The notes below the pieces were generated by a model. The model was not told the origin of the DNA. It saw nothing but the letters and a program-made list of their open reading frames with translations, and made no database searches. A program made the position numbers and the translations under genes. A stretch of DNA of 64,000 nucleotides, taken from NCBI RefSeq assembly GCF_000203975.2, contig NZ_AFCF02000003.1, forward strand, positions 193,327 through 257,326. Reading direction: 5' to 3'. Of this stretch, positions 1-64,000 are shown piece by piece. Each line of letters begins with the position of its first letter. The stretch's first letter is position 1. Origin of the DNA: Leisingera sp. ANG1 (GTDB taxonomy: Bacteria; Pseudomonadota; Alphaproteobacteria; Rhodobacterales; Rhodobacteraceae).

Positions 1-663
1 CTCGCCCAGTCCCATATTGCCGCCGGTCTCATAGGTATAGAGCCGGTTCATGATGATGTTGGTGACCAGGATCGACACCAGGATCGCCAGACCCGGGATC
101 AGCGCGGCCAGAAACAGGGTGGATGCGGAAATGCCGAGTACCAGACCGATGATGATATAGGCGATGGAGGGCGGGATCAGGATGCCGGTGCAGGCGCCCG
201 CCGCCACCAGCGCGCAAGCATAAGGCCGCGGATAGCCGCTTTCGACCAGCCGCGCGATGGTCATCCGGCCCACGGCGGCAGCACCGGCGGCGTCAGAGCC
301 GGAGATCGCCGCGAACATGCCGCAGACCAGCACCGTGGCAGAGCCGAAGCCGCCCCGTGTCCAGCAGGTCAGCGCCTCGGCCACATCCAGGAACTTCTTG
401 CTGAGCCCGGTCCGAACCAGCACATCGCCGGTCAGGATGAACAAGGGCACCGCGGTCAGCGCAAAAGCGTCGATGCCGGTGAACAGGCTTTCGCCGATGG
501 CGCTGAGCGGCAGGTCGCCAGACATCACCAGCATGGTGATCGCCGCCGCGCCAATGGCGGCCCAGACCGGCACTGCCAGCGCTATCAGCGCCACGAACAT
601 GATCACTGGCAGGTAGAAGTCCCAGCCCAGCTCGACTGTTTGGTTGAGTGAATTCCACAGCAT
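1..663 (-). CDS. dctM: TRAP transporter large permease, DctM type (3' end beyond window)
   Basis: Large membrane subunit of a TRAP transporter, the ion-driven translocation channel paired with the small permease and receptor encoded just upstream (677-2445). Reading the minus strand from the ATG at 661-663 gives 221 residues with no stop to the window edge, so only about half of the usual 430 residues is present. Repeated hydrophobic segments and DctM-like stretches are visible (AVPLFILTGDVL, CGMFAAISGSDAAGAAAVG, GILIPPSIAYIIIG). It lies 13 nt after the small permease, in the same operon. The symbol is family-level; the substrate cannot be read from the sequence. Confidence 0.93.
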   Translation of the reverse strand, partial: MLWNSLNQTVELGWDFYLPVIMFVALIALAVPVWAAIGAAAITMLVMSGDLPLSAIGESLFTGIDAFALTAVPLFILTGDVLVRTGLSKKFLDVAEALTCWTRGGFGSATVLVCGMFAAISGSDAAGAAAVGRMTIARLVESGYPRPYACALVAAGACTGILIPPSIAYIIIGLVLGISASTLFLAALIPGLAILVSILVTNIIMNRLYTYETGGNMGLGE

Positions 664-676
664 CGCTTAAGGCCCC

Positions 677-1195
677 TCAATCAAACAGCTTGTCGCCTTC
701 AAAGACGGGGGTGCCGTCGCGAAGGCTGCGGTAATCGCGCAGGAAGGATTGCAGCAGGCGCCAGATCATCAGGGCAAAGCCCGCGGGCACCGCCATCAGG
801 AACCACACCATCGAGATGCGCAGCCCGTGGCTGACCGATCCGAATTTGGCGGAGACCAGCACCGTCTCGAACGACCAGTAAAGCGCGACCAAGGCCACGA
901 TGAACATCACCAGGTCGCCGAAGATGTAGACCAGCGCTTTGGTGCGAGGCCCCAGGTAATGCAGGATCACGTCGATACGGATGTGGGCGCGCTCCTTGAC
1001 CGCCGCCGCGGCGCCGATCCAGGCCAGGTAGATAAAGGAATAGCGGACGATTTCCTCGCCCCAGATCGAGGAAAAGGCAAACAGCTCGCGCCGGATCACC
1101 TCGATCGCCATGGTGATGACCAGCATCACATAGAACACCAGGAGCAGCCAGCGTTCTGCGTTCTTGTCGATGTTTCGCAGGATGTGCATTGCCAT
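677..1195 (-). CDS. dctQ: TRAP transporter small permease, DctQ type
   Basis: Small four-helix membrane subunit of TRAP importer I, 172 residues, normal for DctQ. Hydrophobic segments lie near residues 15-35, 50-70, 90-115 and 130-155. The stretch EEIVRYSFIYLAWIGAAAAVKERAHIRIDV is family-typical in pattern (E..R..F.W..F.GAA...R...H..vd). It sits between the receptor gene, across a 104-nt gap containing a hairpin, and the large permease. Inner membrane. A longer in-frame start exists only in a different frame, so the ATG at 1193-1195 is used. Confidence 0.92.
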   Translation of the reverse strand: MAMHILRNIDKNAERWLLLVFYVMLVITMAIEVIRRELFAFSSIWGEEIVRYSFIYLAWIGAAAAVKERAHIRIDVILHYLGPRTKALVYIFGDLVMFIVALVALYWSFETVLVSAKFGSVSHGLRISMVWFLMAVPAGFALMIWRLLQSFLRDYRSLRDGTPVFEGDKLFD

Positions 1196-1223
1196 TCCCG
1201 GGGTTCAGGCACACCCCCACAGC

Positions 1224-1238
1224 CAGCCCGGCGGGCTG
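1224..1238 (-). other. intercistronic hairpin after TRAP I receptor gene
   Basis: CAGCCC and GGGCTG form a 6-bp stem with a 3-nt loop in the 104-nt gap between the receptor gene and the small permease gene. There is no following T-run, so it looks like an mRNA-stabilising or partial attenuation structure rather than a full terminator. It is one of six such elements after receptor genes in this window. Confidence 0.5.
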
Positions 1239-1299
1239 TTGCGAAGGCTGCTGTTGAAAAATGCGGGGGCCGGATGAAGGCGCTCCCGCCCTCTTAGGC

Positions 1300-2445
1300 T
1301 CAGGCGTCGTGGACGTAGTATTTGCCCTGGGTGCCTGCGGCCTCTTCCAGCTTGGCGAAGTTGTCCATCGAGCCTGCCAGCTCGGTCTTGAAGGAATCCC
1401 ACTCGCTGCGCTGATAGCCGCCGGCTTCCTGCCACTCGCCCAGCTGATCGTCGCTCAGTGCATGGAATTCGACACCGGCCTTGGTCAGTTCCGCCATCGC
1501 ATAGGCGCGGGCGGAGGGCACTTTGGACAGGTTCTGATGCGCGGTCATTTCCGATCCCCACATCACGCCGTCCTGCACGTCGGCAGGCAGTGAATTGAAC
1601 CATTCCAGATTGCAGGAATAGACCTGACTGTCTGGTACCGCCTGGGTGAAGGTCACATGGCTCAGGATATCCTTGAAGCCAAAGACATAGAGTGCCCCGA
1701 CGGAGGGATCGAGCGCATCCGCCACCCCCTGCTTGATGGCGGAGGGCGTCTCGCCCCAGGCCACCGGCGTCGGGTTGGCACCGACCATGCGGTAATACTG
1801 CTGCAGCATCTTGGATCCCGGCACCCGGAATTTCACTCCGGCCATGTCGCCCGGCGACATCACCGCGTTGCCGCCCTTGCGCACCGCCACGACGCGGGGG
1901 TCGATATTGACATAGAACAGCGCCTTGAAGCCTGCGACCTCCACTTTTGGGTGCACTTCCGCGTTCCAGAAATCGGAGGTCACCAGATTGGTGAAACGCT
2001 GGTTGGAGCCGCAGAGATAGGGCATGTTGATCAAGTCAACAGTGGAGGCGAAAGGCGCAAAATTCGACAGCGAATGCTGCGCTGCCTGAATGGTTCCGCC
2101 CTGCACCTTCTGCACCAATGCGCCGCCCGCACCCAGCTGGCCGCCAGGGGCCAGCTTGACATAGATCTTGCCATTGGTGGCGTTTTGGATGTTCTCCTTG
2201 AGATCCAGCTGCATGATCGGATAGCTGCGCGACGCGCCCAGCACATAGGCCGTGGCAACGGTCATGATATGCTCCGCTGCACGTTCCCGCTCTTTCTCTT
2301 CCTTGGCGGTTTGCGCGGCGGCTTCGGACGACCAAAGAACCCCGCCGGCACCGGCCACCAGCGCCGCGGTGAAAGAGCCGGTCGAGGCCAGTTTCAGAAA
2401 ATTGCGGCGCTCAGCAGATTTGAGGCCATCCTTGCCATTCGTCAT
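1300..2445 (-). CDS. dctP: TRAP transporter solute receptor, DctP type, Tat-exported
   Basis: Periplasmic substrate-binding protein of TRAP importer I, 381 residues. The ATG at 2443-2445 follows a strong AGGGAGGA site at 2451-2458; the open frame continues upstream but without support. The N-terminus carries a twin-arginine signal (ERRNFLKLAS, then a hydrophobic stretch and AAAQ), so the receptor is probably folded before export. The body has the DctP pattern (MQLDLKENIQNATNGKIYVKLAPGG; GVKFRVPGSKM with the substrate-binding Arg; GVADALDPSVGALY). Operon order is small membrane protein, receptor, small permease, large permease. Ligand unknown; LacI-type control suggests a sugar or related polyol or acid. 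Confidence 0.92.
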   Translation of the reverse strand: MTNGKDGLKSAERRNFLKLASTGSFTAALVAGAGGVLWSSEAAAQTAKEEKERERAAEHIMTVATAYVLGASRSYPIMQLDLKENIQNATNGKIYVKLAPGGQLGAGGALVQKVQGGTIQAAQHSLSNFAPFASTVDLINMPYLCGSNQRFTNLVTSDFWNAEVHPKVEVAGFKALFYVNIDPRVVAVRKGGNAVMSPGDMAGVKFRVPGSKMLQQYYRMVGANPTPVAWGETPSAIKQGVADALDPSVGALYVFGFKDILSHVTFTQAVPDSQVYSCNLEWFNSLPADVQDGVMWGSEMTAHQNLSKVPSARAYAMAELTKAGVEFHALSDDQLGEWQEAGGYQRSEWDSFKTELAGSMDNFAKLEEAAGTQGKYYVHDA

Positions 2446-2467
2446 TGTCTTCCTCCCTAAAGATCCG

Positions 2468-2653
2468 TCAGCTGCCGTTCTTGTTCTTGTGGTCAGCCTC
2501 GCGCTTGAGAATGGCCGCCACGAACAGGATCGAGGCAGCGAACAGAACCAGCATCTCTCCGACATCGCCCAGGAAGCCGCCGCCGCCAAACGCACCCATG
2601 GCGACATTGGCAAAGAACACGGCAAAGACGGCAGCGGCAGCCCAGAGAAACAT
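2468..2653 (-). CDS. small two-helix membrane protein, first gene of TRAP I operon
   Basis: A 61-residue protein with two hydrophobic segments (about residues 2-20 and 30-48) separated by a glycine-rich turn (GAFGGGGFLGD) and a charged tail (KREADHKNKNGS). It starts just downstream of two LacI-type operators and ends 22 nt before the receptor start, so it is co-transcribed with the importer. I do not recognise a named family. Position and topology suggest an accessory TRAP subunit or a leader-type membrane peptide; this is inference. Confidence 0.65.
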   Translation of the reverse strand: MFLWAAAAVFAVFFANVAMGAFGGGGFLGDVGEMLVLFAASILFVAAILKREADHKNKNGS

Positions 2654-2686
2654 CGCAAATTCCCGGTTTGTTATCCCAATCCCATT

Positions 2687-2700
2687 TGTAAGCGCTTACA
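2687..2700. promoter_or_regulatory. LacI-type operator O1
   Basis: TGTAAGCGCTTACA is a perfect 14-bp palindrome with the central CG of LacI/GalR operators. It lies in the divergent gap between the TRAP I operon and its LacI gene. Its centre is exactly 21 bp from the next operator. Confidence 0.85.
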
Positions 2701-2707
2701 TTAATAA

Positions 2708-2721
2708 TGCAAGCGCTTACA
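2708..2721. promoter_or_regulatory. LacI-type operator O2
   Basis: TGCAAGCGCTTACA differs from the O1 palindrome by one base. A third, weaker copy (GGCAAGCGCTGCAT) lies at 2731-2744, centred 23 bp further. The three sites share one DNA face at roughly two-turn spacing, suggesting cooperative binding by the adjacent regulator. Confidence 0.8.
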
Positions 2722-2785
2722 TTGATAGCTGGCAAGCGCTGCATTTTGTGGTATGACGAGGGGCAAAGGAAATGGCAGACGTCAC

Positions 2786-3814
2786 ATGGGAAAAACCCGC
2801 TCAGCTCCGACACTTAACGATGTTGCAAAGGCCGCGGGCGTTTCCACCGCCACGGTGTCGCGCTGCCTGAATTCTCCGGATCGGGTGATCGAAGCAACCC
2901 GCCAGAGGGTGATGCAGGCGGTCGAATCACTGGGCTACACGCCGAATTTCGCGGCGCGCGTGATGGCAGCCAAACGCAGCTTCACCATCGGCGCCATCAT
3001 TCCGACCATGGACAACGCCATTTTTGCCCGCGGCCTGCAGGCCTTTCAGGACCAGCTGCACGAGAACGGCTATACGCTCCTGGTGTCCAGTTCGGCCTAC
3101 GACCCTGAGGCGGAACGCGAGCAGATCCGCACCCTGGTGGCCCGCGGCGCCGACGGGCTGCTGCTGATCGGGCACGCGCGCGACGCAGAAATCTACGAGT
3201 ATCTGGAGCGCCACCAGATCCCGTCACTGGTCGCCTGGTCCTACGATCCCGAGGCACAGCGGCCCTCTGTCGGTTTCAGAAACACAGACGCAATGTGCGA
3301 ACTGGCGCGGAGCGTGATTTCGGCCGGCCACCGGCGGATTGCCATGATCTCGGGCATGACACAGGGCAACGACCGGGCGCAGGGCCGTTTGCAGGGCGTC
3401 AGGCAGGCAATGGAGGAGGGTGGACTGGACACCAGCGACTTAAAAGTGATCGAAACAGCATATGAAATTGACAAGGGGGCTGAGGCCTTTGCCCAGTTAA
3501 TGGACCTGACGCCTCGCCCAACAGTGGTTATATGCGGCAACGATGTACTGGCTGCAGGGGCCGTGCACGAAGCACGAAAGTTGGGGATTAAGGTACCAGA
3601 GCAGGTATCCGTCACGGGCTTTGATGATATCGAGCTGGCGGAGATCGTTAGCCCAGCCCTGACCACCGTTCACGTTCCGCACCGAGAAATGGGACGCAAG
3701 GCAGCGTGCGAACTGACAGCAATGGTTGAAGGCAAGTCGGAAGGCAGAACAATCTGCATCAGTACAAGGCTTGTTACCCGCGACTCTTTGGCAATGCCGC
3801 CTTTTCTTTCATAA
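2786..3814 (+). CDS. LacI-family transcriptional regulator of TRAP I
   Basis: Repressor-type regulator, 342 residues from the ATG at 2786; an in-frame ATG at 2753 would add 11 residues. The shorter start places the helix-turn-helix (TLNDVAKAAGVSTATVSRCLN) near residue 9, as usual, but neither start has a strong ribosome site. The rest is the periplasmic-binding-protein-like sensor (GAIIPTMDNAIFARGLQAF; ICGNDVLAAGAVHEARKLGIKVPEQVSVTGFDDIELA). Divergent from the TRAP I operon, with three operator copies between, so it probably represses both until the imported substrate binds. Confidence 0.92.
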   Translation: MGKTRSAPTLNDVAKAAGVSTATVSRCLNSPDRVIEATRQRVMQAVESLGYTPNFAARVMAAKRSFTIGAIIPTMDNAIFARGLQAFQDQLHENGYTLLVSSSAYDPEAEREQIRTLVARGADGLLLIGHARDAEIYEYLERHQIPSLVAWSYDPEAQRPSVGFRNTDAMCELARSVISAGHRRIAMISGMTQGNDRAQGRLQGVRQAMEEGGLDTSDLKVIETAYEIDKGAEAFAQLMDLTPRPTVVICGNDVLAAGAVHEARKLGIKVPEQVSVTGFDDIELAEIVSPALTTVHVPHREMGRKAACELTAMVEGKSEGRTICISTRLVTRDSLAMPPFLS

Positions 3815-4066
3815 AGAAAGACTCGCAAAATAGGTTAGTGCACCTGACACTTACGGAATAGCAAATTCCAAATGGTCCGCCCGAGGCTCACCTGATCGTT
3901 TCATTTCCGGCACCACCGCTCCCTGTCGCCCCAAATGAGGACAGTCTGATTGGAGCATTTTCCTCCAAACATGACACGGTGAATTGCCAAGCCGGAAAAT
4001 TACCTCACTTCCGCTTCAAGAAACATCAGGTTTCGGACTGGCTAATGAGTTTTGCACCAAAACGTG

Positions 4067-4840
4067 TCAGATCAATTTCCCAAGAGCTCTGGCTCCTTTT
4101 TGCAAGGACGGCAGAAACTCCATCAACTCAGACAAACTGCGGCGCTGCACTGGGGCATGAACCGAGAGTGTGGCTAGCAGCCGGTTGCGGGCATCCCTGA
4201 CTGGAACAGCAACGGCGGCCATTCCAGCTATGAATTCCTCATCATCAGTGGAATAATCGCGGCTTTCGATCGTCTCAAGCTCTGCGCTGAGCGCATCAGG
4301 ATCCGTACAGGTCTGCCCGGTTAACGCTTCGAGAGTACGCGCACGCAAGACAGCTACCCGTGTGCTTGGTTTTAGAGTAGATAGATACATCTTGCCACTT
4401 GCTGTGCAATGGAAGGGAACCTGAGTGCCTATTGGCAGTTGAATACGCAGTGGCCATTTGGTTTCCACCCGGTCCAAATAAAGCATCCCCTCACGGTCCG
4501 GGATTGCCAGATTGCATGTTTCTCCCAATTCTTCAGCAACGCCTTTGAGAATGATCAAACGCGCTGTGCTCAAATGTTCCGACGACATAGTAGCAAGTGC
4601 CAGCTTGCGCAGCCTCGGCCCGGGCCCGTAGGCCCGCCCGTCGAGGTCGCGCTGCAGGAAACCCTCGGCCTCGGCTGTTTGCATCAGCCGGTGCACGGTG
4701 GGCTTGGGCAGGCCCATCGCCTCGATCATCTCGGCCGGCTTCACCGCGACGCCGCGGCGGGCGACCTCCTCCAGCAGCACCAGAAGGCGCAGGTTGGTGG
4801 GGATCTGCCCCTCTTTCTTTTCCGGCGCATCTGCTGCCAT
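4067..4840 (-). CDS. IclR-family transcriptional regulator
   Basis: A 257-residue regulator with a winged helix near residues 15-75 (LRLLVLLEEVARRGVAVKPAEMIEAMGLPKPTVHRLMQTAEAEGFLQRD) and the IclR effector domain (FHCTASGKMYLS; DYSTDDEEFIAGMAAVAVPV). It starts 13 nt after the TRAP II large permease stop, so it is the last gene of that operon and probably sits in a feedback loop. Its likely DNA site is the dyad at 8241-8257 between the operon and the GMC oxidoreductase gene. SauR in Cupriavidus is also an IclR protein, but this gene is with TRAP II, not the SauST cluster. Confidence 0.92.
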   Translation of the reverse strand: MAADAPEKKEGQIPTNLRLLVLLEEVARRGVAVKPAEMIEAMGLPKPTVHRLMQTAEAEGFLQRDLDGRAYGPGPRLRKLALATMSSEHLSTARLIILKGVAEELGETCNLAIPDREGMLYLDRVETKWPLRIQLPIGTQVPFHCTASGKMYLSTLKPSTRVAVLRARTLEALTGQTCTDPDALSAELETIESRDYSTDDEEFIAGMAAVAVPVRDARNRLLATLSVHAPVQRRSLSELMEFLPSLQKGARALGKLI

Positions 4841-4853
4841 CGCCGCCTCATCG

Positions 4854-6212
4854 CTACTTGTTGGGCAGCAGCACCAGCGCGAAATCAGGAACCAGTGAGA
4901 CCAGTACCCAGACCCCGATCAGGGCTGCAAGGTAAGGAACCGTATAGCGGAGCAGGCGGAAATACGGAACACCGGTCACACCGGATGCGACGTAGAGGTT
5001 CAGCCCGTAGGGCGGGGTGATGAAGCCGATGGAGGCGCCGACTAGGAAGATCACTGAGAAATGGATCGGGTCGACCCCAACAGAGGCCGCGATGGGGGCC
5101 AGGATCGGCGCCAGGATGATGGTCACCGGCAGGCTTTCCAGCACCATGCCGGAGAAGAACACGATGACCATCGAGGTGAACAGCACCGCATGGTAGCCAC
5201 CCATTGAAGTGACAAACCCGCCGATCGCCTGCTGCGCCCCGAGGAGCGACAGGATCTGCTGCATCACCACGGAAATCGCGATCAGCGGCGCCAGAATGCC
5301 AGTGATCTGGGCCGAGCGCACCACGATGCCGGGGATCTGCGGGATGGTGAAACCCTCAACCACCAGCATTTCAGCATAGGATTTTTCTTCCCACGTTTTG
5401 TCACTGCGGGCACCGGTGATTTTGGTCACCACCCAAGACAGCACGCCCGCAATCACGCAGAAACCAACGGTAACGCCCGCCGCCTCAGTAGGGGAGAACT
5501 TGCCGGTGTAGATGCCCCACAGCACCAGCCCGATGGCAAAGAAGCCAAGCCAGGCGCCGAAGGCTGTTTTCAGGACCCGGTTCAGCTGCAAGGGGATCAG
5601 GAAGCCCCAGCCGTTCTTGCGGCAGATGATCCAGCAGGCCAGCTGCATGCCGATGACCATCATCGCGCCAGGCAGGATGCCCGCGACGAACAGGTCGGAA
5701 ATCGGCAGGTTCATCAGGAACCCGTAGACGATAAAGATGATCGACGGCGGGATGATGATGCCCACGGTGCCGCCCGCGGCGGCGGTGGCCGCCGAGAAAC
5801 GCTCGTCATAGCCGCCCTTGACCATTTCCGGGTGCAGCATCGAGCCGATGGTGGCCGTTGTCGCCGAGTTAGAGCCTGAAATGGCGGCAAACAGCCCGCA
5901 GGCGCCGAGCGAGGCCATCGCCAGCCCGCCGCGCATCCAGCCAAGGCAGGCATAGGCAAAATCCGAAAGGCGCCGGGCGATGCCGGACTGGTTGATCAGG
6001 TCGCCGGTCAGGATGAACAGCGGCATCGCCAGGAGCGCAAAGCCCTTGTTGAACACATTCAGAAGCTCCGCCCCCATGTTGTCGAGCGTCAGCCCCAGCA
6101 CGAAGGAGCAACCGATCACCCAATAGCCGATCACCAGCAGCACCGGCACGCCCAGCATGAACAGGAAGGTGACCCCAATCGAGATCAGCGTGACCCAGGT
6201 TCCCGTATCCAT
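4854..6212 (-). CDS. dctM: TRAP transporter large permease, DctM type (importer II)
   Basis: Full-length large TRAP permease, 452 residues, with about twelve hydrophobic segments. Family stretches include AMPLFILTGDLINQSGIARRLSDFA, LFAAISGSNSATTATIGSMLHPEM, GGTVGIIIPPSIIFIVYG and a second IGFITPPYGLNLYVASGV. Its start overlaps the stop of the small permease gene by one base (position 6212), so the two are translationally coupled. Substrate unknown. Confidence 0.95.
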   Translation of the reverse strand: MDTGTWVTLISIGVTFLFMLGVPVLLVIGYWVIGCSFVLGLTLDNMGAELLNVFNKGFALLAMPLFILTGDLINQSGIARRLSDFAYACLGWMRGGLAMASLGACGLFAAISGSNSATTATIGSMLHPEMVKGGYDERFSAATAAAGGTVGIIIPPSIIFIVYGFLMNLPISDLFVAGILPGAMMVIGMQLACWIICRKNGWGFLIPLQLNRVLKTAFGAWLGFFAIGLVLWGIYTGKFSPTEAAGVTVGFCVIAGVLSWVVTKITGARSDKTWEEKSYAEMLVVEGFTIPQIPGIVVRSAQITGILAPLIAISVVMQQILSLLGAQQAIGGFVTSMGGYHAVLFTSMVIVFFSGMVLESLPVTIILAPILAPIAASVGVDPIHFSVIFLVGASIGFITPPYGLNLYVASGVTGVPYFRLLRYTVPYLAALIGVWVLVSLVPDFALVLLPNK

Positions 6213-6880
6213 TACACGTCTCCTCCGATCACAGCCTGTTTGATCAGCGGCGCGCCGCTGCGGTAGTTGCGGATGTCGTCGGCCAGGTTTTCAAACACCC
6301 GGGCGATCATCAGGACAAAGGACAGGGGCGCGGTGATCAGGAACCACCACTGCAGCACGCTGTCGGTGCCCAGCACGATCTGGAAGTTCGAGGCCGACAG
6401 CGCCGTCAGCCGGGTGGTGGTGACAAAGACGATCACCGCAAAGCCGAACCACAGGACCGCATCCAACGTCAGGCAGCCCATCTGCGCCCAGCGGGGCATG
6501 ACGGTGCGGAATTCCGAGAAGCTGAGATGGGTCCGCAGCCGCACGTTGAAGGCGGCCCCGAACCAAGCCATGATCATGAACAGCAGCGGCGGAATGGTGG
6601 TGGACCAGGGCTGCTGGTTCTTGAACACGAAGCGGTCAATCACACCCCAGAAAATGATGAAGGCAATCGCCAGGTAGCTCCACACCATGATGGTGCGCTC
6701 CAGGTGCCGGTCCATCAGCGGCACCAGCCGGTAGACCAGCATCACCAGAAGGCCGCCGAGCGCGGCGGCGGCGGTGCCCAGCACCCAAGCGGCATTGCTT
6801 TCTAGGGCATTGCGGATTTCCCAGCTATCCTGGGACGCGAAGGCGCTGAAAATGGCAGCGATATCCGGCCAAAGCTGCAT
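6212..6880 (-). CDS. dctQ: TRAP transporter small permease, DctQ type (importer II)
   Basis: Small TRAP permease of 222 residues, somewhat long for the family because of an N-terminal extension of about 35 residues before the first helix. Hydrophobic segments are visible near residues 30-52, 68-85, 95-115, 130-150 and 170-195. The middle has the usual W-F-G-A pattern followed by charged residues (MAWFGAAFNVRLRTHLSFSEF). It lies between the receptor gene (102-nt gap) and the large permease (1-base overlap). Confidence 0.88.
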   Translation of the reverse strand: MQLWPDIAAIFSAFASQDSWEIRNALESNAAWVLGTAAAALGGLLVMLVYRLVPLMDRHLERTIMVWSYLAIAFIIFWGVIDRFVFKNQQPWSTTIPPLLFMIMAWFGAAFNVRLRTHLSFSEFRTVMPRWAQMGCLTLDAVLWFGFAVIVFVTTTRLTALSASNFQIVLGTDSVLQWWFLITAPLSFVLMIARVFENLADDIRNYRSGAPLIKQAVIGGDV

Positions 6881-6905
6881 GTGTTCCTCCCCTCATTTCC
6901 CCTGT

Positions 6906-6941
6906 GATCCTGCCGGATCCTGTCGGGCAAACAAGGCCGAC
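6906..6941 (-). other. two short hairpins after TRAP II receptor gene
   Basis: GATCC-4 nt-GGATC (6906-6919) and GTCGG-10 nt-CCGAC (6922-6941) lie in the 102-nt gap between receptor and small permease. They are weaker than the matching elements in the other receptor operons. Confidence 0.35.
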
Positions 6942-6982
6942 GCAATCTGGCACCGGCCCTATGCTCATTGTTCAGGCCTTTG

Positions 6983-8215
6983 TCAGCCCTTCCACCAGCG
7001 GCGCGGTTCTACGTTTTCGGGCTTCATGTCTTTGTCGACTTCGCGCGCGATGGTGTAGATTTCCTGGTAGGTGTCGATGCCGCCAGCCCATTTGTTCAGG
7101 CGGTCGCGCCACTGCTCCCACAGCTGCGGCTGGAACTCGGGCGAGCACATTTCCTCGGCCATGCGGATTTCGCTGTCTGGCAGGAAGGCCGGGCGGACGC
7201 CGTGTTCCGCAAACACCGTGCCCGGCAGCTGCGGGTCGGAGAAGCCGACGGTCTTCACCAGCGCCGCCTCGTTTGCAGCCTGCACATGGGCCTGTGCCCA
7301 ATAGGCGCTCTCCATCACCGCGTCCTGCAGATAGCCCTCGAGGCCGTCGAAGACCTTCGCCGACATCGAGGTATGCTCGGTGCCGCAGAAGAACTTGAGA
7401 TCGACGGACTGCGAGACCACTGGCGCCATGTTGGCATAGGCCACTGCGGAAGCCCAGGTTTCGGCGCCGTCGATCAGGCCCTGCTTCAGCCCGTCGAGGG
7501 TCTCTTCCCATGCCACTGGCACCGGGTTCAGGTTCAGGGCATTCATCGCAATCCGGCCCAGCTGGGTGCCGGTAACGCGGTTCTTGGTCCCGAACAGCTG
7601 CTCCAGCTTGGTGATGGTCGGCTGGTCCTTGTATTTCAAGCCCAGCTGGATGCCGCGCAGCTCGCAATGGCTGAACAGGAACTTCAGCCCGTGGCGCTTC
7701 TCCAGCGGGTCGCGCAGGATTTCCTGGCTCTTGGGGTGATAGAGGAAGTGGTACTGGGACGCGCGGCCGGGGAACATGAAGGCATAGTCCAGCACGTTCA
7801 GGTAAGGTGCGCCGCCGGCCGAATTCTGGGTCGAAGCGGCGTAGATGTCGACAATGCCCTGCTGGGTTTTCTCGACGCAGCTCAGCTGGCCGCAGATCTG
7901 GTTGTCGCCGATGAACTCGATCCGGATTTCGCCGTCGGTGCGGGCCTCAAGGTCACGGGCGAACTCCAGAGCACCGGCCCGCTCGATCAGCAGATTGCGC
8001 GCGTTGAAGCCGGAAGCGCCGAACTTCAGCGTGTGCTTGGCGGGCTTAGCGTAGCGCTTCTCATAGGTCGATTCCGCAGCCGAGGCGAGATTCGCCAGGC
8101 TCATCGCGCTGCCGAAACCACCTGCTGCCAGCAGCGTCGAGCTCATCCCGTAAGTGCCTGCAACGCGGAACAGATCCCGCCGCGAAATACGGCTCAGTTT
8201 GTTAGTAAGCCCCAT
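6983..8215 (-). CDS. dctP: TRAP transporter solute receptor, DctP type, Tat-exported (importer II)
   Basis: Periplasmic receptor of 410 residues. The ATG at 8213-8215 is chosen because AGGGAGGAGA lies directly upstream (8218-8227); an in-frame ATG seven codons earlier lacks one. A twin-arginine motif (ISRRDLFRVAG) is followed by a hydrophobic stretch and an ASAAES cleavage region. The mature part has the DctP layout, with binding-site segments around LFGTKNRVTGTQLGRIAMNAL and GLKQGLIDGAETWASAVAY. First gene of the operon receptor-Q-M-iclR, and divergent from a GMC oxidoreductase, so the imported compound may be an alcohol oxidised by that enzyme (inference). Confidence 0.92.
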   Translation of the reverse strand: MGLTNKLSRISRRDLFRVAGTYGMSSTLLAAGGFGSAMSLANLASAAESTYEKRYAKPAKHTLKFGASGFNARNLLIERAGALEFARDLEARTDGEIRIEFIGDNQICGQLSCVEKTQQGIVDIYAASTQNSAGGAPYLNVLDYAFMFPGRASQYHFLYHPKSQEILRDPLEKRHGLKFLFSHCELRGIQLGLKYKDQPTITKLEQLFGTKNRVTGTQLGRIAMNALNLNPVPVAWEETLDGLKQGLIDGAETWASAVAYANMAPVVSQSVDLKFFCGTEHTSMSAKVFDGLEGYLQDAVMESAYWAQAHVQAANEAALVKTVGFSDPQLPGTVFAEHGVRPAFLPDSEIRMAEEMCSPEFQPQLWEQWRDRLNKWAGGIDTYQEIYTIAREVDKDMKPENVEPRRWWKG

Positions 8216-8240
8216 AATTCTCCTCCCTAAGATCAATTAT

Positions 8241-8257
8241 TGAGACGTTTCGTATCA
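8241..8257. promoter_or_regulatory. candidate IclR operator dyad
   Basis: TGAGACGTTTCGTATCA pairs as TGA-n-ACG-TTT-CGT-n-TCA: six of seven pairs match around a 3-bp centre. It lies in the 108-bp divergent gap between the TRAP II receptor and the GMC gene. The regulator assignment rests on the linked IclR gene and is inference. Confidence 0.6.
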
Positions 8258-8323
8258 AAAAAGCCTAGATTATTTCATGTGATCTGTATAGAAGTTTTTT
8301 CCACACAGGGCGGAGAGAAGGTC

Positions 8324-9913
8324 GTGGAAGCAGATTTCATTGTTATCGGAGCGGGGTCATCGGGGTGCGTCATCGCCAACCGGCTGAGCGCCAACCCAAG
8401 CAACAAGGTGGTGCTGCTGGAGGCAGGCGGGCGGGATATCAATCCCTGGATCCACATCCCTGTTGGCTACTTCAAGACGATCCACAACCCCTCGGTCGAC
8501 TGGTGCTACAAGACCGAACCGGATCCGGGCCTGAACGGCCGTTCGATCGAATGGCCCCGCGGCAAAGTTCTAGGTGGCTCATCTTCTCTGAACGGGCTTC
8601 TGTATGTGCGCGGACAGCCGCAGGACTATGACCGCTGGCTACAGATGGGTAATGCCGGCTGGGGCTGGGAGGATGTCCTGCCGCTGTTCAAACGCTCCGA
8701 GAACAATGAGCGCGGCGAAGATGAATTCCATGGCACCGGCGGTCCGCTGTCGGTTTCCAACATGCGCATCCAGCGCCCCATAACGGATGCCTGGGTCGCG
8801 GCTGCGCAGGCGGCGGGATACCCGTTCAACCCGGATTACAACGGCGCCACCCAGGAGGGCGTCGGTTTCTTCCAGCTCACGTCCAAGAAAGGCCGCCGCT
8901 GCAGCGCCGCCGTGGCCTTCCTGAATCCGGTGAAGAAACGCGAGAACCTGCAGATCATCACCCGAGCGATGGTGCAGAAGGTCGACATCCAGGACGGCCG
9001 CGCCGTGGCGGTTCTGTACAAGGACAGGTCGGGGCAAATGCAGCGCATCACCGCGCGGCGCGAGATCGTACTGTCGGGCGGCGCCATCAACTCGCCCCAG
9101 ATCCTGATGATGTCGGGCATCGGCGAGGCGGCACAGCTTGCCGAACACGGCATTGAGGTCAAAAAGGACCTCTATGGCGTCGGCAAAAACATGCAGGACC
9201 ATTTGCAGGCGCGGCTGGTTTACAAATGCAATGAGCCGACGCTGAACGACGAGGTCCGCACCCTGTTCGGCCAGGCCAAGATAGGCCTGAAATATGCGCT
9301 ATTCCGGGCCGGTCCGATGACAATGGCCGCGAGCTTGGCCACCGGATTCATGAAGACCCGCGACGACTTGGAGACCCCGGACGTCCAATTCCACGTGCAG
9401 CCGCTGTCGGCCGAGAACCCGGGCAAGGGGGCAGATCCCTTCTCGGCCTTCACCATGTCGGTCTGCCAGCTGCGCCCTGAAAGCAAAGGCGAGATCCGGA
9501 TCGTGTCCGCCGATCCGAACACCTATCCCAAAATCATACCGAAATACTTGTCGGCCGAAACCGACTGCCAGACCATCGTGGCCGGGGTGAACATTGCCCG
9601 CAAGATCGCCCGCCACGCGCCGCTGACCTCGAAGATCTCTGAGGAGTTCCGCCCAAGTGCGGATCTGCCGATGAACGATTACGAGGCGACGCTGGACTGG
9701 GCACGCAGCAACACCGCGTCGATTTATCACCCCACCGGCACATGCAAGATGGGACAGGGCGGCGACGCGGTGGTTGATGCGGAACTCCGCGTGCATGGCA
9801 TTCGGGGCCTGCGGGTGGCGGACTGCTCAATCATGCCGGAGATCGTGTCGGGCAACACCAACGCGCCCGCGATCATGATCGGGGAAAAGGCCAGTGAACT
9901 GATATTGCAGTAG
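8324..9913 (+). CDS. GMC-family FAD-dependent alcohol dehydrogenase/oxidase
   Basis: Flavoprotein of 529 residues that oxidises an alcohol. GTG at 8324 is chosen because GGAGAG lies 6 nt upstream and the ADP-binding motif ([19 protein letters not shown]) then begins at residue 3; the frame is open further upstream with no support. Both GMC signatures are visible ([18 protein letters not shown] near 85; [16 protein letters not shown] near 255) and the catalytic His region ([10 protein letters not shown], near 470). It resembles choline dehydrogenase-like enzymes broadly, but the substrate is undetermined. Divergent from the TRAP II importer across a shared dyad. A small GGTTC/GAACC hairpin follows the stop (9918-9932). 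Confidence 0.92.
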
Positions 9914-10642
9914 TTTCGGTTCACCTAGAACCAAGAGTGCGACTTACCTTCCTGACGTCAACCCAAGGATGCACAAGGTTTTCCTCCAAACACAGCCTCA
10001 GCAACGTACAAGCGGCATTTGCAATCCTCTTAGACTGTCCGGTTCTGATTGAGGGGCTGATGGGAGAATAGAGAATGGGACTATTTCCTTGTGCTGCCGA
10101 CCACAGTGAACCAGACGTGCGCTACAGCGATTCTGAGCTTTCAAGAAAATGCATGTAGCTGGAGGCGGATATGCTCGCAGAAAATTTATAGCAGCACCCA
10201 GTTCATCCACCGAATTGCTGTAAGCGTATTTCGAAGCTGGTGTCTGACGCCACAGAACAGAGCGTGGCACGGCTGACCCTCAAGTTCGCTCAGATACCAA
10301 ATTCCCAGGCATCCGGAATGCCGCGGCCGACACGGTCATGGCGAATACACTCCCTTTCTTAGTTATGTCTGGTCGCTCAGGAACGAGCCAATAAAATAGT
10401 TTCCAACTGGAAGAACTGTAGGAAGCAGTATCTCCCCGACTGGCTTTGCACTGCTGACATGCGGGTGCCGGGCCCCGTTACCTTCACGAATTACAGCCAG
10501 TTAGGACCCATTGCCACTCCTTCCAAATTGCGACGCGAGGAAACCTTATCATCTGGCGGCGACGTTACCGTTTCAGATCCTATTCTGGTATTGGTCCGTC
10601 GTCGCGCTGTATCCAACTAGCAAGTCCTGCCTGACGCTTCTC
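9914..10642. other. 729-bp intergenic region
   Basis: Lies between the ends of two converging units (GMC gene and the SauT-like gene). Base composition is less GC-rich than the flanks, and short open frames on both strands have no recognisable protein features or ribosome sites. Apart from the weak hairpin after the GMC stop I see nothing here. Confidence 0.5.
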
Positions 10643-12157
10643 TCAGCTGCTCTTCCCGGCCACGCGATCCGTGATCTCCTCAAGGATCCTGTTCCGCTGG
10701 ATCTTACCGGATGGGCCTTTGGGGAGGTCGTCCAGAATGTGGACCTCGTCAGGAGACTTGAAATTACCGAGCTGGGACCGGCAGATTTCAATAAGCTCCA
10801 GCGTGGTAAGACTGGAGCCGTCGCGGATTTTCACCGCCGCTTCCACTGTTTCACCGTAGGTATTGCAGGGGCGTCCGTAGGCGGCGGCCTCAATCACGTC
10901 AGGATGAGAATAAAGCGCCTCGTCGATCTCGCGCGGGGCGATGTTTTCGCCGCCCTTGATGATCAGTTCCTTGAGCCGCCCAGTGACATAGACGTAGCCA
11001 TCGCCGTCGATACGGCCCAGATCGCCGGTGCGCAGCCAGCCGTCTGGGGTGAAGGTCGCGGCCGTGGCTTCCGGGTTGTTCAGGTATTCCAGCATGACGT
11101 TGGGGCCGCGCACCGCCAGTTCGCCCTCGCTGCCATCACTGACGGGCTGCAGCCGGGCATCGAGGATTGTCACCTCGTTGCCGTAGGCAAAACCGGGCGA
11201 ACCAATCTTGCGGATGCCCGGGGGCAGGGGGTTGGACAGGATCTGGGCCGCGGTCTCAGTCAGGCCCATGGTCTCGATGATCGGGACTCCAAAGCGATCC
11301 TCAAACGCGCGCTGAACGTCGGGAGCCAGTGCGGAAGAGGCGGAACGGCCGAAGCGCAGCCGCGCCTTAGTGCTGTCAACGGGGTCCAGATCCGAGTGCA
11401 GCAAATGCGAGATGATGGTGGGGACCACAGAGAACCAGGTGGCCTGCGACCAGCCGGCATGGGCCCAGAAGCGGCTGGCGGAAAAGCGTTCGCACATGGC
11501 CAGCGAGCCGCCAGAGGTCAGCGCGCCCATCACCGTCACGCAGAGCCCGTTGATATGGTAGATGGGCAGCACGCAGAGGCCGCGGTCCTGCGGTGTCAGC
11601 TCATGCGCCACGGCGGTGGTCCAGCCGCCCGCCAGCAGGCTGGCGTGCGTATGCACCACCCCCTTGGGCTGGCCGGTTGTGCCTGAGGTGTACATCAGCA
11701 AAGCGTGGTCACCGGCAGAAAGCGGGTGCAGCTCTGCCGGTGACCCGCCGGTTGCTGCCGCCTGGTCCAAAGGGGAGAGAAAGGGCAGGCTGGCAGTCTC
11801 TTGAAACAGGTCCGTTTGGCTGGGGTGGACAAAGGCAAAGCGAGCGCCGCTGTGCTGCAGGGCGTAAGACACCGCGCTGTTGCCGGCAACAAGGTTGATC
11901 ATGGTGGCGCGGAAGCCGCCGTAGAGCACGCCGAAAAGGCATTCAAGCGCTTCGCGCCCGTTGGGGTGCAGGATGGCGATGCTTTCGCCCTTGGCGATTC
12001 CCTTGGCGGTCAGGTAGCGGGCGATTGCCTCTGCCGTCTTGCGCAGCTCCTGCCAGCTCAGATCTGGGCCGCCGTCCGGAAAGACAAAGCCGGTGCCGCC
12101 TTCTGCTGCGCGTGTGTCGAGCCAGTCACGGGTGGTTCCCTTGGGCGGTTCCATCAT
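10643..12157 (-). CDS. sauT: acyl-CoA synthetase, probable sulfoacetate-CoA ligase
   Basis: AMP-forming acyl-CoA ligase of 504 residues. The nucleotide loop (MYTSGTTGQPKG, near 153), the GWLRTGDLGRID motif (near 375) and the C-terminal catalytic Lys region (LPKGPSGKIQRNRI, near 482) are all present, so it should be active. Its ATG overlaps the stop of the acylating aldehyde dehydrogenase gene by 4 bases. In Cupriavidus necator, SauT activates sulfoacetate to sulfoacetyl-CoA and SauS reduces it to sulfoacetaldehyde. This pairing, plus a carboxylate importer in the same operon, is why I assign SauT. Substrate assignment is inference; another small carboxylate is possible. Confidence 0.68.
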   Translation of the reverse strand: MMEPPKGTTRDWLDTRAAEGGTGFVFPDGGPDLSWQELRKTAEAIARYLTAKGIAKGESIAILHPNGREALECLFGVLYGGFRATMINLVAGNSAVSYALQHSGARFAFVHPSQTDLFQETASLPFLSPLDQAAATGGSPAELHPLSAGDHALLMYTSGTTGQPKGVVHTHASLLAGGWTTAVAHELTPQDRGLCVLPIYHINGLCVTVMGALTSGGSLAMCERFSASRFWAHAGWSQATWFSVVPTIISHLLHSDLDPVDSTKARLRFGRSASSALAPDVQRAFEDRFGVPIIETMGLTETAAQILSNPLPPGIRKIGSPGFAYGNEVTILDARLQPVSDGSEGELAVRGPNVMLEYLNNPEATAATFTPDGWLRTGDLGRIDGDGYVYVTGRLKELIIKGGENIAPREIDEALYSHPDVIEAAAYGRPCNTYGETVEAAVKIRDGSSLTTLELIEICRSQLGNFKSPDEVHILDDLPKGPSGKIQRNRILEEITDRVAGKSS

Positions 12158-13575
12158 TGGCCCACCTCCGCCCAGTAGGTGGCAAAGATGTCGTCCAGCG
12201 CCGGTTCGCGGGCGGGAATCTCGCGTACAATCTTGGTGGACTGGACGAAGTGGCGCCAGTTGAGGTTGGTGTCGATGGAATTGCCGCCCCAGCTGCCGCA
12301 GCCCATCGACAGGGAGAACGGCATGCCATTGGTAAAGGCGCCGCCGGTGGCGAAAGTATGCGCCTGGTTGACGATCACCCGGCAGGTGGGCAGTTCGCGG
12401 CCAAGTTCGACGGCGCGCCCGTCCAGGGCGGTGTGGATGCCGATGGAGTGGCCGGCGCCCTGATGGGTGAGGATGCGGGTAGCGATGGCCTTGGCATCTG
12501 CGTAATCCGCGGCCCGGTAGACGGCGAGGATGCGGCTCAGCTTCTCTCCGGACAGCGGGTGATCCGGGCCGATGCCCCTGGTTTCCACCGCCAGGAATTT
12601 GGTGTCTGAGGGGACTTTGCCGGCCATGCCCAATGCGCCCAGCATCTTGCTGGCATCCTGGGCGATGACCGCGCGGTTCAGATGGCCGTCCGGCCAGAGT
12701 CTGGCGATGATGCCATCTGCCTCAGCCTCCGGCACCAGCGCGCCGCCTTCCTGGGCGAGCGCTGCAATGAACTGGTCATAGATGGAATCCACCACCACGA
12801 CGGAATTTTCCGAGGAACAGGAGGTGGCGTTGTCGAAACACTTGGAAGCGGTGATCTTGGCCGCGGCATCGGCCAGATCCGCGGTTTCTTCCACGATCAC
12901 GGTCACATTGCCGGCCCCCACGGCCACGGCAGGCGTGCCGCAGGACTGGGCGCGGTGGACGTTGTTCTGGCTGCCGGTGCAGATCACCCGGTCGGCGGCC
13001 TCCATCAACGCCTGGGTTTTGGCTTTGGAACCGGGTGCAGGGATCATCTGCACCAGATCAGGATTAAGGCCCAGCTTGGCAAACTCGGCGTGGATATAGG
13101 CCAGCAGCAACTCGCAGGAAGCGACGCCCTTGGGGGAGGGGGCCACGACGATGGCATTGCCGCCCTTCAGCGCGTTGATGATGTTGTTGGCAGGCGTCGC
13201 CGCCGGGTTGGTCGAGGGAACAACGGCGCCGATCACGCCGATGGGGCGCATGATCTCGGTGATGCCAGTTTCAGGGTCGTCGCTGATGATGCCATGGGTC
13301 TGGACGTCCGCGATGTCGCGCAGCAGTCCCAGCGTCTTGCGGTGGTTCTTGGTGATCTTGTCCGGCACATTGCCGAGGCCGGTGCTTTCCACCGCCAGCT
13401 CGGCCAGGGCGCGGTTGCGGGCGGGCTCCATGATGGCCCATCCGGCCGCCAGGGCAGCTTTGTCATAGAGAGCCTGGCTTCCCTTGGCTTCAAAGTCCTG
13501 TTGGGCGGTGCGGGCGCGCACCACGATCTGTTCCACCTCGGCGGCGCCGGAGGCGAGTGCGTCCTGAGCGTTCAT
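12154..13575 (-). CDS. sauS: CoA-acylating aldehyde dehydrogenase, probable sulfoacetaldehyde dehydrogenase
   Basis: A 473-residue enzyme of the CoA-acylating aldehyde dehydrogenase group (related to the N-terminal half of AdhE). The catalytic Cys is in FDNATSCSSENS (Cys253), and the PSTNPAATPANNIINALKGGNAIVVAPSP region and the GGAFTNGMPFSLSMGCGSWGGN tail are typical of the group. Together with the downstream ligase it would convert sulfoacetyl-CoA to sulfoacetaldehyde with NAD(P)H. Xsc, which consumes sulfoacetaldehyde, is not in the window. A strong hairpin separates it from the receptor gene upstream. The enzyme class is secure; the substrate is inferred from the pair and the importer. Confidence 0.72.
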   Translation of the reverse strand: MNAQDALASGAAEVEQIVVRARTAQQDFEAKGSQALYDKAALAAGWAIMEPARNRALAELAVESTGLGNVPDKITKNHRKTLGLLRDIADVQTHGIISDDPETGITEIMRPIGVIGAVVPSTNPAATPANNIINALKGGNAIVVAPSPKGVASCELLLAYIHAEFAKLGLNPDLVQMIPAPGSKAKTQALMEAADRVICTGSQNNVHRAQSCGTPAVAVGAGNVTVIVEETADLADAAAKITASKCFDNATSCSSENSVVVVDSIYDQFIAALAQEGGALVPEAEADGIIARLWPDGHLNRAVIAQDASKMLGALGMAGKVPSDTKFLAVETRGIGPDHPLSGEKLSRILAVYRAADYADAKAIATRILTHQGAGHSIGIHTALDGRAVELGRELPTCRVIVNQAHTFATGGAFTNGMPFSLSMGCGSWGGNSIDTNLNWRHFVQSTKIVREIPAREPALDDIFATYWAEVGQ

Positions 13576-13595
13576 GTCTTACCTCGATTTCTAGG

Positions 13596-13626
13596 CCGGG
13601 GCGCGCTGCGGCTGTGCGCGCCCCGG
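13596..13626 (-). other. strong intercistronic hairpin after tctC-type receptor gene
   Basis: An 11-bp perfect stem (CCGGGGCGCGC with GCGCGCCCCGG) and a 9-nt loop fill the 68-nt gap between the receptor gene and the aldehyde dehydrogenase gene. No T-run follows. Probably gives more receptor than enzyme mRNA. Confidence 0.65.
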
Positions 13627-13643
13627 AGGAGTTCCGGCTGGGA

Positions 13644-14603
13644 TCAGAGCCCTGCCAGAAGCTCTTTCAGTGTCTGTTCGCGGGCGGCCCACATCTCCTT
13701 GACCTCGTCGCGGGTCATGATGTGCATGGGTGAGCCGCCGGCCGCCATCTTCTTGGAGACCCGGTCATTGGCGAACATCGCAGGCACGGTTGCAGCGAGC
13801 TTGTCGATCACCTCTTGCGGCGTGCCCTTGGGCACCATCACGCCGCGGAAATTGACGGAGGAATTGTCGACCTCCAGACCTTGCTCTTGCATGGTGGGCA
13901 CGTCGGGCAGGAAATCGGAGCGCTGCAGGTCGGCAACCCCCAGGATCCTGACGTTGCCGGCCTCCTGCGCACGGTAGGCATCCGACAGGTTGTTGATGCC
14001 GCCCATTACCTCACCGGCGATCACTGCCTTCATCGCAGCGGCACCGCCGCCCTTGGTCGGGATGTAGGCCATTTTCACGCCTGCGGCCTTTTCGATCTGC
14101 AGCGCCGCGATGTGGTGGCCAACAAACAGGCCGGCGCCGGAAAAGGTCAGCTTGCCCGGGTTTTCCGTGGCATAGGCAACCACATCCGCCATCGAATTGA
14201 AGGGACTGTCAGCACCGACCACAAAGACCGCCGGGTCTGCGCCCCAGTTGGCGATGGGTTCAAAGCTGTCTGCGGAATAGGACACGCCGCCCTTGATCGA
14301 CTGCGCAATGAAGTGTGGCACGTTGTAGGCCGCGAGCGTGTAGCCGTCGGCATCGGCCTGGGTCGCAAACCAGTTCCAGCCGACACGGCCGCCCGCGCCG
14401 GGCTTGTTGATGATGGCGATGGGCATTCCCAGCGCATCCTCGTTGCCGGCGGTCATGGTGACGATCCGGGCCTGAAAATCAGTTGCCCCGCCGGCCCCGT
14501 AGGAGACCATCATCATGATCGGGCGTTCCGGGTACTCTTCGGCCATGGCAGCGCCTGCCAGGCCCATCAGCGCGATGGCAGCGCCTGCAATCAGTTTCTT
14601 CAT
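13644..14603 (-). CDS. tctC: TTT transporter solute receptor, TctC (Bug) family
   Basis: Periplasmic receptor of a tripartite tricarboxylate-type transporter, 319 residues. The ATG at 14601-14603 follows AGGGAGGAGA and begins a classic Sec signal (MKKLIAGAAIALMGLAGAAMAEE); the upstream open frame is spurious. The TctC pattern is present (YPERPIMMMVSYGAGGATDFQAR; NKPGAGGRVGWNWFA; GVMVPKGTPQEVIDKLAATVP). The Asp of GATD normally contacts the ligand carboxylate in Bug proteins. In the operon tctA-tctB-tctC-sauS-sauT, so the ligand is probably sulfoacetate or a similar small acid. Confidence 0.92.
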   Translation of the reverse strand: MKKLIAGAAIALMGLAGAAMAEEYPERPIMMMVSYGAGGATDFQARIVTMTAGNEDALGMPIAIINKPGAGGRVGWNWFATQADADGYTLAAYNVPHFIAQSIKGGVSYSADSFEPIANWGADPAVFVVGADSPFNSMADVVAYATENPGKLTFSGAGLFVGHHIAALQIEKAAGVKMAYIPTKGGGAAAMKAVIAGEVMGGINNLSDAYRAQEAGNVRILGVADLQRSDFLPDVPTMQEQGLEVDNSSVNFRGVMVPKGTPQEVIDKLAATVPAMFANDRVSKKMAAGGSPMHIMTRDEVKEMWAAREQTLKELLAGL

Positions 14604-14644
14604 TTTCTTCTCCTCCCTATTGGTTTCTGACCGCGTTCCCGCGG

Positions 14645-15100
14645 TCAGAACAGAATTTCCCGCGGCGTGTAGACACTCAGCAGTTTTGCAAAGAGGCCGT
14701 ACATCACCGCCACGAAGACGGCGGTGACCAGCATGCGTTTTACCCAGGTTTTGCCTTCGGAATGCGGCGCCGGGTCGTAGAGCGACAGCAGGATGAAAAA
14801 TCCGATGGCGGTGGCGGTGTAGAACCCCAGCGCCTTGGCTGCCCAAAAGACATAGATCAGCATCACCGCCAGACCCGGAACCATGTTCAGGAACATCGTC
14901 CGGGACACGCCGGAGCCGACCTTGCTGAGGCCGAGGGCAGCCTTGCCGAAGGTCCAGCCCGCCAGCACCACAAAGACGGATGCGATCAGGCGCGGAAACA
15001 GGAAGGCCTCGGCAGGCTGCTGGGTGTAACTGACCCAGGCGACCCAGATGCCGACGGCAAAGACCAGACCGGAGCCAAGGATGTGCTGAGACCGGTTCAT
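14645..15100 (-). CDS. tctB: TTT transporter small membrane subunit, TctB family
   Basis: A 151-residue membrane protein with four hydrophobic segments (about 8-24, 38-55, 70-105 as a pair, 125-142), the layout of TctB. Its start overlaps the stop of tctA by 4 bases, and tctC starts 41 nt downstream, so it is an obligate partner of this importer. TctB proteins are poorly conserved; identification rests on topology, size and order. Confidence 0.88.
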   Translation of the reverse strand: MNRSQHILGSGLVFAVGIWVAWVSYTQQPAEAFLFPRLIASVFVVLAGWTFGKAALGLSKVGSGVSRTMFLNMVPGLAVMLIYVFWAAKALGFYTATAIGFFILLSLYDPAPHSEGKTWVKRMLVTAVFVAVMYGLFAKLLSVYTPREILF

Positions 15101-16608
15101 GCTTGCGCCTCCTCTTTGGTGGTGTAGCGGCGGCTGCGCAGTTCCATCCAGGCCGAGTAGGCGATGGAGGCGACGACCACGGCGATCAGTAAGATGTTCA
15201 GCCCGCCCGACAGGAAGTAACTGGCCTTGCCGACGGTGGCGTCCGCGATCATGCCGCCTTGGATGAAGTTCGCCTCAGCGATTGGACCAAGGATCAGGCC
15301 CAGCACCAGCGGCGCGGCGGAAAAGCCGAAACGTTCCAGAAAGTACATGCCGATGCCGAGGCAGGCCATCACGTAGACGTCGCCCATCGAGCTTTGCACC
15401 GAGTAGGCGCCGAAGGCGGAGAGGGCGAGCACGATGGCGGCCATCACCGATTGCGGCACCTGGGCAACGCGGGCGGCGAGGCCCGCCACATAGAGACCGA
15501 ACAGGCACATCAGGACCTGGCCGACCAGCATCGAGTTGATGAAGGTCCAGGCCACATCCGGGTGATTGTCGAACAGATCAGAGCCGGGGAAAATGCCGTG
15601 GATCAGCAACCCGCCCAGCAGCACCGCGGCGGTAGGGCTGCCGGGGATCGACAACGTCAAGAGTGGTACCAGCGACGGGCCGACCATGGCGTTGTTGGCG
15701 GCCTCTGCGGCGATCACGCCTTCGCTGTGGCCCTTGCCGAACTTCTCCTTCTCGGAGGAGAACTTCTTGGTCTGGTCATAGGCCACCAGCCCGGCGATCT
15801 GGCCGCCGACGCCGGGTATCAGCCCGATGATGGAGCCGGTGATGGTGCCGATGCTAAGGGCGCGCGGGCGGCGCAGCAGTTCGCGGGTGGCGTCAAGCAC
15901 GGAATGCTTCTGCACCTCGATCACCTCGGCGCCGTCCGCACGGCGGCCCTTGGCGAACATGGTAAGCACCTGCGGGATGGCAAAGAGGCCGATCAGCGCC
16001 GCGATGATGTTGATACCGCCGCCAAGCGACGGATGGAAGATGAACCGCTGGGCGCCCATGATGTCGTCGAACCCGATGGTGGCCAGCCACAAGCCGATGC
16101 AGCCCGAGAGCAGCCCCTTGACCACGGAGGCCGAGTCCAGCGAGCCGATCACCGTGACGCCCAGGATCGCCAGCCAGAACAGATGCGAGGGGCCGAAGGC
16201 CAGCGCCCACTGGGCTAGCAGCGGGGTCAGGAAGATCAGCAGCAGCACGCCGAAGATGCCGCCGACGGCGGAGGCCAGGAACGACAGCTGCAGCGCCTTG
16301 GCGCCCTGGCCCTGCTTGGCCATCTTGTGGCCGTCCAGCGTGGTGGCGATGTTTGCGGGTGCGCCGGGGATCTTCAGAAGGATCGCGCTGACTGCGCCGC
16401 CGGCCACGGTGGAGGTATAGGCGGCGCCCAGCAGAATCAGGCCCTGAACGGCCTCCAGATGGAAGGTGAAGGGGATCAGCAGCGCCACCGCCATTGTCGG
16501 CGAAAGCCCCGGTGTTGCCCCCAGGATAAGCCCGCCGATTGTGCCGCCCAGCAGCAGCAGGAATGACAGCGGCGAGAACACATCTCCGAAGTAAAATATG
16601 AAGTCCAT
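15097..16608 (-). CDS. tctA: TTT transporter large membrane subunit, TctA family
   Basis: Large permease of the TTT importer, 503 residues, normal for TctA. The ATG at 16606-16608 is supported by GGGAGG at 16615-16620; the open frame runs 26 codons further up into the regulatory region. The signature GATPGLSPTMAVALLIPFTF is near residue 30, and further TctA stretches follow (GAAYTSTVAGGAVSAILLKIPGAPANIATTLDG; IPGVGGQIAGLVAYDQTKKFS; LTLSIPGSPTAAVLLGGLLIHG). First gene of the putative sulfoacetate operon. Cupriavidus uses a different importer (SauU) for this pathway. Confidence 0.95.
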   Translation of the reverse strand: MDFIFYFGDVFSPLSFLLLLGGTIGGLILGATPGLSPTMAVALLIPFTFHLEAVQGLILLGAAYTSTVAGGAVSAILLKIPGAPANIATTLDGHKMAKQGQGAKALQLSFLASAVGGIFGVLLLIFLTPLLAQWALAFGPSHLFWLAILGVTVIGSLDSASVVKGLLSGCIGLWLATIGFDDIMGAQRFIFHPSLGGGINIIAALIGLFAIPQVLTMFAKGRRADGAEVIEVQKHSVLDATRELLRRPRALSIGTITGSIIGLIPGVGGQIAGLVAYDQTKKFSSEKEKFGKGHSEGVIAAEAANNAMVGPSLVPLLTLSIPGSPTAAVLLGGLLIHGIFPGSDLFDNHPDVAWTFINSMLVGQVLMCLFGLYVAGLAARVAQVPQSVMAAIVLALSAFGAYSVQSSMGDVYVMACLGIGMYFLERFGFSAAPLVLGLILGPIAEANFIQGGMIADATVGKASYFLSGGLNILLIAVVVASIAYSAWMELRSRRYTTKEEAQA

Positions 16609-16648
16609 TCGGGGCCTCCCAACCCGGCTGATCGCGCTTTTACTTTTG

Positions 16649-16654
16649 TTGACA
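16649..16654 (+). promoter_or_regulatory. candidate -35 box of the LacI gene
   Basis: TTGACA, a consensus -35 hexamer, sits 17 bp before AAAATA (16672-16677). The operator at 16682-16695 would overlap the transcription start, consistent with autorepression. The -10 match is weak. Confidence 0.4.
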
Positions 16655-16681
16655 AAACAGGTTAGGCTATGAAAATAGTAT

Positions 16682-16695
16682 TGCAAACGTTTTCA
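16682..16695. promoter_or_regulatory. LacI-type operator for the TTT/SauST operon
   Basis: TGCAAACGTTTTCA is a LacI-style palindrome with a CG centre and six of seven pairs matched. A wider inverted pair TATGAAAA (16668-16675) and TTTTCATA (16690-16697) brackets it. Located between divergent tctA and the LacI gene. Confidence 0.7.
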
Positions 16696-16722
16696 TAAAT
16701 CTTGCCGGGGGGAGGGGAGATT

Positions 16723-17745
16723 ATGGCGCCGAAACAGAAGGGTAACGTGGATATCGTTGCGGTGGCAAAGGCTGCAAAAGTGTCGCCCTCAACGGTGTCG
16801 CGCACCTTCAATCACCCCGATCTGGTAAGCCCGGCGACTCGCAAGAAGATCACCCGTGCGGTGCAGAAACTGGGATATGTCAGAAACCGCGCGGCGCAGA
16901 TGATGCACGGCAAGCGGTCGGGCACCATCGGGCTGGTGGTGCCGACCATCAACCACGCGATCTTTGCCGAGGTGATCCAGGCGTTCTCGGATGCGATCGA
17001 CCGGGCCGGCTTTACCCTGCTTCTGGCCTCGCACGGCTATGATCTGGAGCGGGAATACGAGATGGTGCGCAAGCTGATGGAGCACCGGGTGGATGGTGTG
17101 GCGCTGATCGGGCTGGAGCATTCCGAAGCAACCTCGCGGCTGATTGCGCAGCAGGAAACGCCGGCAATGGCGATTTGGAATTATGCAGAGGATGCCGAGC
17201 TGCCCTGCGTCGGCGCCGACAACAAACTGGCCGGGCGGATGGCCGCAGAGCACTTGGTAGCCCTGGGGCACAGGGACATCGGCCTAATCTTTCCCGACAC
17301 CCGCGGCAACGACCGGGCACGGCACCGGCTGGAGGCGGTTCTGGAAACACTTGAAGCCGCTGGCGTGGCGGTGCCGGAGGGGCGCAAGTCGGAAGCGCCA
17401 TACAGTGTTTCGCAGGCCAAGCAGGCGGCCCTTGCGCTGTTGTCGGCACCGTCCCGACCGAGCGCGCTGCTATGCGGCAATGACGTGATTGCCCAGGGCG
17501 CGCTTTATGCAGCGCAGCGCTGTGGGCTGCGGGTGCCGGAGCAGCTGTCGGTCATCGGCATCGGCGATTTCAAAGGATCCGCCGAAGTCGAACCGGGGCT
17601 GACAACGGTTCGCATCCCTGCTGGCACCATCGGGACGCTCGCCGGCGAGCAGTTCACAGCCTTCATAACCTCTGAAACGCCGGAGCCTTTCAGAATCTGC
17701 TGTAAACTGGAGCACGTTTTACGCGGAACAACCGGTGCTGTTTAA
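16723..17745 (+). CDS. LacI-family regulator of the putative sulfoacetate operon
   Basis: A 340-residue LacI/GalR protein. ATG at 16723 follows GGGGGAGGGGAGA; a TTG seven codons earlier is less likely. The helix-turn-helix is VDIVAVAKAAKVSPSTVSRTFN (about residues 8-29), followed by a sensor domain (GLVVPTINHAIFAEVIQAF; LLCGNDVIAQGALYAAQRCGLRVPEQLSVIGIGDF). Divergent from tctA with an operator between, so it probably represses import and catabolism. LacI control of a sulfonate or carboxylate pathway is less usual than control of sugar genes. Confidence 0.92.
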   Translation: MAPKQKGNVDIVAVAKAAKVSPSTVSRTFNHPDLVSPATRKKITRAVQKLGYVRNRAAQMMHGKRSGTIGLVVPTINHAIFAEVIQAFSDAIDRAGFTLLLASHGYDLEREYEMVRKLMEHRVDGVALIGLEHSEATSRLIAQQETPAMAIWNYAEDAELPCVGADNKLAGRMAAEHLVALGHRDIGLIFPDTRGNDRARHRLEAVLETLEAAGVAVPEGRKSEAPYSVSQAKQAALALLSAPSRPSALLCGNDVIAQGALYAAQRCGLRVPEQLSVIGIGDFKGSAEVEPGLTTVRIPAGTIGTLAGEQFTAFITSETPEPFRICCKLEHVLRGTTGAV

Positions 17746-18318
17746 AACCAACAGCGCCAGTTGGACAAGCCCGCACTGCCACAAGCAACAGCTTTTCATA
17801 CAGAAGCCTGCTGCATTTGAACCGGAAAACCTGATCTTCAGGACCTGATGGAGTAAGCGCTCCGAAAAAATGGGGGATTACCCATCCAGCTGACCTATGA
17901 TGGCCCGTCACCGAAGACTTCCTCCAAGGCACCAAAAATCTTGCCGAGAGCATGGCCCAGAACCTAGTTGTTGTCCGGAATATCTGGACCCAAGAGGCCG
18001 GTACCGAACACTTTGGCTCCACCTATCTGATCAAAGCCCTAGAGCACCTGGAAGCCTACAAGGCCATGCATATTCCGCACCTGGCCTCGATCGGCATCGA
18101 AATCGTCAGCGACCACGTATTTGATGTGAGGGAATGACCCAGCCAATTCAACCGCACCCCGTTTCAGACTGTTTTTTTAAAGGCTCTATTAATTAAACGT
18201 CCTCTCCTGTCAGCATCAGAAGAGGCACTCTCCAGCTTCGATAGCAGGTTACAGCTGAAGAAGTTTTTGGACAGTCAAGAAAGCCGCACCCGGCGGAAGC
18301 CAGATACGGTTTTTCAGG
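17746..18318. other. 573-bp intergenic region holding a coding-like fragment
   Basis: Between the converging ends of the LacI gene and the ABC permease gene. It contains one coding-like fragment (17901-18137, listed separately). No clear terminator with a T-run was found for either side. Confidence 0.5.
17901..18137 (+). pseudogene. unrecognised gene remnant (C-terminal piece)
   Basis: A 78-codon stretch, in frame with an ATG at 17952, reads as a normal soluble protein with GC-rich third positions: TEDFLQGTKNLAESMAQNLV, then a helix-like HFGSTYLIKALEHLEAYKAM and SIGIEIVSDHVFDVRE before the stop. A stop codon lies just upstream, while a different frame there reads LTYDG, as if a frameshift separates it from a lost 5' part. 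No ribosome site. I do not recognise the family; it looks like the tail of a decayed gene. Confidence 0.35.
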
Positions 18319-19836
18319 TCATCGTTTGCCTGCGACAATCCGGTCGAGGATCAGGGCGCAGAACAGGATCGCTAGGCCCGCCAGGATGCCTTGGCCGGCG
18401 GCGGCATATTGCAGCGCTTCCAGCACGTCCTCTCCCAGCCCCTTGGCGCCGATCAGCGAGGCCACGACCACCATCGCCAGTGACAAGAGGATGGTCTGGT
18501 TGACGCCGGCCATGATCGTCTTGCGCGCTAGCGGCAGGTCCACCCGCCACAGGAGGTAACGCGGGGTGGCGCCGAAGGCGAGCGCGGCCTCACGCACGGT
18601 TTCCGGCACCTGCTGCAGGCCCAGCACGGTGAAGCGGATCACCGGCGGGCTGCCGAAGATCATGGTGGCGACCACGCCCGCGGGCTTGCCGGAGCCGATG
18701 AAGGCTACCACCGGGATCAGGTAGACGAAGGAGGGCATCGACTGCATGAAGTCCAAGACCGGGCGCACCACCGCAAAAACCTTGGGGCGGCGGGCGCAGT
18801 AGATGCCGAGCGGGATACCCAGGGTGATCGAGATCAGCGCTGCGGCTCCCAGCAGGGCAATGGTGGTCATCGCCTTTTCCCAGAAGTCCAAGAGGCCCAG
18901 GTAGGCCAGCGCCGCGCCGGTGAAGATCGCCACCCGGGCGCCTGCCGACAGGTAGGCCAGCATCACAATGACCAGCGCCACCACCGGCCAGGGGGTATCG
19001 ACCAGCACCACCTCGATCCAGTCCAGAAGCGTGCGCATGCCGGCGGTCAGCCCGTCAAAGAAACCGCGCCCGGAGGTCTTGGTCCAGTCGAACGCCGCCT
19101 GCACCCCGTCGCCGACGTTCAGCCGCCAGTCGCGGTTGGTGGGGAAGGCGTTCAGCAGCGAGAAGGCATCGGGCATCGCGAATTTCAGCGCCGACAGCAC
19201 AACCACGGCGGCGGCCAGCACGGAGGAGACGATTAGCCGCGGCAGTGACCAGCCGCTGGCGACGCGGCGGTCGGAGCGCCAGCGGGCAAACTGCCCCTCC
19301 AGCGTCCAGTTCGCCAGCGACGCCGCCAGGAACTTGACCGCCAGCAACAGCGCCGCGCCGGCGATCAGGTAGATGGTGCCGCTGGCATTGGCGGCTGCCG
19401 CGGCCTGCTGTGCGCCGGTCAACGCCGCCTCCAGCGACTCTGCCGCGCGTTTCAGGGACTCGAGCGAGGACGCGCCCGAGGCCTCGGCTGCAGCGATCTG
19501 CTGGTGCCGCAGGTCCAGCGTCTGGGCAATCTGTTCCGCGCGCAGGCGGGAGTCCCGGCCGAGGTCACCGAACAGCCCCATCGCGATCTGGATATAGGCC
19601 AGCGTTTCCAGCAGCAGAAAGCCCAGGAACCAGGACCACAGGCCCCGGGCGCCGAACCAGACTGGCCCCAGCAGCGCGGCGGCGCGGTTCAGGGTGAAGC
19701 GGTAACCGGGCGCCTCCATCATGTAGGAGAAAACGCGCTGGTAATAGGCCTGCGACTGACCGGTGAATTCCGCCACCAGCGCATTCAGGCGTCCGGCGGT
19801 CTCCGGTTTGATCTGTGATTGGTCGATGTGTTGCAT
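18319..19836 (-). CDS. tmoV: ABC transporter permease, probable TMAO importer TmoV
   Basis: Membrane subunit of a ProW-type quaternary-amine importer, 505 residues. ATG at 19834-19836 is chosen because GAGGAGAAG lies 6 nt upstream; GTG starts 1 and 5 codons earlier are possible. The C-terminal 200 residues are the ProW core (ALISITLGIPLGIYCARRPK; SMPSFVYLIPVVAFIGSGKPAGVVATMIFGSPPVIRFTVLGLQQVP; AGVNQTILLSLAMVVVASLIGAKGLG). The N-terminal half is unusual: hydrophobic segments flank a helical, Ala/Glu/Gln-rich stretch (about residues 98-155) that could form a coiled coil outside the membrane. Named by linkage to the Tdm-like gene. Confidence 0.78.
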   Translation of the reverse strand: MQHIDQSQIKPETAGRLNALVAEFTGQSQAYYQRVFSYMMEAPGYRFTLNRAAALLGPVWFGARGLWSWFLGFLLLETLAYIQIAMGLFGDLGRDSRLRAEQIAQTLDLRHQQIAAAEASGASSLESLKRAAESLEAALTGAQQAAAAANASGTIYLIAGAALLLAVKFLAASLANWTLEGQFARWRSDRRVASGWSLPRLIVSSVLAAAVVVLSALKFAMPDAFSLLNAFPTNRDWRLNVGDGVQAAFDWTKTSGRGFFDGLTAGMRTLLDWIEVVLVDTPWPVVALVIVMLAYLSAGARVAIFTGAALAYLGLLDFWEKAMTTIALLGAAALISITLGIPLGIYCARRPKVFAVVRPVLDFMQSMPSFVYLIPVVAFIGSGKPAGVVATMIFGSPPVIRFTVLGLQQVPETVREAALAFGATPRYLLWRVDLPLARKTIMAGVNQTILLSLAMVVVASLIGAKGLGEDVLEALQYAAAGQGILAGLAILFCALILDRIVAGKR

Positions 19837-19847
19837 CACCCTTCTCC

Positions 19848-20897
19848 TCACGCCTGGCTGTCCTGAATGGCGCGGATCAGGCCCGCGCGGTTGATCACCC
19901 CGACGGTGGTGCCATCATCCGCCACTTTGACGATGCCGTGGCCGTCCACTGCCAGTTCCATCAGGTCGCTTAGGTCCATGTCGGGCCGCGCCTCCCTGGC
20001 GTCGGCGGGCAGGGCGCCGTGGGTGGCTTCGAACTCCGCCACTGGCTTCATCACCGAATGGGCGAAGATCATGTTGAGCTTGGAGATGCCAGCCACGAAA
20101 TCCGCCACGTAGTCATCAGCCGGGTTGAGGATGATCTCCTCCGGCGTGCCGATCTGCACGATGCGGCCGTCCTTCATGATGGCGATGCGGTGGCCGATGC
20201 GGATCGCCTCGTCCAGGTCATGGGTGATGAACATGGTGGTCTTGCCCAGCTTGCGGGAAAGCTCCATGAACTGGTCCTGCAGCTGCTTGCGGATCAGCGG
20301 ATCCAGCGCTGAAAACGGCTCGTCCATCAGCAGGATCTCGGGGTCGGAGGCGATGGCGCGGGCCAGCCCGACGCGCTGCTGCATGCCGCCCGACAGCTCA
20401 TGGGCGTATTTGTCCTCCCAGCCCGAAAGCTCCACCAGTTCCAGCACCCGGTCGGCTTCCTCCCAGCGGCGGGCCTTGCCGGTGCCGCGGATTTCCAGCG
20501 GCATCGCCACGTTGTCGCGCACCGTGCGGTGCGGCATCAGGCCGAAGTTCTGGAACACCATGGCAACCCGGCGGTTGCGCAGGTCGCGCAGGCCTTCGGC
20601 GTTCAGCCCCATCACATCGTCGCCGTTGATGTAGATATGGCCGTCGGTCGGCTCCAAGAGCCGGTTCACATGGCGCACAAGCGTCGATTTGCCGGAGCCA
20701 GACAGGCCCATCACGCAGAACAGCTCGCCGCGTTCGATCTGGAAGCTGGCATCGGCGACGCCGACCACGCAGTTGAACCGCTCCAGCACCTGCGGCTTGG
20801 TCAGCCGTTCGGCGTGAATGGCCTTCAGCGCCTCGGCGGAGCGTGCGCCGAAGATCTTCCAGACGCCGCGTGCGTCGATTGCAATGTCCTTTTCCAT
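19848..20897 (-). CDS. tmoW: ABC transporter ATPase with CBS domain, probable TMAO importer TmoW
   Basis: ProV-type ATPase of 349 residues. Walker A (GLSGSGKSTL, near 67), signature (LSGGMQQRVGLARA, near 166) and Walker B (ILLMDEPFSALDP, near 187) are intact. It has the long ProV N-terminus (IFGARSAEALKAIH...VVGVADASFQIERGELFCVMG) and a C-terminal CBS-like segment ending in HGIVKVADDGTTVGVINRAGLIRAIQ, which in OpuA-type systems senses ionic strength. It sits between the receptor gene (74-nt gap with hairpin) and the permease start (11 nt). The betaine-importer family is certain; TMAO specificity is by linkage to tdm. Confidence 0.8.
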   Translation of the reverse strand: MEKDIAIDARGVWKIFGARSAEALKAIHAERLTKPQVLERFNCVVGVADASFQIERGELFCVMGLSGSGKSTLVRHVNRLLEPTDGHIYINGDDVMGLNAEGLRDLRNRRVAMVFQNFGLMPHRTVRDNVAMPLEIRGTGKARRWEEADRVLELVELSGWEDKYAHELSGGMQQRVGLARAIASDPEILLMDEPFSALDPLIRKQLQDQFMELSRKLGKTTMFITHDLDEAIRIGHRIAIMKDGRIVQIGTPEEIILNPADDYVADFVAGISKLNMIFAHSVMKPVAEFEATHGALPADAREARPDMDLSDLMELAVDGHGIVKVADDGTTVGVINRAGLIRAIQDSQA

Positions 20898-20928
20898 CCG
20901 GACCCCCGTCTAACTTAATGAAGGTGCC

Positions 20929-20949
20929 CCGGCGGCAGGCCGCCGCCGG
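20929..20949 (-). other. intercistronic hairpin after tmoX-type receptor gene
   Basis: An 8-bp perfect stem, CCGGCGGC with GCCGCCGG, around a 5-nt loop in the 74-nt gap between receptor and ATPase genes; no T-run. Confidence 0.6.
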
Positions 20950-20971
20950 AGCGCGCGTGTGGGAGGGCGTG

Positions 20972-21940
20972 TTATTTCAGGCCAAGCCAGGTATCGACGG
21001 TACCGCCATTGTCGGCGATCCAGTCTGCAACAACCGCGTCGATCTCATTGCCTTTGACCACCACCTCGTAGGTGAGTTCGGACAGGGCTTCGGCGCTCAT
21101 GTCGATGCTGGACAGGAAGGAGGCAGCGGCCGGGTTGCGGTCCTTCAAGGAGCTGGAATAGGCCACGGTCACGGTCTTGACCGGCTCGCCGGTGGAGATG
21201 TGCGAGTTGTTGTACCAATCGGCATCCTGATCCGGCTGCACCATCTTGTAGGTGGCTGCGTCATGCTCCGGCTCTTCCAGGATGGTCACGTCATAGAGCG
21301 CGTGCACATAGTGCGGCGCGTAGCAGTAGAAGGCGGCGCCTTTCTCCTGGTCGACCAGATCCTTGAGGCGGGAGTAGAACACGGTTTCGTCTTCGGTGGT
21401 CGGGGTCAGGAAGGTTTCGATGCCGTAGTCGCGCACCCGCACCTTGAAGGTGTTGGTCGAGGCCCAGCCGGAGGCGCCGACCCAGACCTCGCCCATGCCG
21501 TCACCGTCGCTGTCAAACAGCGCCTGTGCTTCGGGAGTGGCAAGGTCGAAGATCGATTTGATGTTGTGTTTCTCCACCATGTAGTTGGGCACACAGATGC
21601 CTGCGCGGCCCTCGTAGCTGCCAGAAGAGAGGGCCACGGAGCCTTTCTGATCGACATATTCATCGGTGAAGGAGGCCTGGTTCGGCAGCCAGACATCCGG
21701 GTGCACGTCGATATCGCCGCGGCCGCCGTCCATCGAGGCGAAGATCACCGCGTTGGCGCCGGGGGCATAGCCGGCCTCGCTGCCGAGGCGGCTTTCGATC
21801 ACCTGGCCGATGATCCGGCTCATGATCTTGGCGCCGGGCCAGCTGGGCTCACCCACCATGACTTTCTCCTGTGCCGTGGCACTAGTGGCCGCAGCTGCGC
21901 CCAGGGCGGTAACGGCGGTGACGAAGATGATATTTTTCAT
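20972..21940 (-). CDS. tmoX: ABC transporter quaternary-amine-type receptor, probable TMAO-binding TmoX
   Basis: Periplasmic receptor of 322 residues with a Sec signal (MKNIIFVTAVTALGAAAATSATAQ). It belongs to the OpuAC/ProX group; Trp- and Tyr-rich segments that build the cage for a methylated ammonium group are visible (GEPSWPGAK; DVHPDVWLPNQ; YAPHYVHALYDV; DADWYNNSHI). Ruegeria pomeroyi TmoX is the TMAO-specific member of this group. Here it is directly downstream of a Tdm-like gene (37-nt gap), so TMAO is the best guess; glycine betaine or choline are alternatives. Confidence 0.8.
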   Translation of the reverse strand: MKNIIFVTAVTALGAAAATSATAQEKVMVGEPSWPGAKIMSRIIGQVIESRLGSEAGYAPGANAVIFASMDGGRGDIDVHPDVWLPNQASFTDEYVDQKGSVALSSGSYEGRAGICVPNYMVEKHNIKSIFDLATPEAQALFDSDGDGMGEVWVGASGWASTNTFKVRVRDYGIETFLTPTTEDETVFYSRLKDLVDQEKGAAFYCYAPHYVHALYDVTILEEPEHDAATYKMVQPDQDADWYNNSHISTGEPVKTVTVAYSSSLKDRNPAAASFLSSIDMSAEALSELTYEVVVKGNEIDAVVADWIADNGGTVDTWLGLK

Positions 21941-21977
21941 CGTTTTCTCTCTCCTGTTGGTGTTTGTTTCAAGCGCC

Positions 21978-24299
21978 TCAGGCGCGCGCCCGCTTGCGCT
22001 GCGGGTCTATGAAAGGAATATCCGTGACGGTGGCACCGAGGCGTTTCATCCGGCCGTCGAGCTGGCCGATTTCCAGCCGGGTGCCGTTTTCCGCGTGCTC
22101 GACACCCAGCCGGGCGATGGCGATGGCGTGTTCCAGAGAGGGTGAGCGGGTAGCGGAGGTGACGGAGCCGACCTGCCGTTCGCCGGCATAGACCGGGCTG
22201 CCGTGCAGCGGCACGTCATTGCAGCCCAGCAGCAGGCCCTTGAGCAGCCGGCGCGGCTCGCGCGCGTTGCGCTCCAGCGCCGCCTTGCCGGTGAAATCGG
22301 CTTTGGTCAGGTCGACGGCAAAACCGAGGCCTGCCTCAAACGCATCCACGCCCGGTGCGAATTCGGCGTTGGCGGCGGCCAGCCCGGCCTCAATGCGGAT
22401 GACCTCCAACGCGGCGGAGCCCATCGGGGTGATCCCGAATTCCCCGCCTGCCTCCATCACCGCGTCCCAGATTTCCAGCGCATGCGCCTGGGAGCAGAAG
22501 ATCTCATAGCCCAGCTCGCCGGTGTAGCCGGAACGGGACAGCATGAAGGGCGCACCCTCGCGGTCGTGCAGCCGCGCCACGGTGACGCCGAACCATTTGA
22601 GCTGGTCCAGCTGCGGCACATGCGGCTGGGTGAAGGCGATCTTGCGTAGGAGGTCGCGCGACCTGGGGCCTTGGATCGCCAGGTTCGGCATCGCGCCGCG
22701 CATGTCGTGGATGCGGACCTGCAGGCCCATCTGCTGCGCCAGCGTCTCCAGCACCCGGCCGCTTTCCTCGGAGCCGCAGCACCAGCGGAACAGGTCGGGG
22801 GCGAGCCGGAACAGGGTGCCGTCGTCGATCACCGTTCCAGCCTGGTCGCACATCAGCGTATAGGAGCCGCGCCACACCGCCAGTTTGGCGACGTTGCGGG
22901 TCGTGGCCTGCTGCAGCAGCACTTCGGCGTCGGGGCCGGCGATGTCGTATTTGCGCAGCCCGCTCATGTCCTGCAGCGTCACTGCATTGCGGCAGGCCCA
23001 GTATTCGCCTGTGGTGCCATGCGACGGGAAACTCACCGGCGCCCAGAGATCACGCGCGGGGGCAAAATGCTGGGTCAGCGGCTCCAGCCGCTCGTGAAAG
23101 GCGGAATTCTGGCTGATCGACATCGGGGCGTCTTCCTTCTCGCGGTAGGCAACAGCGCGGCGCAGAGGTGTTTCGGGGCGGTAGATGCGGACGTGCACGT
23201 CCGTCGGGTTCCAGCCGTTAATCGGGTCAATGTCGTCCGGGCAGGCGGTTGAGACGCAGACCAGGTCTTCCAGCGCTCGCATCGCCACGTAGTCGCCGGG
23301 ACGGGAGTGGGATTCCTCGGTCAGGATGTGGTGCGAATTGGGATCGACCCAGGTGTTCCAGAAGAAATTGATCGCAGGCCAGGCCGCGCGCGGCGCCACG
23401 CCGTAAGGCGCCAGCGCGCGGGACATGTTGTCAGAGCAGTTCACATGGCCGGGGAAGCCGCGCTCCTCGTACCCGCGCGCGGTGCAGGCGAGGCCGAATG
23501 TGTCATGGCGGCCGCAGGTGTCCTGGATCACGTTCAGCATCGGGTGCATGCCGGGATCGAAGAACTTGTCCAGCAATCCCGGCCCCGGGTAGGCGCGGCG
23601 CACCATCGAGCGGGTGGCGGTGCTGTCAATCATCAGCTCCTCGCCGCGCTCCAGCCCGGTGGCGCGGAAGGCGGTGAAGTCAGAACACTGCTGCCCCTCC
23701 ACGTCGATGATCTGGATGATCTCGCCTTTCTTCACCTCGTAGGCGCAGCCGGTGCCGCGGCTGACGGTGAATTCGTCGCGGGTGTCGCCCAGCAGTGGCG
23801 GCAGTAGCGGAGCGGAGCCCGGTCCGGGCTGCCAAGTGATCTCCAACCCGCCTGAAACGGTGCCGTGCACCAGGTCGTGCGGCAGTGCGGTGCGGAAGAT
23901 CCAGACCGTGGCCCTGGCCGCGGCTTTCAGGATCAGCGGCTCCTCCGCGGCGGTGAGGGTGCAGGCGGGGATTGCGTCGGCGCTGTCGCCGCCGCGGGCG
24001 TTGATCCAGCCCAGAAGCGCGCCGGGATCGCATTCCGCCAGGTGCAGCGTGCCATCTGCGTTCAGCCCCAGCGCATGCAAAGCCGGGCAGCCCCCGGCGC
24101 CAAAGGCAGCGATCTGGCATCCCGACCCGGTCAGCGACAGCAGATTCCCCGGCCGCATCTCCTGCATCAGGCCTTGGCGGGGGGCGAGGCGGTGCGTCAC
24201 GCCTTCGCGGGGCTTGGGGAAGCCGGGGAAGGAGCGGGCGGGGGTACTGAACCCCATGTTGTCGAAGTCGCGCAGGACTGCGTAGCGGGTCATTTTCAT
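21978..24299 (-). CDS. tdm: DUF1989-GcvT fusion, probable trimethylamine N-oxide demethylase
   Basis: A 773-residue two-part enzyme. Residues about 160-370 are a DUF1989 domain; about 410-770 are a GcvT-type tetrahydrofolate-binding domain (MSGLRKYDIAGPDAEVLLQ; LSRSGYTGELGYEIF; GLGFAVDLTKADFTGKAALE). This layout is that of Tdm, which splits TMAO into dimethylamine and formaldehyde and passes the latter to folate. Cys272, Cys288 and Cys353 have the spacing I recall for the zinc-binding cysteines of the Methylocella enzyme (16 and about 64). The start is ATG 24297-24299 (or 24291-24293); a longer frame would run through the operators. No clear ribosome site, so the leader may be very short. First gene of tdm-tmoXWV. 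Confidence 0.8.
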   Translation of the reverse strand: MKMTRYAVLRDFDNMGFSTPARSFPGFPKPREGVTHRLAPRQGLMQEMRPGNLLSLTGSGCQIAAFGAGGCPALHALGLNADGTLHLAECDPGALLGWINARGGDSADAIPACTLTAAEEPLILKAAARATVWIFRTALPHDLVHGTVSGGLEITWQPGPGSAPLLPPLLGDTRDEFTVSRGTGCAYEVKKGEIIQIIDVEGQQCSDFTAFRATGLERGEELMIDSTATRSMVRRAYPGPGLLDKFFDPGMHPMLNVIQDTCGRHDTFGLACTARGYEERGFPGHVNCSDNMSRALAPYGVAPRAAWPAINFFWNTWVDPNSHHILTEESHSRPGDYVAMRALEDLVCVSTACPDDIDPINGWNPTDVHVRIYRPETPLRRAVAYREKEDAPMSISQNSAFHERLEPLTQHFAPARDLWAPVSFPSHGTTGEYWACRNAVTLQDMSGLRKYDIAGPDAEVLLQQATTRNVAKLAVWRGSYTLMCDQAGTVIDDGTLFRLAPDLFRWCCGSEESGRVLETLAQQMGLQVRIHDMRGAMPNLAIQGPRSRDLLRKIAFTQPHVPQLDQLKWFGVTVARLHDREGAPFMLSRSGYTGELGYEIFCSQAHALEIWDAVMEAGGEFGITPMGSAALEVIRIEAGLAAANAEFAPGVDAFEAGLGFAVDLTKADFTGKAALERNAREPRRLLKGLLLGCNDVPLHGSPVYAGERQVGSVTSATRSPSLEHAIAIARLGVEHAENGTRLEIGQLDGRMKRLGATVTDIPFIDPQRKRARA

Positions 24300-24312
24300 G
24301 CCGAATCTGGTT

Positions 24313-24328
24313 ATGTAACTGGTTACAT
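24313..24328. promoter_or_regulatory. LacI-type operator, tdm-proximal
   Basis: ATGTAAC-TG-GTTACAT, a perfect 7-bp inverted repeat with a 2-bp centre, 13 nt upstream of the tdm start. Confidence 0.85.
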
Positions 24329-24333
24329 GGTTG

Positions 24334-24349
24334 ATGAAACCAGTTACAT
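24334..24349. promoter_or_regulatory. LacI-type operator, regulator-proximal
   Basis: ATGAAAC-CA-GTTACAT, the same dyad with one mismatch, centred exactly 21 bp from the first. A consensus TTGACA lies next to it on the minus strand (24351-24356) and could be the -35 box for tdm, which would put both operators over the promoter. Confidence 0.8.
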
Positions 24350-24403
24350 GTGTCAAGAATTTCATTAAGGACGAACCGGAACCGGCAAAGGAAGGCAGGC
24401 GGA

Positions 24404-25486
24404 ATGCAGCGGAGCACCAACCGGAAACGCGCCAATTTGCGGGATGTTGCGGCGGCGGCGGGCGTCTCAGTCGCCACCGTTTCCCGCGTCATGAACGCAC
24501 CGGAAACCGTGGCCGAGGCGACCCGGAAGCGGGTGGAAGAGGCGATGAATAGCCTGCACTGGGTGCCGAGCGCTGCCGCCCGCGCGATCAATACCGGGCG
24601 CACACGGTTTGTCGGGGCGCTTGTGCCGACGCTGGACAACGCCATCTTTGCCCGGGTGCTGGCCAGCATGGAAAGCCGACTGGCGGCGCACCGGCTGTCG
24701 CTGGTGGTGGCGACAACCGACAATGACCCTGCCCAGGAGGCGGAGAAAGCCAAGGGACTGGTCGATATCGGCGCGGAGGGGCTGATCGTGTCCGGTATTA
24801 CCCACGCGCCGCAGTTCTACAGCCTGATCGAACGCTGTCAGCTGGCGACGGTTTCCACATCGTTCTATGATCCGGGCTACCGTCTGCCCACTATCGGATA
24901 TGATAACGCAGCAGCGGCCCGTACCGCTCTCACCCATCTGACGGATCTGGGCCACCGCCGGATCGCGGTGGTGCATGGACCAAGTTCCAGCAACGACCGG
25001 ACGCGATCGCGCATTGCCGGGCTCGAGGGTCACAGCCCGAAGCCTGACCTGAGTTTCCATGAAGTCCCTTTGTCCATTGCTGGCGGCTGCGAAGCGGGCC
25101 GCGGCATCCTGCAGGCGGAGGAGCAGCCAAGCGCTGTTCTGTGCCTGTCGGACGTGCTGGCGTCGGGCGTGCTGTTTGAGCTTCAGCGCGAGGGTGTGGC
25201 TGTACCACAGGAAAAATCGGTGATGGGGCTCGACGACTTGGCCGCGTCAGCCCATTTGTTTCCCGCGCTGACCACCGTCCACTTGCCGGTGTCGCGGATG
25301 GGCACAGCGGCGGCAGACGCAATAGCCTCATGGGTAGAAACCCAACAGGCGCCCACGCCCAGCTTGTTGAAATCAAAACTGGTGGTCAGGGATTCGACAG
25401 CGTTCTTATCGGCAGCTGCCAAGCCTGGCACTGGCAATAGGGATGGTTCAGATTCGGATGGGCAATCCATTCCGGGCACTGCCTGA
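24404..25486 (+). CDS. LacI-family regulator of the tdm-tmoXWV operon
   Basis: A 360-residue LacI/GalR protein. ATG at 24404 follows AAAGGAAGG; a GTG 18 codons earlier overlaps the operator and is less likely. Helix-turn-helix near residues 8-30 (ANLRDVAAAAGVSVATVSRVMN); sensor domain with GALVPTLDNAIFARVLASME and VLCLSDVLASGVLFELQREGVAVPQEKSVMGLDDL. The last 25 residues (AAAKPGTGNRDGSDSDG...) are a non-conserved polar tail. Divergent from tdm across paired operators, so probably its repressor. Confidence 0.92.
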   Translation: MQRSTNRKRANLRDVAAAAGVSVATVSRVMNAPETVAEATRKRVEEAMNSLHWVPSAAARAINTGRTRFVGALVPTLDNAIFARVLASMESRLAAHRLSLVVATTDNDPAQEAEKAKGLVDIGAEGLIVSGITHAPQFYSLIERCQLATVSTSFYDPGYRLPTIGYDNAAAARTALTHLTDLGHRRIAVVHGPSSSNDRTRSRIAGLEGHSPKPDLSFHEVPLSIAGGCEAGRGILQAEEQPSAVLCLSDVLASGVLFELQREGVAVPQEKSVMGLDDLAASAHLFPALTTVHLPVSRMGTAAADAIASWVETQQAPTPSLLKSKLVVRDSTAFLSAAAKPGTGNRDGSDSDGQSIPGTA

Positions 25487-25808
25487 AACCGCTGCAAGTA
25501 AACGGTGTCCGTTCCCGCATCTCCTTCCCCTTAGACAGCCATTTCATTGGCCACGCATGCTATTTGCGTTGGGTTCTCTACTTTGCACCATGTCCCCTTG
25601 CACGCCGCAGATGTCCGACGGTGCGGTCGAATTTTGGCCGATTGCCTGCCCGGCATCTGGCAAAATGATAAGCATGCCGAAAACGCGGCAAGTGAGGGCT
25701 TAAACAAAATCTGTGATAACTGCGGGGGATCCGCTATGTTTTTAGTATCAGCCCTAGGCAGAATCCTGAATTGGCACCAGGCTGCCGGCAACCGGATTTT
25801 GCTTTTTG
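25487..25808. other. 322-bp intergenic region before the six-GAF kinase
   Basis: Separates the LacI gene from the kinase gene on the same strand. I find no terminator, dyad or convincing small gene. The promoter of the kinase operon must lie here but I cannot place it with confidence. Confidence 0.4.
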
Positions 25809-28800
25809 ATGGGATACCGCAGAACGCAGTCAGAGCCGCAGATCACTCCTGCAGATGCTATCAAAGCACTTGAGAAGCAGCTGGCGCAGGAAAAGGCACG
25901 GTTTGCCGCCACCGCCGCAATCCTAAAGGTCATCGGACAGTCGCGGGAAGACATTCAGCCGGTTTTCGACATCATTGTAAAAAGCGCCACCGAGTTGTGC
26001 GGCGCACGGTTCTGCATGCTGTGGCGCTGCAGCGACGGCATGATCCACTACTGCGCAAGCCACGGCTTCACGCAGGCGTTCATGGACGGTTACCTGGCCA
26101 ATTATCCGGCACCGCCAGCTGCCGGTTCCATTTCCGGGCCGGCTATCCGAACGGGCCGCACGGTTCATCTGACCGATGCCCAGGCGCCGGACTATTACGA
26201 TCACAAGACCGCGCGTCAGTTCGGCTACAAGGAGATGGCCGCTATTCCGGTCAAGGCTGGGCCAGGCATATGGGGCGTTCTTGTTCTGGGGTGGCCAACA
26301 GGAAAGGCTGCTCTGGCAACTGACATCAGCTTGCTGGAAACCTTTGCCGAACAGGCCAGCATCGCCATCAGCAATGCGCGGCTATTCAGAGACACTAAGG
26401 AAGCGCTGACGCATCAAACCGCGACATCTGAGGTGCTGGGTGTGATCTCCCGCTCGCCCAATGAGATCCGGCCGGTGCTTGACGTCATTCTGAAAGTAGC
26501 CTCTGACATCTGCAAACCGCAGACGGCCTATGCGACACTGCTGGATCCCGACGGCAAATACAGGATCGCAGCGGCGCATGGCATGACGCCGGAATTCCGC
26601 GGGTTCCTTGCGGAGCAGGCGTTTGAGCCAGAGGCCGGCAGTTGCACGGGGAGAACGGCGCTGCTGCAGAAAACAGTGTATATCAGGGACACCGAAGCCG
26701 ACGCGGAGTTCAAATGGAAAGCCGCCGCCAAGCAGGGAAATTTCCGGTCGGCGCTGGGGGTGCCGCTGATCAAGGAAGGTGTCGTGGCGGGTGTCATAAC
26801 CCTTGGCCACGAACAGACCGGAGCTTTCACGGAGAAGCAAATCAGCCTTTTAGAAACCTTTGCGGCGCAGGCGGTGATAGCGATCAGCAACACGCAGCTG
26901 TTCGAGGAAGTACAAATGCGCACGGCTGAGCTGAGCGAAGCGCTAGAGTATCAGACCGCGACATCGGAAGTGCTGAGTGTGATCTCACGGTCGCCGAGCG
27001 AACTGGAGCCAGTGCTGGACTCTATCCTCCAGGTGGCCTCCCGGCTGTGCGATCCTGAATATGCGTTTTTTGCAATGCTGGACGCAACAGACGGGCTGTA
27101 CAGGATCAGCCGGTCCCACAACGTACGGCCTCGGTTTCTTCGCTATCTTGAAGACAACCCGATTGCACCGGGGGAAGGCAGCTGTATCGGCCGGACGGCT
27201 TTGACTGCCAGGACAGTGTATATTGCGGATACGCTAAATGACGACAGCTACACTTGGAAGGAAGCGGCGGGAATTGGCAATTTCAGAAGCACGCTGGGGG
27301 TGCCTCTGATCAAGGACGGTGTGGTCCTCGGGGTGATCGTGATGGCGCACAGCCAGCAGCGGGCCTTTTCCAAAAAACAACTGGGCCTGTTGGAGACCTT
27401 TGCCTCTCAAGCGGTAATTGCAATCAGTAACACCCGGCTATTCGAAGAGGTGCGGGCGCGCACCGCAGAGCTGAGCGAGGCGCTAGAGTATCAGACCGCG
27501 ACATCAGAAGTGCTCAGCGTTATCTCGCGTTCGCCGAATGAGCTGGAGCCGGTTCTTGAAGCGGTGCTCAAAGTCGCTGTGCGGATTTGCAGCCCTGAGG
27601 TGGCCTATGTGGCGCTGCTGAACGAAGAGAGCGGCGCCTATGACGTGGCCGTCACCCACAATGCGAATGACATCTTTGAGGAGATTCTGGCTCAGCAGGA
27701 ATTCGTGCCGGGGATGGCGACGACAACCGGCAGGGCCGCATTGACAGGCCGAACAATCTACATACCCGACATCGAGGCCGATCCTGACTACGGCTGGCGG
27801 GAGCAGGCGCGCAAGGGCGGCTTCCTGTCCAGCCTCGGTGTGCCGCTGATCAAGAACGGCAAAACCATCGGCGTGATCACACTGGCCCATGTCCGCAGGA
27901 ATGCCTTCAGCACCAAGCAGATCGCCCTGTTTGAAACCTTTGCGGCGCAGGCAGTGATTGCGTTGAGCAATGCGCGGCTGTTCACGGACTTGCAGAATGC
28001 GCTGGTCCGCCAAACTGCCAGCGCCGATATCCTGCGAGTGATCAGCAGTGCGCAGGAGGATGCAAAACCGGTTTTTCTGGCGATCGCAGCGGCAGGGGTG
28101 CGGCTGCTAGACTGCGACGGGGCCGCAGTGCTGATCCGGAATGGGGATCATTTCTCCCCGGCCGCGGGAATGCGCAGAGACGGGCCGATGGACACTTTGA
28201 ATCCCGATCCGGTGCTGATTGACCCCAAGCTCAATTTTCCTAGCCAGGTCTTTGTGACTGGAAAGATGGTGCATGTTCCGGACTTCGCCGAAACGGACCT
28301 GCCCCCGCATGAAGTCGCAACGGTGGAAAAATTCGGCCTGCAGTCCTGCCTGTACCTGCCGTTGCTCCGCGACGGCGATTGCGTCGGGGTGCTGGCGTTT
28401 TCGCGTGCGGACAGCAAACGCGCCTTCACCGGCGAGCAGGTCCGGCTGGCAGAGAGCTTCTGCGACCAGGCGGTCATCGCCATTCAGAATACGCGCATGT
28501 TCAACGAGACCCAGTCGGCCCTGGCGCGCCAGACGGCCAGTGCTGATGTGCTGCGGGTGATCAGCAAATCACCGACCGACACCAAGCCGGTGTTCGACGA
28601 GATCGTGCGCCTGGCGATCTCATTGATTTCCTGCGATCTGGCGATTGTGACCGAATGCGATGGCAAGGCGTTCTGGCAGACTGCGGTCGCAACGCCTGCC
28701 GGTGTGGAAACTGAAATCAGCCAGACCCGGCATCCCGTCGACCCAGCACAGAACTTTCCGTCGCAGTCCTATACAGGCAAGAAGATCCTGCACATTCCCG

Positions 28801-30620
28801 ACTGGTCAAAGGTGGAGCTTCCCCCGATGGACTGGCGGATCTATCACGCCAGCGGCTTCCGCTCCTCCTTGATGCTGCCCTTGCTGCGGGACGGGGTGTG
28901 CATCGGCGGCCTGGGATTCATCCGCAAGGCAGCGCGGGCGTTCTCCCGGGATGAAATTGCAATGGCAGAATCCTTTGCCGACCAGGCGGTGATCGCCATC
29001 GGCAACGTCCGCCTGTTCCAGGAGGTGCAGGAGGCCCGCGCCGCGGCAGAGAAAGCGAATGAGGCCAAAAGCGCGTTCCTGGCCACGATGAGCCACGAAA
29101 TCCGCACCCCGATGAACGCGGTGATCGGCATGAGCGGGCTGCTGATGGACACCGAACTGAACGTTGAGCAGGCCGACTATGCCCGCACCATCCGCGACAG
29201 CGGCGACGCGCTGCTGGGGATCATCAACGAAATCCTCGATTTTTCCAAGATCGAGGCGGGCCAGATGGCCATCGAGGCGCACCCTTTCGATCTGCGCGAC
29301 TGCATCGAAACCTCCTTGGACCTGATCAGCGGGCGAGCTGCGAAAAAGCAGCTGGATGTTGCCTATGTCATGGACGACAGCGTGCCGCCTGCCATCAGCG
29401 CCGACCTGACCCGGCTGCGGCAGATTCTGCTCAACCTCCTGTCCAACGCGGTTAAGTTCACCGACACCGGCGAGGTGGTGCTGTCGGTAACGTCGGACCC
29501 GCCTGCAGATGGCCGGGTAAAGCTGCATTTCGATGTCCGCGATACCGGCATCGGCCTTTCCGCGGAGGGGATGAGCCGCCTGTTCCAGTCCTTCAGCCAG
29601 GCGGATTCCTCAACCACGCGCAAATACGGCGGCACCGGGCTGGGGCTGGCGATTTCGAAACGGCTGGCAGAACTGATGGGCGGCACGATGCAGGCGGCCA
29701 GCGAGGGGCCGGGCAGGGGATCGGTGTTCAGCTTCACCATCCTGGTGGAACCGGCAGGGATGCCGAAACCGGCGGCCCGCAGCTTGCTGGGCCAACAGCC
29801 GGAATTGGCTGGCAAGCGCATCCTGATGGTGGATGACAACGAAACCAACCGGAGAATCCTGACGGCGCAGACCCGCAAATGGGGGACGCAGACAACCGCC
29901 GTGGCCTCAGCCGGTGCGGCGCTGGAGGTGCTGGCGAAGGATGCTGAATTCGACCTGGCGATCCTGGACATGCACATGCCCGGAATGGACGGGGTGGCAC
30001 TGGCGCGCCGGATCAGGGCGACGAACAAGGACCTGCCGCTGGTGCTGTTCAGTAGCCTTGGGGATCGCGGCACCGGTGCGGAAGAGGGGCTGTTTGCGGC
30101 CTGTCTGGCCAAGCCGCTGCGCCAGTCGCAACTGTTCGATACGCTGGCCGGGCTGTTTGCGCCGTCGGCTGTGCCTGCGGCAAGGGCCGGCACGGGCGGC
30201 AAACCGGCAGCCGATCCGGAAATGGCCGCGCGCCACCCGCTGCGGATCCTGCTGGCAGAGGACAATCTGGTTAACCAGAAGCTGGCGGTCCGGCTGCTGG
30301 AGCAGATGGGCTACCGCGCCGACCTTGCCAGCAACGGGATCGAGGCGCTGGAAAGCGTGGCACGCCAGGTCTACGATGTGGTGCTGATGGATGTGCAGAT
30401 GCCTGAAATGGACGGGCTGGAAGCCTCGCGGCGGATCACCGGCGCATATCCGCAGGACGGCAGGCCCGCGATCATCGCGATGACCGCAAATGCGATGCAA
30501 GGCGACCGGGAGATGTGCCTCGAAGCGGGTATGGACGGCTACATTGCTAAACCCATCCGCGTCGAACGGCTGATCGAGGCGCTGGAAGGCATTCAACCGC
30601 GCGGAAAGGAGACGCCATGA
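25809..30620 (+). CDS. hybrid sensor histidine kinase with six GAF domains and two receiver domains
   Basis: A 1603-residue cytoplasmic sensor kinase with no membrane segments. Domains: GAF at about 47-192, 219-362, 399-542, 579-722, 752-895 and 924-1069; short linker helix; HisKA with phospho-acceptor His1096 (MSHEIRTPMN); ATPase domain about 1200-1310 (NLLSNAVKF, DTGIGLS, GGTGLGLAISKRL); receiver 1 (Asp1387, LDMHMPGMDG) and receiver 2 (Asp1528, MDVQMPEMDG). GAF 2-4 are close copies with the linker RTAELSEALEYQTATSEVLS repeated; the DNA copies at 26931 and 27471 are exactly 540 bp (180 codons) apart. Start ATG 25809 has a poor ribosome site; a TTG precedes it. Overlaps the Hpt gene by 4 bases. 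Confidence 0.93.
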   Translation: MGYRRTQSEPQITPADAIKALEKQLAQEKARFAATAAILKVIGQSREDIQPVFDIIVKSATELCGARFCMLWRCSDGMIHYCASHGFTQAFMDGYLANYPAPPAAGSISGPAIRTGRTVHLTDAQAPDYYDHKTARQFGYKEMAAIPVKAGPGIWGVLVLGWPTGKAALATDISLLETFAEQASIAISNARLFRDTKEALTHQTATSEVLGVISRSPNEIRPVLDVILKVASDICKPQTAYATLLDPDGKYRIAAAHGMTPEFRGFLAEQAFEPEAGSCTGRTALLQKTVYIRDTEADAEFKWKAAAKQGNFRSALGVPLIKEGVVAGVITLGHEQTGAFTEKQISLLETFAAQAVIAISNTQLFEEVQMRTAELSEALEYQTATSEVLSVISRSPSELEPVLDSILQVASRLCDPEYAFFAMLDATDGLYRISRSHNVRPRFLRYLEDNPIAPGEGSCIGRTALTARTVYIADTLNDDSYTWKEAAGIGNFRSTLGVPLIKDGVVLGVIVMAHSQQRAFSKKQLGLLETFASQAVIAISNTRLFEEVRARTAELSEALEYQTATSEVLSVISRSPNELEPVLEAVLKVAVRICSPEVAYVALLNEESGAYDVAVTHNANDIFEEILAQQEFVPGMATTTGRAALTGRTIYIPDIEADPDYGWREQARKGGFLSSLGVPLIKNGKTIGVITLAHVRRNAFSTKQIALFETFAAQAVIALSNARLFTDLQNALVRQTASADILRVISSAQEDAKPVFLAIAAAGVRLLDCDGAAVLIRNGDHFSPAAGMRRDGPMDTLNPDPVLIDPKLNFPSQVFVTGKMVHVPDFAETDLPPHEVATVEKFGLQSCLYLPLLRDGDCVGVLAFSRADSKRAFTGEQVRLAESFCDQAVIAIQNTRMFNETQSALARQTASADVLRVISKSPTDTKPVFDEIVRLAISLISCDLAIVTECDGKAFWQTAVATPAGVETEISQTRHPVDPAQNFPSQSYTGKKILHIPDWSKVELPPMDWRIYHASGFRSSLMLPLLRDGVCIGGLGFIRKAARAFSRDEIAMAESFADQAVIAIGNVRLFQEVQEARAAAEKANEAKSAFLATMSHEIRTPMNAVIGMSGLLMDTELNVEQADYARTIRDSGDALLGIINEILDFSKIEAGQMAIEAHPFDLRDCIETSLDLISGRAAKKQLDVAYVMDDSVPPAISADLTRLRQILLNLLSNAVKFTDTGEVVLSVTSDPPADGRVKLHFDVRDTGIGLSAEGMSRLFQSFSQADSSTTRKYGGTGLGLAISKRLAELMGGTMQAASEGPGRGSVFSFTILVEPAGMPKPAARSLLGQQPELAGKRILMVDDNETNRRILTAQTRKWGTQTTAVASAGAALEVLAKDAEFDLAILDMHMPGMDGVALARRIRATNKDLPLVLFSSLGDRGTGAEEGLFAACLAKPLRQSQLFDTLAGLFAPSAVPAARAGTGGKPAADPEMAARHPLRILLAEDNLVNQKLAVRLLEQMGYRADLASNGIEALESVARQVYDVVLMDVQMPEMDGLEASRRITGAYPQDGRPAIIAMTANAMQGDREMCLEAGMDGYIAKPIRVERLIEALEGIQPRGKETP
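26931..27550 (+). repeat. internal direct repeat of the GAF 3 and GAF 4 units
   Basis: The 80-bp linker beginning CTGAGCGAAGCGCTAGAGTA at 26931 recurs at 27471 with few changes, an exact 540-bp period. It indicates recent in-frame duplication of a 180-residue GAF-plus-linker unit. Confidence 0.75.
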
Positions 30621-30952
30621 GCGCCAGCCCCCTGGACCCCGCTGTCTTTGCAGAGCTGCAGGCCGCCACCGGCGCGGATTTCGCGGCAGAACTGGCCGCC
30701 ACCTTTCTGGAAGAGGCGCCGGGCATGATCGCACAGCTGAAACAGGCGGCGGCGGCCGGCGATGGCGACGCTTTCCGCCGCGCCGCGCATTCGCTCAAGT
30801 CCAACGCAAACACCTTCGGCGCCACTGCGCTTGCGGCACTGGCACGGCAGATGGAACTGTCCGGGCTTGGCGGCCCGGCACCGGATCTTGCCGCGCTGGA
30901 TAGGGTATACACCCGCGCGGATGCCGCGCTGCGGGGGCTGCTGGATGGCTGA
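30617..30952 (+). CDS. stand-alone Hpt phosphotransfer protein
   Basis: A 111-residue all-helical phosphorelay carrier. The Hpt motif AAHSLKSNANTFGA carries phospho-acceptor His58. It should shuttle phosphate from the receivers of the upstream kinase to the downstream receiver-cyclase. Its ATG overlaps the kinase stop by 4 bases, and its stop overlaps the next start by 8, so all three proteins are translationally coupled. Confidence 0.92.
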   Translation: MSASPLDPAVFAELQAATGADFAAELAATFLEEAPGMIAQLKQAAAAGDGDAFRRAAHSLKSNANTFGATALAALARQMELSGLGGPAPDLAALDRVYTRADAALRGLLDG

Positions 30953-31970
30953 GGCGCTGGGGCATGTGCTGATTGTGGACGACAACAAGGTCAACCGGCT
31001 GCTGCTGGCGCGCAATGTCGAGCTGCTGGGGCACCGCTCCGAGGCCGCGGAAAACGGCAAGGTCGCGATGGAGCGGCTCAGGGCCGAAACCTTTGACCTG
31101 ATCCTGCTGGACATTGAAATGCCCGAGATGGACGGCTTCGAAGTGCTGGCGGCAATCAAGGCGGCACCGGATCTGCGCGATATGCCAGTGATTGTCACCT
31201 CTTCGCTGGAAGGGCTGGAAAATATCGTGCGCTGCATCGAATTGGGCGCGGAAGACTACCTCCCAAAACCCGTGAACCAGGTTCTGCTGGGCGCCCGGCT
31301 CAGCTCGAGCCTGGAAAAGAAGCGCCTGCGGGATGAGCAAAAGCGGCTGCTGGACCGGTTTGCAACCCACGAGGTGGCGCTGGACCTGCAGAACTCCGGT
31401 TTTTCCATTGGGGGCAAGCGGCTCACCGCATCGGTCCTGTTCTGCGACATACGCGATTTCACGGCTTTGTCCGAAGATCTGCCGCCGGAGGCCACCATCG
31501 AGCTGCTGAACACCTATTACACGCTGATGTTCGACGCCGTCAGCAGCAACGGCGGCATCGTGAACCTGATGATTGGCGACGGGCTGATGGCGCTTTTCGG
31601 CGCGCCGCAGCCTCTGGCAAACCCGGCGCAAAGCGCGGTGGCAGCGGCCGGGGAAATGTTCGGCATGATCACGGTTCTGAACCAGGAGCAGCGCGCGGCG
31701 GGCGCGCCGGAAATCCGGCTGGGGGCCGGCATTGCCACCGGCGAAGTGGTGGCGGGTTATGCCGGCACGGACGACCGGGCCGCCTACACATGCGTTGGGA
31801 AAACCGTCAATCTGGCGGCCCGTCTGGAGGCGCATACCAAGATTGCCTGCCGCAGAATACTGATTGACGAGCAAACCCGGAACGGCCTGCCGGACTCCGC
31901 CAAAGCTGAGAAGATTGAGCAAGTGGAGTTCAAGGGGTTCTCAGAAGCGCTGGATATTTTCGCTCTTTGA
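30945..31970 (+). CDS. response regulator with class III nucleotide cyclase output
   Basis: A 341-residue protein: receiver domain (about 7-125, Asp56 in LLDIEMPEMDGFE, Lys in YLPKPV), a short helical linker, and a class III adenylate/guanylate cyclase domain (about 155-341). Metal aspartates Asp168 (FCDIRDFT) and Asp212 (IGDGLMALFG) and transition-state Asn289/Arg293 (VNLAARLE) are present. Leu208 stands where most class III adenylate cyclases have the adenine-contacting Lys (VNLMIGDG rather than VNKFIGDG), so substrate and activity are uncertain. It is the evident output of the kinase and Hpt encoded upstream. ATG at 30945 lies inside the Hpt coding end. Confidence 0.9.
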   Translation: MAEALGHVLIVDDNKVNRLLLARNVELLGHRSEAAENGKVAMERLRAETFDLILLDIEMPEMDGFEVLAAIKAAPDLRDMPVIVTSSLEGLENIVRCIELGAEDYLPKPVNQVLLGARLSSSLEKKRLRDEQKRLLDRFATHEVALDLQNSGFSIGGKRLTASVLFCDIRDFTALSEDLPPEATIELLNTYYTLMFDAVSSNGGIVNLMIGDGLMALFGAPQPLANPAQSAVAAAGEMFGMITVLNQEQRAAGAPEIRLGAGIATGEVVAGYAGTDDRAAYTCVGKTVNLAARLEAHTKIACRRILIDEQTRNGLPDSAKAEKIEQVEFKGFSEALDIFAL

Positions 31971-32069
31971 CCCAGTTGCAAGTCGCCGAGTCCGCTGGGC
32001 CGCCGAATTTGAAAAAGGCCTGATCAAGGACAGAACTATGCAAAGCTTCCGCTGCAGAAAAAACGTGCT

Positions 32070-32975
32070 TCAAACCGGCGGATTGCCGGCGTCACGGCAG
32101 ACGTGCAAAATATCTTGAACAAATAGCTCTACTGCATATCGCGGGATCTGACCGCGGCGTGTTGCCAAATAGAAGGTCGAATTCCAACGCAGCTGCTTGT
32201 TCCTGACCTCTTTGAGTTTGCCTTCTGCTACCCGGCTATCAGCAAAGTGTTTTGGCAGCGGCCCCAGAAAATGACCGGTTTCGATCAGCATTGCCATCGC
32301 TTCCATATTGGCGACGACGGCCTTTGGTTCCGGTGTTCCTAGGTCGGGCGATACCAGCATATCGTAAGAGCGCTGGCACAACTGGTACTGAAAGATGGTT
32401 TCTAGGCTGGCCTCCTTGTCCTGTTGCTCAAAGAGGGGATGCCCCGGTGCGCAATACAGACGGTGCTCTTCAGCGCATAGCGGCACATAAGTAAGCTCTG
32501 GCACCTGATGACGGAACGGCGCGAAGGCCGCATCAAGCTCACCCATAATCAGCTGCTGCGTCAGATCCGTGGGGGAGGCAACCACCATCTTAATTCTGAC
32601 TTCATTCGGCCGAGATAAGAACCGCTGCAATGCCTTGACCAGATCAAGGTCTGGCAAGCTGTCGATTGCATCCACCATCCCGACTCGCAGGTCCCCGGCA
32701 AGAGTATTACGCAGCTCCAGAAGCTCTGCATCGAAATCGCGGGCACTGCGCAGCATATCACGTGCCTTCTGATAAGCGATCGCGCCGCGTTCCGTCAGCC
32801 GGAACCCGCCACGGCCGCGTTCGCAAACCCGGTAACCGAGAGAGGTTTCCAGGTCGCGGATACGAACACTGATCGCGGACTGTGTGATCCCAAGGGCATA
32901 TTGCGCATCGGAGAACCCGCCGCACTCAACTACAGTGACAAAGGTTTCCAGCAAAGTGTTGCGCAGCAGTTTCAT
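32070..32975 (-). CDS. LysR-family transcriptional regulator
   Basis: A 301-residue LysR protein: N-terminal winged helix (LLETFVTVVECGGFSDAQYALGITQSAISVRIRDLETSLGYRVCERGRGGFRLTERG) and a substrate-binding effector domain (LRVGMVDAIDSLPDL...MGELDAAFAPF). Divergent from the agmatinase-family gene across 441 bp, so that gene is its likely target. Divergent LysR-enzyme pairs usually have the regulator site near the target promoter; a candidate dyad is at 33018-33029. Confidence 0.92.
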   Translation of the reverse strand: MKLLRNTLLETFVTVVECGGFSDAQYALGITQSAISVRIRDLETSLGYRVCERGRGGFRLTERGAIAYQKARDMLRSARDFDAELLELRNTLAGDLRVGMVDAIDSLPDLDLVKALQRFLSRPNEVRIKMVVASPTDLTQQLIMGELDAAFAPFRHQVPELTYVPLCAEEHRLYCAPGHPLFEQQDKEASLETIFQYQLCQRSYDMLVSPDLGTPEPKAVVANMEAMAMLIETGHFLGPLPKHFADSRVAEGKLKEVRNKQLRWNSTFYLATRRGQIPRYAVELFVQDILHVCRDAGNPPV

Positions 32976-33416
32976 AGTCAGTGTGGTCCCTGTGAAGCGC
33001 GCTAATTACATAAAAAATTCTCATGTGAAGATATGCAACATAATATTTTGCCACACTGCACACTGTGGTGATGTCTCTCAAGACCCCGTCAAAAACGTAA
33101 AGGGTAAGGGCACTCACATGAACAATGACTTAAAACTGGCAGCTTCACCTTTGCTATGCCCGGCCCCCGCCCTTGCTTTTTTGTGGACTGGAATTCGCCA
33201 TAGTGAAGCTTCCGGACTTAATCACGAACACCCACGAGCAGGAGTTCAATGGCGCTTCACGAACGCGCCGCCGGCTGCGTTTCCTTGGAGGTCTGCCCGA
33301 TGGGTAAGCTCGTCTCCATGGCGGAGACCATTCAGCAGGCAGCGGACGGACGCCTTTCCGCAAATCGTCCTGCTCCTTCCGGAGCCGGTCTATCATTGAG
33401 AAATTCGGAGAATCAT
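32976..33416. other. 441-bp divergent regulatory region
   Basis: The left half is AT-rich, as expected for promoters, and holds the dyad at 33018-33029. The right half (from about 33118) has coding-like short frames, including one continuous with the agmatinase-family gene from ATG 33249 (which has AGGAG upstream) and containing MGKLVSMAE. It may be debris of a lost gene; I could not identify it. Confidence 0.4.
33018..33029. promoter_or_regulatory. candidate LysR-type site
   Basis: TTCTCATGTGAA is an imperfect dyad (five of six pairs) in the AT-rich part of the divergent gap, 43 bp from the LysR start. Single occurrence; weak. Confidence 0.3.
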
Positions 33417-34382
33417 ATGTCTGGACACGGTTACGAATCCGGCCGCCTGAACCTGCCCTTTGTCGGCATCGCCACCTTCGGCAAGAAACCCTATGTCGAG
33501 GATTGGGACAGCATCGACGCCGATGTGGCAATCCTGGGCGCCCCGTTTGATTTCGGCTGCCAGTTCCGCTCAGGCGCGCGGTTCGGCCCACGGGCTGTGC
33601 GCGAAGCTTCGACGTTGTTCAGTTTCGGTCATGCCGGCGCCTATGATCACGAAGATGATGCCACGTACCTGGGTGAGGACGTGCGCATCGTCGACCTGGG
33701 TGATGCCGACATTATTCACACTAAGACCGAGGAAAGCCACGCCAACATCGAATACGCCGTAAGGAAAATCTTGGATGCAGGCGCACTGCCCGTCACTATC
33801 GGTGGCGACCATTCCGTCAACATCCCATGTATCAACGCCTTTGCCGAGGACTGCGCCAGGAACGGCTCTCTCCATTTGGTCCAAATCGACGCCCATCTGG
33901 ACTTTGTCGACGAGCGCAAGGGCGTCACCGATGGCCACGGCAACCCGATGCGCCGCGCGATCGAAAAGGAATACGTCTCCGGCATGACTCAGCTGGGCAT
34001 CCGCAATGTGTCATCAACTGCCAAGGAAGGCTATATCGACGCGCGTGAACGCGGCTCGGACATCCTCTCGGTGCGCCAGGTGCGCAAGCTGGGGACGGAC
34101 GCCGTGCTGGATCGCATCCCCGCAGGTGCACGCTACTACGTGACCATCGACATCGACGCCTTCTGTCCGTCGATCGCACCCGGAACTGGTACCCCCAGTC
34201 ACGGAGGCTTCCAATACTACGACGTGCTGGAAATCTTGCAGGGACTCAGCAAACGCGGCGAAGTTGTCGGAATCGACCTTGTTGAAGTGGCCCCGGCCTA
34301 TGACCCCTCCGAAAGCACCCAGATCCTGGCGGCCCAGCTTTTGCTGAACTTCATCGGCTTTATCTTCCACAACAAGGCATAA
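33417..34382 (+). CDS. agmatinase/arginase-family ureohydrolase
   Basis: A 321-residue metal-dependent hydrolase that releases urea from a guanidino compound. ATG 33417 is chosen because GGAG lies 6 nt upstream and family homology begins here; an in-frame ATG at 33249 would add 56 unrelated residues. Manganese-binding motifs are intact: GGDHSV, DAHLDFVD and DIDAFCPSIAPGTGTP. Cys250 replaces the usual Asp of the DIDxxDP motif; it is not a metal ligand in characterised arginases. The substrate could be agmatine, guanidinobutyrate or another guanidino compound. Probably controlled by the divergent LysR protein. Confidence 0.9.
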   Translation: MSGHGYESGRLNLPFVGIATFGKKPYVEDWDSIDADVAILGAPFDFGCQFRSGARFGPRAVREASTLFSFGHAGAYDHEDDATYLGEDVRIVDLGDADIIHTKTEESHANIEYAVRKILDAGALPVTIGGDHSVNIPCINAFAEDCARNGSLHLVQIDAHLDFVDERKGVTDGHGNPMRRAIEKEYVSGMTQLGIRNVSSTAKEGYIDARERGSDILSVRQVRKLGTDAVLDRIPAGARYYVTIDIDAFCPSIAPGTGTPSHGGFQYYDVLEILQGLSKRGEVVGIDLVEVAPAYDPSESTQILAAQLLLNFIGFIFHNKA

Positions 34383-34409
34383 GCCCCTCCCGAGGCGCCT
34401 GCAAATTCA

Positions 34410-34429
34410 GCCCCGGTGTCAGCCGGGGC
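34410..34429. terminator. hairpin between converging genes
   Basis: GCCCCGG and CCGGGGC form a 7-bp GC stem around 6 nt, 28 nt after the ureohydrolase stop and about 70 nt from the D-lactate dehydrogenase stop on the other strand. No T-run, so it may act weakly or in both directions. Confidence 0.45.
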
Positions 34430-34501
34430 GTGTCGGCATCTGTGCATCAGGCCTCTTGCCAACAAGCGAGCGCTCCGTTTACCTGCAACAACAGCACCGT
34501 T

Positions 34502-36184
34502 TCAGGCGTAGTGTTTGTTCCGGGACATTTTGCCGATTCCGGGATTCATGCTGTTTGTGGGATCTACCGTTTTGTAGAACGCCGCCAGGTCCGGTTTGGC
34601 CGGGTACAGATGGCCGACGTTGTGCTCAGCCGGGTATTCCACCCCGCGTTTGTCCAGCAGTGCCAGCATCGCGTCCTTCAGCGCTTTCACGTCTGCCCCC
34701 TTCTTCACGATGTAATCCTGATGCAGCACGTGGCACATGAAATGCCCGTAATAGAGCCTGCTGACCAGCTGATCCCCGATCTCCGGCGGCAGCTCCTCGA
34801 ACCAGTCCTGATCGTTGCGGCGCAGGGCGATGTCCAGGGCGATGATGTCCTCCACCTCTGCCCGGTGCACGGCCATATAGCGCACCGCGGCGCCGGCCGC
34901 GGCAAAGCGGTGCAGCCCTGCCATCTTGGCCTCGCGCGGGGTGCATTCGAAGTAGCTGAGGTCGCCGTCCCCCGCCATTTTATCCAGCAGCGCGCGGGCC
35001 TCGGCGATGCCGCCATCGCGCATTTTGAGGATCAGGTGATGCGGGTGGGACTGGCGGAACGCCCGCATCCGCCGCGGCAGGATGTCCGGCCACAGGCGCA
35101 ACAGCATCTGCATCACCCGGTCGGTCAGATTGCCCAGGCCGGGAATGCCCGCCAGCCGCGCATCCACCGCGCCCTTCAGGGCAAAGAACACCGGCAGCCG
35201 GTCTGTGCCCAACTTGTCGATCATCACCATGGTGTCCTTGCCATAGCGGTCCGACAAGTCAAAGACATCCCTGTGCATGTATTCGGCGCTCACCGGCAGG
35301 GTGGCAAACTCCGCCAGGATGCGGCGGCGCAGGGCGGTCAGCGCCGCGGTGGTTTGGCTGCCGACATAGAAAGTCAGCTCCTCAGCATTCTTGGCGTAGG
35401 TATCCAGCCGCACCGCAAAGACCGCCAGCTTGCCCGCACAGCCCGCAGCCTCGTAAAGCCGCGACTTGTCGGCATTGAACCGCGCCGGGGTCGGCGCGTC
35501 GATGTCTCTAACCCTGCGCGCATAGGAGGTGTCGGAGGCTTTCCGGTTGCCGGTCTCAACATCCTCAGGGCGGTAATCGCCGCGTTGCAGTCGGGTCAGG
35601 ATCTCCTCCGGGCTGGCGCCCAGATTTATGCCCAGGTGGTTAACCAGCTCCAGCTGGCCGTCCCCGGTAATGCGAGCAAACAGCGACAGCTCGGTATAGG
35701 ACGGCCCCCGCTCTACCAGCGACCCGCCGGAGTTGTTGCAGACCCCGCCCACAATCGACGCCCCGATGCAGGAGGAGCCGATCACCGAATGCGGCTGGCG
35801 GCCCAGCGGCGCCAGCAGCTTTTCCAGCGCAAACAGGGTGCTGCCCGGGAAGCTCACCACCTGTTTGCCGCCCTCCAGCAGCTGCAGCTGGTCCATCCGC
35901 CGGGTGTTGATCAGCACCACATCGCGGTCATAGCTGCCTTTGGGGGTGGAGCCTTCGGTCAGCCCGGTGTTGGCCGCCTGCATGATGACGATCTTGTCCG
36001 CAGCGACACAGGCCTGCAGCACCTTCCATTGCTCCAGCAGGGTTGCAGGCCGGACAACCGCCAGCGCCTCCCCTTCGCCGGAGCGGAACCCCTTGCGGAA
36101 CCGCCGTGTGGCGCGGTCGCCGGTCAGCACATGGCGGCGCCCGCAGATGGATTTCAGTTCACGGATCAGCTCTGCAACACTCAT
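34502..36184 (-). CDS. dld: quinone-dependent D-lactate dehydrogenase
   Basis: Peripheral membrane flavoenzyme oxidising D-lactate to pyruvate and passing electrons to quinone. 560 residues from ATG 36182-36184 (GGAGGG upstream), close to the 571 of E. coli Dld; the longer open frame is spurious. An FAD-binding PCMH domain spans about 35-250 (VIMQAANTGLTEGSTPKG; GSSCIGASIVGGVCNNSGGSLVERGPSYTE), followed by the Dld-type membrane-binding half ending in HNVGHLYPAKPDLAAFYKTVDPTNSMNPGIGKM. It starts 19 nt after the fused TRAP permease, so the operon imports and oxidises its substrate; this points to lactate. Confidence 0.93.
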   Translation of the reverse strand: MSVAELIRELKSICGRRHVLTGDRATRRFRKGFRSGEGEALAVVRPATLLEQWKVLQACVAADKIVIMQAANTGLTEGSTPKGSYDRDVVLINTRRMDQLQLLEGGKQVVSFPGSTLFALEKLLAPLGRQPHSVIGSSCIGASIVGGVCNNSGGSLVERGPSYTELSLFARITGDGQLELVNHLGINLGASPEEILTRLQRGDYRPEDVETGNRKASDTSYARRVRDIDAPTPARFNADKSRLYEAAGCAGKLAVFAVRLDTYAKNAEELTFYVGSQTTAALTALRRRILAEFATLPVSAEYMHRDVFDLSDRYGKDTMVMIDKLGTDRLPVFFALKGAVDARLAGIPGLGNLTDRVMQMLLRLWPDILPRRMRAFRQSHPHHLILKMRDGGIAEARALLDKMAGDGDLSYFECTPREAKMAGLHRFAAAGAAVRYMAVHRAEVEDIIALDIALRRNDQDWFEELPPEIGDQLVSRLYYGHFMCHVLHQDYIVKKGADVKALKDAMLALLDKRGVEYPAEHNVGHLYPAKPDLAAFYKTVDPTNSMNPGIGKMSRNKHYA

Positions 36185-36203
36185 GACATCCGCCCTCCCC
36201 TGC

Positions 36204-38270
36204 TCAGTAAGCCACAGATGGCAGCCAGGTTGCCAGCGCCGGCCACAGGTAGACAAACATCAGCCCGGTCAGCTGCAGCAGCACGAAGGGAATGATGCCC
36301 TTGTAGATATGGCCTAGGCGGATCTCCGGCGGGCAGACGCCCTTGAGGTAGAACAGCGCAAAGCCAACCGGCGGCGTCAGGAAGGAGGTCTGCAGCGTCA
36401 CCGCCACCAGGATCACGAACCACACCAGCGCCGGCTCATCAATGGCACCAAAACCGGGGATGTCGAGGCCAAGGCCGTTCACGATCGGGCGCATCAGCGG
36501 CAGCACGATCAGGGTGATCTCGATCCAGTCCAGCACAAACCCCAAGAGGAACACGATGAACAGGATCATGAAGACGGTGCCCTCGGGGCCAAAGCCGGTG
36601 CCCTGGATCATCTCCTCGATCAGCGCATCACCGCCCAGCTCCCGCAGCACATAGGAAAACACCGTGGCGCCGAGGAAGATCGCAAAGATATAGGCGGTGG
36701 TGTTGAAGGTCGCCTTGAGCACATTGACCAGCTTCGCCAGGGTCAGCTTGCGGTAGCCAAGCGCCAGCAGCGTCGCCCCCAGGGCACCGACGCCCGACGC
36801 CTCGGTCGGCGTGGTGAGGCCCGCAAAGATAGAGCCTAACACGGCCAGAATCAGCCCCAGCGTCGGCAGCACCGCAATCAGCACGTCCTTGACCGCCGCC
36901 CAGTCCGGGCGCTTGGCCCCCGCAGGCACCGGCGCGACGTCGCGTTTGATCAGCGCAATCACGAAGATATAGGTGAGGTAGAGCGCGCCGATGATCACGC
37001 CCGGAAACACCGCCGCCATGAACAGGTCCCCCACGCTCAGCGCCATCTGGTCGGCCATGATCACCAGCATGATCGAGGGCGGGATCAGAATGCCCAGCGT
37101 GCCGGAGGCCGAGACCACGCCGGCCGCCAGCGCCGGCGAATACTTCTGCTCCATCATCGACGGCAGCGACAAGACGCCCAGCAGCACCACCGAGGCGCCG
37201 ATAATGCCGGTGGAGGCCGCCAGGATGATGCCGATCATAGTGACGGTGATCGCCAGCCCGCCGCGCACGGTGCCGAACAGCCGCTGCATTGCGGTCATCA
37301 GCCGTTCCGCCACGCCGCTTTCATCCAGCATCAGACCCATGAAGATGAACATCGGCAGCGCCACCAGCACCGCGTTCGACATGGTGGCATAGACCCGGTT
37401 CACCACCGCACCCAGCGTCAGATAGTCCAGCCCGGTCAGGGTTTCCTCCAGCCCGGTCCAATTCATCATTCCGTTGTCGAACAGATAGGCCAGCCCGCAA
37501 TAGGCCACGCCCACACCAGCCAGCGTCCAGGCCACCGGAAAGCCGGTGAACAACAGCGCAATGAAGGTGAGGAACATGGCGATGACCAGCTTTTCCTCGG
37601 TGGTCTCCACCAGAAAGGTCAGCGCGGTGGCCACAATGGCAAAACCGACAAGCGCCCAGATCACCAGACGCAGGCTTTTGCCAGCGCGCTCCTCTGCCGG
37701 GCCTGCCAGCAGCGCGTGTCCGTCATGGATCAGCCGCGCCAGCGCCGCCGCCGCCAGAAGGACAAAGCTCAAGGGGATTACCGCCTTCAGCGCCCAGCGG
37801 GCCGGCAGGCCGGTGGGGCTGTCGGAACGTTCGCTCACCCGCCAGCTTTCGTAAAAATAATCATAGCCCTGATCGATCATCAGATAGATGAACGGCACCA
37901 GCAGGGTCAGGATGCCGATCACCTCGATGATCCGCCGGGCGCGGCGGCTCAGCTGCATATGCAGAACATCGACCCGCACGTGGCTGTCGGTGACCAGCGC
38001 ATAGGAAATGCCGATCATCGTCACCAGCCCGTAGAAATGCCACTGGATCTCGTCCAGCTTGGGATAGTTCTGGTTCAGCATGTAGCGCAAGGCGACCTGC
38101 GAGACGACGGCCAGCACCAGCAGCAGGTTGGCCCACATCACTAGATTTCCGGTGCCCTTGACCGCGTTGTCGATCCACACCGCCAGCTGCTGCCGGTCCT
38201 CGTCGCCATGCTCAAGGATCTCTTCGTAGCGTTCGATCGGGTCGTCCTGCAGGTGCAGATTCTCAGCCAT
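36204..38270 (-). CDS. fused TRAP transporter permease (DctQ-DctM)
   Basis: A 688-residue fusion of both TRAP membrane subunits. The first 190 residues are the small-permease part (four hydrophobic segments, ISYALVTDSHVRVDVLHMQLS). From about 215 is the large permease with its repeated halves (ALPMFIFMGLMLDESGVAERLMTAMQ; GILIPPSIMLVIMADQ; TPTEASGVGALGA; SFLTPPVGFALFYLKGV). Fused QM permeases are a known subgroup. It lies between the receptor gene (123-nt gap with strong hairpin) and dld, and probably carries lactate. Confidence 0.94.
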   Translation of the reverse strand: MAENLHLQDDPIERYEEILEHGDEDRQQLAVWIDNAVKGTGNLVMWANLLLVLAVVSQVALRYMLNQNYPKLDEIQWHFYGLVTMIGISYALVTDSHVRVDVLHMQLSRRARRIIEVIGILTLLVPFIYLMIDQGYDYFYESWRVSERSDSPTGLPARWALKAVIPLSFVLLAAAALARLIHDGHALLAGPAEERAGKSLRLVIWALVGFAIVATALTFLVETTEEKLVIAMFLTFIALLFTGFPVAWTLAGVGVAYCGLAYLFDNGMMNWTGLEETLTGLDYLTLGAVVNRVYATMSNAVLVALPMFIFMGLMLDESGVAERLMTAMQRLFGTVRGGLAITVTMIGIILAASTGIIGASVVLLGVLSLPSMMEQKYSPALAAGVVSASGTLGILIPPSIMLVIMADQMALSVGDLFMAAVFPGVIIGALYLTYIFVIALIKRDVAPVPAGAKRPDWAAVKDVLIAVLPTLGLILAVLGSIFAGLTTPTEASGVGALGATLLALGYRKLTLAKLVNVLKATFNTTAYIFAIFLGATVFSYVLRELGGDALIEEMIQGTGFGPEGTVFMILFIVFLLGFVLDWIEITLIVLPLMRPIVNGLGLDIPGFGAIDEPALVWFVILVAVTLQTSFLTPPVGFALFYLKGVCPPEIRLGHIYKGIIPFVLLQLTGLMFVYLWPALATWLPSVAY

Positions 38271-38350
38271 GGTTTCCTCCTCCGGAACGTGGCGTGCGCG
38301 GACGTGAATGCGCCCGTGTCAGTCAGGGAAATGACGAAAATCAGGGAAAG

Positions 38351-38377
38351 CGGGGCGGCGGGAATATGGCCGCCCCG
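38351..38377 (-). other. strong intercistronic hairpin after lactate-type TRAP receptor gene
   Basis: A 9-bp perfect stem (CGGGGCGGC with GCCGCCCCG) and a 9-nt loop in the 123-nt gap between receptor and QM permease genes. No T-run. Confidence 0.65.
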
Positions 38378-38393
38378 AGGTTGCGCAAGCGGC

Positions 38394-39446
38394 TTACTTG
38401 CGCGGGAGGAATGCGTTTTCCTTCCAGACCGCATAGCCTTCGCGGAAGGTTTGCATGTCCAGCAGCACCCGGCCGAAGAACTGGTCGTTGGTGGCCTCTT
38501 CCGCGGCAACCTCATCCCAGGTGGCGCGGAACAGCTCCAGCATCTGCGCGTCCCACTGCTTGATGTGGACGCCGTTGTTTTCGACGTTGTCGATCAGCGC
38601 CGCGTGCTGGATCGCCTCGCCTTCGGCAAAGCTGTCGGCCATCGAGGCCTTGCAGGCATTTTCGATGATGGCCTTGTGCTGGGCGCTGGCCTCGTTCCAG
38701 ACATCCTTGTTGACCAGCAGTTCAAACACGGTGGCCTGCTGGTGCCAGCCGGGGAAGTAGTTGTATTTTACCAGCTTGTGGAAGCCCAAACGGGCGTCGA
38801 TCGCAGGCATCGAGAACTCGGTTGCGTCGATGGCGCCCTTCTCCAGCGCCGGGAAGATCTCGCCGCCGGGCAGCAGCGATGTCGCCACGCCCAGCTTTTG
38901 CATCACCTTGCCGCCGAGGCCAAAGAAACGCATCTTCAGGCCGTTCAGGTCCTCGGCGCTGTTGATCTCCTTGGCGAACCAGCCGGAGGTCTCCGGCGCG
39001 ATCACCGCGCAGGGCAGCACCTTCACATTGTATCCCGCCTGATCGTACATCTCCTGATACAGGGTCATGCCGTTGCCATAGTAGAGCCAGGCCATGTATT
39101 CGCCCGCCTCCGGCCCGAACGGCACGGCAGAGAACAGCGGCGCAGCCGGGATCTTGCCCGCCCAGTAGCCGGCGGTGGTGTAGCCGGAGTTGATCTTGCC
39201 CGAGGACACCGCATCCAGGATCTCGAACGGCGGCACCAGTTTGCCGGGCTCATAGACTTTCATCTTCAGGCTGCCGCCGGACATCAGGTCCAGCTGCTCT
39301 GCCACCCGCGGGATCGGCGTGCCGAGGCCCGGCAGCGCGGTCGAAAAGGCAATCGGGGTCTTGAGCAGCAGCTTGTCAGCGGCCTGCGCGGCAGGGGCTG
39401 CCAGCAGCGATGCGGCCACGGCCAGCGAAGTCAGGGTCTTTTTCAT
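38394..39446 (-). CDS. dctP: TRAP transporter solute receptor, probable lactate/2-hydroxyacid type
   Basis: A 350-residue periplasmic receptor. ATG at 39444-39446 follows GGAGGAGA and starts a clean Sec signal (MKKTLTSLAVAASLLAAPAAQA). It belongs to the TRAP receptor branch that includes TakP and the Thermus calcium-lactate receptor, with segments such as GGSLKMKVYEPGKLVPPFEILDAVSSG, GWFAKEINSAEDLNGLKMRFFGLGGKV and LEKGAIDATEFSMPAIDARLGFHKL. Co-transcribed with the fused permease and D-lactate dehydrogenase; hence the lactate assignment, which is inference. Confidence 0.9.
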   Translation of the reverse strand: MKKTLTSLAVAASLLAAPAAQAADKLLLKTPIAFSTALPGLGTPIPRVAEQLDLMSGGSLKMKVYEPGKLVPPFEILDAVSSGKINSGYTTAGYWAGKIPAAPLFSAVPFGPEAGEYMAWLYYGNGMTLYQEMYDQAGYNVKVLPCAVIAPETSGWFAKEINSAEDLNGLKMRFFGLGGKVMQKLGVATSLLPGGEIFPALEKGAIDATEFSMPAIDARLGFHKLVKYNYFPGWHQQATVFELLVNKDVWNEASAQHKAIIENACKASMADSFAEGEAIQHAALIDNVENNGVHIKQWDAQMLELFRATWDEVAAEEATNDQFFGRVLLDMQTFREGYAVWKENAFLPRK

Positions 39447-39522
39447 GGGGTCTCCTCCGGGTTCAGTCCGGCCGCTCCTCCGGCCGCAATTCCAACCGCT
39501 GATGCGGTATGACTGGTAAATA

Positions 39523-39549
39523 TTGTTGACCAAACAATTCAGTCAACAA
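39523..39549. promoter_or_regulatory. GntR/FadR-type operator region
   Basis: TTGTTGAC (39523-39530) and GTCAACAA (39542-39549) are a perfect 8-bp inverted repeat 11 bp apart. A second dyad ATTGTT-5-AACAAT (39522-39538) overlaps it, and TGGTAAAT/ATTTACCA (39514-39521, 39554-39561) brackets both. It lies about 75 bp upstream of the receptor start, in the divergent gap with the GntR gene. The rest of this 330-bp gap is AT-rich without other clear signals. Confidence 0.75.
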
Positions 39550-39776
39550 CTTTATTTACCACTGAGGTGACTGTCCGCGGGAACGTGAAGCGTACAAAAC
39601 CGCATGTTTTTTCCGCACTTTGAAGGCAGGTTCAGAAAAGATTGTTTTCTTTCATGCTATTGTATCAACCCCGGATATCCGTATTTCTGGGTACATCAGC
39701 TTGCAGTTTTTCGGGGCAGTGGTAAAGTTTCAGAATGACCTCTGTTTCGAGGTTTCCCAGCATCTAAGTGGACGCC

Positions 39777-40550
39777 ATGACCGACATCCGCCCGTTTGAC
39801 CCCGTTGGACACGAATCAATTGCCGATGCCGTGGTCGAGCAGATTGAGGCGATGATCGTCGACGGCATCCTCAAGGAAGGCCGCAAATTGCCCTCCGAGC
39901 GGGAGCTGGCAGAGGCCATGGGGGTGTCGCGCCCCAAGCTGCGCGAGGCACTGCAAACGCTGGAAAGCCGCGGCCTGGTCAATGTCCGCCATGGCGAGGG
40001 CACCTTCATCGCGCCGCTCACCGGGCGGGCCATGTCCCCCGCGCTCCTGTCGCTCTACACCCGCCACGGCGGCGCCTTTTACGACTACCTCGAATACCGC
40101 CGCGAGCAGGAGGCCTTCGCCAGCCGCCTGGCCGCCACCCGTGCCACAGACTCTGACAAGGCACGACTCGCCGAGATCGTCGCCGATATGCAGACCGCCT
40201 GGGAGCAGGACGATCAGGACGCCAGCCAGGAGGCCGACTTCCGATTGCACACCGCAGTGGTCGACGCCAGCCAGAACACCACGCTGATCCACATGATGGC
40301 CTCGGTCTACGACCTGACCCGGCAGGGGGTGTTCTACAACCGGGAATTCCTGCGCACGATGGATGGCACCGGCGCGGAGCTGCTGAAACAGCACAAAGAG
40401 ATTGCCCAGGCGATCATCGACGGCAACCCGGACCGCGCCGAGACCGCTGCACGGCGGCATATGGATTTCGTTGAGGAATCCTTCCGTGCCGGCCAGGAGC
40501 AGCAAGCCCGCGAGATCCGCGCCGCAAAGCGGCGGCAGCTGACGAGGTAG
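39777..40550 (+). CDS. GntR-family regulator, FadR subfamily, of the lactate module
   Basis: A 257-residue regulator. ATG 39777 is used; a GTG three codons earlier is possible. The winged helix is near residues 15-75 (EQIEAMIVDGILKEGRKLPSERELAEAMGVSRPKLREALQTLESRGLVNVRHGEGTFI), followed by the FadR/FCD helical effector domain with likely metal ligands (ADFRLHTAVVDASQN; AARRHMDFVEESF). LldR and PdhR belong to this subfamily. Divergent from the lactate-type TRAP/dld operon across the listed dyads. Confidence 0.92.
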   Translation: MTDIRPFDPVGHESIADAVVEQIEAMIVDGILKEGRKLPSERELAEAMGVSRPKLREALQTLESRGLVNVRHGEGTFIAPLTGRAMSPALLSLYTRHGGAFYDYLEYRREQEAFASRLAATRATDSDKARLAEIVADMQTAWEQDDQDASQEADFRLHTAVVDASQNTTLIHMMASVYDLTRQGVFYNREFLRTMDGTGAELLKQHKEIAQAIIDGNPDRAETAARRHMDFVEESFRAGQEQQAREIRAAKRRQLTR

Positions 40551-41015
40551 GTTTCTAGCCTGTGCCGCCAAAGGGCATAGCCGAGCGGCGTCAAGTCAGC
40601 TGCAAAGGCGCGGCATACTGACTTCAAAGAAAATTGACGAGCCCTTGAGAGTTGCCATTTTTCACAATAAATCAAAATCTTATGCAAAATCTCTCCAACC
40701 ATTGGTCACATTTTTTTCAATCGTTTACGAACCACACTTCCAACTTTCTTCATCTCAGTGCGAGCCAACAGGCAGCGGCAGTGACTGGTATGCAATTTGG
40801 TGAGCTGAAAGGGCTCGATTTCGCCCCGGACGGGACTGCTGGCTCAGGTTGTGCGAATGGACGCTGAACGTATGGACACGGCCCGACAGTACCAGAGGTG
40901 AACTTCGCCATCACCGGTAAACTCAGCCTGACATCAGCTAGCTGACAAGGCCGCTGAAACTGGCCCGGCGCTGCCAGTTGGCGCCGGGTGTCCTGTGCGG
41001 TCATTGCGGCCGTGT
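40551..41015. other. 465-bp intergenic region
   Basis: Between the converging GntR and universal-stress genes. The first half is AT-rich (run of T near 40710). Small open frames have no recognisable features. No terminator or dyad stands out. Confidence 0.4.
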
Positions 41016-41858
41016 TCAGCTGGACATCAGCACCGGGATCCGTGCCTCTTGCAGCACGTGCTCGGAGGCATCGCCGAAGATCAGCCGGTGCAGCCTGGAA
41101 TGGCCGTAGCCGCCCATGATCAAGAGGTCGCATTGCTGGCTGGCCGCCTCCATCAGCAGGCAGAGTCCTGCGGGGTGTTCACCGTCCGGAATGTCCCGTA
41201 CTTCTGCCGTCACCCCGTGGCGGGACAGCACACGCGCGATCTCGTGCCCTTCGGTGGAGGTATCGGCGTAGGTGTGCGGGTGCTCCTCGATTGTGACGAC
41301 CTCTGCAAAGGCCGCGTCCTTCAGGAACGGCAGCCCGTCGTGCAGGGCGCGGGCCGCTTCGCGGGAGGGTTTCCAGGCTGCCAGAACCCGGGTGCCGATG
41401 GGTTGATCGCCCCAGTCATTCGGCAGCAGCAGCAGCGGGCGGCCGCTGTTGGCAACTAGATCCTTCTGGAACCCTCTTTGGTCGAACCGTTCCCGCTCCG
41501 CGTCCGGGAAAAGGGCCACGGTCAGATCGGAGCGGATGGCGGACTCCCGCAGCTCATCCGCGGCATCCGGTGAGCGGGCGGCCTGCGAGCGCCATTCCGA
41601 AATGCAGCCGGTTTGATCCGCTGCGGCCTTGAACAGCTTTTCGATCTTGCGGTCTTCTTCTGACACCCGACTGCTGAAATCCCCGATGGTGATTTCGTCT
41701 GCGGCGATGGCAATGCCGGAGTAGGGCACAAAAGCCTCCCGCGTGTGCAGCCCGGTCAGATGGGCATCGAACCGCACGGCCAGGCCGCAGGCCGCGGGCA
41801 GCAGCCGTCTGGCGGCAAACTCCGATGTCAGGCAGGCCAGAATGGTCTTGTAGCTCAT
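41016..41858 (-). CDS. tandem-domain universal stress protein (UspA family)
   Basis: A 280-residue cytoplasmic protein with two Usp folds (about 1-140 and 155-280). The second has the ATP-binding pattern G-x2-G-x9-G plus Ser (GGYGHSRLHRLIFGDASEHVL). Single gene with its own promoter: a perfect FNR-type palindrome lies 42 bp upstream of the start point implied by TATAAG at 41920-41925, so it is probably induced at low oxygen or by nitric oxide, like several Usp genes in facultative anaerobes. Function inferred from family only. Confidence 0.92.
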   Translation of the reverse strand: MSYKTILACLTSEFAARRLLPAACGLAVRFDAHLTGLHTREAFVPYSGIAIAADEITIGDFSSRVSEEDRKIEKLFKAAADQTGCISEWRSQAARSPDAADELRESAIRSDLTVALFPDAERERFDQRGFQKDLVANSGRPLLLLPNDWGDQPIGTRVLAAWKPSREAARALHDGLPFLKDAAFAEVVTIEEHPHTYADTSTEGHEIARVLSRHGVTAEVRDIPDGEHPAGLCLLMEAASQQCDLLIMGGYGHSRLHRLIFGDASEHVLQEARIPVLMSS

Positions 41859-41919
41859 GGCATCTCCTCCCGGTGTGGCGGCCAGGGCGCGGTATGTGCG
41901 TGCCCGGGGCCGCCAGTGG

Positions 41920-41925
41920 CTTATA
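41920..41925 (-). promoter_or_regulatory. -10 box of the universal stress gene
   Basis: On the minus strand this reads TATAAG. The implied start near 41913 is 42 bp from the centre of the FNR-type palindrome, the class II activator geometry. Confidence 0.55.
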
Positions 41926-41944
41926 GCAGGTTCAGCCGCCAGCT

Positions 41945-41964
41945 CCCTTGACCGCGGTCAAGGG
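41945..41964. promoter_or_regulatory. FNR/DNR-type binding site
   Basis: A perfect 20-bp palindrome, CCCTTGACCGCGGTCAAGGG, containing TTGAC-N4-GTCAA, the Crp/Fnr-family half-sites (consensus TTGAT-N4-ATCAA). It lies between the divergent universal-stress and CBS genes, with a Crp/Fnr gene 600 bp away. Confidence 0.8.
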
Positions 41965-42142
41965 CTGACGCACGGGGCAGGGGGCGTTTACCCCGGTTAA
42001 TGCACCGGCGGCGGCGCTGGCCGAGGCTGGAAGGGTAGCGACTCACCCGGTTTCGGAGGAAACTGAAGGCGGCCCTTGGCGCATTCAGCCGGCAGGCGGC
42101 AAGACAGGAGCAGGCCGGGGGCGGTCCAGAAAGGATAGGCCC

Positions 42143-42559
42143 ATGCTTGTACATGAGATCATGACCGTGCCCGCGCGCTTTGCGGCGCCGCAGGACAGTG
42201 TCGGCAGCGCGGTACAGCAGATGCAAAACCTTGGCATAGGGGTGCTGCCGGTGGTCGAGGAGGGCCGGGTTGTGGGCATACTCACGGACCGGGATCTGGT
42301 TCTGGCGCTGGCGGGCCAAGACAGCGCGCTGGAGGGGCTGCCGGTTGCGGCTGTCATGACCCCCGGGGTGGTCTGCTGCCAGGCCGAGGACACCGTCGAG
42401 GCAGCGGCGGCCCTGATGGGGGACCACCAGATCCGGCGGCTGCCGGTGCTGGATGAGGAGGGGCGGCTGGCAGGGCTGCTGTCGATCACCGACATTGCCG
42501 TGCATGCCTCGGAACAGCTGGCGGGCGAAGCGCTGGGGGAAATTGCCGAATACCGCTAG
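42143..42559 (+). CDS. CBS-domain-pair protein
   Basis: A 138-residue protein made almost entirely of two CBS motifs (about 5-60, MTVPARFAAPQDSVGSAVQQM...GILTDRDLV; and 70-128, MTPGVVCCQAEDTVEAAAALM...GLLSITDIA). Such proteins bind adenine nucleotides and regulate partners. It faces the universal stress gene across the FNR-type palindrome, and its stop is 10 nt from the stop of the converging Crp/Fnr gene. It may respond to the same signal; partner unknown. Confidence 0.9.
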   Translation: MLVHEIMTVPARFAAPQDSVGSAVQQMQNLGIGVLPVVEEGRVVGILTDRDLVLALAGQDSALEGLPVAAVMTPGVVCCQAEDTVEAAAALMGDHQIRRLPVLDEEGRLAGLLSITDIAVHASEQLAGEALGEIAEYR

Positions 42560-42569
42560 GCGCGGGGGC

Positions 42570-43322
42570 TTAGCCCAGAACCGGGGTGATCTCGGTCGCC
42601 AGCCGGTCAGGGTCGGTGCCTGCAACCTCTGCCAGGACGGAGAGATCATTGATCCGGATGTCCATGTGATCGGCGGTATCAACAAGCCCGTTTCTGACAA
42701 AGCGGCGCAGGGTGCGGCAGACATGCACCGCCGTCAGGCCGGTAAAGTCGCCGATGTGCTGCTGGGTCAGCGGCAGGTGGAACGCGCAATTCTCGGACAA
42801 GCCCAGCGGTTTCAGCCGCAGGCACAGTTCAATCAAAGCATAGGCGATACGGCTTTGGGCGCTGCCGCGGCCCAGGCGCAGCATGCGTTCGGACAGCCGG
42901 GTGCGTTCGGCGGCCTGGACAATTTCATTTGCCCGCGCCAGCCGCGGCGAGGCCGCCAGCATCGCGTGCCAGGCGGGCAGGGGGATGACGCAGACCAGAG
43001 CGTCCGTCACCGCCTCGATGCTGAGGCCGGCTGTTTTCCCGTCCGCGGAGGTTGGATCCGCTGCATCCCCCGGCAACAGGAAATCGATCAGCTGCACCTC
43101 GCCGTTCATTGAGGATTTCGAGGTCGCCAGCCAGCCGTCGATTACGATGATGATCTTGCCGCTGTCTTCGCCGTCCTGCAGCAGCAGCCGGTTGGCCGGC
43201 ACGGTCTGGATGTTCTTGCGGAAGCTGTGCAGCGCGGGGTCGCTGCCGTCAAAATCCATGGCACCGATGCGCAGGCAGGTGACATCGGCGTTCCGGGGCG
43301 GGATCGGGCCTTCCTTGGTCAC
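42570..43322 (-). CDS. Crp/Fnr-family transcriptional regulator
   Basis: A 250-residue protein from the GTG at 43320-43322 (AGGA 9 nt upstream); an ATG at 43257-43259 is a shorter option and an upstream ATG gives an odd Pro/Arg-rich tail. The cyclic-nucleotide-binding-like beta-roll is followed by a C-terminal winged helix (LPLTQQHIGDFTGLTAVHVCRTLRRFVRNGLVD). The N-terminal Cys cluster that holds the FNR iron-sulfur centre is absent (only one Cys there), so it resembles the DNR/NnrR or other cluster-free branches. It may bind the palindrome at 41945-41964. Confidence 0.87.
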   Translation of the reverse strand: MTKEGPIPPRNADVTCLRIGAMDFDGSDPALHSFRKNIQTVPANRLLLQDGEDSGKIIIVIDGWLATSKSSMNGEVQLIDFLLPGDAADPTSADGKTAGLSIEAVTDALVCVIPLPAWHAMLAASPRLARANEIVQAAERTRLSERMLRLGRGSAQSRIAYALIELCLRLKPLGLSENCAFHLPLTQQHIGDFTGLTAVHVCRTLRRFVRNGLVDTADHMDIRINDLSVLAEVAGTDPDRLATEITPVLG

Positions 43323-43478
43323 AGAAACGTTTCCTGTCGCAAATGCAGTACGGGTTCCGGTCCGGAGGCCGCTGCGCGCAGGCGGTGGGCTGCGGCGTGC
43401 TGGGGCGGGCCCGGTGTCACAGTGCAACAGCGACGTTACGCCCGCAAAGCGATTCTGTCGACGGGACGGGGCGGTCCT

Positions 43479-43507
43479 GGGGGCGAGGGCGCGGCGTCTG
43501 CGCCCCC
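43479..43507 (-). terminator. hairpin after the bkd operon
   Basis: GGGGGCG and CGCCCCC form a 7-bp stem around 15 nt, just beyond the dihydrolipoamide dehydrogenase stop. No clear T-run; a probable but weak end for the operon. Confidence 0.4.
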
Positions 43508-43514
43508 GCGGGTC

Positions 43515-44873
43515 TCAGATGTGCAGCGCGTGCCCCAGCGCGCGCAGGCAGGCCTCCTGCAGGCCTTCCGACTGGGTCGGGTGGGCGTGGATGGTTGCGG
43601 CGATGTCTTCCAGGCAGGCGCCCATTTCGATGGCCAGCGAAAAGGCGGCCGACAGCTCTGAGACACCGGCGCCAACCGCCTGCAGCCCCAGCACCGCGCG
43701 GTCGGCGTCGCGCCAGACAACGCGGATGAAGCCATCCTCGCGCTCTGTCGTCATCGCCCGGCCATTGGCGGCAAAGGGGAACTCGGTGCTGCTGCTGCCC
43801 TCCACTTCGCCCGGCAGGGCGCCGCAGGTGACAATCTCGGGGTCGGTGAAGCAGACGGCGGGAATGGCGCGCTTGTCCCATTCCACGGCGTGGCCCGCGG
43901 CATGTTCGGCCACCATTTCACCCTGGGCCATGGCGCGGTGCGCCAGCATCGGCTCGCCGGTGACGTCGCCGATGGCGTAGATGCCGCGCATCGAGGTCTG
44001 GCAGGTCTTGTCGATGCGGATGAAGGGGCCGTTCAGGGTCAGCGCCAGCTCATCGATGCCGATGCCCTCGGTGCGGGGGCGGCGGCCGATGGTCACAAGG
44101 ACCTTGCCGGCCTCGATCCCGCCCTGGCTGGAGGCCAGAACGCCGCCGACATAGCCTTCGGCGCGGGCGCCGGTCATCACCTTGACGCCCAGGGCCTCCA
44201 GCCGTTTGGCGACGGGCCGGGTCAGGGCCGCATCGTAAAGCGGCAGAATGCGGTCCTCGGCCTCGACCACGGTGACCTTGGTGCCGAGCTTGGCAAAGGC
44301 TGTGCCCAGCTCCAGCCCGATATAGCCCGCGCCAACGACGGCGAGGGTTTCCGGCACCGCCTGCAGCGACAGCGCCCCGGTCGAGGACAGGATATCGCCG
44401 CCGAAGGGCAGGGCGGGCAGTTCCACCGGCGCAGAGCCGGAGGCGATCACGATGCGCTCGGCGCGGATCTGGGTGGTTTCGTCACCGTTTTTCACCGCGA
44501 CGGTCTTGCCGTCGAGGAAACGCGCGCGGCCTTCGACCACGCGCACGCCCGCCTTGCGCATCAGGCCGCTGACGCCGCCGGTCAGCCGCTTCACGATGCC
44601 GTCCTTCCAGACCATTGTCCGGCTCAGGTCGATCTCCGGCGTGCCTGCGGAAATGCCAAGCGGCCCATCGGCCGCGTGCGCCATCTTGTGGAACTCATCC
44701 GCGGCGTGGATCAGCGCCTTGGAGGGGATGCAACCCACGTTGAGGCAGGTGCCGCCGGGGTTGGCCTCGTCCACCACAATGGTGTCGACGCCCAGCTGGC
44801 CCGCGCGGATTGCGCAGACATAGCCGCCGGGGCCTGCGCCGATGATCATCAATTTGCATTTAAGGTCAGTCAT
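43515..44873 (-). CDS. lpdV: dihydrolipoamide dehydrogenase (E3) of the branched-chain complex
   Basis: FAD enzyme reoxidising dihydrolipoyl groups, 452 residues. FAD motif MIIGAGPGGYVCAIRAG near residue 9, redox disulfide GGTCLNVGCIPSK near 41-53, NAD motif VVGAGYIGLELGTAFAKLG near 175, and the C-terminal HAHPTQSE with the catalytic His. Last gene of the operon; starts immediately after the E2 stop. Dedicated E3 proteins of this type accompany branched-chain 2-oxoacid dehydrogenases. Confidence 0.93.
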   Translation of the reverse strand: MTDLKCKLMIIGAGPGGYVCAIRAGQLGVDTIVVDEANPGGTCLNVGCIPSKALIHAADEFHKMAHAADGPLGISAGTPEIDLSRTMVWKDGIVKRLTGGVSGLMRKAGVRVVEGRARFLDGKTVAVKNGDETTQIRAERIVIASGSAPVELPALPFGGDILSSTGALSLQAVPETLAVVGAGYIGLELGTAFAKLGTKVTVVEAEDRILPLYDAALTRPVAKRLEALGVKVMTGARAEGYVGGVLASSQGGIEAGKVLVTIGRRPRTEGIGIDELALTLNGPFIRIDKTCQTSMRGIYAIGDVTGEPMLAHRAMAQGEMVAEHAAGHAVEWDKRAIPAVCFTDPEIVTCGALPGEVEGSSSTEFPFAANGRAMTTEREDGFIRVVWRDADRAVLGLQAVGAGVSELSAAFSLAIEMGACLEDIAATIHAHPTQSEGLQEACLRALGHALHI

Positions 44874-46181
44874 TTAGCCCTCGACAAACAGCATGGCCGG
44901 AGTTTCCAGCAGGGATTTCAGTTTCTGCACGAACACCGCCGCGTCCCAGCCGTCGACCACCCGGTGATCGAAGGAGCAGGAGATGTTCATCATCTTGCGG
45001 GGGCGGAATTGCTGGCCGTCCCAGACCGGGCGGATCTGCATCTTGTTGACGCCGACAATTGCCACCTCCGGGTGGTTGATGATCGGAGTGGTGGCAATTG
45101 CGCCGAGCGGCCCCAGCGAAGTGATGGTGATGGTGCCGCCGGTCAGCTCCTCGCGCTTGATCGAGCCGTCGCGGGCGGCCTCGGCCAGCCGGGCAAGCTC
45201 GCCTGCGTTGTCCCACAGGCTGTTTGCCTCGGCATGGTGCAGCACCGGCACGTTGAGGCCCTGAGGCGTCTGGGTGGCGATACCGATGTGGACGCCGCCG
45301 TGGCGGTAGATCACGCCGTCCTCATCATCAAAACGCGCGTTGAGGCCGGGCTGTTCACGCACCGCCTCGACGATGGCGCGCATCAGGAAGGGCAGGAGGG
45401 TCAGCTTGGGGCGGCTGCCCTCGTGCTTCTTGTTGAGCGCCGCGCGCAGATCCTCCAGCGCGCCCATCTCCACCTCTTCGACGATGGTGATATGCGGGAT
45501 GTTGCGTTTGGACAGTGCCATCTTCTCGGCGATCTTGCGGCGCATGCCGATGACGCGCTGCTCCTCGACGCCGGTGTTGCGGCCGCGGGTGACGCTGCCC
45601 TGGCGGATGCCGCCGGATTCGATCCAGCTGTCCAGATCCTCTTGGCTGATCCGCCCGCCTGGGCCGGTGCCGGGCACATGGCGCAGGTCGACGCCTTCGG
45701 AGCGCGCCCGCGCCCGCACGGACGGTGCGGCCAGCGGCTTGGCACCCTCGGGCCGGGGCAAGCGGTGGCCGGGTTTCTTGGCGGCAGCCGGGGCAGGGGC
45801 CTTTGCAGGCGCCGGCTGCGGTGCTTCCTCAGCCGCCGGCTGCGCCGCTTCCTCCGGGTCCGGCGTAGGCTGCGGCGCCGGGGCGGCGGGTTTGGCTGTG
45901 TCAGAGACAGAGGCAGAGCCGGGCGTCTCGTTGCCCTCTCCCTCGACCTCGATCCGGATCAGCACGGAGCCGATCGCCATCATCTGGCCGATCTCGCCGC
46001 CCAGTTCCAGTACCTTGCCGGAAACCGCTGAGGGCACCTCGACCGCGGCCTTGTCCGTCATCACCGCCGCCAGGATATCGTCCTCGCGCACGATATCGCC
46101 GGGCTTGACGTGCCATTCTGTCAGTTCCGCCTCGGCAATGCCTTCCCCGACATCGGGAAGGCGCATCGCAAACACACCCAT
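44874..46181 (-). CDS. bkdB: branched-chain 2-oxoacid dehydrogenase E2 (dihydrolipoyl transacylase)
   Basis: A 435-residue E2: one lipoyl domain (about 1-80, lipoyl Lys in VMTDKAAVEVPS), a Pro/Ala-rich linker (about 95-140), the peripheral-subunit-binding domain (PSVRARARSEGVDLRHVPGTGPGGRISQEDL) and the acyltransferase core ending in CSFDHRVVDGWDAA, with the catalytic His-Asp. It transfers the branched acyl group to CoA. Gap of 4 nt to E1-beta; adjacent to E3. Confidence 0.94.
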   Translation of the reverse strand: MGVFAMRLPDVGEGIAEAELTEWHVKPGDIVREDDILAAVMTDKAAVEVPSAVSGKVLELGGEIGQMMAIGSVLIRIEVEGEGNETPGSASVSDTAKPAAPAPQPTPDPEEAAQPAAEEAPQPAPAKAPAPAAAKKPGHRLPRPEGAKPLAAPSVRARARSEGVDLRHVPGTGPGGRISQEDLDSWIESGGIRQGSVTRGRNTGVEEQRVIGMRRKIAEKMALSKRNIPHITIVEEVEMGALEDLRAALNKKHEGSRPKLTLLPFLMRAIVEAVREQPGLNARFDDEDGVIYRHGGVHIGIATQTPQGLNVPVLHHAEANSLWDNAGELARLAEAARDGSIKREELTGGTITITSLGPLGAIATTPIINHPEVAIVGVNKMQIRPVWDGQQFRPRKMMNISCSFDHRVVDGWDAAVFVQKLKSLLETPAMLFVEG

Positions 46182-46185
46182 CCGG

Positions 46186-47199
46186 TCAGCCCTCCATCAC
46201 TTTTTTCAATGCCTCGCCGACGCGGGCAGGGCCGGGGAAATACTCCCACTCCTGCGCGTGCGGGTAGGGCGTGTCCCAGCCGGTGACGCGGATAATCGGC
46301 GCCTCCAGATGGTAAAAACAGCTCTCCTGCACCAGGCTCATCAGCTCGGCGCCGAAGCCCGACGTGCGGGTTGCCTCATGCACGATCACGCAGCGGCCGG
46401 TCTTTTCGACGGAGGCCTGGATCGTTTCCAGGTCCAGCGGCAGCAGGGTGCGCAGGTCGATCACCTCGGCGTCGATGCCAGAAGCCTCTGCCGCGGCTTC
46501 GGCCACATAGACCATGGTGCCATAGGCTAGAACGGTGACATCCGCGCCTTCGCGGGTGATGCTGGCCTTGCCCAGCGGCACGATCTCCGCACCCTCCGGC
46601 ACCTCGCCCTTGGGGTGGTTCTTCCAGCTAGTGACCGGGCGGTCATGATAGCCGTCAAACGGCCCGTTATAGAGCCGCTTTGGCTCCAGGAAGATCACCG
46701 GATCGGGATCTTCGATGGCGGCCAGCAGCAGCCCCTTGGCGTCGTACGGGTTGGAGGGCACCACCACCTTCAGCCCCGACACATGGGTAAACAGGGCTTC
46801 CGGGCTCTGGCTGTGGGTCTGGCCGCCGAAGATACCGCCGCCGGTGGGCATGCGGATCACCAGCGGACAGGTGAAATCGGCGTTGGAGCGGTGCCGCAGC
46901 CGCGCTGCCTCAGACACGATCTGGTCATAGGCGGGATAGACGTAGTCGGCGAACTGGATCTCGATTACCGGCTTCAGCCCGTAGGCCGCCATGCCGATGG
47001 CGGTGCCAACGATGCCGGATTCGTTGATCGGCGCGTCAAAGCAGCGGGATTTGCCGTATTTCTGCTGCAGGCCCGCGGTGCAGCGGAACACACCGCCGAA
47101 AAAACCCACATCCTCGCCGAAGACGACGACGCGGTCGTCTGCCGCCATGGCAACATCATGGGCCTCGCGGATGGCCTCGATCATGGTCATGCTGGCCAT
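46186..47199 (-). CDS. bkdA2: branched-chain 2-oxoacid dehydrogenase E1 beta subunit
   Basis: A 337-residue E1-beta protein. Family stretches are VVFGEDVGFFGGVFRCTAGLQQKYG, NESGIVGTAIGMAAYGLKPVIEIQFADYVYPAYDQIVSEAARLRHRS, and a C-terminal half starting PLGKASITREGADVTVLAYGTMVYVA. It forms the thiamine-diphosphate heterotetramer with the gene immediately upstream (1-nt gap). Confidence 0.94.
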   Translation of the reverse strand: MASMTMIEAIREAHDVAMAADDRVVVFGEDVGFFGGVFRCTAGLQQKYGKSRCFDAPINESGIVGTAIGMAAYGLKPVIEIQFADYVYPAYDQIVSEAARLRHRSNADFTCPLVIRMPTGGGIFGGQTHSQSPEALFTHVSGLKVVVPSNPYDAKGLLLAAIEDPDPVIFLEPKRLYNGPFDGYHDRPVTSWKNHPKGEVPEGAEIVPLGKASITREGADVTVLAYGTMVYVAEAAAEASGIDAEVIDLRTLLPLDLETIQASVEKTGRCVIVHEATRTSGFGAELMSLVQESCFYHLEAPIIRVTGWDTPYPHAQEWEYFPGPARVGEALKKVMEG

Positions 47200-47200
47200 C

Positions 47201-48748
<1,548 letters not shown>

Positions 48749-48940
48749 TCAAAGCCAGCAGAGGGCGAGGACGGCAAGAGCGATAGCTGACAGTAAGGCT
48801 TTTGGGCAGCTGCCGTAATGCGTTGCGACCCGCTGCCAGCCCTTCAGCCCTGCGTGCATAATCTCTATGCGGTTGCGACGTTTGTCGGGTCGCTTGTCGT
48901 ATCTGATGGCTCCCTTGCGCTGTTTTAGGCCGGGGATGCA
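48749..48940 (-). pseudogene. IS5-family transposase C-terminal remnant
   Basis: The minus strand encodes the last 63 residues of an IS5/IS427-type DDE transposase: CIPGLKQRKGAIRYDKR, DKRRNRIEIMHAGLKGWQRV (the YREK-like region with the catalytic Glu in RIEIM) and SAIALAVLALCWL before the stop. The usual FGRLKDWRRVATRYDRCP is recognisable but altered (HAGLKGWQRVATHYGSCP). The upstream 260 residues are missing and the preceding frame is unrelated, so this is a relic. Terminal repeats not identified. Confidence 0.8.
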
Positions 48941-49077
48941 GCACGTATCCGTTTGCCATTTTGCCTGGCCTGAAGAGATCGCGCGTAGCGTAAGACTGTT
49001 AGGCAAGACACTCAAAATCATCGTCATTGCCGCCGCGGTGTAAGCTGGTGTCTCAGAACTTGGGAAGAATGCCGCTG

Positions 49078-49887
49078 CTAACGCGCCTTGCTCTGCCATT
49101 GCAGGAAGGCATTGAACAGCTGCTGCTGTGTGCTGATGCCCAGTTTGGCATAGGCGTTCTTGCGGTGGGTCTTGACCGTCGGCAGGGCAATCCCGAGGGT
49201 CAGGCTGATCGACAGGCTGGAATGGCCCTTGAGGATCATCTGCACGATCTCCGCCTCCCGCGGGGAGAGGATGGTGCGGGCAAAGTCCTGCAGCGTCCGC
49301 TCTGGTTTGGCTGCGCTGAGATCCGGGGCCTGCCGGGACCAGAGCCGGGCGAATGCTGCCCCGAACAGCGGCAGGAAGGGGCGCAGCCGGTCCAGCAGAT
49401 CATCGGGAAAACCGCCGTCTGCCGCAGGACGGGCAAAGCTGACTTCGCCCATGGCTCCGCCGGGCAGTTCTGTCAGCAGGGTGAGTTCCACCAGCCCTGC
49501 GGGCCAGCCGGGGGTGCGGTAGCCGATTTCCTCGGCGTCCTCGACCAGAATGCCCGGGGTCTCCGGCGCCGGGTTCCAATTGTCGGGTGCCAGGTCCGCC
49601 ATCCTGTAAAGCCCCGGCTGCAGCCCGTCGAGCAGCGCGTTATAGACCGGGTTCAGCAAGTAGGTGCTGTTCACATAGAGCTGCACTGCGTCCTTGGCGG
49701 CGCCTTGCGGGTAGCTGTCATCCAGGTAGTGCGGGCGCTGGCCGGGGCGGTTCACAACACAAAAGGCAGCAGTGAAGGGCAAAAGCGGGCGGGCGGCGGC
49801 GATCAGCCCGGCCGCGCCGCGCTGGCCGCTGATGACGCTGGCCAGCGCGCTGTTCGCAGCCGCAATGTCAGTGCCTTGAAATTCCAC
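49078..49887 (-). CDS. LuxR-type transcriptional regulator
   Basis: A 269-residue regulator. GTG at 49885-49887 is chosen because GGGAGGAT lies 5 nt upstream; an ATG ten codons earlier is the alternative. The C-terminal LuxR helix-turn-helix is clear (LSPREAEIVQMILKGHSSLSISLTLGIALPTVKTHRKNAYAKLGISTQQQLFNAFL). The N-terminal 190 residues have no domain I can name; they do not show an obvious acyl-homoserine-lactone pocket pattern. Divergent from a cyclodeaminase-aminotransferase pair, with a 20-bp dyad between. Confidence 0.9.
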   Translation of the reverse strand: MEFQGTDIAAANSALASVISGQRGAAGLIAAARPLLPFTAAFCVVNRPGQRPHYLDDSYPQGAAKDAVQLYVNSTYLLNPVYNALLDGLQPGLYRMADLAPDNWNPAPETPGILVEDAEEIGYRTPGWPAGLVELTLLTELPGGAMGEVSFARPAADGGFPDDLLDRLRPFLPLFGAAFARLWSRQAPDLSAAKPERTLQDFARTILSPREAEIVQMILKGHSSLSISLTLGIALPTVKTHRKNAYAKLGISTQQQLFNAFLQWQSKAR

Positions 49888-49933
49888 ATGATCCTCCCGG
49901 TTGATCCGCCATAGCACGCGGCAGGGGGGCGTG

Positions 49934-49953
49934 CATCATCCTTGGGGATGATG
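49934..49953. promoter_or_regulatory. candidate LuxR-type operator (20-bp dyad)
   Basis: CATCATCC-TTGG-GGATGATG, a perfect 8-bp inverted repeat with a 4-bp centre, in the divergent gap between the LuxR gene and the cyclodeaminase gene. It has the length and symmetry of lux-box-type sites but not their sequence. A second dyad, GCACGC-9-GCGTGC (49914-49934), abuts it. Confidence 0.65.
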
Positions 49954-50004
49954 GCGGCGGGGCAGGCGCGCGCGCTACCCTTCGGGCAAAGAAGGAATAT
50001 GCCG

Positions 50005-50952
50005 ATGATGAAAACCCCGATTGTGTTGGATGCCGAAGCCGTGGCGCAGCTGCTGCCGCAGGTCGATGTGCTGCAGGAAATGCGCGCGCTTTTTGCAGAC
50101 CTGGGCCTTGGTCAGGCGGTGCAGCCTGCACAGACATTGACGCTGTTTCCGGAAGGGCAGGGGGATTTCATCACCTATCTGGGGGCGGCTGCCGGGGCAG
50201 GCACCTTTGGCGCCAAGCTGTCGCCTTATCTGCCGCGCGCGGGCGGGCCGGTTATCACCGCCTGGACCGTGCTGATGTCGATGGAGACGGGCCAGCCGCT
50301 GATGCTGTGCGACGCCGGCCGTTTGACCACCGAACGCACCGCGGCCACCACGGCGCTGGCGGTGGATCTGCTGGCAGGCGAGGGGGCTGCGCGGGTGGCC
50401 GTGATCGGCTCCGGCGCGGTGGCGCAGGCGCATTGGCGGCATGTGCAGGGTCTGCGCGATTGGCAGGAGGTGCGGGTCTATTCGCCCGGCCTGGGTGCGG
50501 ATGCGGGCAAGCAGGCCGCGTGGCGCGGGATCTGCCCGGAGGCAGAGTTTGCCGCCAGTGCGGAAGAGGCCGCGCGGGGGGCGGATGTGGTGATGCTCTG
50601 CACCTCTTCGGGGACACCGGTTCTGGATGCAACCGTGGTGGCGCCCGGCGCGCTGGTCACCTCGATCAGCACCAATGCGGCAGAGGCGCATGAAATTGCG
50701 CCCGCCTTCCTGGCCTCGGCGCAGGTCTATTGCGACTATCGCGAGACCACGCCGGCTAGCGCCGGGGAGATGGTACTGGCCGCGCGGGATCATGGCTGGA
50801 GCGCGGATCAGCTTCGGGGTGATCTCGCGGGGCTTGCTGCCGGAACCTGCGAAGGGCCTGAAGCCGGCCGGTTGGTATTCTTCCGCTCCATCGGGCTGGG
50901 GCTGGAGGATATCGCCGTGGCCAACGCTATCTACCGCGCCGCCAGCGCTTGA
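50005..50952 (+). CDS. ornithine cyclodeaminase/mu-crystallin family protein
   Basis: A 315-residue NAD(P)-dependent enzyme. ATG 50005 is favoured because GAAGGA lies 8 nt upstream; ATGs at 49999 and 50008 are in frame. Family features: FGAKLSPYLP, a Thr-rich TTERTAATTALAVDLLAGEG segment before the Rossmann motif VAVIGSGAVAQAH (near 132), and a second TSISTNAAEAHEI. Members cyclise or reduce imino acids, or act as amino-acid dehydrogenases or racemases. The next gene is an aminotransferase, so the two may work on the same amino or imino acid; substrate unknown. Confidence 0.87.
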   Translation: MMKTPIVLDAEAVAQLLPQVDVLQEMRALFADLGLGQAVQPAQTLTLFPEGQGDFITYLGAAAGAGTFGAKLSPYLPRAGGPVITAWTVLMSMETGQPLMLCDAGRLTTERTAATTALAVDLLAGEGAARVAVIGSGAVAQAHWRHVQGLRDWQEVRVYSPGLGADAGKQAAWRGICPEAEFAASAEEAARGADVVMLCTSSGTPVLDATVVAPGALVTSISTNAAEAHEIAPAFLASAQVYCDYRETTPASAGEMVLAARDHGWSADQLRGDLAGLAAGTCEGPEAGRLVFFRSIGLGLEDIAVANAIYRAASA

Positions 50953-50968
50953 GAGACAGGAGAGAGAC

Positions 50969-52090
50969 ATGCATATCGAACCTTTCGGTGTCGAAATCTG
51001 GATGAACGAGTGGGAGACCAAATGCGAATGGAACCTCGCTGAGACCTGTGTTGAGAGCCTGACCATCGAGGAGCTGCTGCAGCTGGCCGGGAAAAACTCT
51101 GCCGATCTGTCAGAGCTTCTGGCGATGAAGATGACTTATGGCGCGATCGAGGGCTCGGACCGGCTGCGCAATGCCATTGCGGCTTTGTATCAGGGACAAG
51201 GCCCGGAAAATGTGATCGTCACCCATGGCACCATCGGCGCCAACATGCTGGTGCACAAAGCGCTGGTCGAGCGTGGCGACCGCGTGGTGGCGGTGGTGCC
51301 AACCTATCAGCAGCATTACTCGATCCCGGCCAGCATTGGTGCGGATGTGCATCAGCTGCGCCTGCGGGAGGAGAACGGGTTTCTGCCTGACTTGGACGAG
51401 CTGCGGGCACAGGTGACGCCGGGGACGAAGCTGATTGCCATCAACAATCCCAACAACCCGACCGGCGCGCTGATGGACCGGGCGATGCTGGAGGAGATCG
51501 CCGCCATTGCCCGCGAGGCGGGTGCCTGGATCCTGTGCGACGAGGTTTACCGCGGCACCGATCAGGAAGGGGACGGGATGACTGCCTCGATCGCGGATAT
51601 CTATGAAAAGGGGATTTCCACCGCCGGCATGTCCAAGGCCTATTCACTGGCCGGGTTGCGGCTGGGCTGGATCGCCGGGCCGAGGGAGGTGATTGAGGCG
51701 GTGGCCATTCACCGCGATTACGACACCATCTCGGTGGGCATGATCGACGATCACTTTGCCGCGCTGGCGCTGGAAAACCGCGAACAGGTGCTGGCGCGCA
51801 GCCAGCGGATCACCCGCGGCAATCTGGAGATCCTGTCCGACTGGGTGGATCAGGAGCCGAAGATCTCCTGGGTGAAGCCGCGCTCGGGTACCACCGCGCT
51901 GCTGAGGTTCGATCTTCCGATGACTTCGCGGGAGTTCTGCGTGGCACTGCTGAAGGAGAAAGGGGTGATGTTCACGCCGGGGTCGGCCCTGGGCATGGAG
52001 GGCTATGTGCGCATCGGCTATGCCAATGGGCCGGAAGTCCTGAAGCAGGGGCTGGGCCTTGTGTCCGGTTTTTTGGCAGCACAGTGGTAG
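50969..52090 (+). CDS. PLP-dependent aminotransferase, class I/II
   Basis: A 373-residue fold-type I aminotransferase. ATG 50969 follows AGGAGAGA; a long open frame upstream overlaps the previous gene and is spurious. Motifs: HGTIGANMLVHKALVERGDRV (cofactor phosphate region), NNPNNPTGALM, LCDEVYRG with the Asp for the pyridine nitrogen, and SKAYSLAGLRLGW with the Schiff-base Lys. It begins 16 nt after the cyclodeaminase stop. Substrate not determinable; the pair with a LuxR-type regulator is the informative context. Confidence 0.92.
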   Translation: MHIEPFGVEIWMNEWETKCEWNLAETCVESLTIEELLQLAGKNSADLSELLAMKMTYGAIEGSDRLRNAIAALYQGQGPENVIVTHGTIGANMLVHKALVERGDRVVAVVPTYQQHYSIPASIGADVHQLRLREENGFLPDLDELRAQVTPGTKLIAINNPNNPTGALMDRAMLEEIAAIAREAGAWILCDEVYRGTDQEGDGMTASIADIYEKGISTAGMSKAYSLAGLRLGWIAGPREVIEAVAIHRDYDTISVGMIDDHFAALALENREQVLARSQRITRGNLEILSDWVDQEPKISWVKPRSGTTALLRFDLPMTSREFCVALLKEKGVMFTPGSALGMEGYVRIGYANGPEVLKQGLGLVSGFLAAQW

Positions 52091-52729
52091 TCAAGAGGAT
52101 GCGCGGCGGCTGAACGCCGCCGGCCCGCTGTCTGTTTGAGGCAGTGTATTATTGCGTTGCTTGGCGCAAACAAGGCTCTGAGCCTTCATCTCAAGATCCT
52201 CATTGGCCTTGCCAGGCTTCTGTGAAGCCTGCTTTCCTAGCCTGTTCTGGGGTTCGGGCAAGCCAAACGCCACTGAGACAGATTGCCAGGGGATTTGATC
52301 TTGCCAGATCATAGGAGGCGCTGCCGTCACGACGTTCACCAGGCGCCAATCGCGTGGTCCGGGACCACATGTCAGCTGGGAAGGCCGCTGGCGGAATGCC
52401 GCGTCAGAAGCCCCTCAGCGCCTTCAGCGCGGTGAGGTCCAGCCTGGCCCGGAACGGAACCGGGGCTTGATGGGCAAGATCGGGTCCTTCCAGATATTCG
52501 CAGAACTTGCAGACGGGAAGCCTGCACATGTCTGCTGCAGGCACATGTCACACATTGCAAACTTCGGACAGCCTCCAAGCAGCCCGCTTCAGGGAAGTCG
52601 CCAGCGTGTTTTCTCCATGCCAAATGTTCTGGCAGCCCGCTCAAAAATGCGGCGCAACCACGTTGTCTGAAAATCAGCCCGGCTCCGCGGTCTTTACAGC
52701 CCTCCGGCATTCTCATCACGCTCTGCCGC
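52091..52729. other. 639-bp intergenic region upstream of nasT
   Basis: Between the aminotransferase and nasT genes. It contains the 9-bp direct repeat GCACATGTC at 52524 and 52541 (17 bp apart), possibly a regulatory site of the nas promoter. Open frames here show no recognisable proteins. No other signals seen. Confidence 0.4.
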
Positions 52730-53314
52730 ATGCCCGATGCCCTGTCCATTGTTGTCGTCGAAGCCGACCGCGAACGCGCCTTCCTGATTGTAGAGGGGCT
52801 GCGGGTTGCCGGGGAATTCGACATTGAGGTCATTTCGAGCCCTTCGGGCCTGGCCCGTCAGATTCAGATGCGTGACCCGGATGTCGTGCTGATAGATATT
52901 GCAGATCCCTCGCGAGACGCGCTCGAGGAACTGACGCTGGCCTCCGGCCCCAAGGACCGGCCAGTGGCGATTTTCGCCGACCGCAGCGCGGACGGGCTGT
53001 CTGCTGCTGCGGTGGAGGCGGGGGTTTCGGCCTATGTGGTTGACGGTTTGCAGCCCGCCCGGCTGAAACCGGTTCTGGATGCTGCAATTGCCCGCTTCCG
53101 GCTGTTTCAGCGGATGCGCACGGAGCTTGCCGAGACCAAGCGGGCGCTGGAAGAGCGCAAGGTGATCGACCGCGCCAAGGGGATGGTAATGAAAGCTCGG
53201 GGCGTTGGCGAGGATGAAGCCTATGCGCTGCTGCGCAAGGCGGCGATGGATCAGAACAAGCGTGTGGCCGAGGTGGCGCAGGCGCTGGTCACGGCGGCGG
53301 GGCTGCTGGCATGA
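52730..53314 (+). CDS. nasT: nitrate-responsive antiterminator, ANTAR family (NasT)
   Basis: A 194-residue RNA-binding response regulator: receiver-like domain (about 1-125, Asp in DPDVVLIDIADPS) and a C-terminal ANTAR domain (ALEERKVIDRAKGMVMKARGVGEDEAYALLRKAAMDQNKRVAEVAQALV). In the NasS/NasT system, nitrate binding to NasS frees NasT, which binds paired hexaloop hairpins in the leader and prevents termination. A matching hairpin and terminator are found at 54600-54705. Its stop overlaps the nasS start by 4 bases. Confidence 0.93.
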   Translation: MPDALSIVVVEADRERAFLIVEGLRVAGEFDIEVISSPSGLARQIQMRDPDVVLIDIADPSRDALEELTLASGPKDRPVAIFADRSADGLSAAAVEAGVSAYVVDGLQPARLKPVLDAAIARFRLFQRMRTELAETKRALEERKVIDRAKGMVMKARGVGEDEAYALLRKAAMDQNKRVAEVAQALVTAAGLLA

Positions 53315-54489
53315 GCGTGACGCGGATCCCCGCCGGTTATGTCCCGCTGACCGATGCGGCGCCGCTGATTGCGGCGCAGGAAATGGGGTTTGCCGCCGAA
53401 GAGAAACTTGCGCTGGACCTGCACCGCGCGCCCTCCTGGTCGTCGCTGCGGGACATGCTGGCCTTTGGACAGGTGGACGCGGCCCAGATGCTGGCGCCGG
53501 TGCCGGTTGCGGCGGCGCTTGGCCTGGGCGGCGCCAGCGCGCCTTTGTCGGTGCTGTCGGTGCTGTCCGTCAACGGCACGGTGATCGGGGTCAGCAGCAG
53601 CCTGGCCCGCAGACTGGCTGATACTGGGCATGGGTTTTCCTTTGACGATGCCCTGTCTGCTGGACAGGCGCTGATCGTTGCGGGCGGCCCGGAGTTGCGG
53701 ATCGGCGTCCCGTTTCCATTTTCCATGCACGCTGAACTGCTGAACTATTGGCTGAAGGGGCTGGGGGCGGACACGCCCCCGGACATCGGCATCCGCACGG
53801 TGCCGCCGCCGCAGATGGTGGAGGCCATCCGCCGCGGCGAAATCGACGCTTTCTGCGTTGGCGAGCCCTGGGGGTCGATGGCGGTGGAGCAGGGGGCCGG
53901 CGCGCTGCTGCTGCCGGGCCGGGCGATCTGGTCTTTTGCTCCGGAGAAGGTGCTGGCCGTGCGCAGTGCCTGGGCAGACGCGGAGCCCGGCCTGGCCAAC
54001 CGCCTGATCCGGGCGCTGTGGCGGGCAGGGCGCTGGCTGGCCGATCCGGCCTCGCGCGGGCTGGCGGCGGAAATCCTGTCCGCGCGGCGATACCTGGATC
54101 TGCCCGCTGAAATCATCGAGCGCGCGCTGTCTGGGATGTTCACGGTGACGCCGCAGGGGCTGCAGCGCGAAGCGCCCGGTTTTATCGGTTTTCACGAGGG
54201 TGCGGCGGGGTTTCCCTGGCGCACCCAGGCACAGTGGATTGCCCTGCAACTGGCCCAGCGGAACGGATTGGACCAGCAGACGGCGCTGGAAACCGCGGGA
54301 GCCGTTTTCCGCAGCGATCTGTACCGTGCCGCCCTGCGGGGCACTGGCGCGGAATTGCCGGGCGCCGCCTCGAAACCGGAGGGCGATTTTGGCGCGCCGC
54401 GGACGGCTGGCAGAGAATCGGAACCTGCCGGCCTGCTGCAGAACCGGTTTTTTGATGGCCGCGTTTTTGATCCCCTGATCGCGGACTGA
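53311..54489 (+). CDS. nasS: cytoplasmic nitrate sensor of the NrtA/CmpA family (NasS)
   Basis: A 392-residue protein homologous to nitrate-binding NrtA but without a signal peptide (starts MSVTRIPAGYVPLTDAAPLIAAQEMGF), as expected for cytoplasmic NasS. Shared stretches with the nrtA product below include DAAQMLAPVPVAAALGLG, the HAELLNYWLKGLG / TVPPPQMVEAIRRGEIDAFCVGEPWG region, and GPG-type turns. It holds NasT inactive until nitrate binds. The C-terminal 50 residues are polar and poorly conserved. Confidence 0.92.
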   Translation: MSVTRIPAGYVPLTDAAPLIAAQEMGFAAEEKLALDLHRAPSWSSLRDMLAFGQVDAAQMLAPVPVAAALGLGGASAPLSVLSVLSVNGTVIGVSSSLARRLADTGHGFSFDDALSAGQALIVAGGPELRIGVPFPFSMHAELLNYWLKGLGADTPPDIGIRTVPPPQMVEAIRRGEIDAFCVGEPWGSMAVEQGAGALLLPGRAIWSFAPEKVLAVRSAWADAEPGLANRLIRALWRAGRWLADPASRGLAAEILSARRYLDLPAEIIERALSGMFTVTPQGLQREAPGFIGFHEGAAGFPWRTQAQWIALQLAQRNGLDQQTALETAGAVFRSDLYRAALRGTGAELPGAASKPEGDFGAPRTAGRESEPAGLLQNRFFDGRVFDPLIAD

Positions 54490-54565
54490 TGAAAATACAG
54501 GCAGCTTGCCGCGCCGCAGCGCTGCAATGCAGAATTTCTTGCTGCGAGAGCAAAGAAACCTTTGG

Positions 54566-54583
54566 CGCAGGCCGGGCCTTGCG
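54566..54583 (+). ncRNA. possible first leader hairpin (P1) of the nas antitermination element
   Basis: CGCAGG and CCTTGCG pair (one G-U) around the 6-nt loop CCGGGC. Size and position fit the first ANTAR hairpin, but the loop lacks the expected leading A. Confidence 0.3.
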
Positions 54584-54599
54584 GCAATCTGAGGTCAGG

Positions 54600-54615
54600 C
54601 AGGCAACGGAGCCTG
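54600..54615 (+). ncRNA. ANTAR-type hexaloop hairpin in the nrtA leader
   Basis: CAGGC-AACGGA-GCCTG: a 5-bp stem with a six-base loop having A at position 1 and G at position 4, the consensus recognised by ANTAR antiterminators. It lies between nasS and nrtA, 40 nt before the leader terminator, so it is the likely NasT binding site. Confidence 0.75.
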
Positions 54616-54651
54616 ACTGAGAATTTTCCCGAAGACCGGGGTTCACTGAGC

Positions 54652-54705
54652 AAAGCCGCTCGACCCACCGCCACTCCTTCCGGCGGTGCGTGTCAGCGGC
54701 TTTTT
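54652..54705 (+). terminator. leader terminator upstream of nrtA
   Basis: Outer stem AAAGCCGCT/AGCGGCTTT, inner stem CACCGCC/GGCGGTG, then TTTTT: an intrinsic terminator located 50 nt before the nrtA start. With the hexaloop hairpin upstream it forms a NasT-controlled antitermination switch for the nitrate operon. Confidence 0.85.
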
Positions 54706-54754
54706 CTGTTCCGGCGCCTGCCGCCGGACGCAGCTAGGAAAAGGAACCAACCCG

Positions 54755-56122
54755 ATGAAGACACTCATCATGGCGCTTGCGGCCTCAACTGCACTGACCG
54801 GACCGGCTTTGGCCGCCACCCTGGATTTGGAAAAGGACGTGCTGACCTTCGGCTTCATCAAGCTGACCGATATGGCGCCGCTGGCGGTGGCCTATGAACA
54901 GGGCTTCTTTGATGACGAGGGGCTGTTTGTCACGCTGGAAGCGCAGGCGAACTGGAAGGTTCTGCTGGATGGCGTAATCAGCGGCACGCTGGACGGCGCC
55001 CATATGCTGGCAGGCCAGCCGCTGGCCGCGACCATCGGCTATGGCACCGAGGCGCATATCGTCACGCCGTTTTCCATGGACCTGAACGGCAACGGCATCA
55101 CGCTGTCCAACGAAGTGTGGGAGATGATGAAGCCGAACCTGCCCACGGACGCAGACGGCAGGATCGCGCATCCGGTCTCCGCCTCCTACCTGAAGCCGGT
55201 GATTGAGGATTTCAACGCCAAGGGCAAGCCGTTCAACATGGGCATGGTGTTCCCGGTTTCCACCCATAATTATGAGCTGCGCTATTGGCTGGCGGCGGGC
55301 GGCATCAACCCCGGCTATTACTCGCCCGAGAACGTGACCGGGCAGATCGGGGCAGAGGCGTTCCTGTCGGTGACCCCGCCGCCGCAGATGCCCGCGACGC
55401 TGGAGGCCGGCACGATCTCCGGCTACTGCGTCGGCGAGCCGTGGAACCAGCAGGCGGTGTTCAAGGGCATTGGGGTGCCGGTGATCACCGATTACGAGCT
55501 GTGGAAGAACAACCCGGAAAAGGTGTTCGGCATCACCGCGGAATTTGCCGAGGAAAACCCGAACACCATGCTGGCGGTGGTCAAGGCGCTGATCCGCGCG
55601 GCCCAGTGGCTGGATGAAAACGAAAACGCCAACCGCCCGGAAGCGGTGGAGATCCTGTCGCGCCCCGAGTACGTCGGCGCCGATTACGAGGTGATTGCCA
55701 ATTCGATGACCGGTACCTTTGAATACGAGAAGGGCGACAAGCGCGACGTCCCGGATTTCAACGTGTTCTTCCGCTACAACGCCACCTACCCGTTTTATTC
55801 GGACGCGGTCTGGTACCTGACCCAGATGCGCCGCTGGGGGCAGATTGCCGAACCCAAGCCGGACAGCTGGTATGACGAGGTTGCCCGCTCTGTCTACAAG
55901 CCGGAGATCTATCTGGAAGCCGCGAAAATGCTGGTGGATGAAGGGCTTGCCAGCCCGGAGGATTTCCCCTGGGACAGTGACGGCTACAAGGCCCCGACGC
56001 CCGCAGAGGACATCATCGACGGCATTCCCTTCGATGGCAAAACACCCAACGCCTATATCGACAGCCTGCCGCTCGGACTGAAGTCCGGCCAGACCGTCGT
56101 TGGCAGCGCCATTCAGGGCTGA
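54755..56122 (+). CDS. nrtA: nitrate ABC transporter receptor
   Basis: A 455-residue periplasmic nitrate-binding protein with a Sec signal ([20 protein letters not shown]) and no lipobox. ATG 54755 follows AAAAGGAACC. Family stretches include [101 protein letters not shown]. First gene after the antitermination leader and followed by a hairpin before nrtB. Confidence 0.94.
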
Positions 56123-56150
56123 CCCCGGACAGGAGGGCAGGGGGGCGGTG

Positions 56151-56168
56151 CGCCCGCAAGAGCGGGCG
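56151..56168 (+). other. intercistronic hairpin after nrtA
   Basis: A 7-bp stem CGCCCGC/GCGGGCG with loop AAGA in the 84-nt gap between nrtA and nrtB. No T-run; probably favours receptor mRNA. Confidence 0.6.
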
Positions 56169-56206
56169 GCCTTCCCCTCCCTCAGCATTTCCCAGAGGAC
56201 GACACC

Positions 56207-57295
56207 ATGACGATCGCCGACCCCGACACTCTGAACCCCGCCAGTGAACAAAAGGAGGCCCGCCGCGCCCGGCTGTTCACCCGCATCAGCAAGATGGACG
56301 CCTGGTTCCAGGTTTTTGGCCTGGCCTGGGTGACGCCGGTGCTGAAAGCCGCCTCCGGGGACAATCCCAGGGCGCAGATCAGGGAAATCTGGCGCTTGCT
56401 GGCGGTTCCCGTCATCGCCATTGCCGCCTTCCTGATGCTGTGGGCCGTGCTGGCGCCCAAGGTGCAGACCTCACTGGGCGCCATCCCCGGGCCCGCTGCT
56501 GTGTGGAGCGAAGCGGTGAACCTGCATCAGGATGCGCAGGCCAAGGCCGCCAAGGAGCGCGCCCATTACGAGAAGGTGGAGGCCCGCAACCAGCGCTTCA
56601 TCGACCGCGGCCAGCCGGAGCGGGTGAAAGACATCCCCTTTACCGGCGCGCCGTCTTATTACCGGCAGATCGGGACCTCGATCCTGACCGTTTTCTTCGG
56701 GTTCCTGATTGCTGCCGCCGTGGCGATCCCGCTGGGCATCCTGGCCGGGCTTTCACCGGCTGCAAACGCGGCCATCAATCCGCTGGTGCAGATTTTCAAA
56801 CCGGTGTCGCCGCTGGCCTGGCTGCCGATCGTGACCATGGTGGTTTCGGCGCTTTATGCCAGCAACGACGGGCTGTTCTCCAAGTCATTCCTCGTTTCCG
56901 CAGTCACCGTGACCCTGTGCTCGCTGTGGCCGACGCTGATCAATACCGCGCTGGGGGTGGCCTCCATCGACAAGGACCTGGTGAATGTCTCCAAGGTCCT
57001 GAAAATGAACACCTGGACCAAGATCACCAAGCTGGTGCTGCCCTCGGCACTGCCGCTGATCTTCACCGGGCTGCGGCTGTCGCTGGGGGTCGGCTGGATG
57101 GTGCTGATCGCGGCGGAGATGCTGGCGCAGAACCCGGGCCTTGGCAAATTCGTCTGGGACGAATTCCAGAACGGCTCCAGCCAGTCGCTGGCCCGGATCA
57201 TTGTTGCGGTGCTGACCATCGGTATCATCGGCTTCCTCTTGGACCGGGTGATGTACGCGCTGCAGTCGCTCTTTACCTTCACGAACAACCGGTGA
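56207..57295 (+). CDS. nrtB: nitrate ABC transporter permease
   Basis: A 362-residue BPD-type permease. There is an N-terminal cytoplasmic stretch and first helix (LLAVPVIAIAAFLMLWAVLAPK, near 65-85), a charged periplasmic segment (about 100-140), then the core of five to six helices with the coupling motif region SPLAWLPIVTMVVSALYASNDGLFSKSF and GVGWMVLIAAEMLAQNPGLGKFVWDEF. Inner membrane partner of nrtA and the fused ATPase. Confidence 0.93.
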   Translation: MTIADPDTLNPASEQKEARRARLFTRISKMDAWFQVFGLAWVTPVLKAASGDNPRAQIREIWRLLAVPVIAIAAFLMLWAVLAPKVQTSLGAIPGPAAVWSEAVNLHQDAQAKAAKERAHYEKVEARNQRFIDRGQPERVKDIPFTGAPSYYRQIGTSILTVFFGFLIAAAVAIPLGILAGLSPAANAAINPLVQIFKPVSPLAWLPIVTMVVSALYASNDGLFSKSFLVSAVTVTLCSLWPTLINTALGVASIDKDLVNVSKVLKMNTWTKITKLVLPSALPLIFTGLRLSLGVGWMVLIAAEMLAQNPGLGKFVWDEFQNGSSQSLARIIVAVLTIGIIGFLLDRVMYALQSLFTFTNNR

Positions 57296-57301
57296 GCCGT
57301 C

Positions 57302-58984
57302 ATGAGCATTCTTGAGTTCAAAAACGTCTCCAAGAGCTTTGGCGAGGGCAACAGCCGCACCGACGTTCTGAACAACATCAGCCTGCAGGTGCAGGAGGGC
57401 GAGTTTCTTGTGCTCTTGGGCTTTTCCGGCACCGGCAAGACAACCCTAATCAACCTGATGGCCGGGCTGGAGAGACCGGCGGAGGGGTCGGTCAAGTACC
57501 GGGGCAGGGAGGTCACCGGCCCCGGTCCCGAGCGCGGGGTGATCTTCCAGAGCTATTCGCTGATGCCGTGGCTGACGGTGAACGGCAATGTTGCGCTTGC
57601 GGTTGACACGGTCTTTCCCGGCCTCCCGAAGGCGGAGAAACAGGCGAAAGTGGACCATTATGTGGAAATGGTCGGCCTCAGCCACGCTGCGCACCGCCGC
57701 CCGGCGGAGCTGTCGGGGGGTATGCGCCAGCGGGTCAACGTGGCGCGGGCGCTGGCGATGGATCCGGAGATGCTCTTGCTGGATGAGCCGCTGTCGGCGC
57801 TGGACGCGCTGACCCGCGCCAATCTGGCGGATGAGATCGAGGCGATCTGGGAGGCGGACAAGAAGACCTGCGTGCTGATCACCAACGACGTGGATGAGGC
57901 CATTCTGCTGGCCGACCGCATCCTCGCCCTGAACCCGGACGGCAGCCTGGGGGAGGCGTTCACCGTCGCCATTCCCCGCCCGCGCGACCGCTCCGCGATG
58001 AACACGGACGAGAGCTTCAAGCGCCTGCGGGCGTCGGTCACCTCCCGCTTGATGGATGTGGGCATCCAAGCGAGGGCCGAAGGCACGAAGACCCTGCCGG
58101 ACGTGACCCCGATCCACGGGCTGCCGACGGCTGTGGCGGAGGCTGCAAAGTCGATCACCGAGGAGCGGTTTCTGGATTTCTCGCAGCTGCACAAGATCTA
58201 CCCGACACCCAAGGGGCCGCTGACCGTGGTCGAGGATTTCAATCTCAAGATCAATAAGGGCGAGTTCATCTCGCTGATCGGCCATTCCGGCTGCGGCAAG
58301 TCCACGGTGCTGACCATGGCCGCGGGGCTGAACCCGATCTCCAAGGGGGCGATCAAGCTGGACCGCCGCCACGTCGAGGGTGCCGACCCGGAACGCGCCG
58401 TGGTGTTCCAGTCGCCCAACCTGTTTCCCTGGCTGACCGCGCGGGAGAACTGTGCCATCGGGGTCGACAAGGTCTATCCCAAGGCGTCGCAGGCCGAGCG
58501 GCAGGACGTGGTCGAATACTACCTGGAGCGCGTCGGCCTGGCGGATGCGATGGACAAGCCCGCACATGCGATGTCGAACGGCATGCAACAGCGGGTCGGC
58601 ATCGCCCGCGCCTTTGCGCTTTCCCCGAAACTCCTGCTGCTGGATGAACCCTTCGGCATGCTCGACAGCCTGACCCGCTGGGAGCTGCAGGAGGTGCTGA
58701 TGGAGGTCTGGAGCCGCACCAAGGTGACCGCCATCTGTGTCACCCACGACGTGGATGAGGCGATCCTGCTGGCCGACCGGGTGGTGATGATGACCACCGG
58801 ACCCCAAGCCACCATCGGCAAGATCACCGACGTGGACCTGCCGCGCCCGCGCACCCGCAAGGCGCTGCTGGAGCACCCGGATTACTACACCTACCGGCAG
58901 GAGGTGCTCGATTTCCTGGAGGAATACGAGCACGGGGCGAAACCCGCTCCCAAACCAGCCGCAAAACAGATCGCAGCGGAGTAA
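57302..58984 (+). CDS. nrtC: fused double ATPase of the nitrate importer
   Basis: A 560-residue protein with two ABC ATPase domains, corresponding to NrtD plus the ATPase part of NrtC. Domain 1 (about 1-240): Walker A GFSGTGKTT, signature LSGGMRQR, Walker B LLLDEP. Domain 2 (about 290-535): Walker A GHSGCGKST, Walker B LLLDEP, but the signature is degenerate (MSNGMQQR). The NrtA-like regulatory tail of cyanobacterial NrtC is absent. In nrtA-nrtB-nrtCD-nirB-nirD-nasA; 6 nt after nrtB and 4 nt before nirB. Confidence 0.92.
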   Translation: MSILEFKNVSKSFGEGNSRTDVLNNISLQVQEGEFLVLLGFSGTGKTTLINLMAGLERPAEGSVKYRGREVTGPGPERGVIFQSYSLMPWLTVNGNVALAVDTVFPGLPKAEKQAKVDHYVEMVGLSHAAHRRPAELSGGMRQRVNVARALAMDPEMLLLDEPLSALDALTRANLADEIEAIWEADKKTCVLITNDVDEAILLADRILALNPDGSLGEAFTVAIPRPRDRSAMNTDESFKRLRASVTSRLMDVGIQARAEGTKTLPDVTPIHGLPTAVAEAAKSITEERFLDFSQLHKIYPTPKGPLTVVEDFNLKINKGEFISLIGHSGCGKSTVLTMAAGLNPISKGAIKLDRRHVEGADPERAVVFQSPNLFPWLTARENCAIGVDKVYPKASQAERQDVVEYYLERVGLADAMDKPAHAMSNGMQQRVGIARAFALSPKLLLLDEPFGMLDSLTRWELQEVLMEVWSRTKVTAICVTHDVDEAILLADRVVMMTTGPQATIGKITDVDLPRPRTRKALLEHPDYYTYRQEVLDFLEEYEHGAKPAPKPAAKQIAAE

Positions 58985-58988
58985 GACC

Positions 58989-61430
58989 ATGACCCAGAAA
59001 CTCGTCATCATCGGGGCCGGCATGGCCTCTGGCCGGGTGATTGAGCATCTGCTTGATGCCGATCCCGGCGCCTATGACATCACCCTGTTCAACGCCGAGC
59101 CGCGCGGCAATTACAACCGCATCATGCTGAGCCCGGTGCTGTCGGGCGAGAAGACCTATGAGGAGATCGTCACCCATTCGGACGCGTGGTACGCGGAGCG
59201 CGGCATCACCTGCCGGTTCGGCGAGCATGTGGTGAAGATCGACCGCGAGATGAAAGTGGTCGAGGGTGAGAACGGCCATGTGCCTTACGACAAGCTGGTG
59301 ATCGCCACCGGCTCCGCCCCCTTCATCATCCCGGTGCCGGGCCACGACTTGCCTGGGGTGATTTCTTACCGCGATCTGGATGACACCAACGCGATGATCG
59401 AGGCCGCCACCAAGGGCGGCAAGGCGGTGGTGATCGGCGGCGGCCTCCTCGGGCTGGAGGCCGCGGCGGGGCTCAAGGAGCGCGGCATGGATGTGTCCGT
59501 GCTGCACCTGATGGGCCACCTGATGGAGCGCCAGCTGGATGAGGCCGCAGGGTATCTGCTGCGCAAGGATCTGGAGGCGCGCGGCATCACCGTGAAAACC
59601 CAGGCCTCGACCAAGGCGATTTTGGGCGAGGACCGCGCCCAGGCGGTGCTCTTGGAAAGTGGCGAGACGCTGGGGGCCGATCTGGTTGTGATGGCAGTGG
59701 GCATTCGCCCGGAAACCCGGCTGGCCACGGACGCGCATCTGGATGTGGTGCGCGGCATCGAGGTGAACGCGCAGATGCAGACTTCCGCCCCGGATGTCTA
59801 TGCGGTGGGGGAATGCGTGGAGTTCGGCGGTCATCTGTTTGGCCTGGTGGCGCCGCTCTACGATCAGGCCAAGGTGCTGGCGGACAGCCTGCTGAACCGG
59901 CCCAATGCCTTTGCCGTCAAGGAACTGGCGACCAAGCTCAAGGTCACTGGCTGCGACCTGTTTAGCGCCGGGGATTTTGCCGAGGGGGAGGGGCGCGAGG
60001 ACATTGTTTTCCGCGACCCGGCCCGCGGCATTTACAAGCGGCTGGTCATCGAGGACGACCGTTTGATCGGTGCGGTGATGTATGGCGACACCGCCGACGG
60101 CAGCTGGTTCTTCGGGCTGATCAAGGACAGCACGGATATTGAGGAGATGCGCGAGACGCTGATCTTCGGCCCGGCCTTTCAGGGGGGCGCCTCCGCGGAC
60201 CCTCTGTCAGCCGTTGCAGCCTTGCCGCCTGAGGCGGAGATCTGCGGCTGCAACGGCGTCTGCAAGGGACAGATCACCAGCGCCATCGAAGGCGGCGCAA
60301 CCGACCTTGGCGCGATCCGCGCCACGACCAAGGCCAGCGCCTCCTGCGGCACCTGCACCGGGCTGGTGGAACAGCTGCTGGCGGTGACGCTGGGCGATGG
60401 CTATGCCGCCCCGCAGGCGCAGCCAGTCTGCGGCTGCACCCATCACACCCACGAGGACGTGCGCCGCCTGATCAAGTCGCAGGAACTGAAAAGCCAGGCC
60501 GCGGTCTGGCAGGAACTGGGCTGGACCACCCCCAACGGCTGCCATGTCTGCCGCCCGGCGGTGAACTACTACCTGCTGGCGGACTGGCCGCTGGAATACT
60601 GCGACGATCCGCAAAGCCGTTTCGTCAACGAGCGCAAGCACGCCAACATCCAGAAGGACGGCACGTTCTCCGTGGTGCCGCGGATGTGGGGCGGCATCAC
60701 CACCCCGGACGAACTGCGTGCGATTGCCGATGCCGCTGACAAATATGATGTGCCGAAGGTCAAGGTGACTGGCGGCCAGCGTATCGACCTGCTGGGGGTC
60801 AGGGGCGAGGACCTGCCCGCGATCTGGTCCGACCTGAACCGCGCCGGGCTGGTGTCGGGCCATGCCTATTCCAAGGGGCTGCGCACGGTAAAAACCTGTG
60901 TCGGCACCGACCATTGCCGGTTCGGCACTCAGGACTCGACCGGGCTGGGCATCAAGCTGGAGAAACACCTGTGGGGGTCCTGGACGCCGCACAAGCTGAA
61001 GCTGGCGGTCTCCGGCTGTCCGCGCAACTGCGCCGAGGCGACCTGCAAGGACATCGGCGTGGTCAGCGTCGACAGCGGCTATGAAATCCACGTCGGCGGC
61101 GCCGCGGGGATGGAGATCAAGGGGACCGAGCTGCTGTGCAAGGTGGCGAGTGAGGACGAGGCGATCGAAGTGATCTCGGCGATGACCCAGATCTACCGCG
61201 AGAACGCCCGGTATCTGGACCGGATCTACAAATGGCTGGCCAGGGTCGGGCTTGATTGGGTCAAGGTGCAGATCGTGGACGACGTGGAGAACCGCAGGGC
61301 GCTGGCGGAGCGGTTTCAGCTGTCGCAATCCGTCTACCGCAAGGACCCTTGGGCGGAGCACGCGCAGGACAGCGCCACCCGGGCGCGATACGCGCCGCTT
61401 GCCAATCTCACCCTGAAGGCTGCGGAATGA
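58989..61430 (+). CDS. nirB: assimilatory nitrite reductase large subunit
   Basis: An 813-residue NAD(P)H-dependent nitrite reductase. FAD/NAD domains lie at about 1-300 (IIGAGMASGRVIEHLL; VVIGGGLLGLEAAAGLKERG), two BFD-like iron-sulfur segments at about 418-465 (CGCNGVCKG..CGTCTG) and 480-535 (CGC..CHVCRPAVNYYL), and the sulfite-reductase-type part with siroheme/4Fe-4S cysteines Cys637, Cys643, Cys677 and Cys681 (CVGTDHC; CPRNC). Reduces nitrite to ammonium with NirD. Overlaps nirD by 4 bases. Confidence 0.95.
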   Translation: MTQKLVIIGAGMASGRVIEHLLDADPGAYDITLFNAEPRGNYNRIMLSPVLSGEKTYEEIVTHSDAWYAERGITCRFGEHVVKIDREMKVVEGENGHVPYDKLVIATGSAPFIIPVPGHDLPGVISYRDLDDTNAMIEAATKGGKAVVIGGGLLGLEAAAGLKERGMDVSVLHLMGHLMERQLDEAAGYLLRKDLEARGITVKTQASTKAILGEDRAQAVLLESGETLGADLVVMAVGIRPETRLATDAHLDVVRGIEVNAQMQTSAPDVYAVGECVEFGGHLFGLVAPLYDQAKVLADSLLNRPNAFAVKELATKLKVTGCDLFSAGDFAEGEGREDIVFRDPARGIYKRLVIEDDRLIGAVMYGDTADGSWFFGLIKDSTDIEEMRETLIFGPAFQGGASADPLSAVAALPPEAEICGCNGVCKGQITSAIEGGATDLGAIRATTKASASCGTCTGLVEQLLAVTLGDGYAAPQAQPVCGCTHHTHEDVRRLIKSQELKSQAAVWQELGWTTPNGCHVCRPAVNYYLLADWPLEYCDDPQSRFVNERKHANIQKDGTFSVVPRMWGGITTPDELRAIADAADKYDVPKVKVTGGQRIDLLGVRGEDLPAIWSDLNRAGLVSGHAYSKGLRTVKTCVGTDHCRFGTQDSTGLGIKLEKHLWGSWTPHKLKLAVSGCPRNCAEATCKDIGVVSVDSGYEIHVGGAAGMEIKGTELLCKVASEDEAIEVISAMTQIYRENARYLDRIYKWLARVGLDWVKVQIVDDVENRRALAERFQLSQSVYRKDPWAEHAQDSATRARYAPLANLTLKAAE

Positions 61431-61759
61431 ACTGGATCGACATCGGCCATATCGACGACATCCCGCCGCATGGCGCGCGGGTGGTGAAAACCCCGGTGGG
61501 CTGCGTTGCCTTGTTCCGCACCGGCGCGGCAGAGGTCTTTGCCGCCGACGACCGTTGCCCGCACAAGGGCGGGCCGCTGTCCGAGGGGATCGTGCATGGC
61601 CAGAGCGTCACCTGCCCGCTGCACAACTGGGTGTTTGATCTGAACACCGGTGCAGCGCAGGGGGCGGATGAGGGGCGGATCGGCACCTATCCGGTGCGGG
61701 TGGACAGTGGCCGCCTGCTGATTGACGGTGATGCTATTGGAAAGCGGAGCGCGGCGTGA
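61427..61759 (+). CDS. nirD: nitrite reductase small subunit (Rieske-like)
   Basis: A 110-residue NirD. Unlike many NirD proteins that lost them, it keeps both Rieske motifs (CPHKGGP and CPLHNW), so it can bind a 2Fe-2S cluster. ATG 61427 overlaps the nirB stop; a longer frame upstream lies inside nirB. Its last base is the first base of nasA. Confidence 0.93.
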   Translation: MNWIDIGHIDDIPPHGARVVKTPVGCVALFRTGAAEVFAADDRCPHKGGPLSEGIVHGQSVTCPLHNWVFDLNTGAAQGADEGRIGTYPVRVDSGRLLIDGDAIGKRSAA

Positions 61760-64000
61760 TGCCGGGGGCCGCCTGCCAGGAAGTCCGCTCCACCTGTCCC
61801 TATTGCGGCACCGGCTGCGGCGTGCTGCTGCGCCCGGACGGGCAGGGCGGGCTGGCGGTGCGCGGTGATCCGGACCATCCGGCCAACCGCGGGCAGCTCT
61901 GCTCCAAGGGGCTGGCGCTGGGGGAAACCCTGGGGCTGGAGGGCCGCCTGCTGGCACCGCGGGTGCACGGGCAGGAAACCGATTGGGACAGCGCCCTGGA
62001 CCTGGTGGCCGCCAGTTTCCGGCAGGCGGTGGAGCAGCACGGCCCGGACAGCGTCGGTTTCTACCTGTCGGGCCAGATGCTGACCGAGGATTACTATGTC
62101 GCCAACAAGCTGATGAAGGGCTTTCTCGGCTCCGCCAATATCGACACCAACTCGCGCCTGTGCATGGCCTCCACCGTTGCGGGCCACAAACGCGCCTTTG
62201 GCACCGACACGGTGCCCGGCACCTATGAGGATCTGGACGAGGCGGATCTGATTGTGCTGGTGGGTTCCAACCTGGCCTGGTGCCACCCGGTTCTGTATCA
62301 GCGAATTCTGGCGGCGCGCGGAAGCCGCGGCACCAGGCTGGTGGTGATCGACCCGCGCCGCACCGCCAGTTGCGACCAGGCGGACATGCACCTGAAACTG
62401 CGGGCAGGCAGCGACGTGGCGCTGTTCAACCACCTGCTGGCGGCGCTCCGCGCAGGCGGCGCGCTGGATGCGGACTATCTACGGCATGTGAATGGGCTGG
62501 GCGCGGCGCTGGACGCCGCCGCCGCGGAGGATGCCTCTGTGACCGGGTTGTCCGAGGGAGAAATCAAGGCTTTCTGCGATCTGTGGATTCGCACCGAGAA
62601 GGTGGTGACGATCTTTAGCCAGGGGGTGAACCAGTCCACCTCCGGCGCGGACAAGGTGAATGCGATCCTGAATTGCCATCTGGCCGCGGGGCGCATCGGC
62701 AAGCCCGGCTGCGGGCCGTTTTCCGTCACCGGCCAGCCCAATGCCATGGGCGGGCGCGAGGTGGGCGGGCTGTCCAATATGCTGGCCTGCCACATGGATC
62801 TGGACAACAGCCGCCACCGCGATGCGGTGCAGGCGTTCTGGGACGCGCCCGCGATGCCTGACCGCGCGGGCCTGAAGGCGGTCGACCTGTTCTGCGCTGC
62901 AGGCGACGGGCGGCTCAAGGCGCTGTGGATCATCCACACCAACCCCGCCGTCACCATGCCGGAGGCCGATGCCGTCTCCGCCGCGATAAAGGCCTGCGAT
63001 TTCACCGTGGTCAGCGACATTACCGCCGCAACCGACACCGCCCGTCTGGCGGATGTGCTACTGCCCGCTGCCGCCTGGGCGGAAAAGGACGGCACCGTCA
63101 CCAATTCGGACCGCACCATCAGCCGCCAGCGCGCCGCCCTGCCGCCGCCGGGTGAGGCCCGCGCCGATTGGGACATTCTGGCCGGTGCGGGCCGGCGCAT
63201 GGGCTGGGGCGCGGCGTTTGATTACCAGTCTCCGGCGCAGGTCTTCCGCGAACATGCGGCCTTGTCCGGGCTGGCAGGCGGCTTCGGGCTGGACTTCGAT
63301 ATCTCCGGCCTCAGCTCCCTGTCCGATGCTGGCTATGACGGGCTGGCCCCGGTGCGCTGGCCGGTCAACCGCGACAGGCAGGGCGGGCGGTTCTTTGCGG
63401 ACGGGCGGTTCTTTCACCCCGACGGCAAGGCCCGGATGCTGGCGGTCCGGCACAGGCCCCCGGCGGCCGCCCCGGACCGCCAGTACCCGTTCCGCCTGAA
63501 CACCGGCCGCATCCGCGACCAGTGGCACACGATGACCCGCACCGGCATGGCGCCGCGCCTGTCCGGACATCTGGCCGAGCCTTTCGCCGATATCCACCCG
63601 GAGGACGCCCGGCGGCTGGGCGTGCAGCCCGCCGACCTGCTGCAGCTCAGCAGCCCGCACGGGCAGGCCATCCTGCGCGCCCGGATCACTGCGGATGTGC
63701 AGCCCGGCGACCTGTTTGTGCCGATCCACTGGACTGGAGAAACCGCCCCTTCTGCGCGCATCGATACCCTTGTCGCCGCCGCTGTTGATCCGGTTTCGGG
63801 CCAGCCCGAAAGCAAAGCTGCCGTTGTTGCGGCGGAACGCTGGCAGCCCGCCTGGTACGGCTTTGCCGTATCCTGCAGTCCGATGACCCCCCAGGCAGAA
63901 TACTGGGCCGCGGCACGCACCGGATCCGGATACCGGGCGGAACTAGCGGGGCTGGCTCCGCTTGTGGATCTTGAAGCCGTTGCGCGGGGGCTCTTCGGCT
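61759..64000 (+). CDS. nasA: assimilatory nitrate reductase catalytic subunit (3' end beyond window)
   Basis: Molybdenum enzyme reducing nitrate to nitrite; 747 residues visible, no stop before the window end. N-terminal 4Fe-4S motif TCPYCGTGCGV...LCSKG (Cys near 13, 16, 20 and 50), then molybdopterin domains (SGQMLTEDYYVANKLMKGFLGSANIDTNSRLCM; GSNLAWCHPVLYQRI; GPFSVTGQPNAMGGREVGG) and the C-terminal dinucleotide-binding domain (LNTGRIRDQWHTMTRTG). No Tat signal, as expected for a cytoplasmic assimilatory enzyme. Start overlaps the nirD stop by one base (TGATG). Confidence 0.95.
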   Translation, partial: MPGAACQEVRSTCPYCGTGCGVLLRPDGQGGLAVRGDPDHPANRGQLCSKGLALGETLGLEGRLLAPRVHGQETDWDSALDLVAASFRQAVEQHGPDSVGFYLSGQMLTEDYYVANKLMKGFLGSANIDTNSRLCMASTVAGHKRAFGTDTVPGTYEDLDEADLIVLVGSNLAWCHPVLYQRILAARGSRGTRLVVIDPRRTASCDQADMHLKLRAGSDVALFNHLLAALRAGGALDADYLRHVNGLGAALDAAAAEDASVTGLSEGEIKAFCDLWIRTEKVVTIFSQGVNQSTSGADKVNAILNCHLAAGRIGKPGCGPFSVTGQPNAMGGREVGGLSNMLACHMDLDNSRHRDAVQAFWDAPAMPDRAGLKAVDLFCAAGDGRLKALWIIHTNPAVTMPEADAVSAAIKACDFTVVSDITAATDTARLADVLLPAAAWAEKDGTVTNSDRTISRQRAALPPPGEARADWDILAGAGRRMGWGAAFDYQSPAQVFREHAALSGLAGGFGLDFDISGLSSLSDAGYDGLAPVRWPVNRDRQGGRFFADGRFFHPDGKARMLAVRHRPPAAAPDRQYPFRLNTGRIRDQWHTMTRTGMAPRLSGHLAEPFADIHPEDARRLGVQPADLLQLSSPHGQAILRARITADVQPGDLFVPIHWTGETAPSARIDTLVAAAVDPVSGQPESKAAVVAAERWQPAWYGFAVSCSPMTPQAEYWAAARTGSGYRAELAGLAPLVDLEAVARGLFG

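Follow-up and report, generated by a model that had tools for sequence, protein, structure and literature searches.

The sauRSTU genes of Cupriavidus necator H16, reportedly described by Weinitschke in 2010, are said to encode a CoA-acylating dehydrogenase, SauS, and an AMP-forming ligase, SauT, which together feed Xsc; the regulator of that cluster, SauR, is of the IclR type. In the available text of PMC7057948, a sensor based on C. necator SauR has a Km of 7.3 +/- 4.9 mM for sulfonatoacetate. Sulfoacetate can come from the breakdown of taurine and sulfoquinovose, according to the accessible portions of PMC12625764 and PMC12890257, and the former also cites SauXYZ of B. wadsworthia as a TTT importer alongside SauS. 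A table in PMC4334477 gives iseR-iseM-iseL-iseK-iseJ of R. pomeroyi as SPO2355-2359 and lists the LacI-family gene hpsR of the same organism beside hpsKLM, a precedent for a LacI-type sulfonate regulator next to a sulfonate transporter in a roseobacter.

We analysed a window of 64,000 nucleotides (G000:C14:193327-257326) from the 4.59 Mb genome of a Leisingera strain. The initial annotation had placed sauS, sauT and tctA-tctB-tctC in one operon with a divergent LacI gene, and domain and profile searches found all six genes in that order, with an operator-like palindrome in the gap between lacI and tctA:

10643-12157, minus strand: sauT, AMP-forming acyl-CoA ligase, probable sulfoacetate-CoA ligase (PF00501, 235 bits; PF13193)
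12154-13575, minus strand: sauS, CoA-acylating sulfoacetaldehyde dehydrogenase (NF047625, 676.4 bits, curated cut-off 600)
13644-14603, minus strand: tctC, TTT solute-binding protein, presumed sulfoacetate receptor (PF03401, 143 bits)
14645-15100, minus strand: tctB, small TTT membrane subunit (PF07331, 50 bits, cut-off 29)
15097-16608, minus strand: tctA, large TTT membrane subunit, TTT type 1 (PF01970, 455 bits)
16680-16697, core 16682-16695, unstranded: operator-like palindrome ATGAAAACGTTTGCAAT (read on the minus strand), its core found once in this genome and conserved at LacI-linked sau loci
16723-17745, plus strand: lacI-type gene, divergent, probable repressor of tctABC-sauST (PF00356, 52 bits; PF13377; PF00532, Peripla_BP)

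The start of tctC was taken from the reading frame; for lacI the ATG at 16723 is the likely start, with the longest frame opening at TTG 16702. The sauT/sauS and tctB/tctA pairs each overlap by 4 bases, and 114 bases separate lacI from tctA. The six-gene block is repeated in many genomes, which places the arrangement far beyond chance. Promoter and terminator scans of positions 9850-17900 gave no excess over shuffled sequence (promoters 1 versus 1.6; terminators 7 versus 6.6). The sole promoter-like match, at 16649-16676 on the plus strand, stops 3 bases short of the palindrome.

The observed gene content, gene order and conservation, an operator-like site that is unique in the genome, and the presence of the remaining pathway genes make it very likely that these genes serve sulfoacetate utilisation (a sau operon) under a divergent LacI-type repressor; the substrates, the direction of transport, the repression and the inducer we infer. 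Periplasmic sulfoacetate would be captured by TctC and brought inside by TctAB; there SauT would use ATP and CoA to form sulfoacetyl-CoA from it, with release of AMP, and SauS would turn sulfoacetyl-CoA into sulfoacetaldehyde. Xsc would then release sulfite and acetyl-phosphate, the latter passing through Pta to acetyl-CoA, and the sulfite would be cleared by SoeABC-like and TauE-like proteins. The LacI-type protein, bound to one palindrome between lacI and tctA, would repress both until a sulfoacetate-derived inducer appears.

SauS is the product of the genome's only gene above the NF047625 cut-off, and its nearest named relatives, at 90-93% identity, come from Leisingera. Two SauS-like proteins from loci without SauT (L095, L096) pass the same model with higher scores, so the model by itself is no proof of substrate. 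SauT is 40% identical to the ligase of an IclR-SauS-SauT-MFS locus in Caballeronia sp. NK8, and in a survey of the order a SauT gene lies within 9 kb of sauS at 69 of 72 SauS places. The nearest SauT relatives of solved structure are oxalate-CoA ligases (281 bits), with malonyl-CoA synthetases lower down, and carboxylates are often the cargo of TTT systems; both observations would suit an operon for another small dianionic acid, such as oxalate or malonate, that is imported by the TTT system, converted to a CoA ester and reduced by the SauS-like enzyme to a semialdehyde or glyoxylate. We consider such an operon unlikely, as SauS scores above the sulfoacetaldehyde equivalog cut-off, sauST is linked to xsc, soeABC-like genes and TauE in relatives, and the second histidine of the H-x-H-G motif of oxalate-CoA ligases (3 of 3 printed alignments) is an asparagine in every SauT row (H201-x-N203-G in 105 of 105, Caballeronia and Paraburkholderia included). 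This asparagine may bear on the choice of substrate. Oxalate-CoA ligases, like SauT in its putative role, act on a small doubly charged acid. BugD and terephthalate-binding proteins are among the TctC relatives with solved structures. Judged from sequence, the operon is best read as one for sulfoacetate import, activation with CoA and reduction to sulfoacetaldehyde.

The same genes might also run in reverse, with taurine-derived sulfoacetaldehyde converted to sulfoacetyl-CoA and sulfoacetate excreted; sulfoacetate-forming variants with a CoA-acylating dehydrogenase, SqwD/SqwKL, do exist, as the accessible parts of PMC12890257 and PMC11659671 describe. The SqwD/SqwKL variant, however, has an ADP-forming ligase according to the same portion of PMC12890257, whereas the ligase here is AMP-binding. 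A three-part binding-protein importer in the same operon likewise argues against excretion. AMP-forming ligases favour the activation direction, and we regard the reverse route as very improbable beside uptake and use of sulfoacetate.

The initial annotation expected xsc and pta to lie elsewhere in the genome, and our search located both on contig C17: a single xsc above the cut-off (934 bits versus 676), which rules out a genome devoid of xsc, and an adjoining pta (332.7 bits versus 311.2). By models and domains, the C17 stretch around xsc (L046) carries a soeABC-like molybdoprotein-FeS-DmsC-type trio, pta, a TauE-type permease, xsc, a MocR-type regulator and an aminotransferase; Soe and Tpa are names that we presume for these genes, and no model so named matched. 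A TauR role for the MocR-type protein, which scores above the PdxR cut-off (348.6 bits versus 320), is suggested only by its position. Across 390 genomes of the order, xsc is present in 67 of the 70 with SauS and in 192 of the 320 without (Fisher p 1.6e-10, kinship ignored), being common regardless of SauS. Three SauS genomes without xsc above the cut-off (G033, G176 and G240) carry the whole LacI-TTT-sauST block (L112, L097 and L100, respectively), which either speaks against an obligatory Xsc or reflects assembly gaps.

For linkage we compared 35 SauS relatives, a further 80 loci and the window itself, leaving out two weak Vibrio matches (L044, L045). Two loci are represented in both collections (L042/L099 and L031/L126), of which the survey of the order takes only L099 and L126. 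The sauST pair adjoins xsc in L104, together with pta and soeA, and in L106; soeABC-like genes lie beside it in L101, L102 and L121, and a TauE-type gene in L023-L031, L040, L126, L154 and L160 (for the TauE domain, L126 was the one locus checked directly). Paracoccus sp. TOH has an annotated xsc 5 kb away from its sauS. These neighbours tie the pair to sulfite-releasing metabolism.

The survey of the order yielded 72 SauS places above the cut-off, in 70 of 390 genomes. LacI with TTT type 1, as in the window, is found at 58 of them, LacI with another TTT at four and LacI with an MFS carrier at one; a LacI relative of at least 45% identity, divergently oriented, stands beside 63 of the 72. A third TTT occurs without LacI at three places and TTT type 1 without LacI at one. 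Two more have SauT but neither LacI nor a listed importer, among them L121, where a relative of the third TTT (TctA 59%, TctC 53%) accompanies the soeABC-like genes, and three have no SauT. Loci L168-L174 fall short of the SauS cut-off or do not belong to the 72 places, and they enter no count of them; L172-L174 have no SauS match above a 35% filter. In a phylum-wide sample, SauS passed the cut-off in 6 of 398 genomes, four of which are also in the order set; of the two outside that set, both from the same class, G436 (L167) has a LacI-TctABC-SauS-SauT block, and G527 (L166) pairs SauS with an MFS gene and yielded no SauT. A plasmid collection added an IclR-SauS-SauT-MFS locus in Caballeronia and an IclR-TctCBA-SauS-SucCD-like locus in Azospirillum (L205). 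Importer and regulator had been taken at the outset as replacements relative to C. necator. Both do differ from the IclR-sauS-sauT-MFS order, seen in Caballeronia, but the form shared by 58 of the 72 places is the usual one in the order and no local replacement; a form peculiar to this strain is ruled out by the same count. The sulfoacetate operon is well supported and ordinary within its order.

The LacI-type protein combines a LacI helix-turn-helix with a periplasmic-binding-like domain. Each of 85 LacI-linked upstream regions, the window's and those of 84 loci, has a match to the palindrome, the lowest scoring 15.9 bits against a shuffled maximum of 9.3. As the site matrix was trained on these same regions, a genome-wide exact search is the fairer test. 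With four plasmid loci added, the set comprises 89 regions, 88 of them distinct, both copies of L042/L099 being counted in the 85 and the 89; the exact 15-base sequence ATGAAAACRTTTGCA is present in 87, with L043 and L106 differing slightly, and a second block, ACTATTTTCAT, follows the palindrome in this set. Over the 390 genomes the exact 15-mer occurs 64 times, in 63 genomes, with 62 occurrences within 6 kb of sauS, and the reversed control gave 0 among the rows shown. It is found at 62 of the 63 LacI-linked SauS places, L106 being the exception, and at none of the nine others. Two strays (G034:C35 and G378:C231) have no match to 24 query proteins nearby and lack the second block; the contig ends 0.5 kb from the G378 copy, which leaves little sequence to inspect. 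The G034 copy, likely a chance occurrence, lies 4-5 kb from relatives (54%, 65%) of a ~930 aa protein and a class V aminotransferase, both of which neighbour TTT2-type sau loci. L030 and L040, whose TTT2/LacI labels derive from a LacI-type gene further downstream, were examined for the 15-mer site and have none.

In the strain's own 4.59 Mb the palindrome core occurs once, which rules out a second LacI site at xsc and leaves coordinated xsc induction unexplained. On the simplest reading, the LacI-type protein is a presumed local repressor with one target. It might instead be a bystander that regulates something other than sau, and most characterised LacI-family regulators sense sugars, according to the portion of PMC4052901 available; its main text contains no word starting with 'sulfo'. 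We find a bystander highly unlikely, however, with a LacI-type gene kept at 63 of 72 SauS places, a near-exclusive conserved site between lacI and the operon, and retention of that site despite another transporter (L101, L104, L107, L203, L206). For the favoured sau repressor, we found no description in the openly accessible literature searched, and the accessible portions of PMC9870897, PMC12890257, PMC13372026 and PMC11659671 hold no account of it; within that literature, regulator and site appear undescribed.

LacI and its site are retained with a different TTT in L101, L102, L104, L107 and L206, and with an MFS carrier in L203 (exact site) and L106 (variant). A change of importer, to another TTT or to an MFS carrier, mostly leaves the site in place, so that regulator and enzymes seem to move as one. 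These seven loci form one starred group of a quick SauS tree, on which the transporter labels need 12 changes overall. In a quick TctA tree of 50 rows, the three sauST-linked TTT types form one clade each and are not sisters; an AU test does not reject a single joint clade of the three (p 0.07), and many branches are long.

The window also holds an isethionate-like cluster at 4067-9913:

4067-4840, minus strand: IclR regulator, iseR-like, in the same place in the order as SPO2355 iseR
4854-8236, minus strand: TRAP transporter DctM, DctQ and DctP, iseM-L-K-like, in the same order as SPO2356-2358
8324-9913, plus strand: GMC oxidoreductase, iseJ-like, in the same place as SPO2359 iseJ

The starts of dctP (6986-8236) and of the GMC gene, whose longest frame opens at 8240, are uncertain. 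The GMC protein is 64% identical to one encoded beside xsc in Paracoccus sp. TOH, where a comparable unit (GMC, MFS, IclR) lies beside sau; P. phymatum (L207) has another such unit beside sau (GMC 48%, an IclR gene related at 41% and, judged by eye, an MFS-like gene), and L166 has a 48% GMC relative near sauS. The available stretches of the other order-survey loci hold no GMC relatives above 40% identity. In L. caerulea the isethionate-like unit is on a plasmid, with a gene annotated as sulfite oxidase nearby. DctP matches solved structures weakly (45 bits at best), with DHPS and isethionate receptors alike among the top hits. The cluster matches the iseR-iseM-iseL-iseK-iseJ order with IclR, TRAP and GMC families, and its provisional isethionate label rests on this order, the xsc-linked GMC relative and PMC4334477. 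The IclR gene goes with this cluster and not with the sau operon.

Taken together, we lean towards a wider proposal. The order would have a dedicated single-target LacI-family sulfoacetate repressor with a non-sugar effector, perhaps sulfoacetate or sulfoacetyl-CoA, and a near-invariant operator; regulator and SauST would be inherited as a single unit whose importer has been exchanged, among at least two TTT types and an MFS carrier; and in this strain that unit would form, with the isethionate unit beside it, a C2-sulfonate island in which two importers lead to one product. If so, one importer-enzyme-repressor block is common to most SauS genomes of the order and can be located through its 15-base site, which would be a sharp genomic marker of sulfoacetate use and a possible biosensor, and regulator and enzymes would stay together while importers vary.

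Several described systems share parts of this layout. The hybrid sauST-TTT clusters of Arctic sponge symbionts (PMC12625764, in the text available) likewise join sauST to a putative TTT importer, so the importer half is already in print; the modular variant put forward in the initial annotation is to that extent published. The accessible main text of that paper contains none of the terms LacI, IclR, SauR or 'transcriptional regulator' and mentions no operator. The hpsR system, likened here by family and not by sequence, pairs DHPS with a TRAP transporter, as against sulfoacetate with a TTT system in the window, and the 4067-9913 cluster resembles SPO2355-2359 of R. pomeroyi in gene order and families, the only grounds on which they were compared. 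With C. necator sauRSTU the locus has in common SauS and an AMP-forming SauT, an order that Caballeronia sp. NK8 shows with IclR and MFS genes; a TTT importer (TctABC) is found here and the MFS carrier SauU there, and the regulator is LacI-type instead of IclR-type. A binding-protein importer would point to sulfoacetate use at low concentrations. The sauSCD-SauXYZ system of B. wadsworthia (Liu 2023, via the accessible parts of PMC12625764 and PMC12890257) also combines SauS with a TTT importer, but it has an ADP-forming ligase, SauCD, and passes its product to isethionate and IseG (PMC12890257), whereas an AMP-binding ligase and Xsc are found here; the Azospirillum locus, with IclR, TctCBA, SauS and SucCD-like genes, resembles the B. 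wadsworthia layout.

The NF047625 model for acylating sulfoacetaldehyde dehydrogenase (SauS), searched across 390 genomes of the order with a cut-off of 600 bits, left below that cut-off a SauS-like group that is common in the order, comprising 34 places at 417-511 bits, many of them at ~425. Above it lie the SauS-like proteins of loci L095 and L096, at 759 and 752 bits, respectively; as both occur without SauT, NF047625 may not be specific. In L095, the SauS-like gene is followed by a Pfam-assigned ADP-forming CoA ligase, with further neighbours that, judged by eye, are thiolase-like and acyl-CoA dehydrogenase-like.

The sauST loci without LacI include L152 and L109. L152 retains sauST and the tripartite tricarboxylate transporter (TTT) type of the window's operon, with both the LacI gene and the operator-like palindrome (sau site) missing; L109 likewise has neither gene nor site, and none of the importers searched for was found nearby. 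In sau loci with the second TTT type (L023, L025, L029, L040, L126 and L154), the TauE-type gene is accompanied by a conserved protein of ~930 aa and a class V aminotransferase, the aminotransferase domain having been checked in L126 only. Relatives of both also lie near a stray copy of the sau site (L237).

The sau operon of the window (10643-17745) is flanked by the following features.

1300-2658, another TRAP binding-protein gene
2753-3814, second LacI-type regulator gene
4067-9913, IclR, TRAP (DctM, DctQ, DctP) and divergent GMC oxidoreductase genes, adjoining the sau operon
18319-25486, betaine/choline-type ABC transporter, DUF1989-GcvT fusion gene and a divergent gene

Beside the second LacI-type gene, position 2705 carries a weak sau-site variant (8.1 bits). 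The DUF1989-GcvT fusion protein measures 795 aa; the Tateyamaria sau locus (L029) also lies near relatives of the fusion (64%) and its divergent gene (51%). The gene order of 4067-9913 matches that of the isethionate genes iseR-M-L-K-J of Ruegeria pomeroyi, and together with the adjoining sau operon this region possibly constitutes a C2-sulfonate island.
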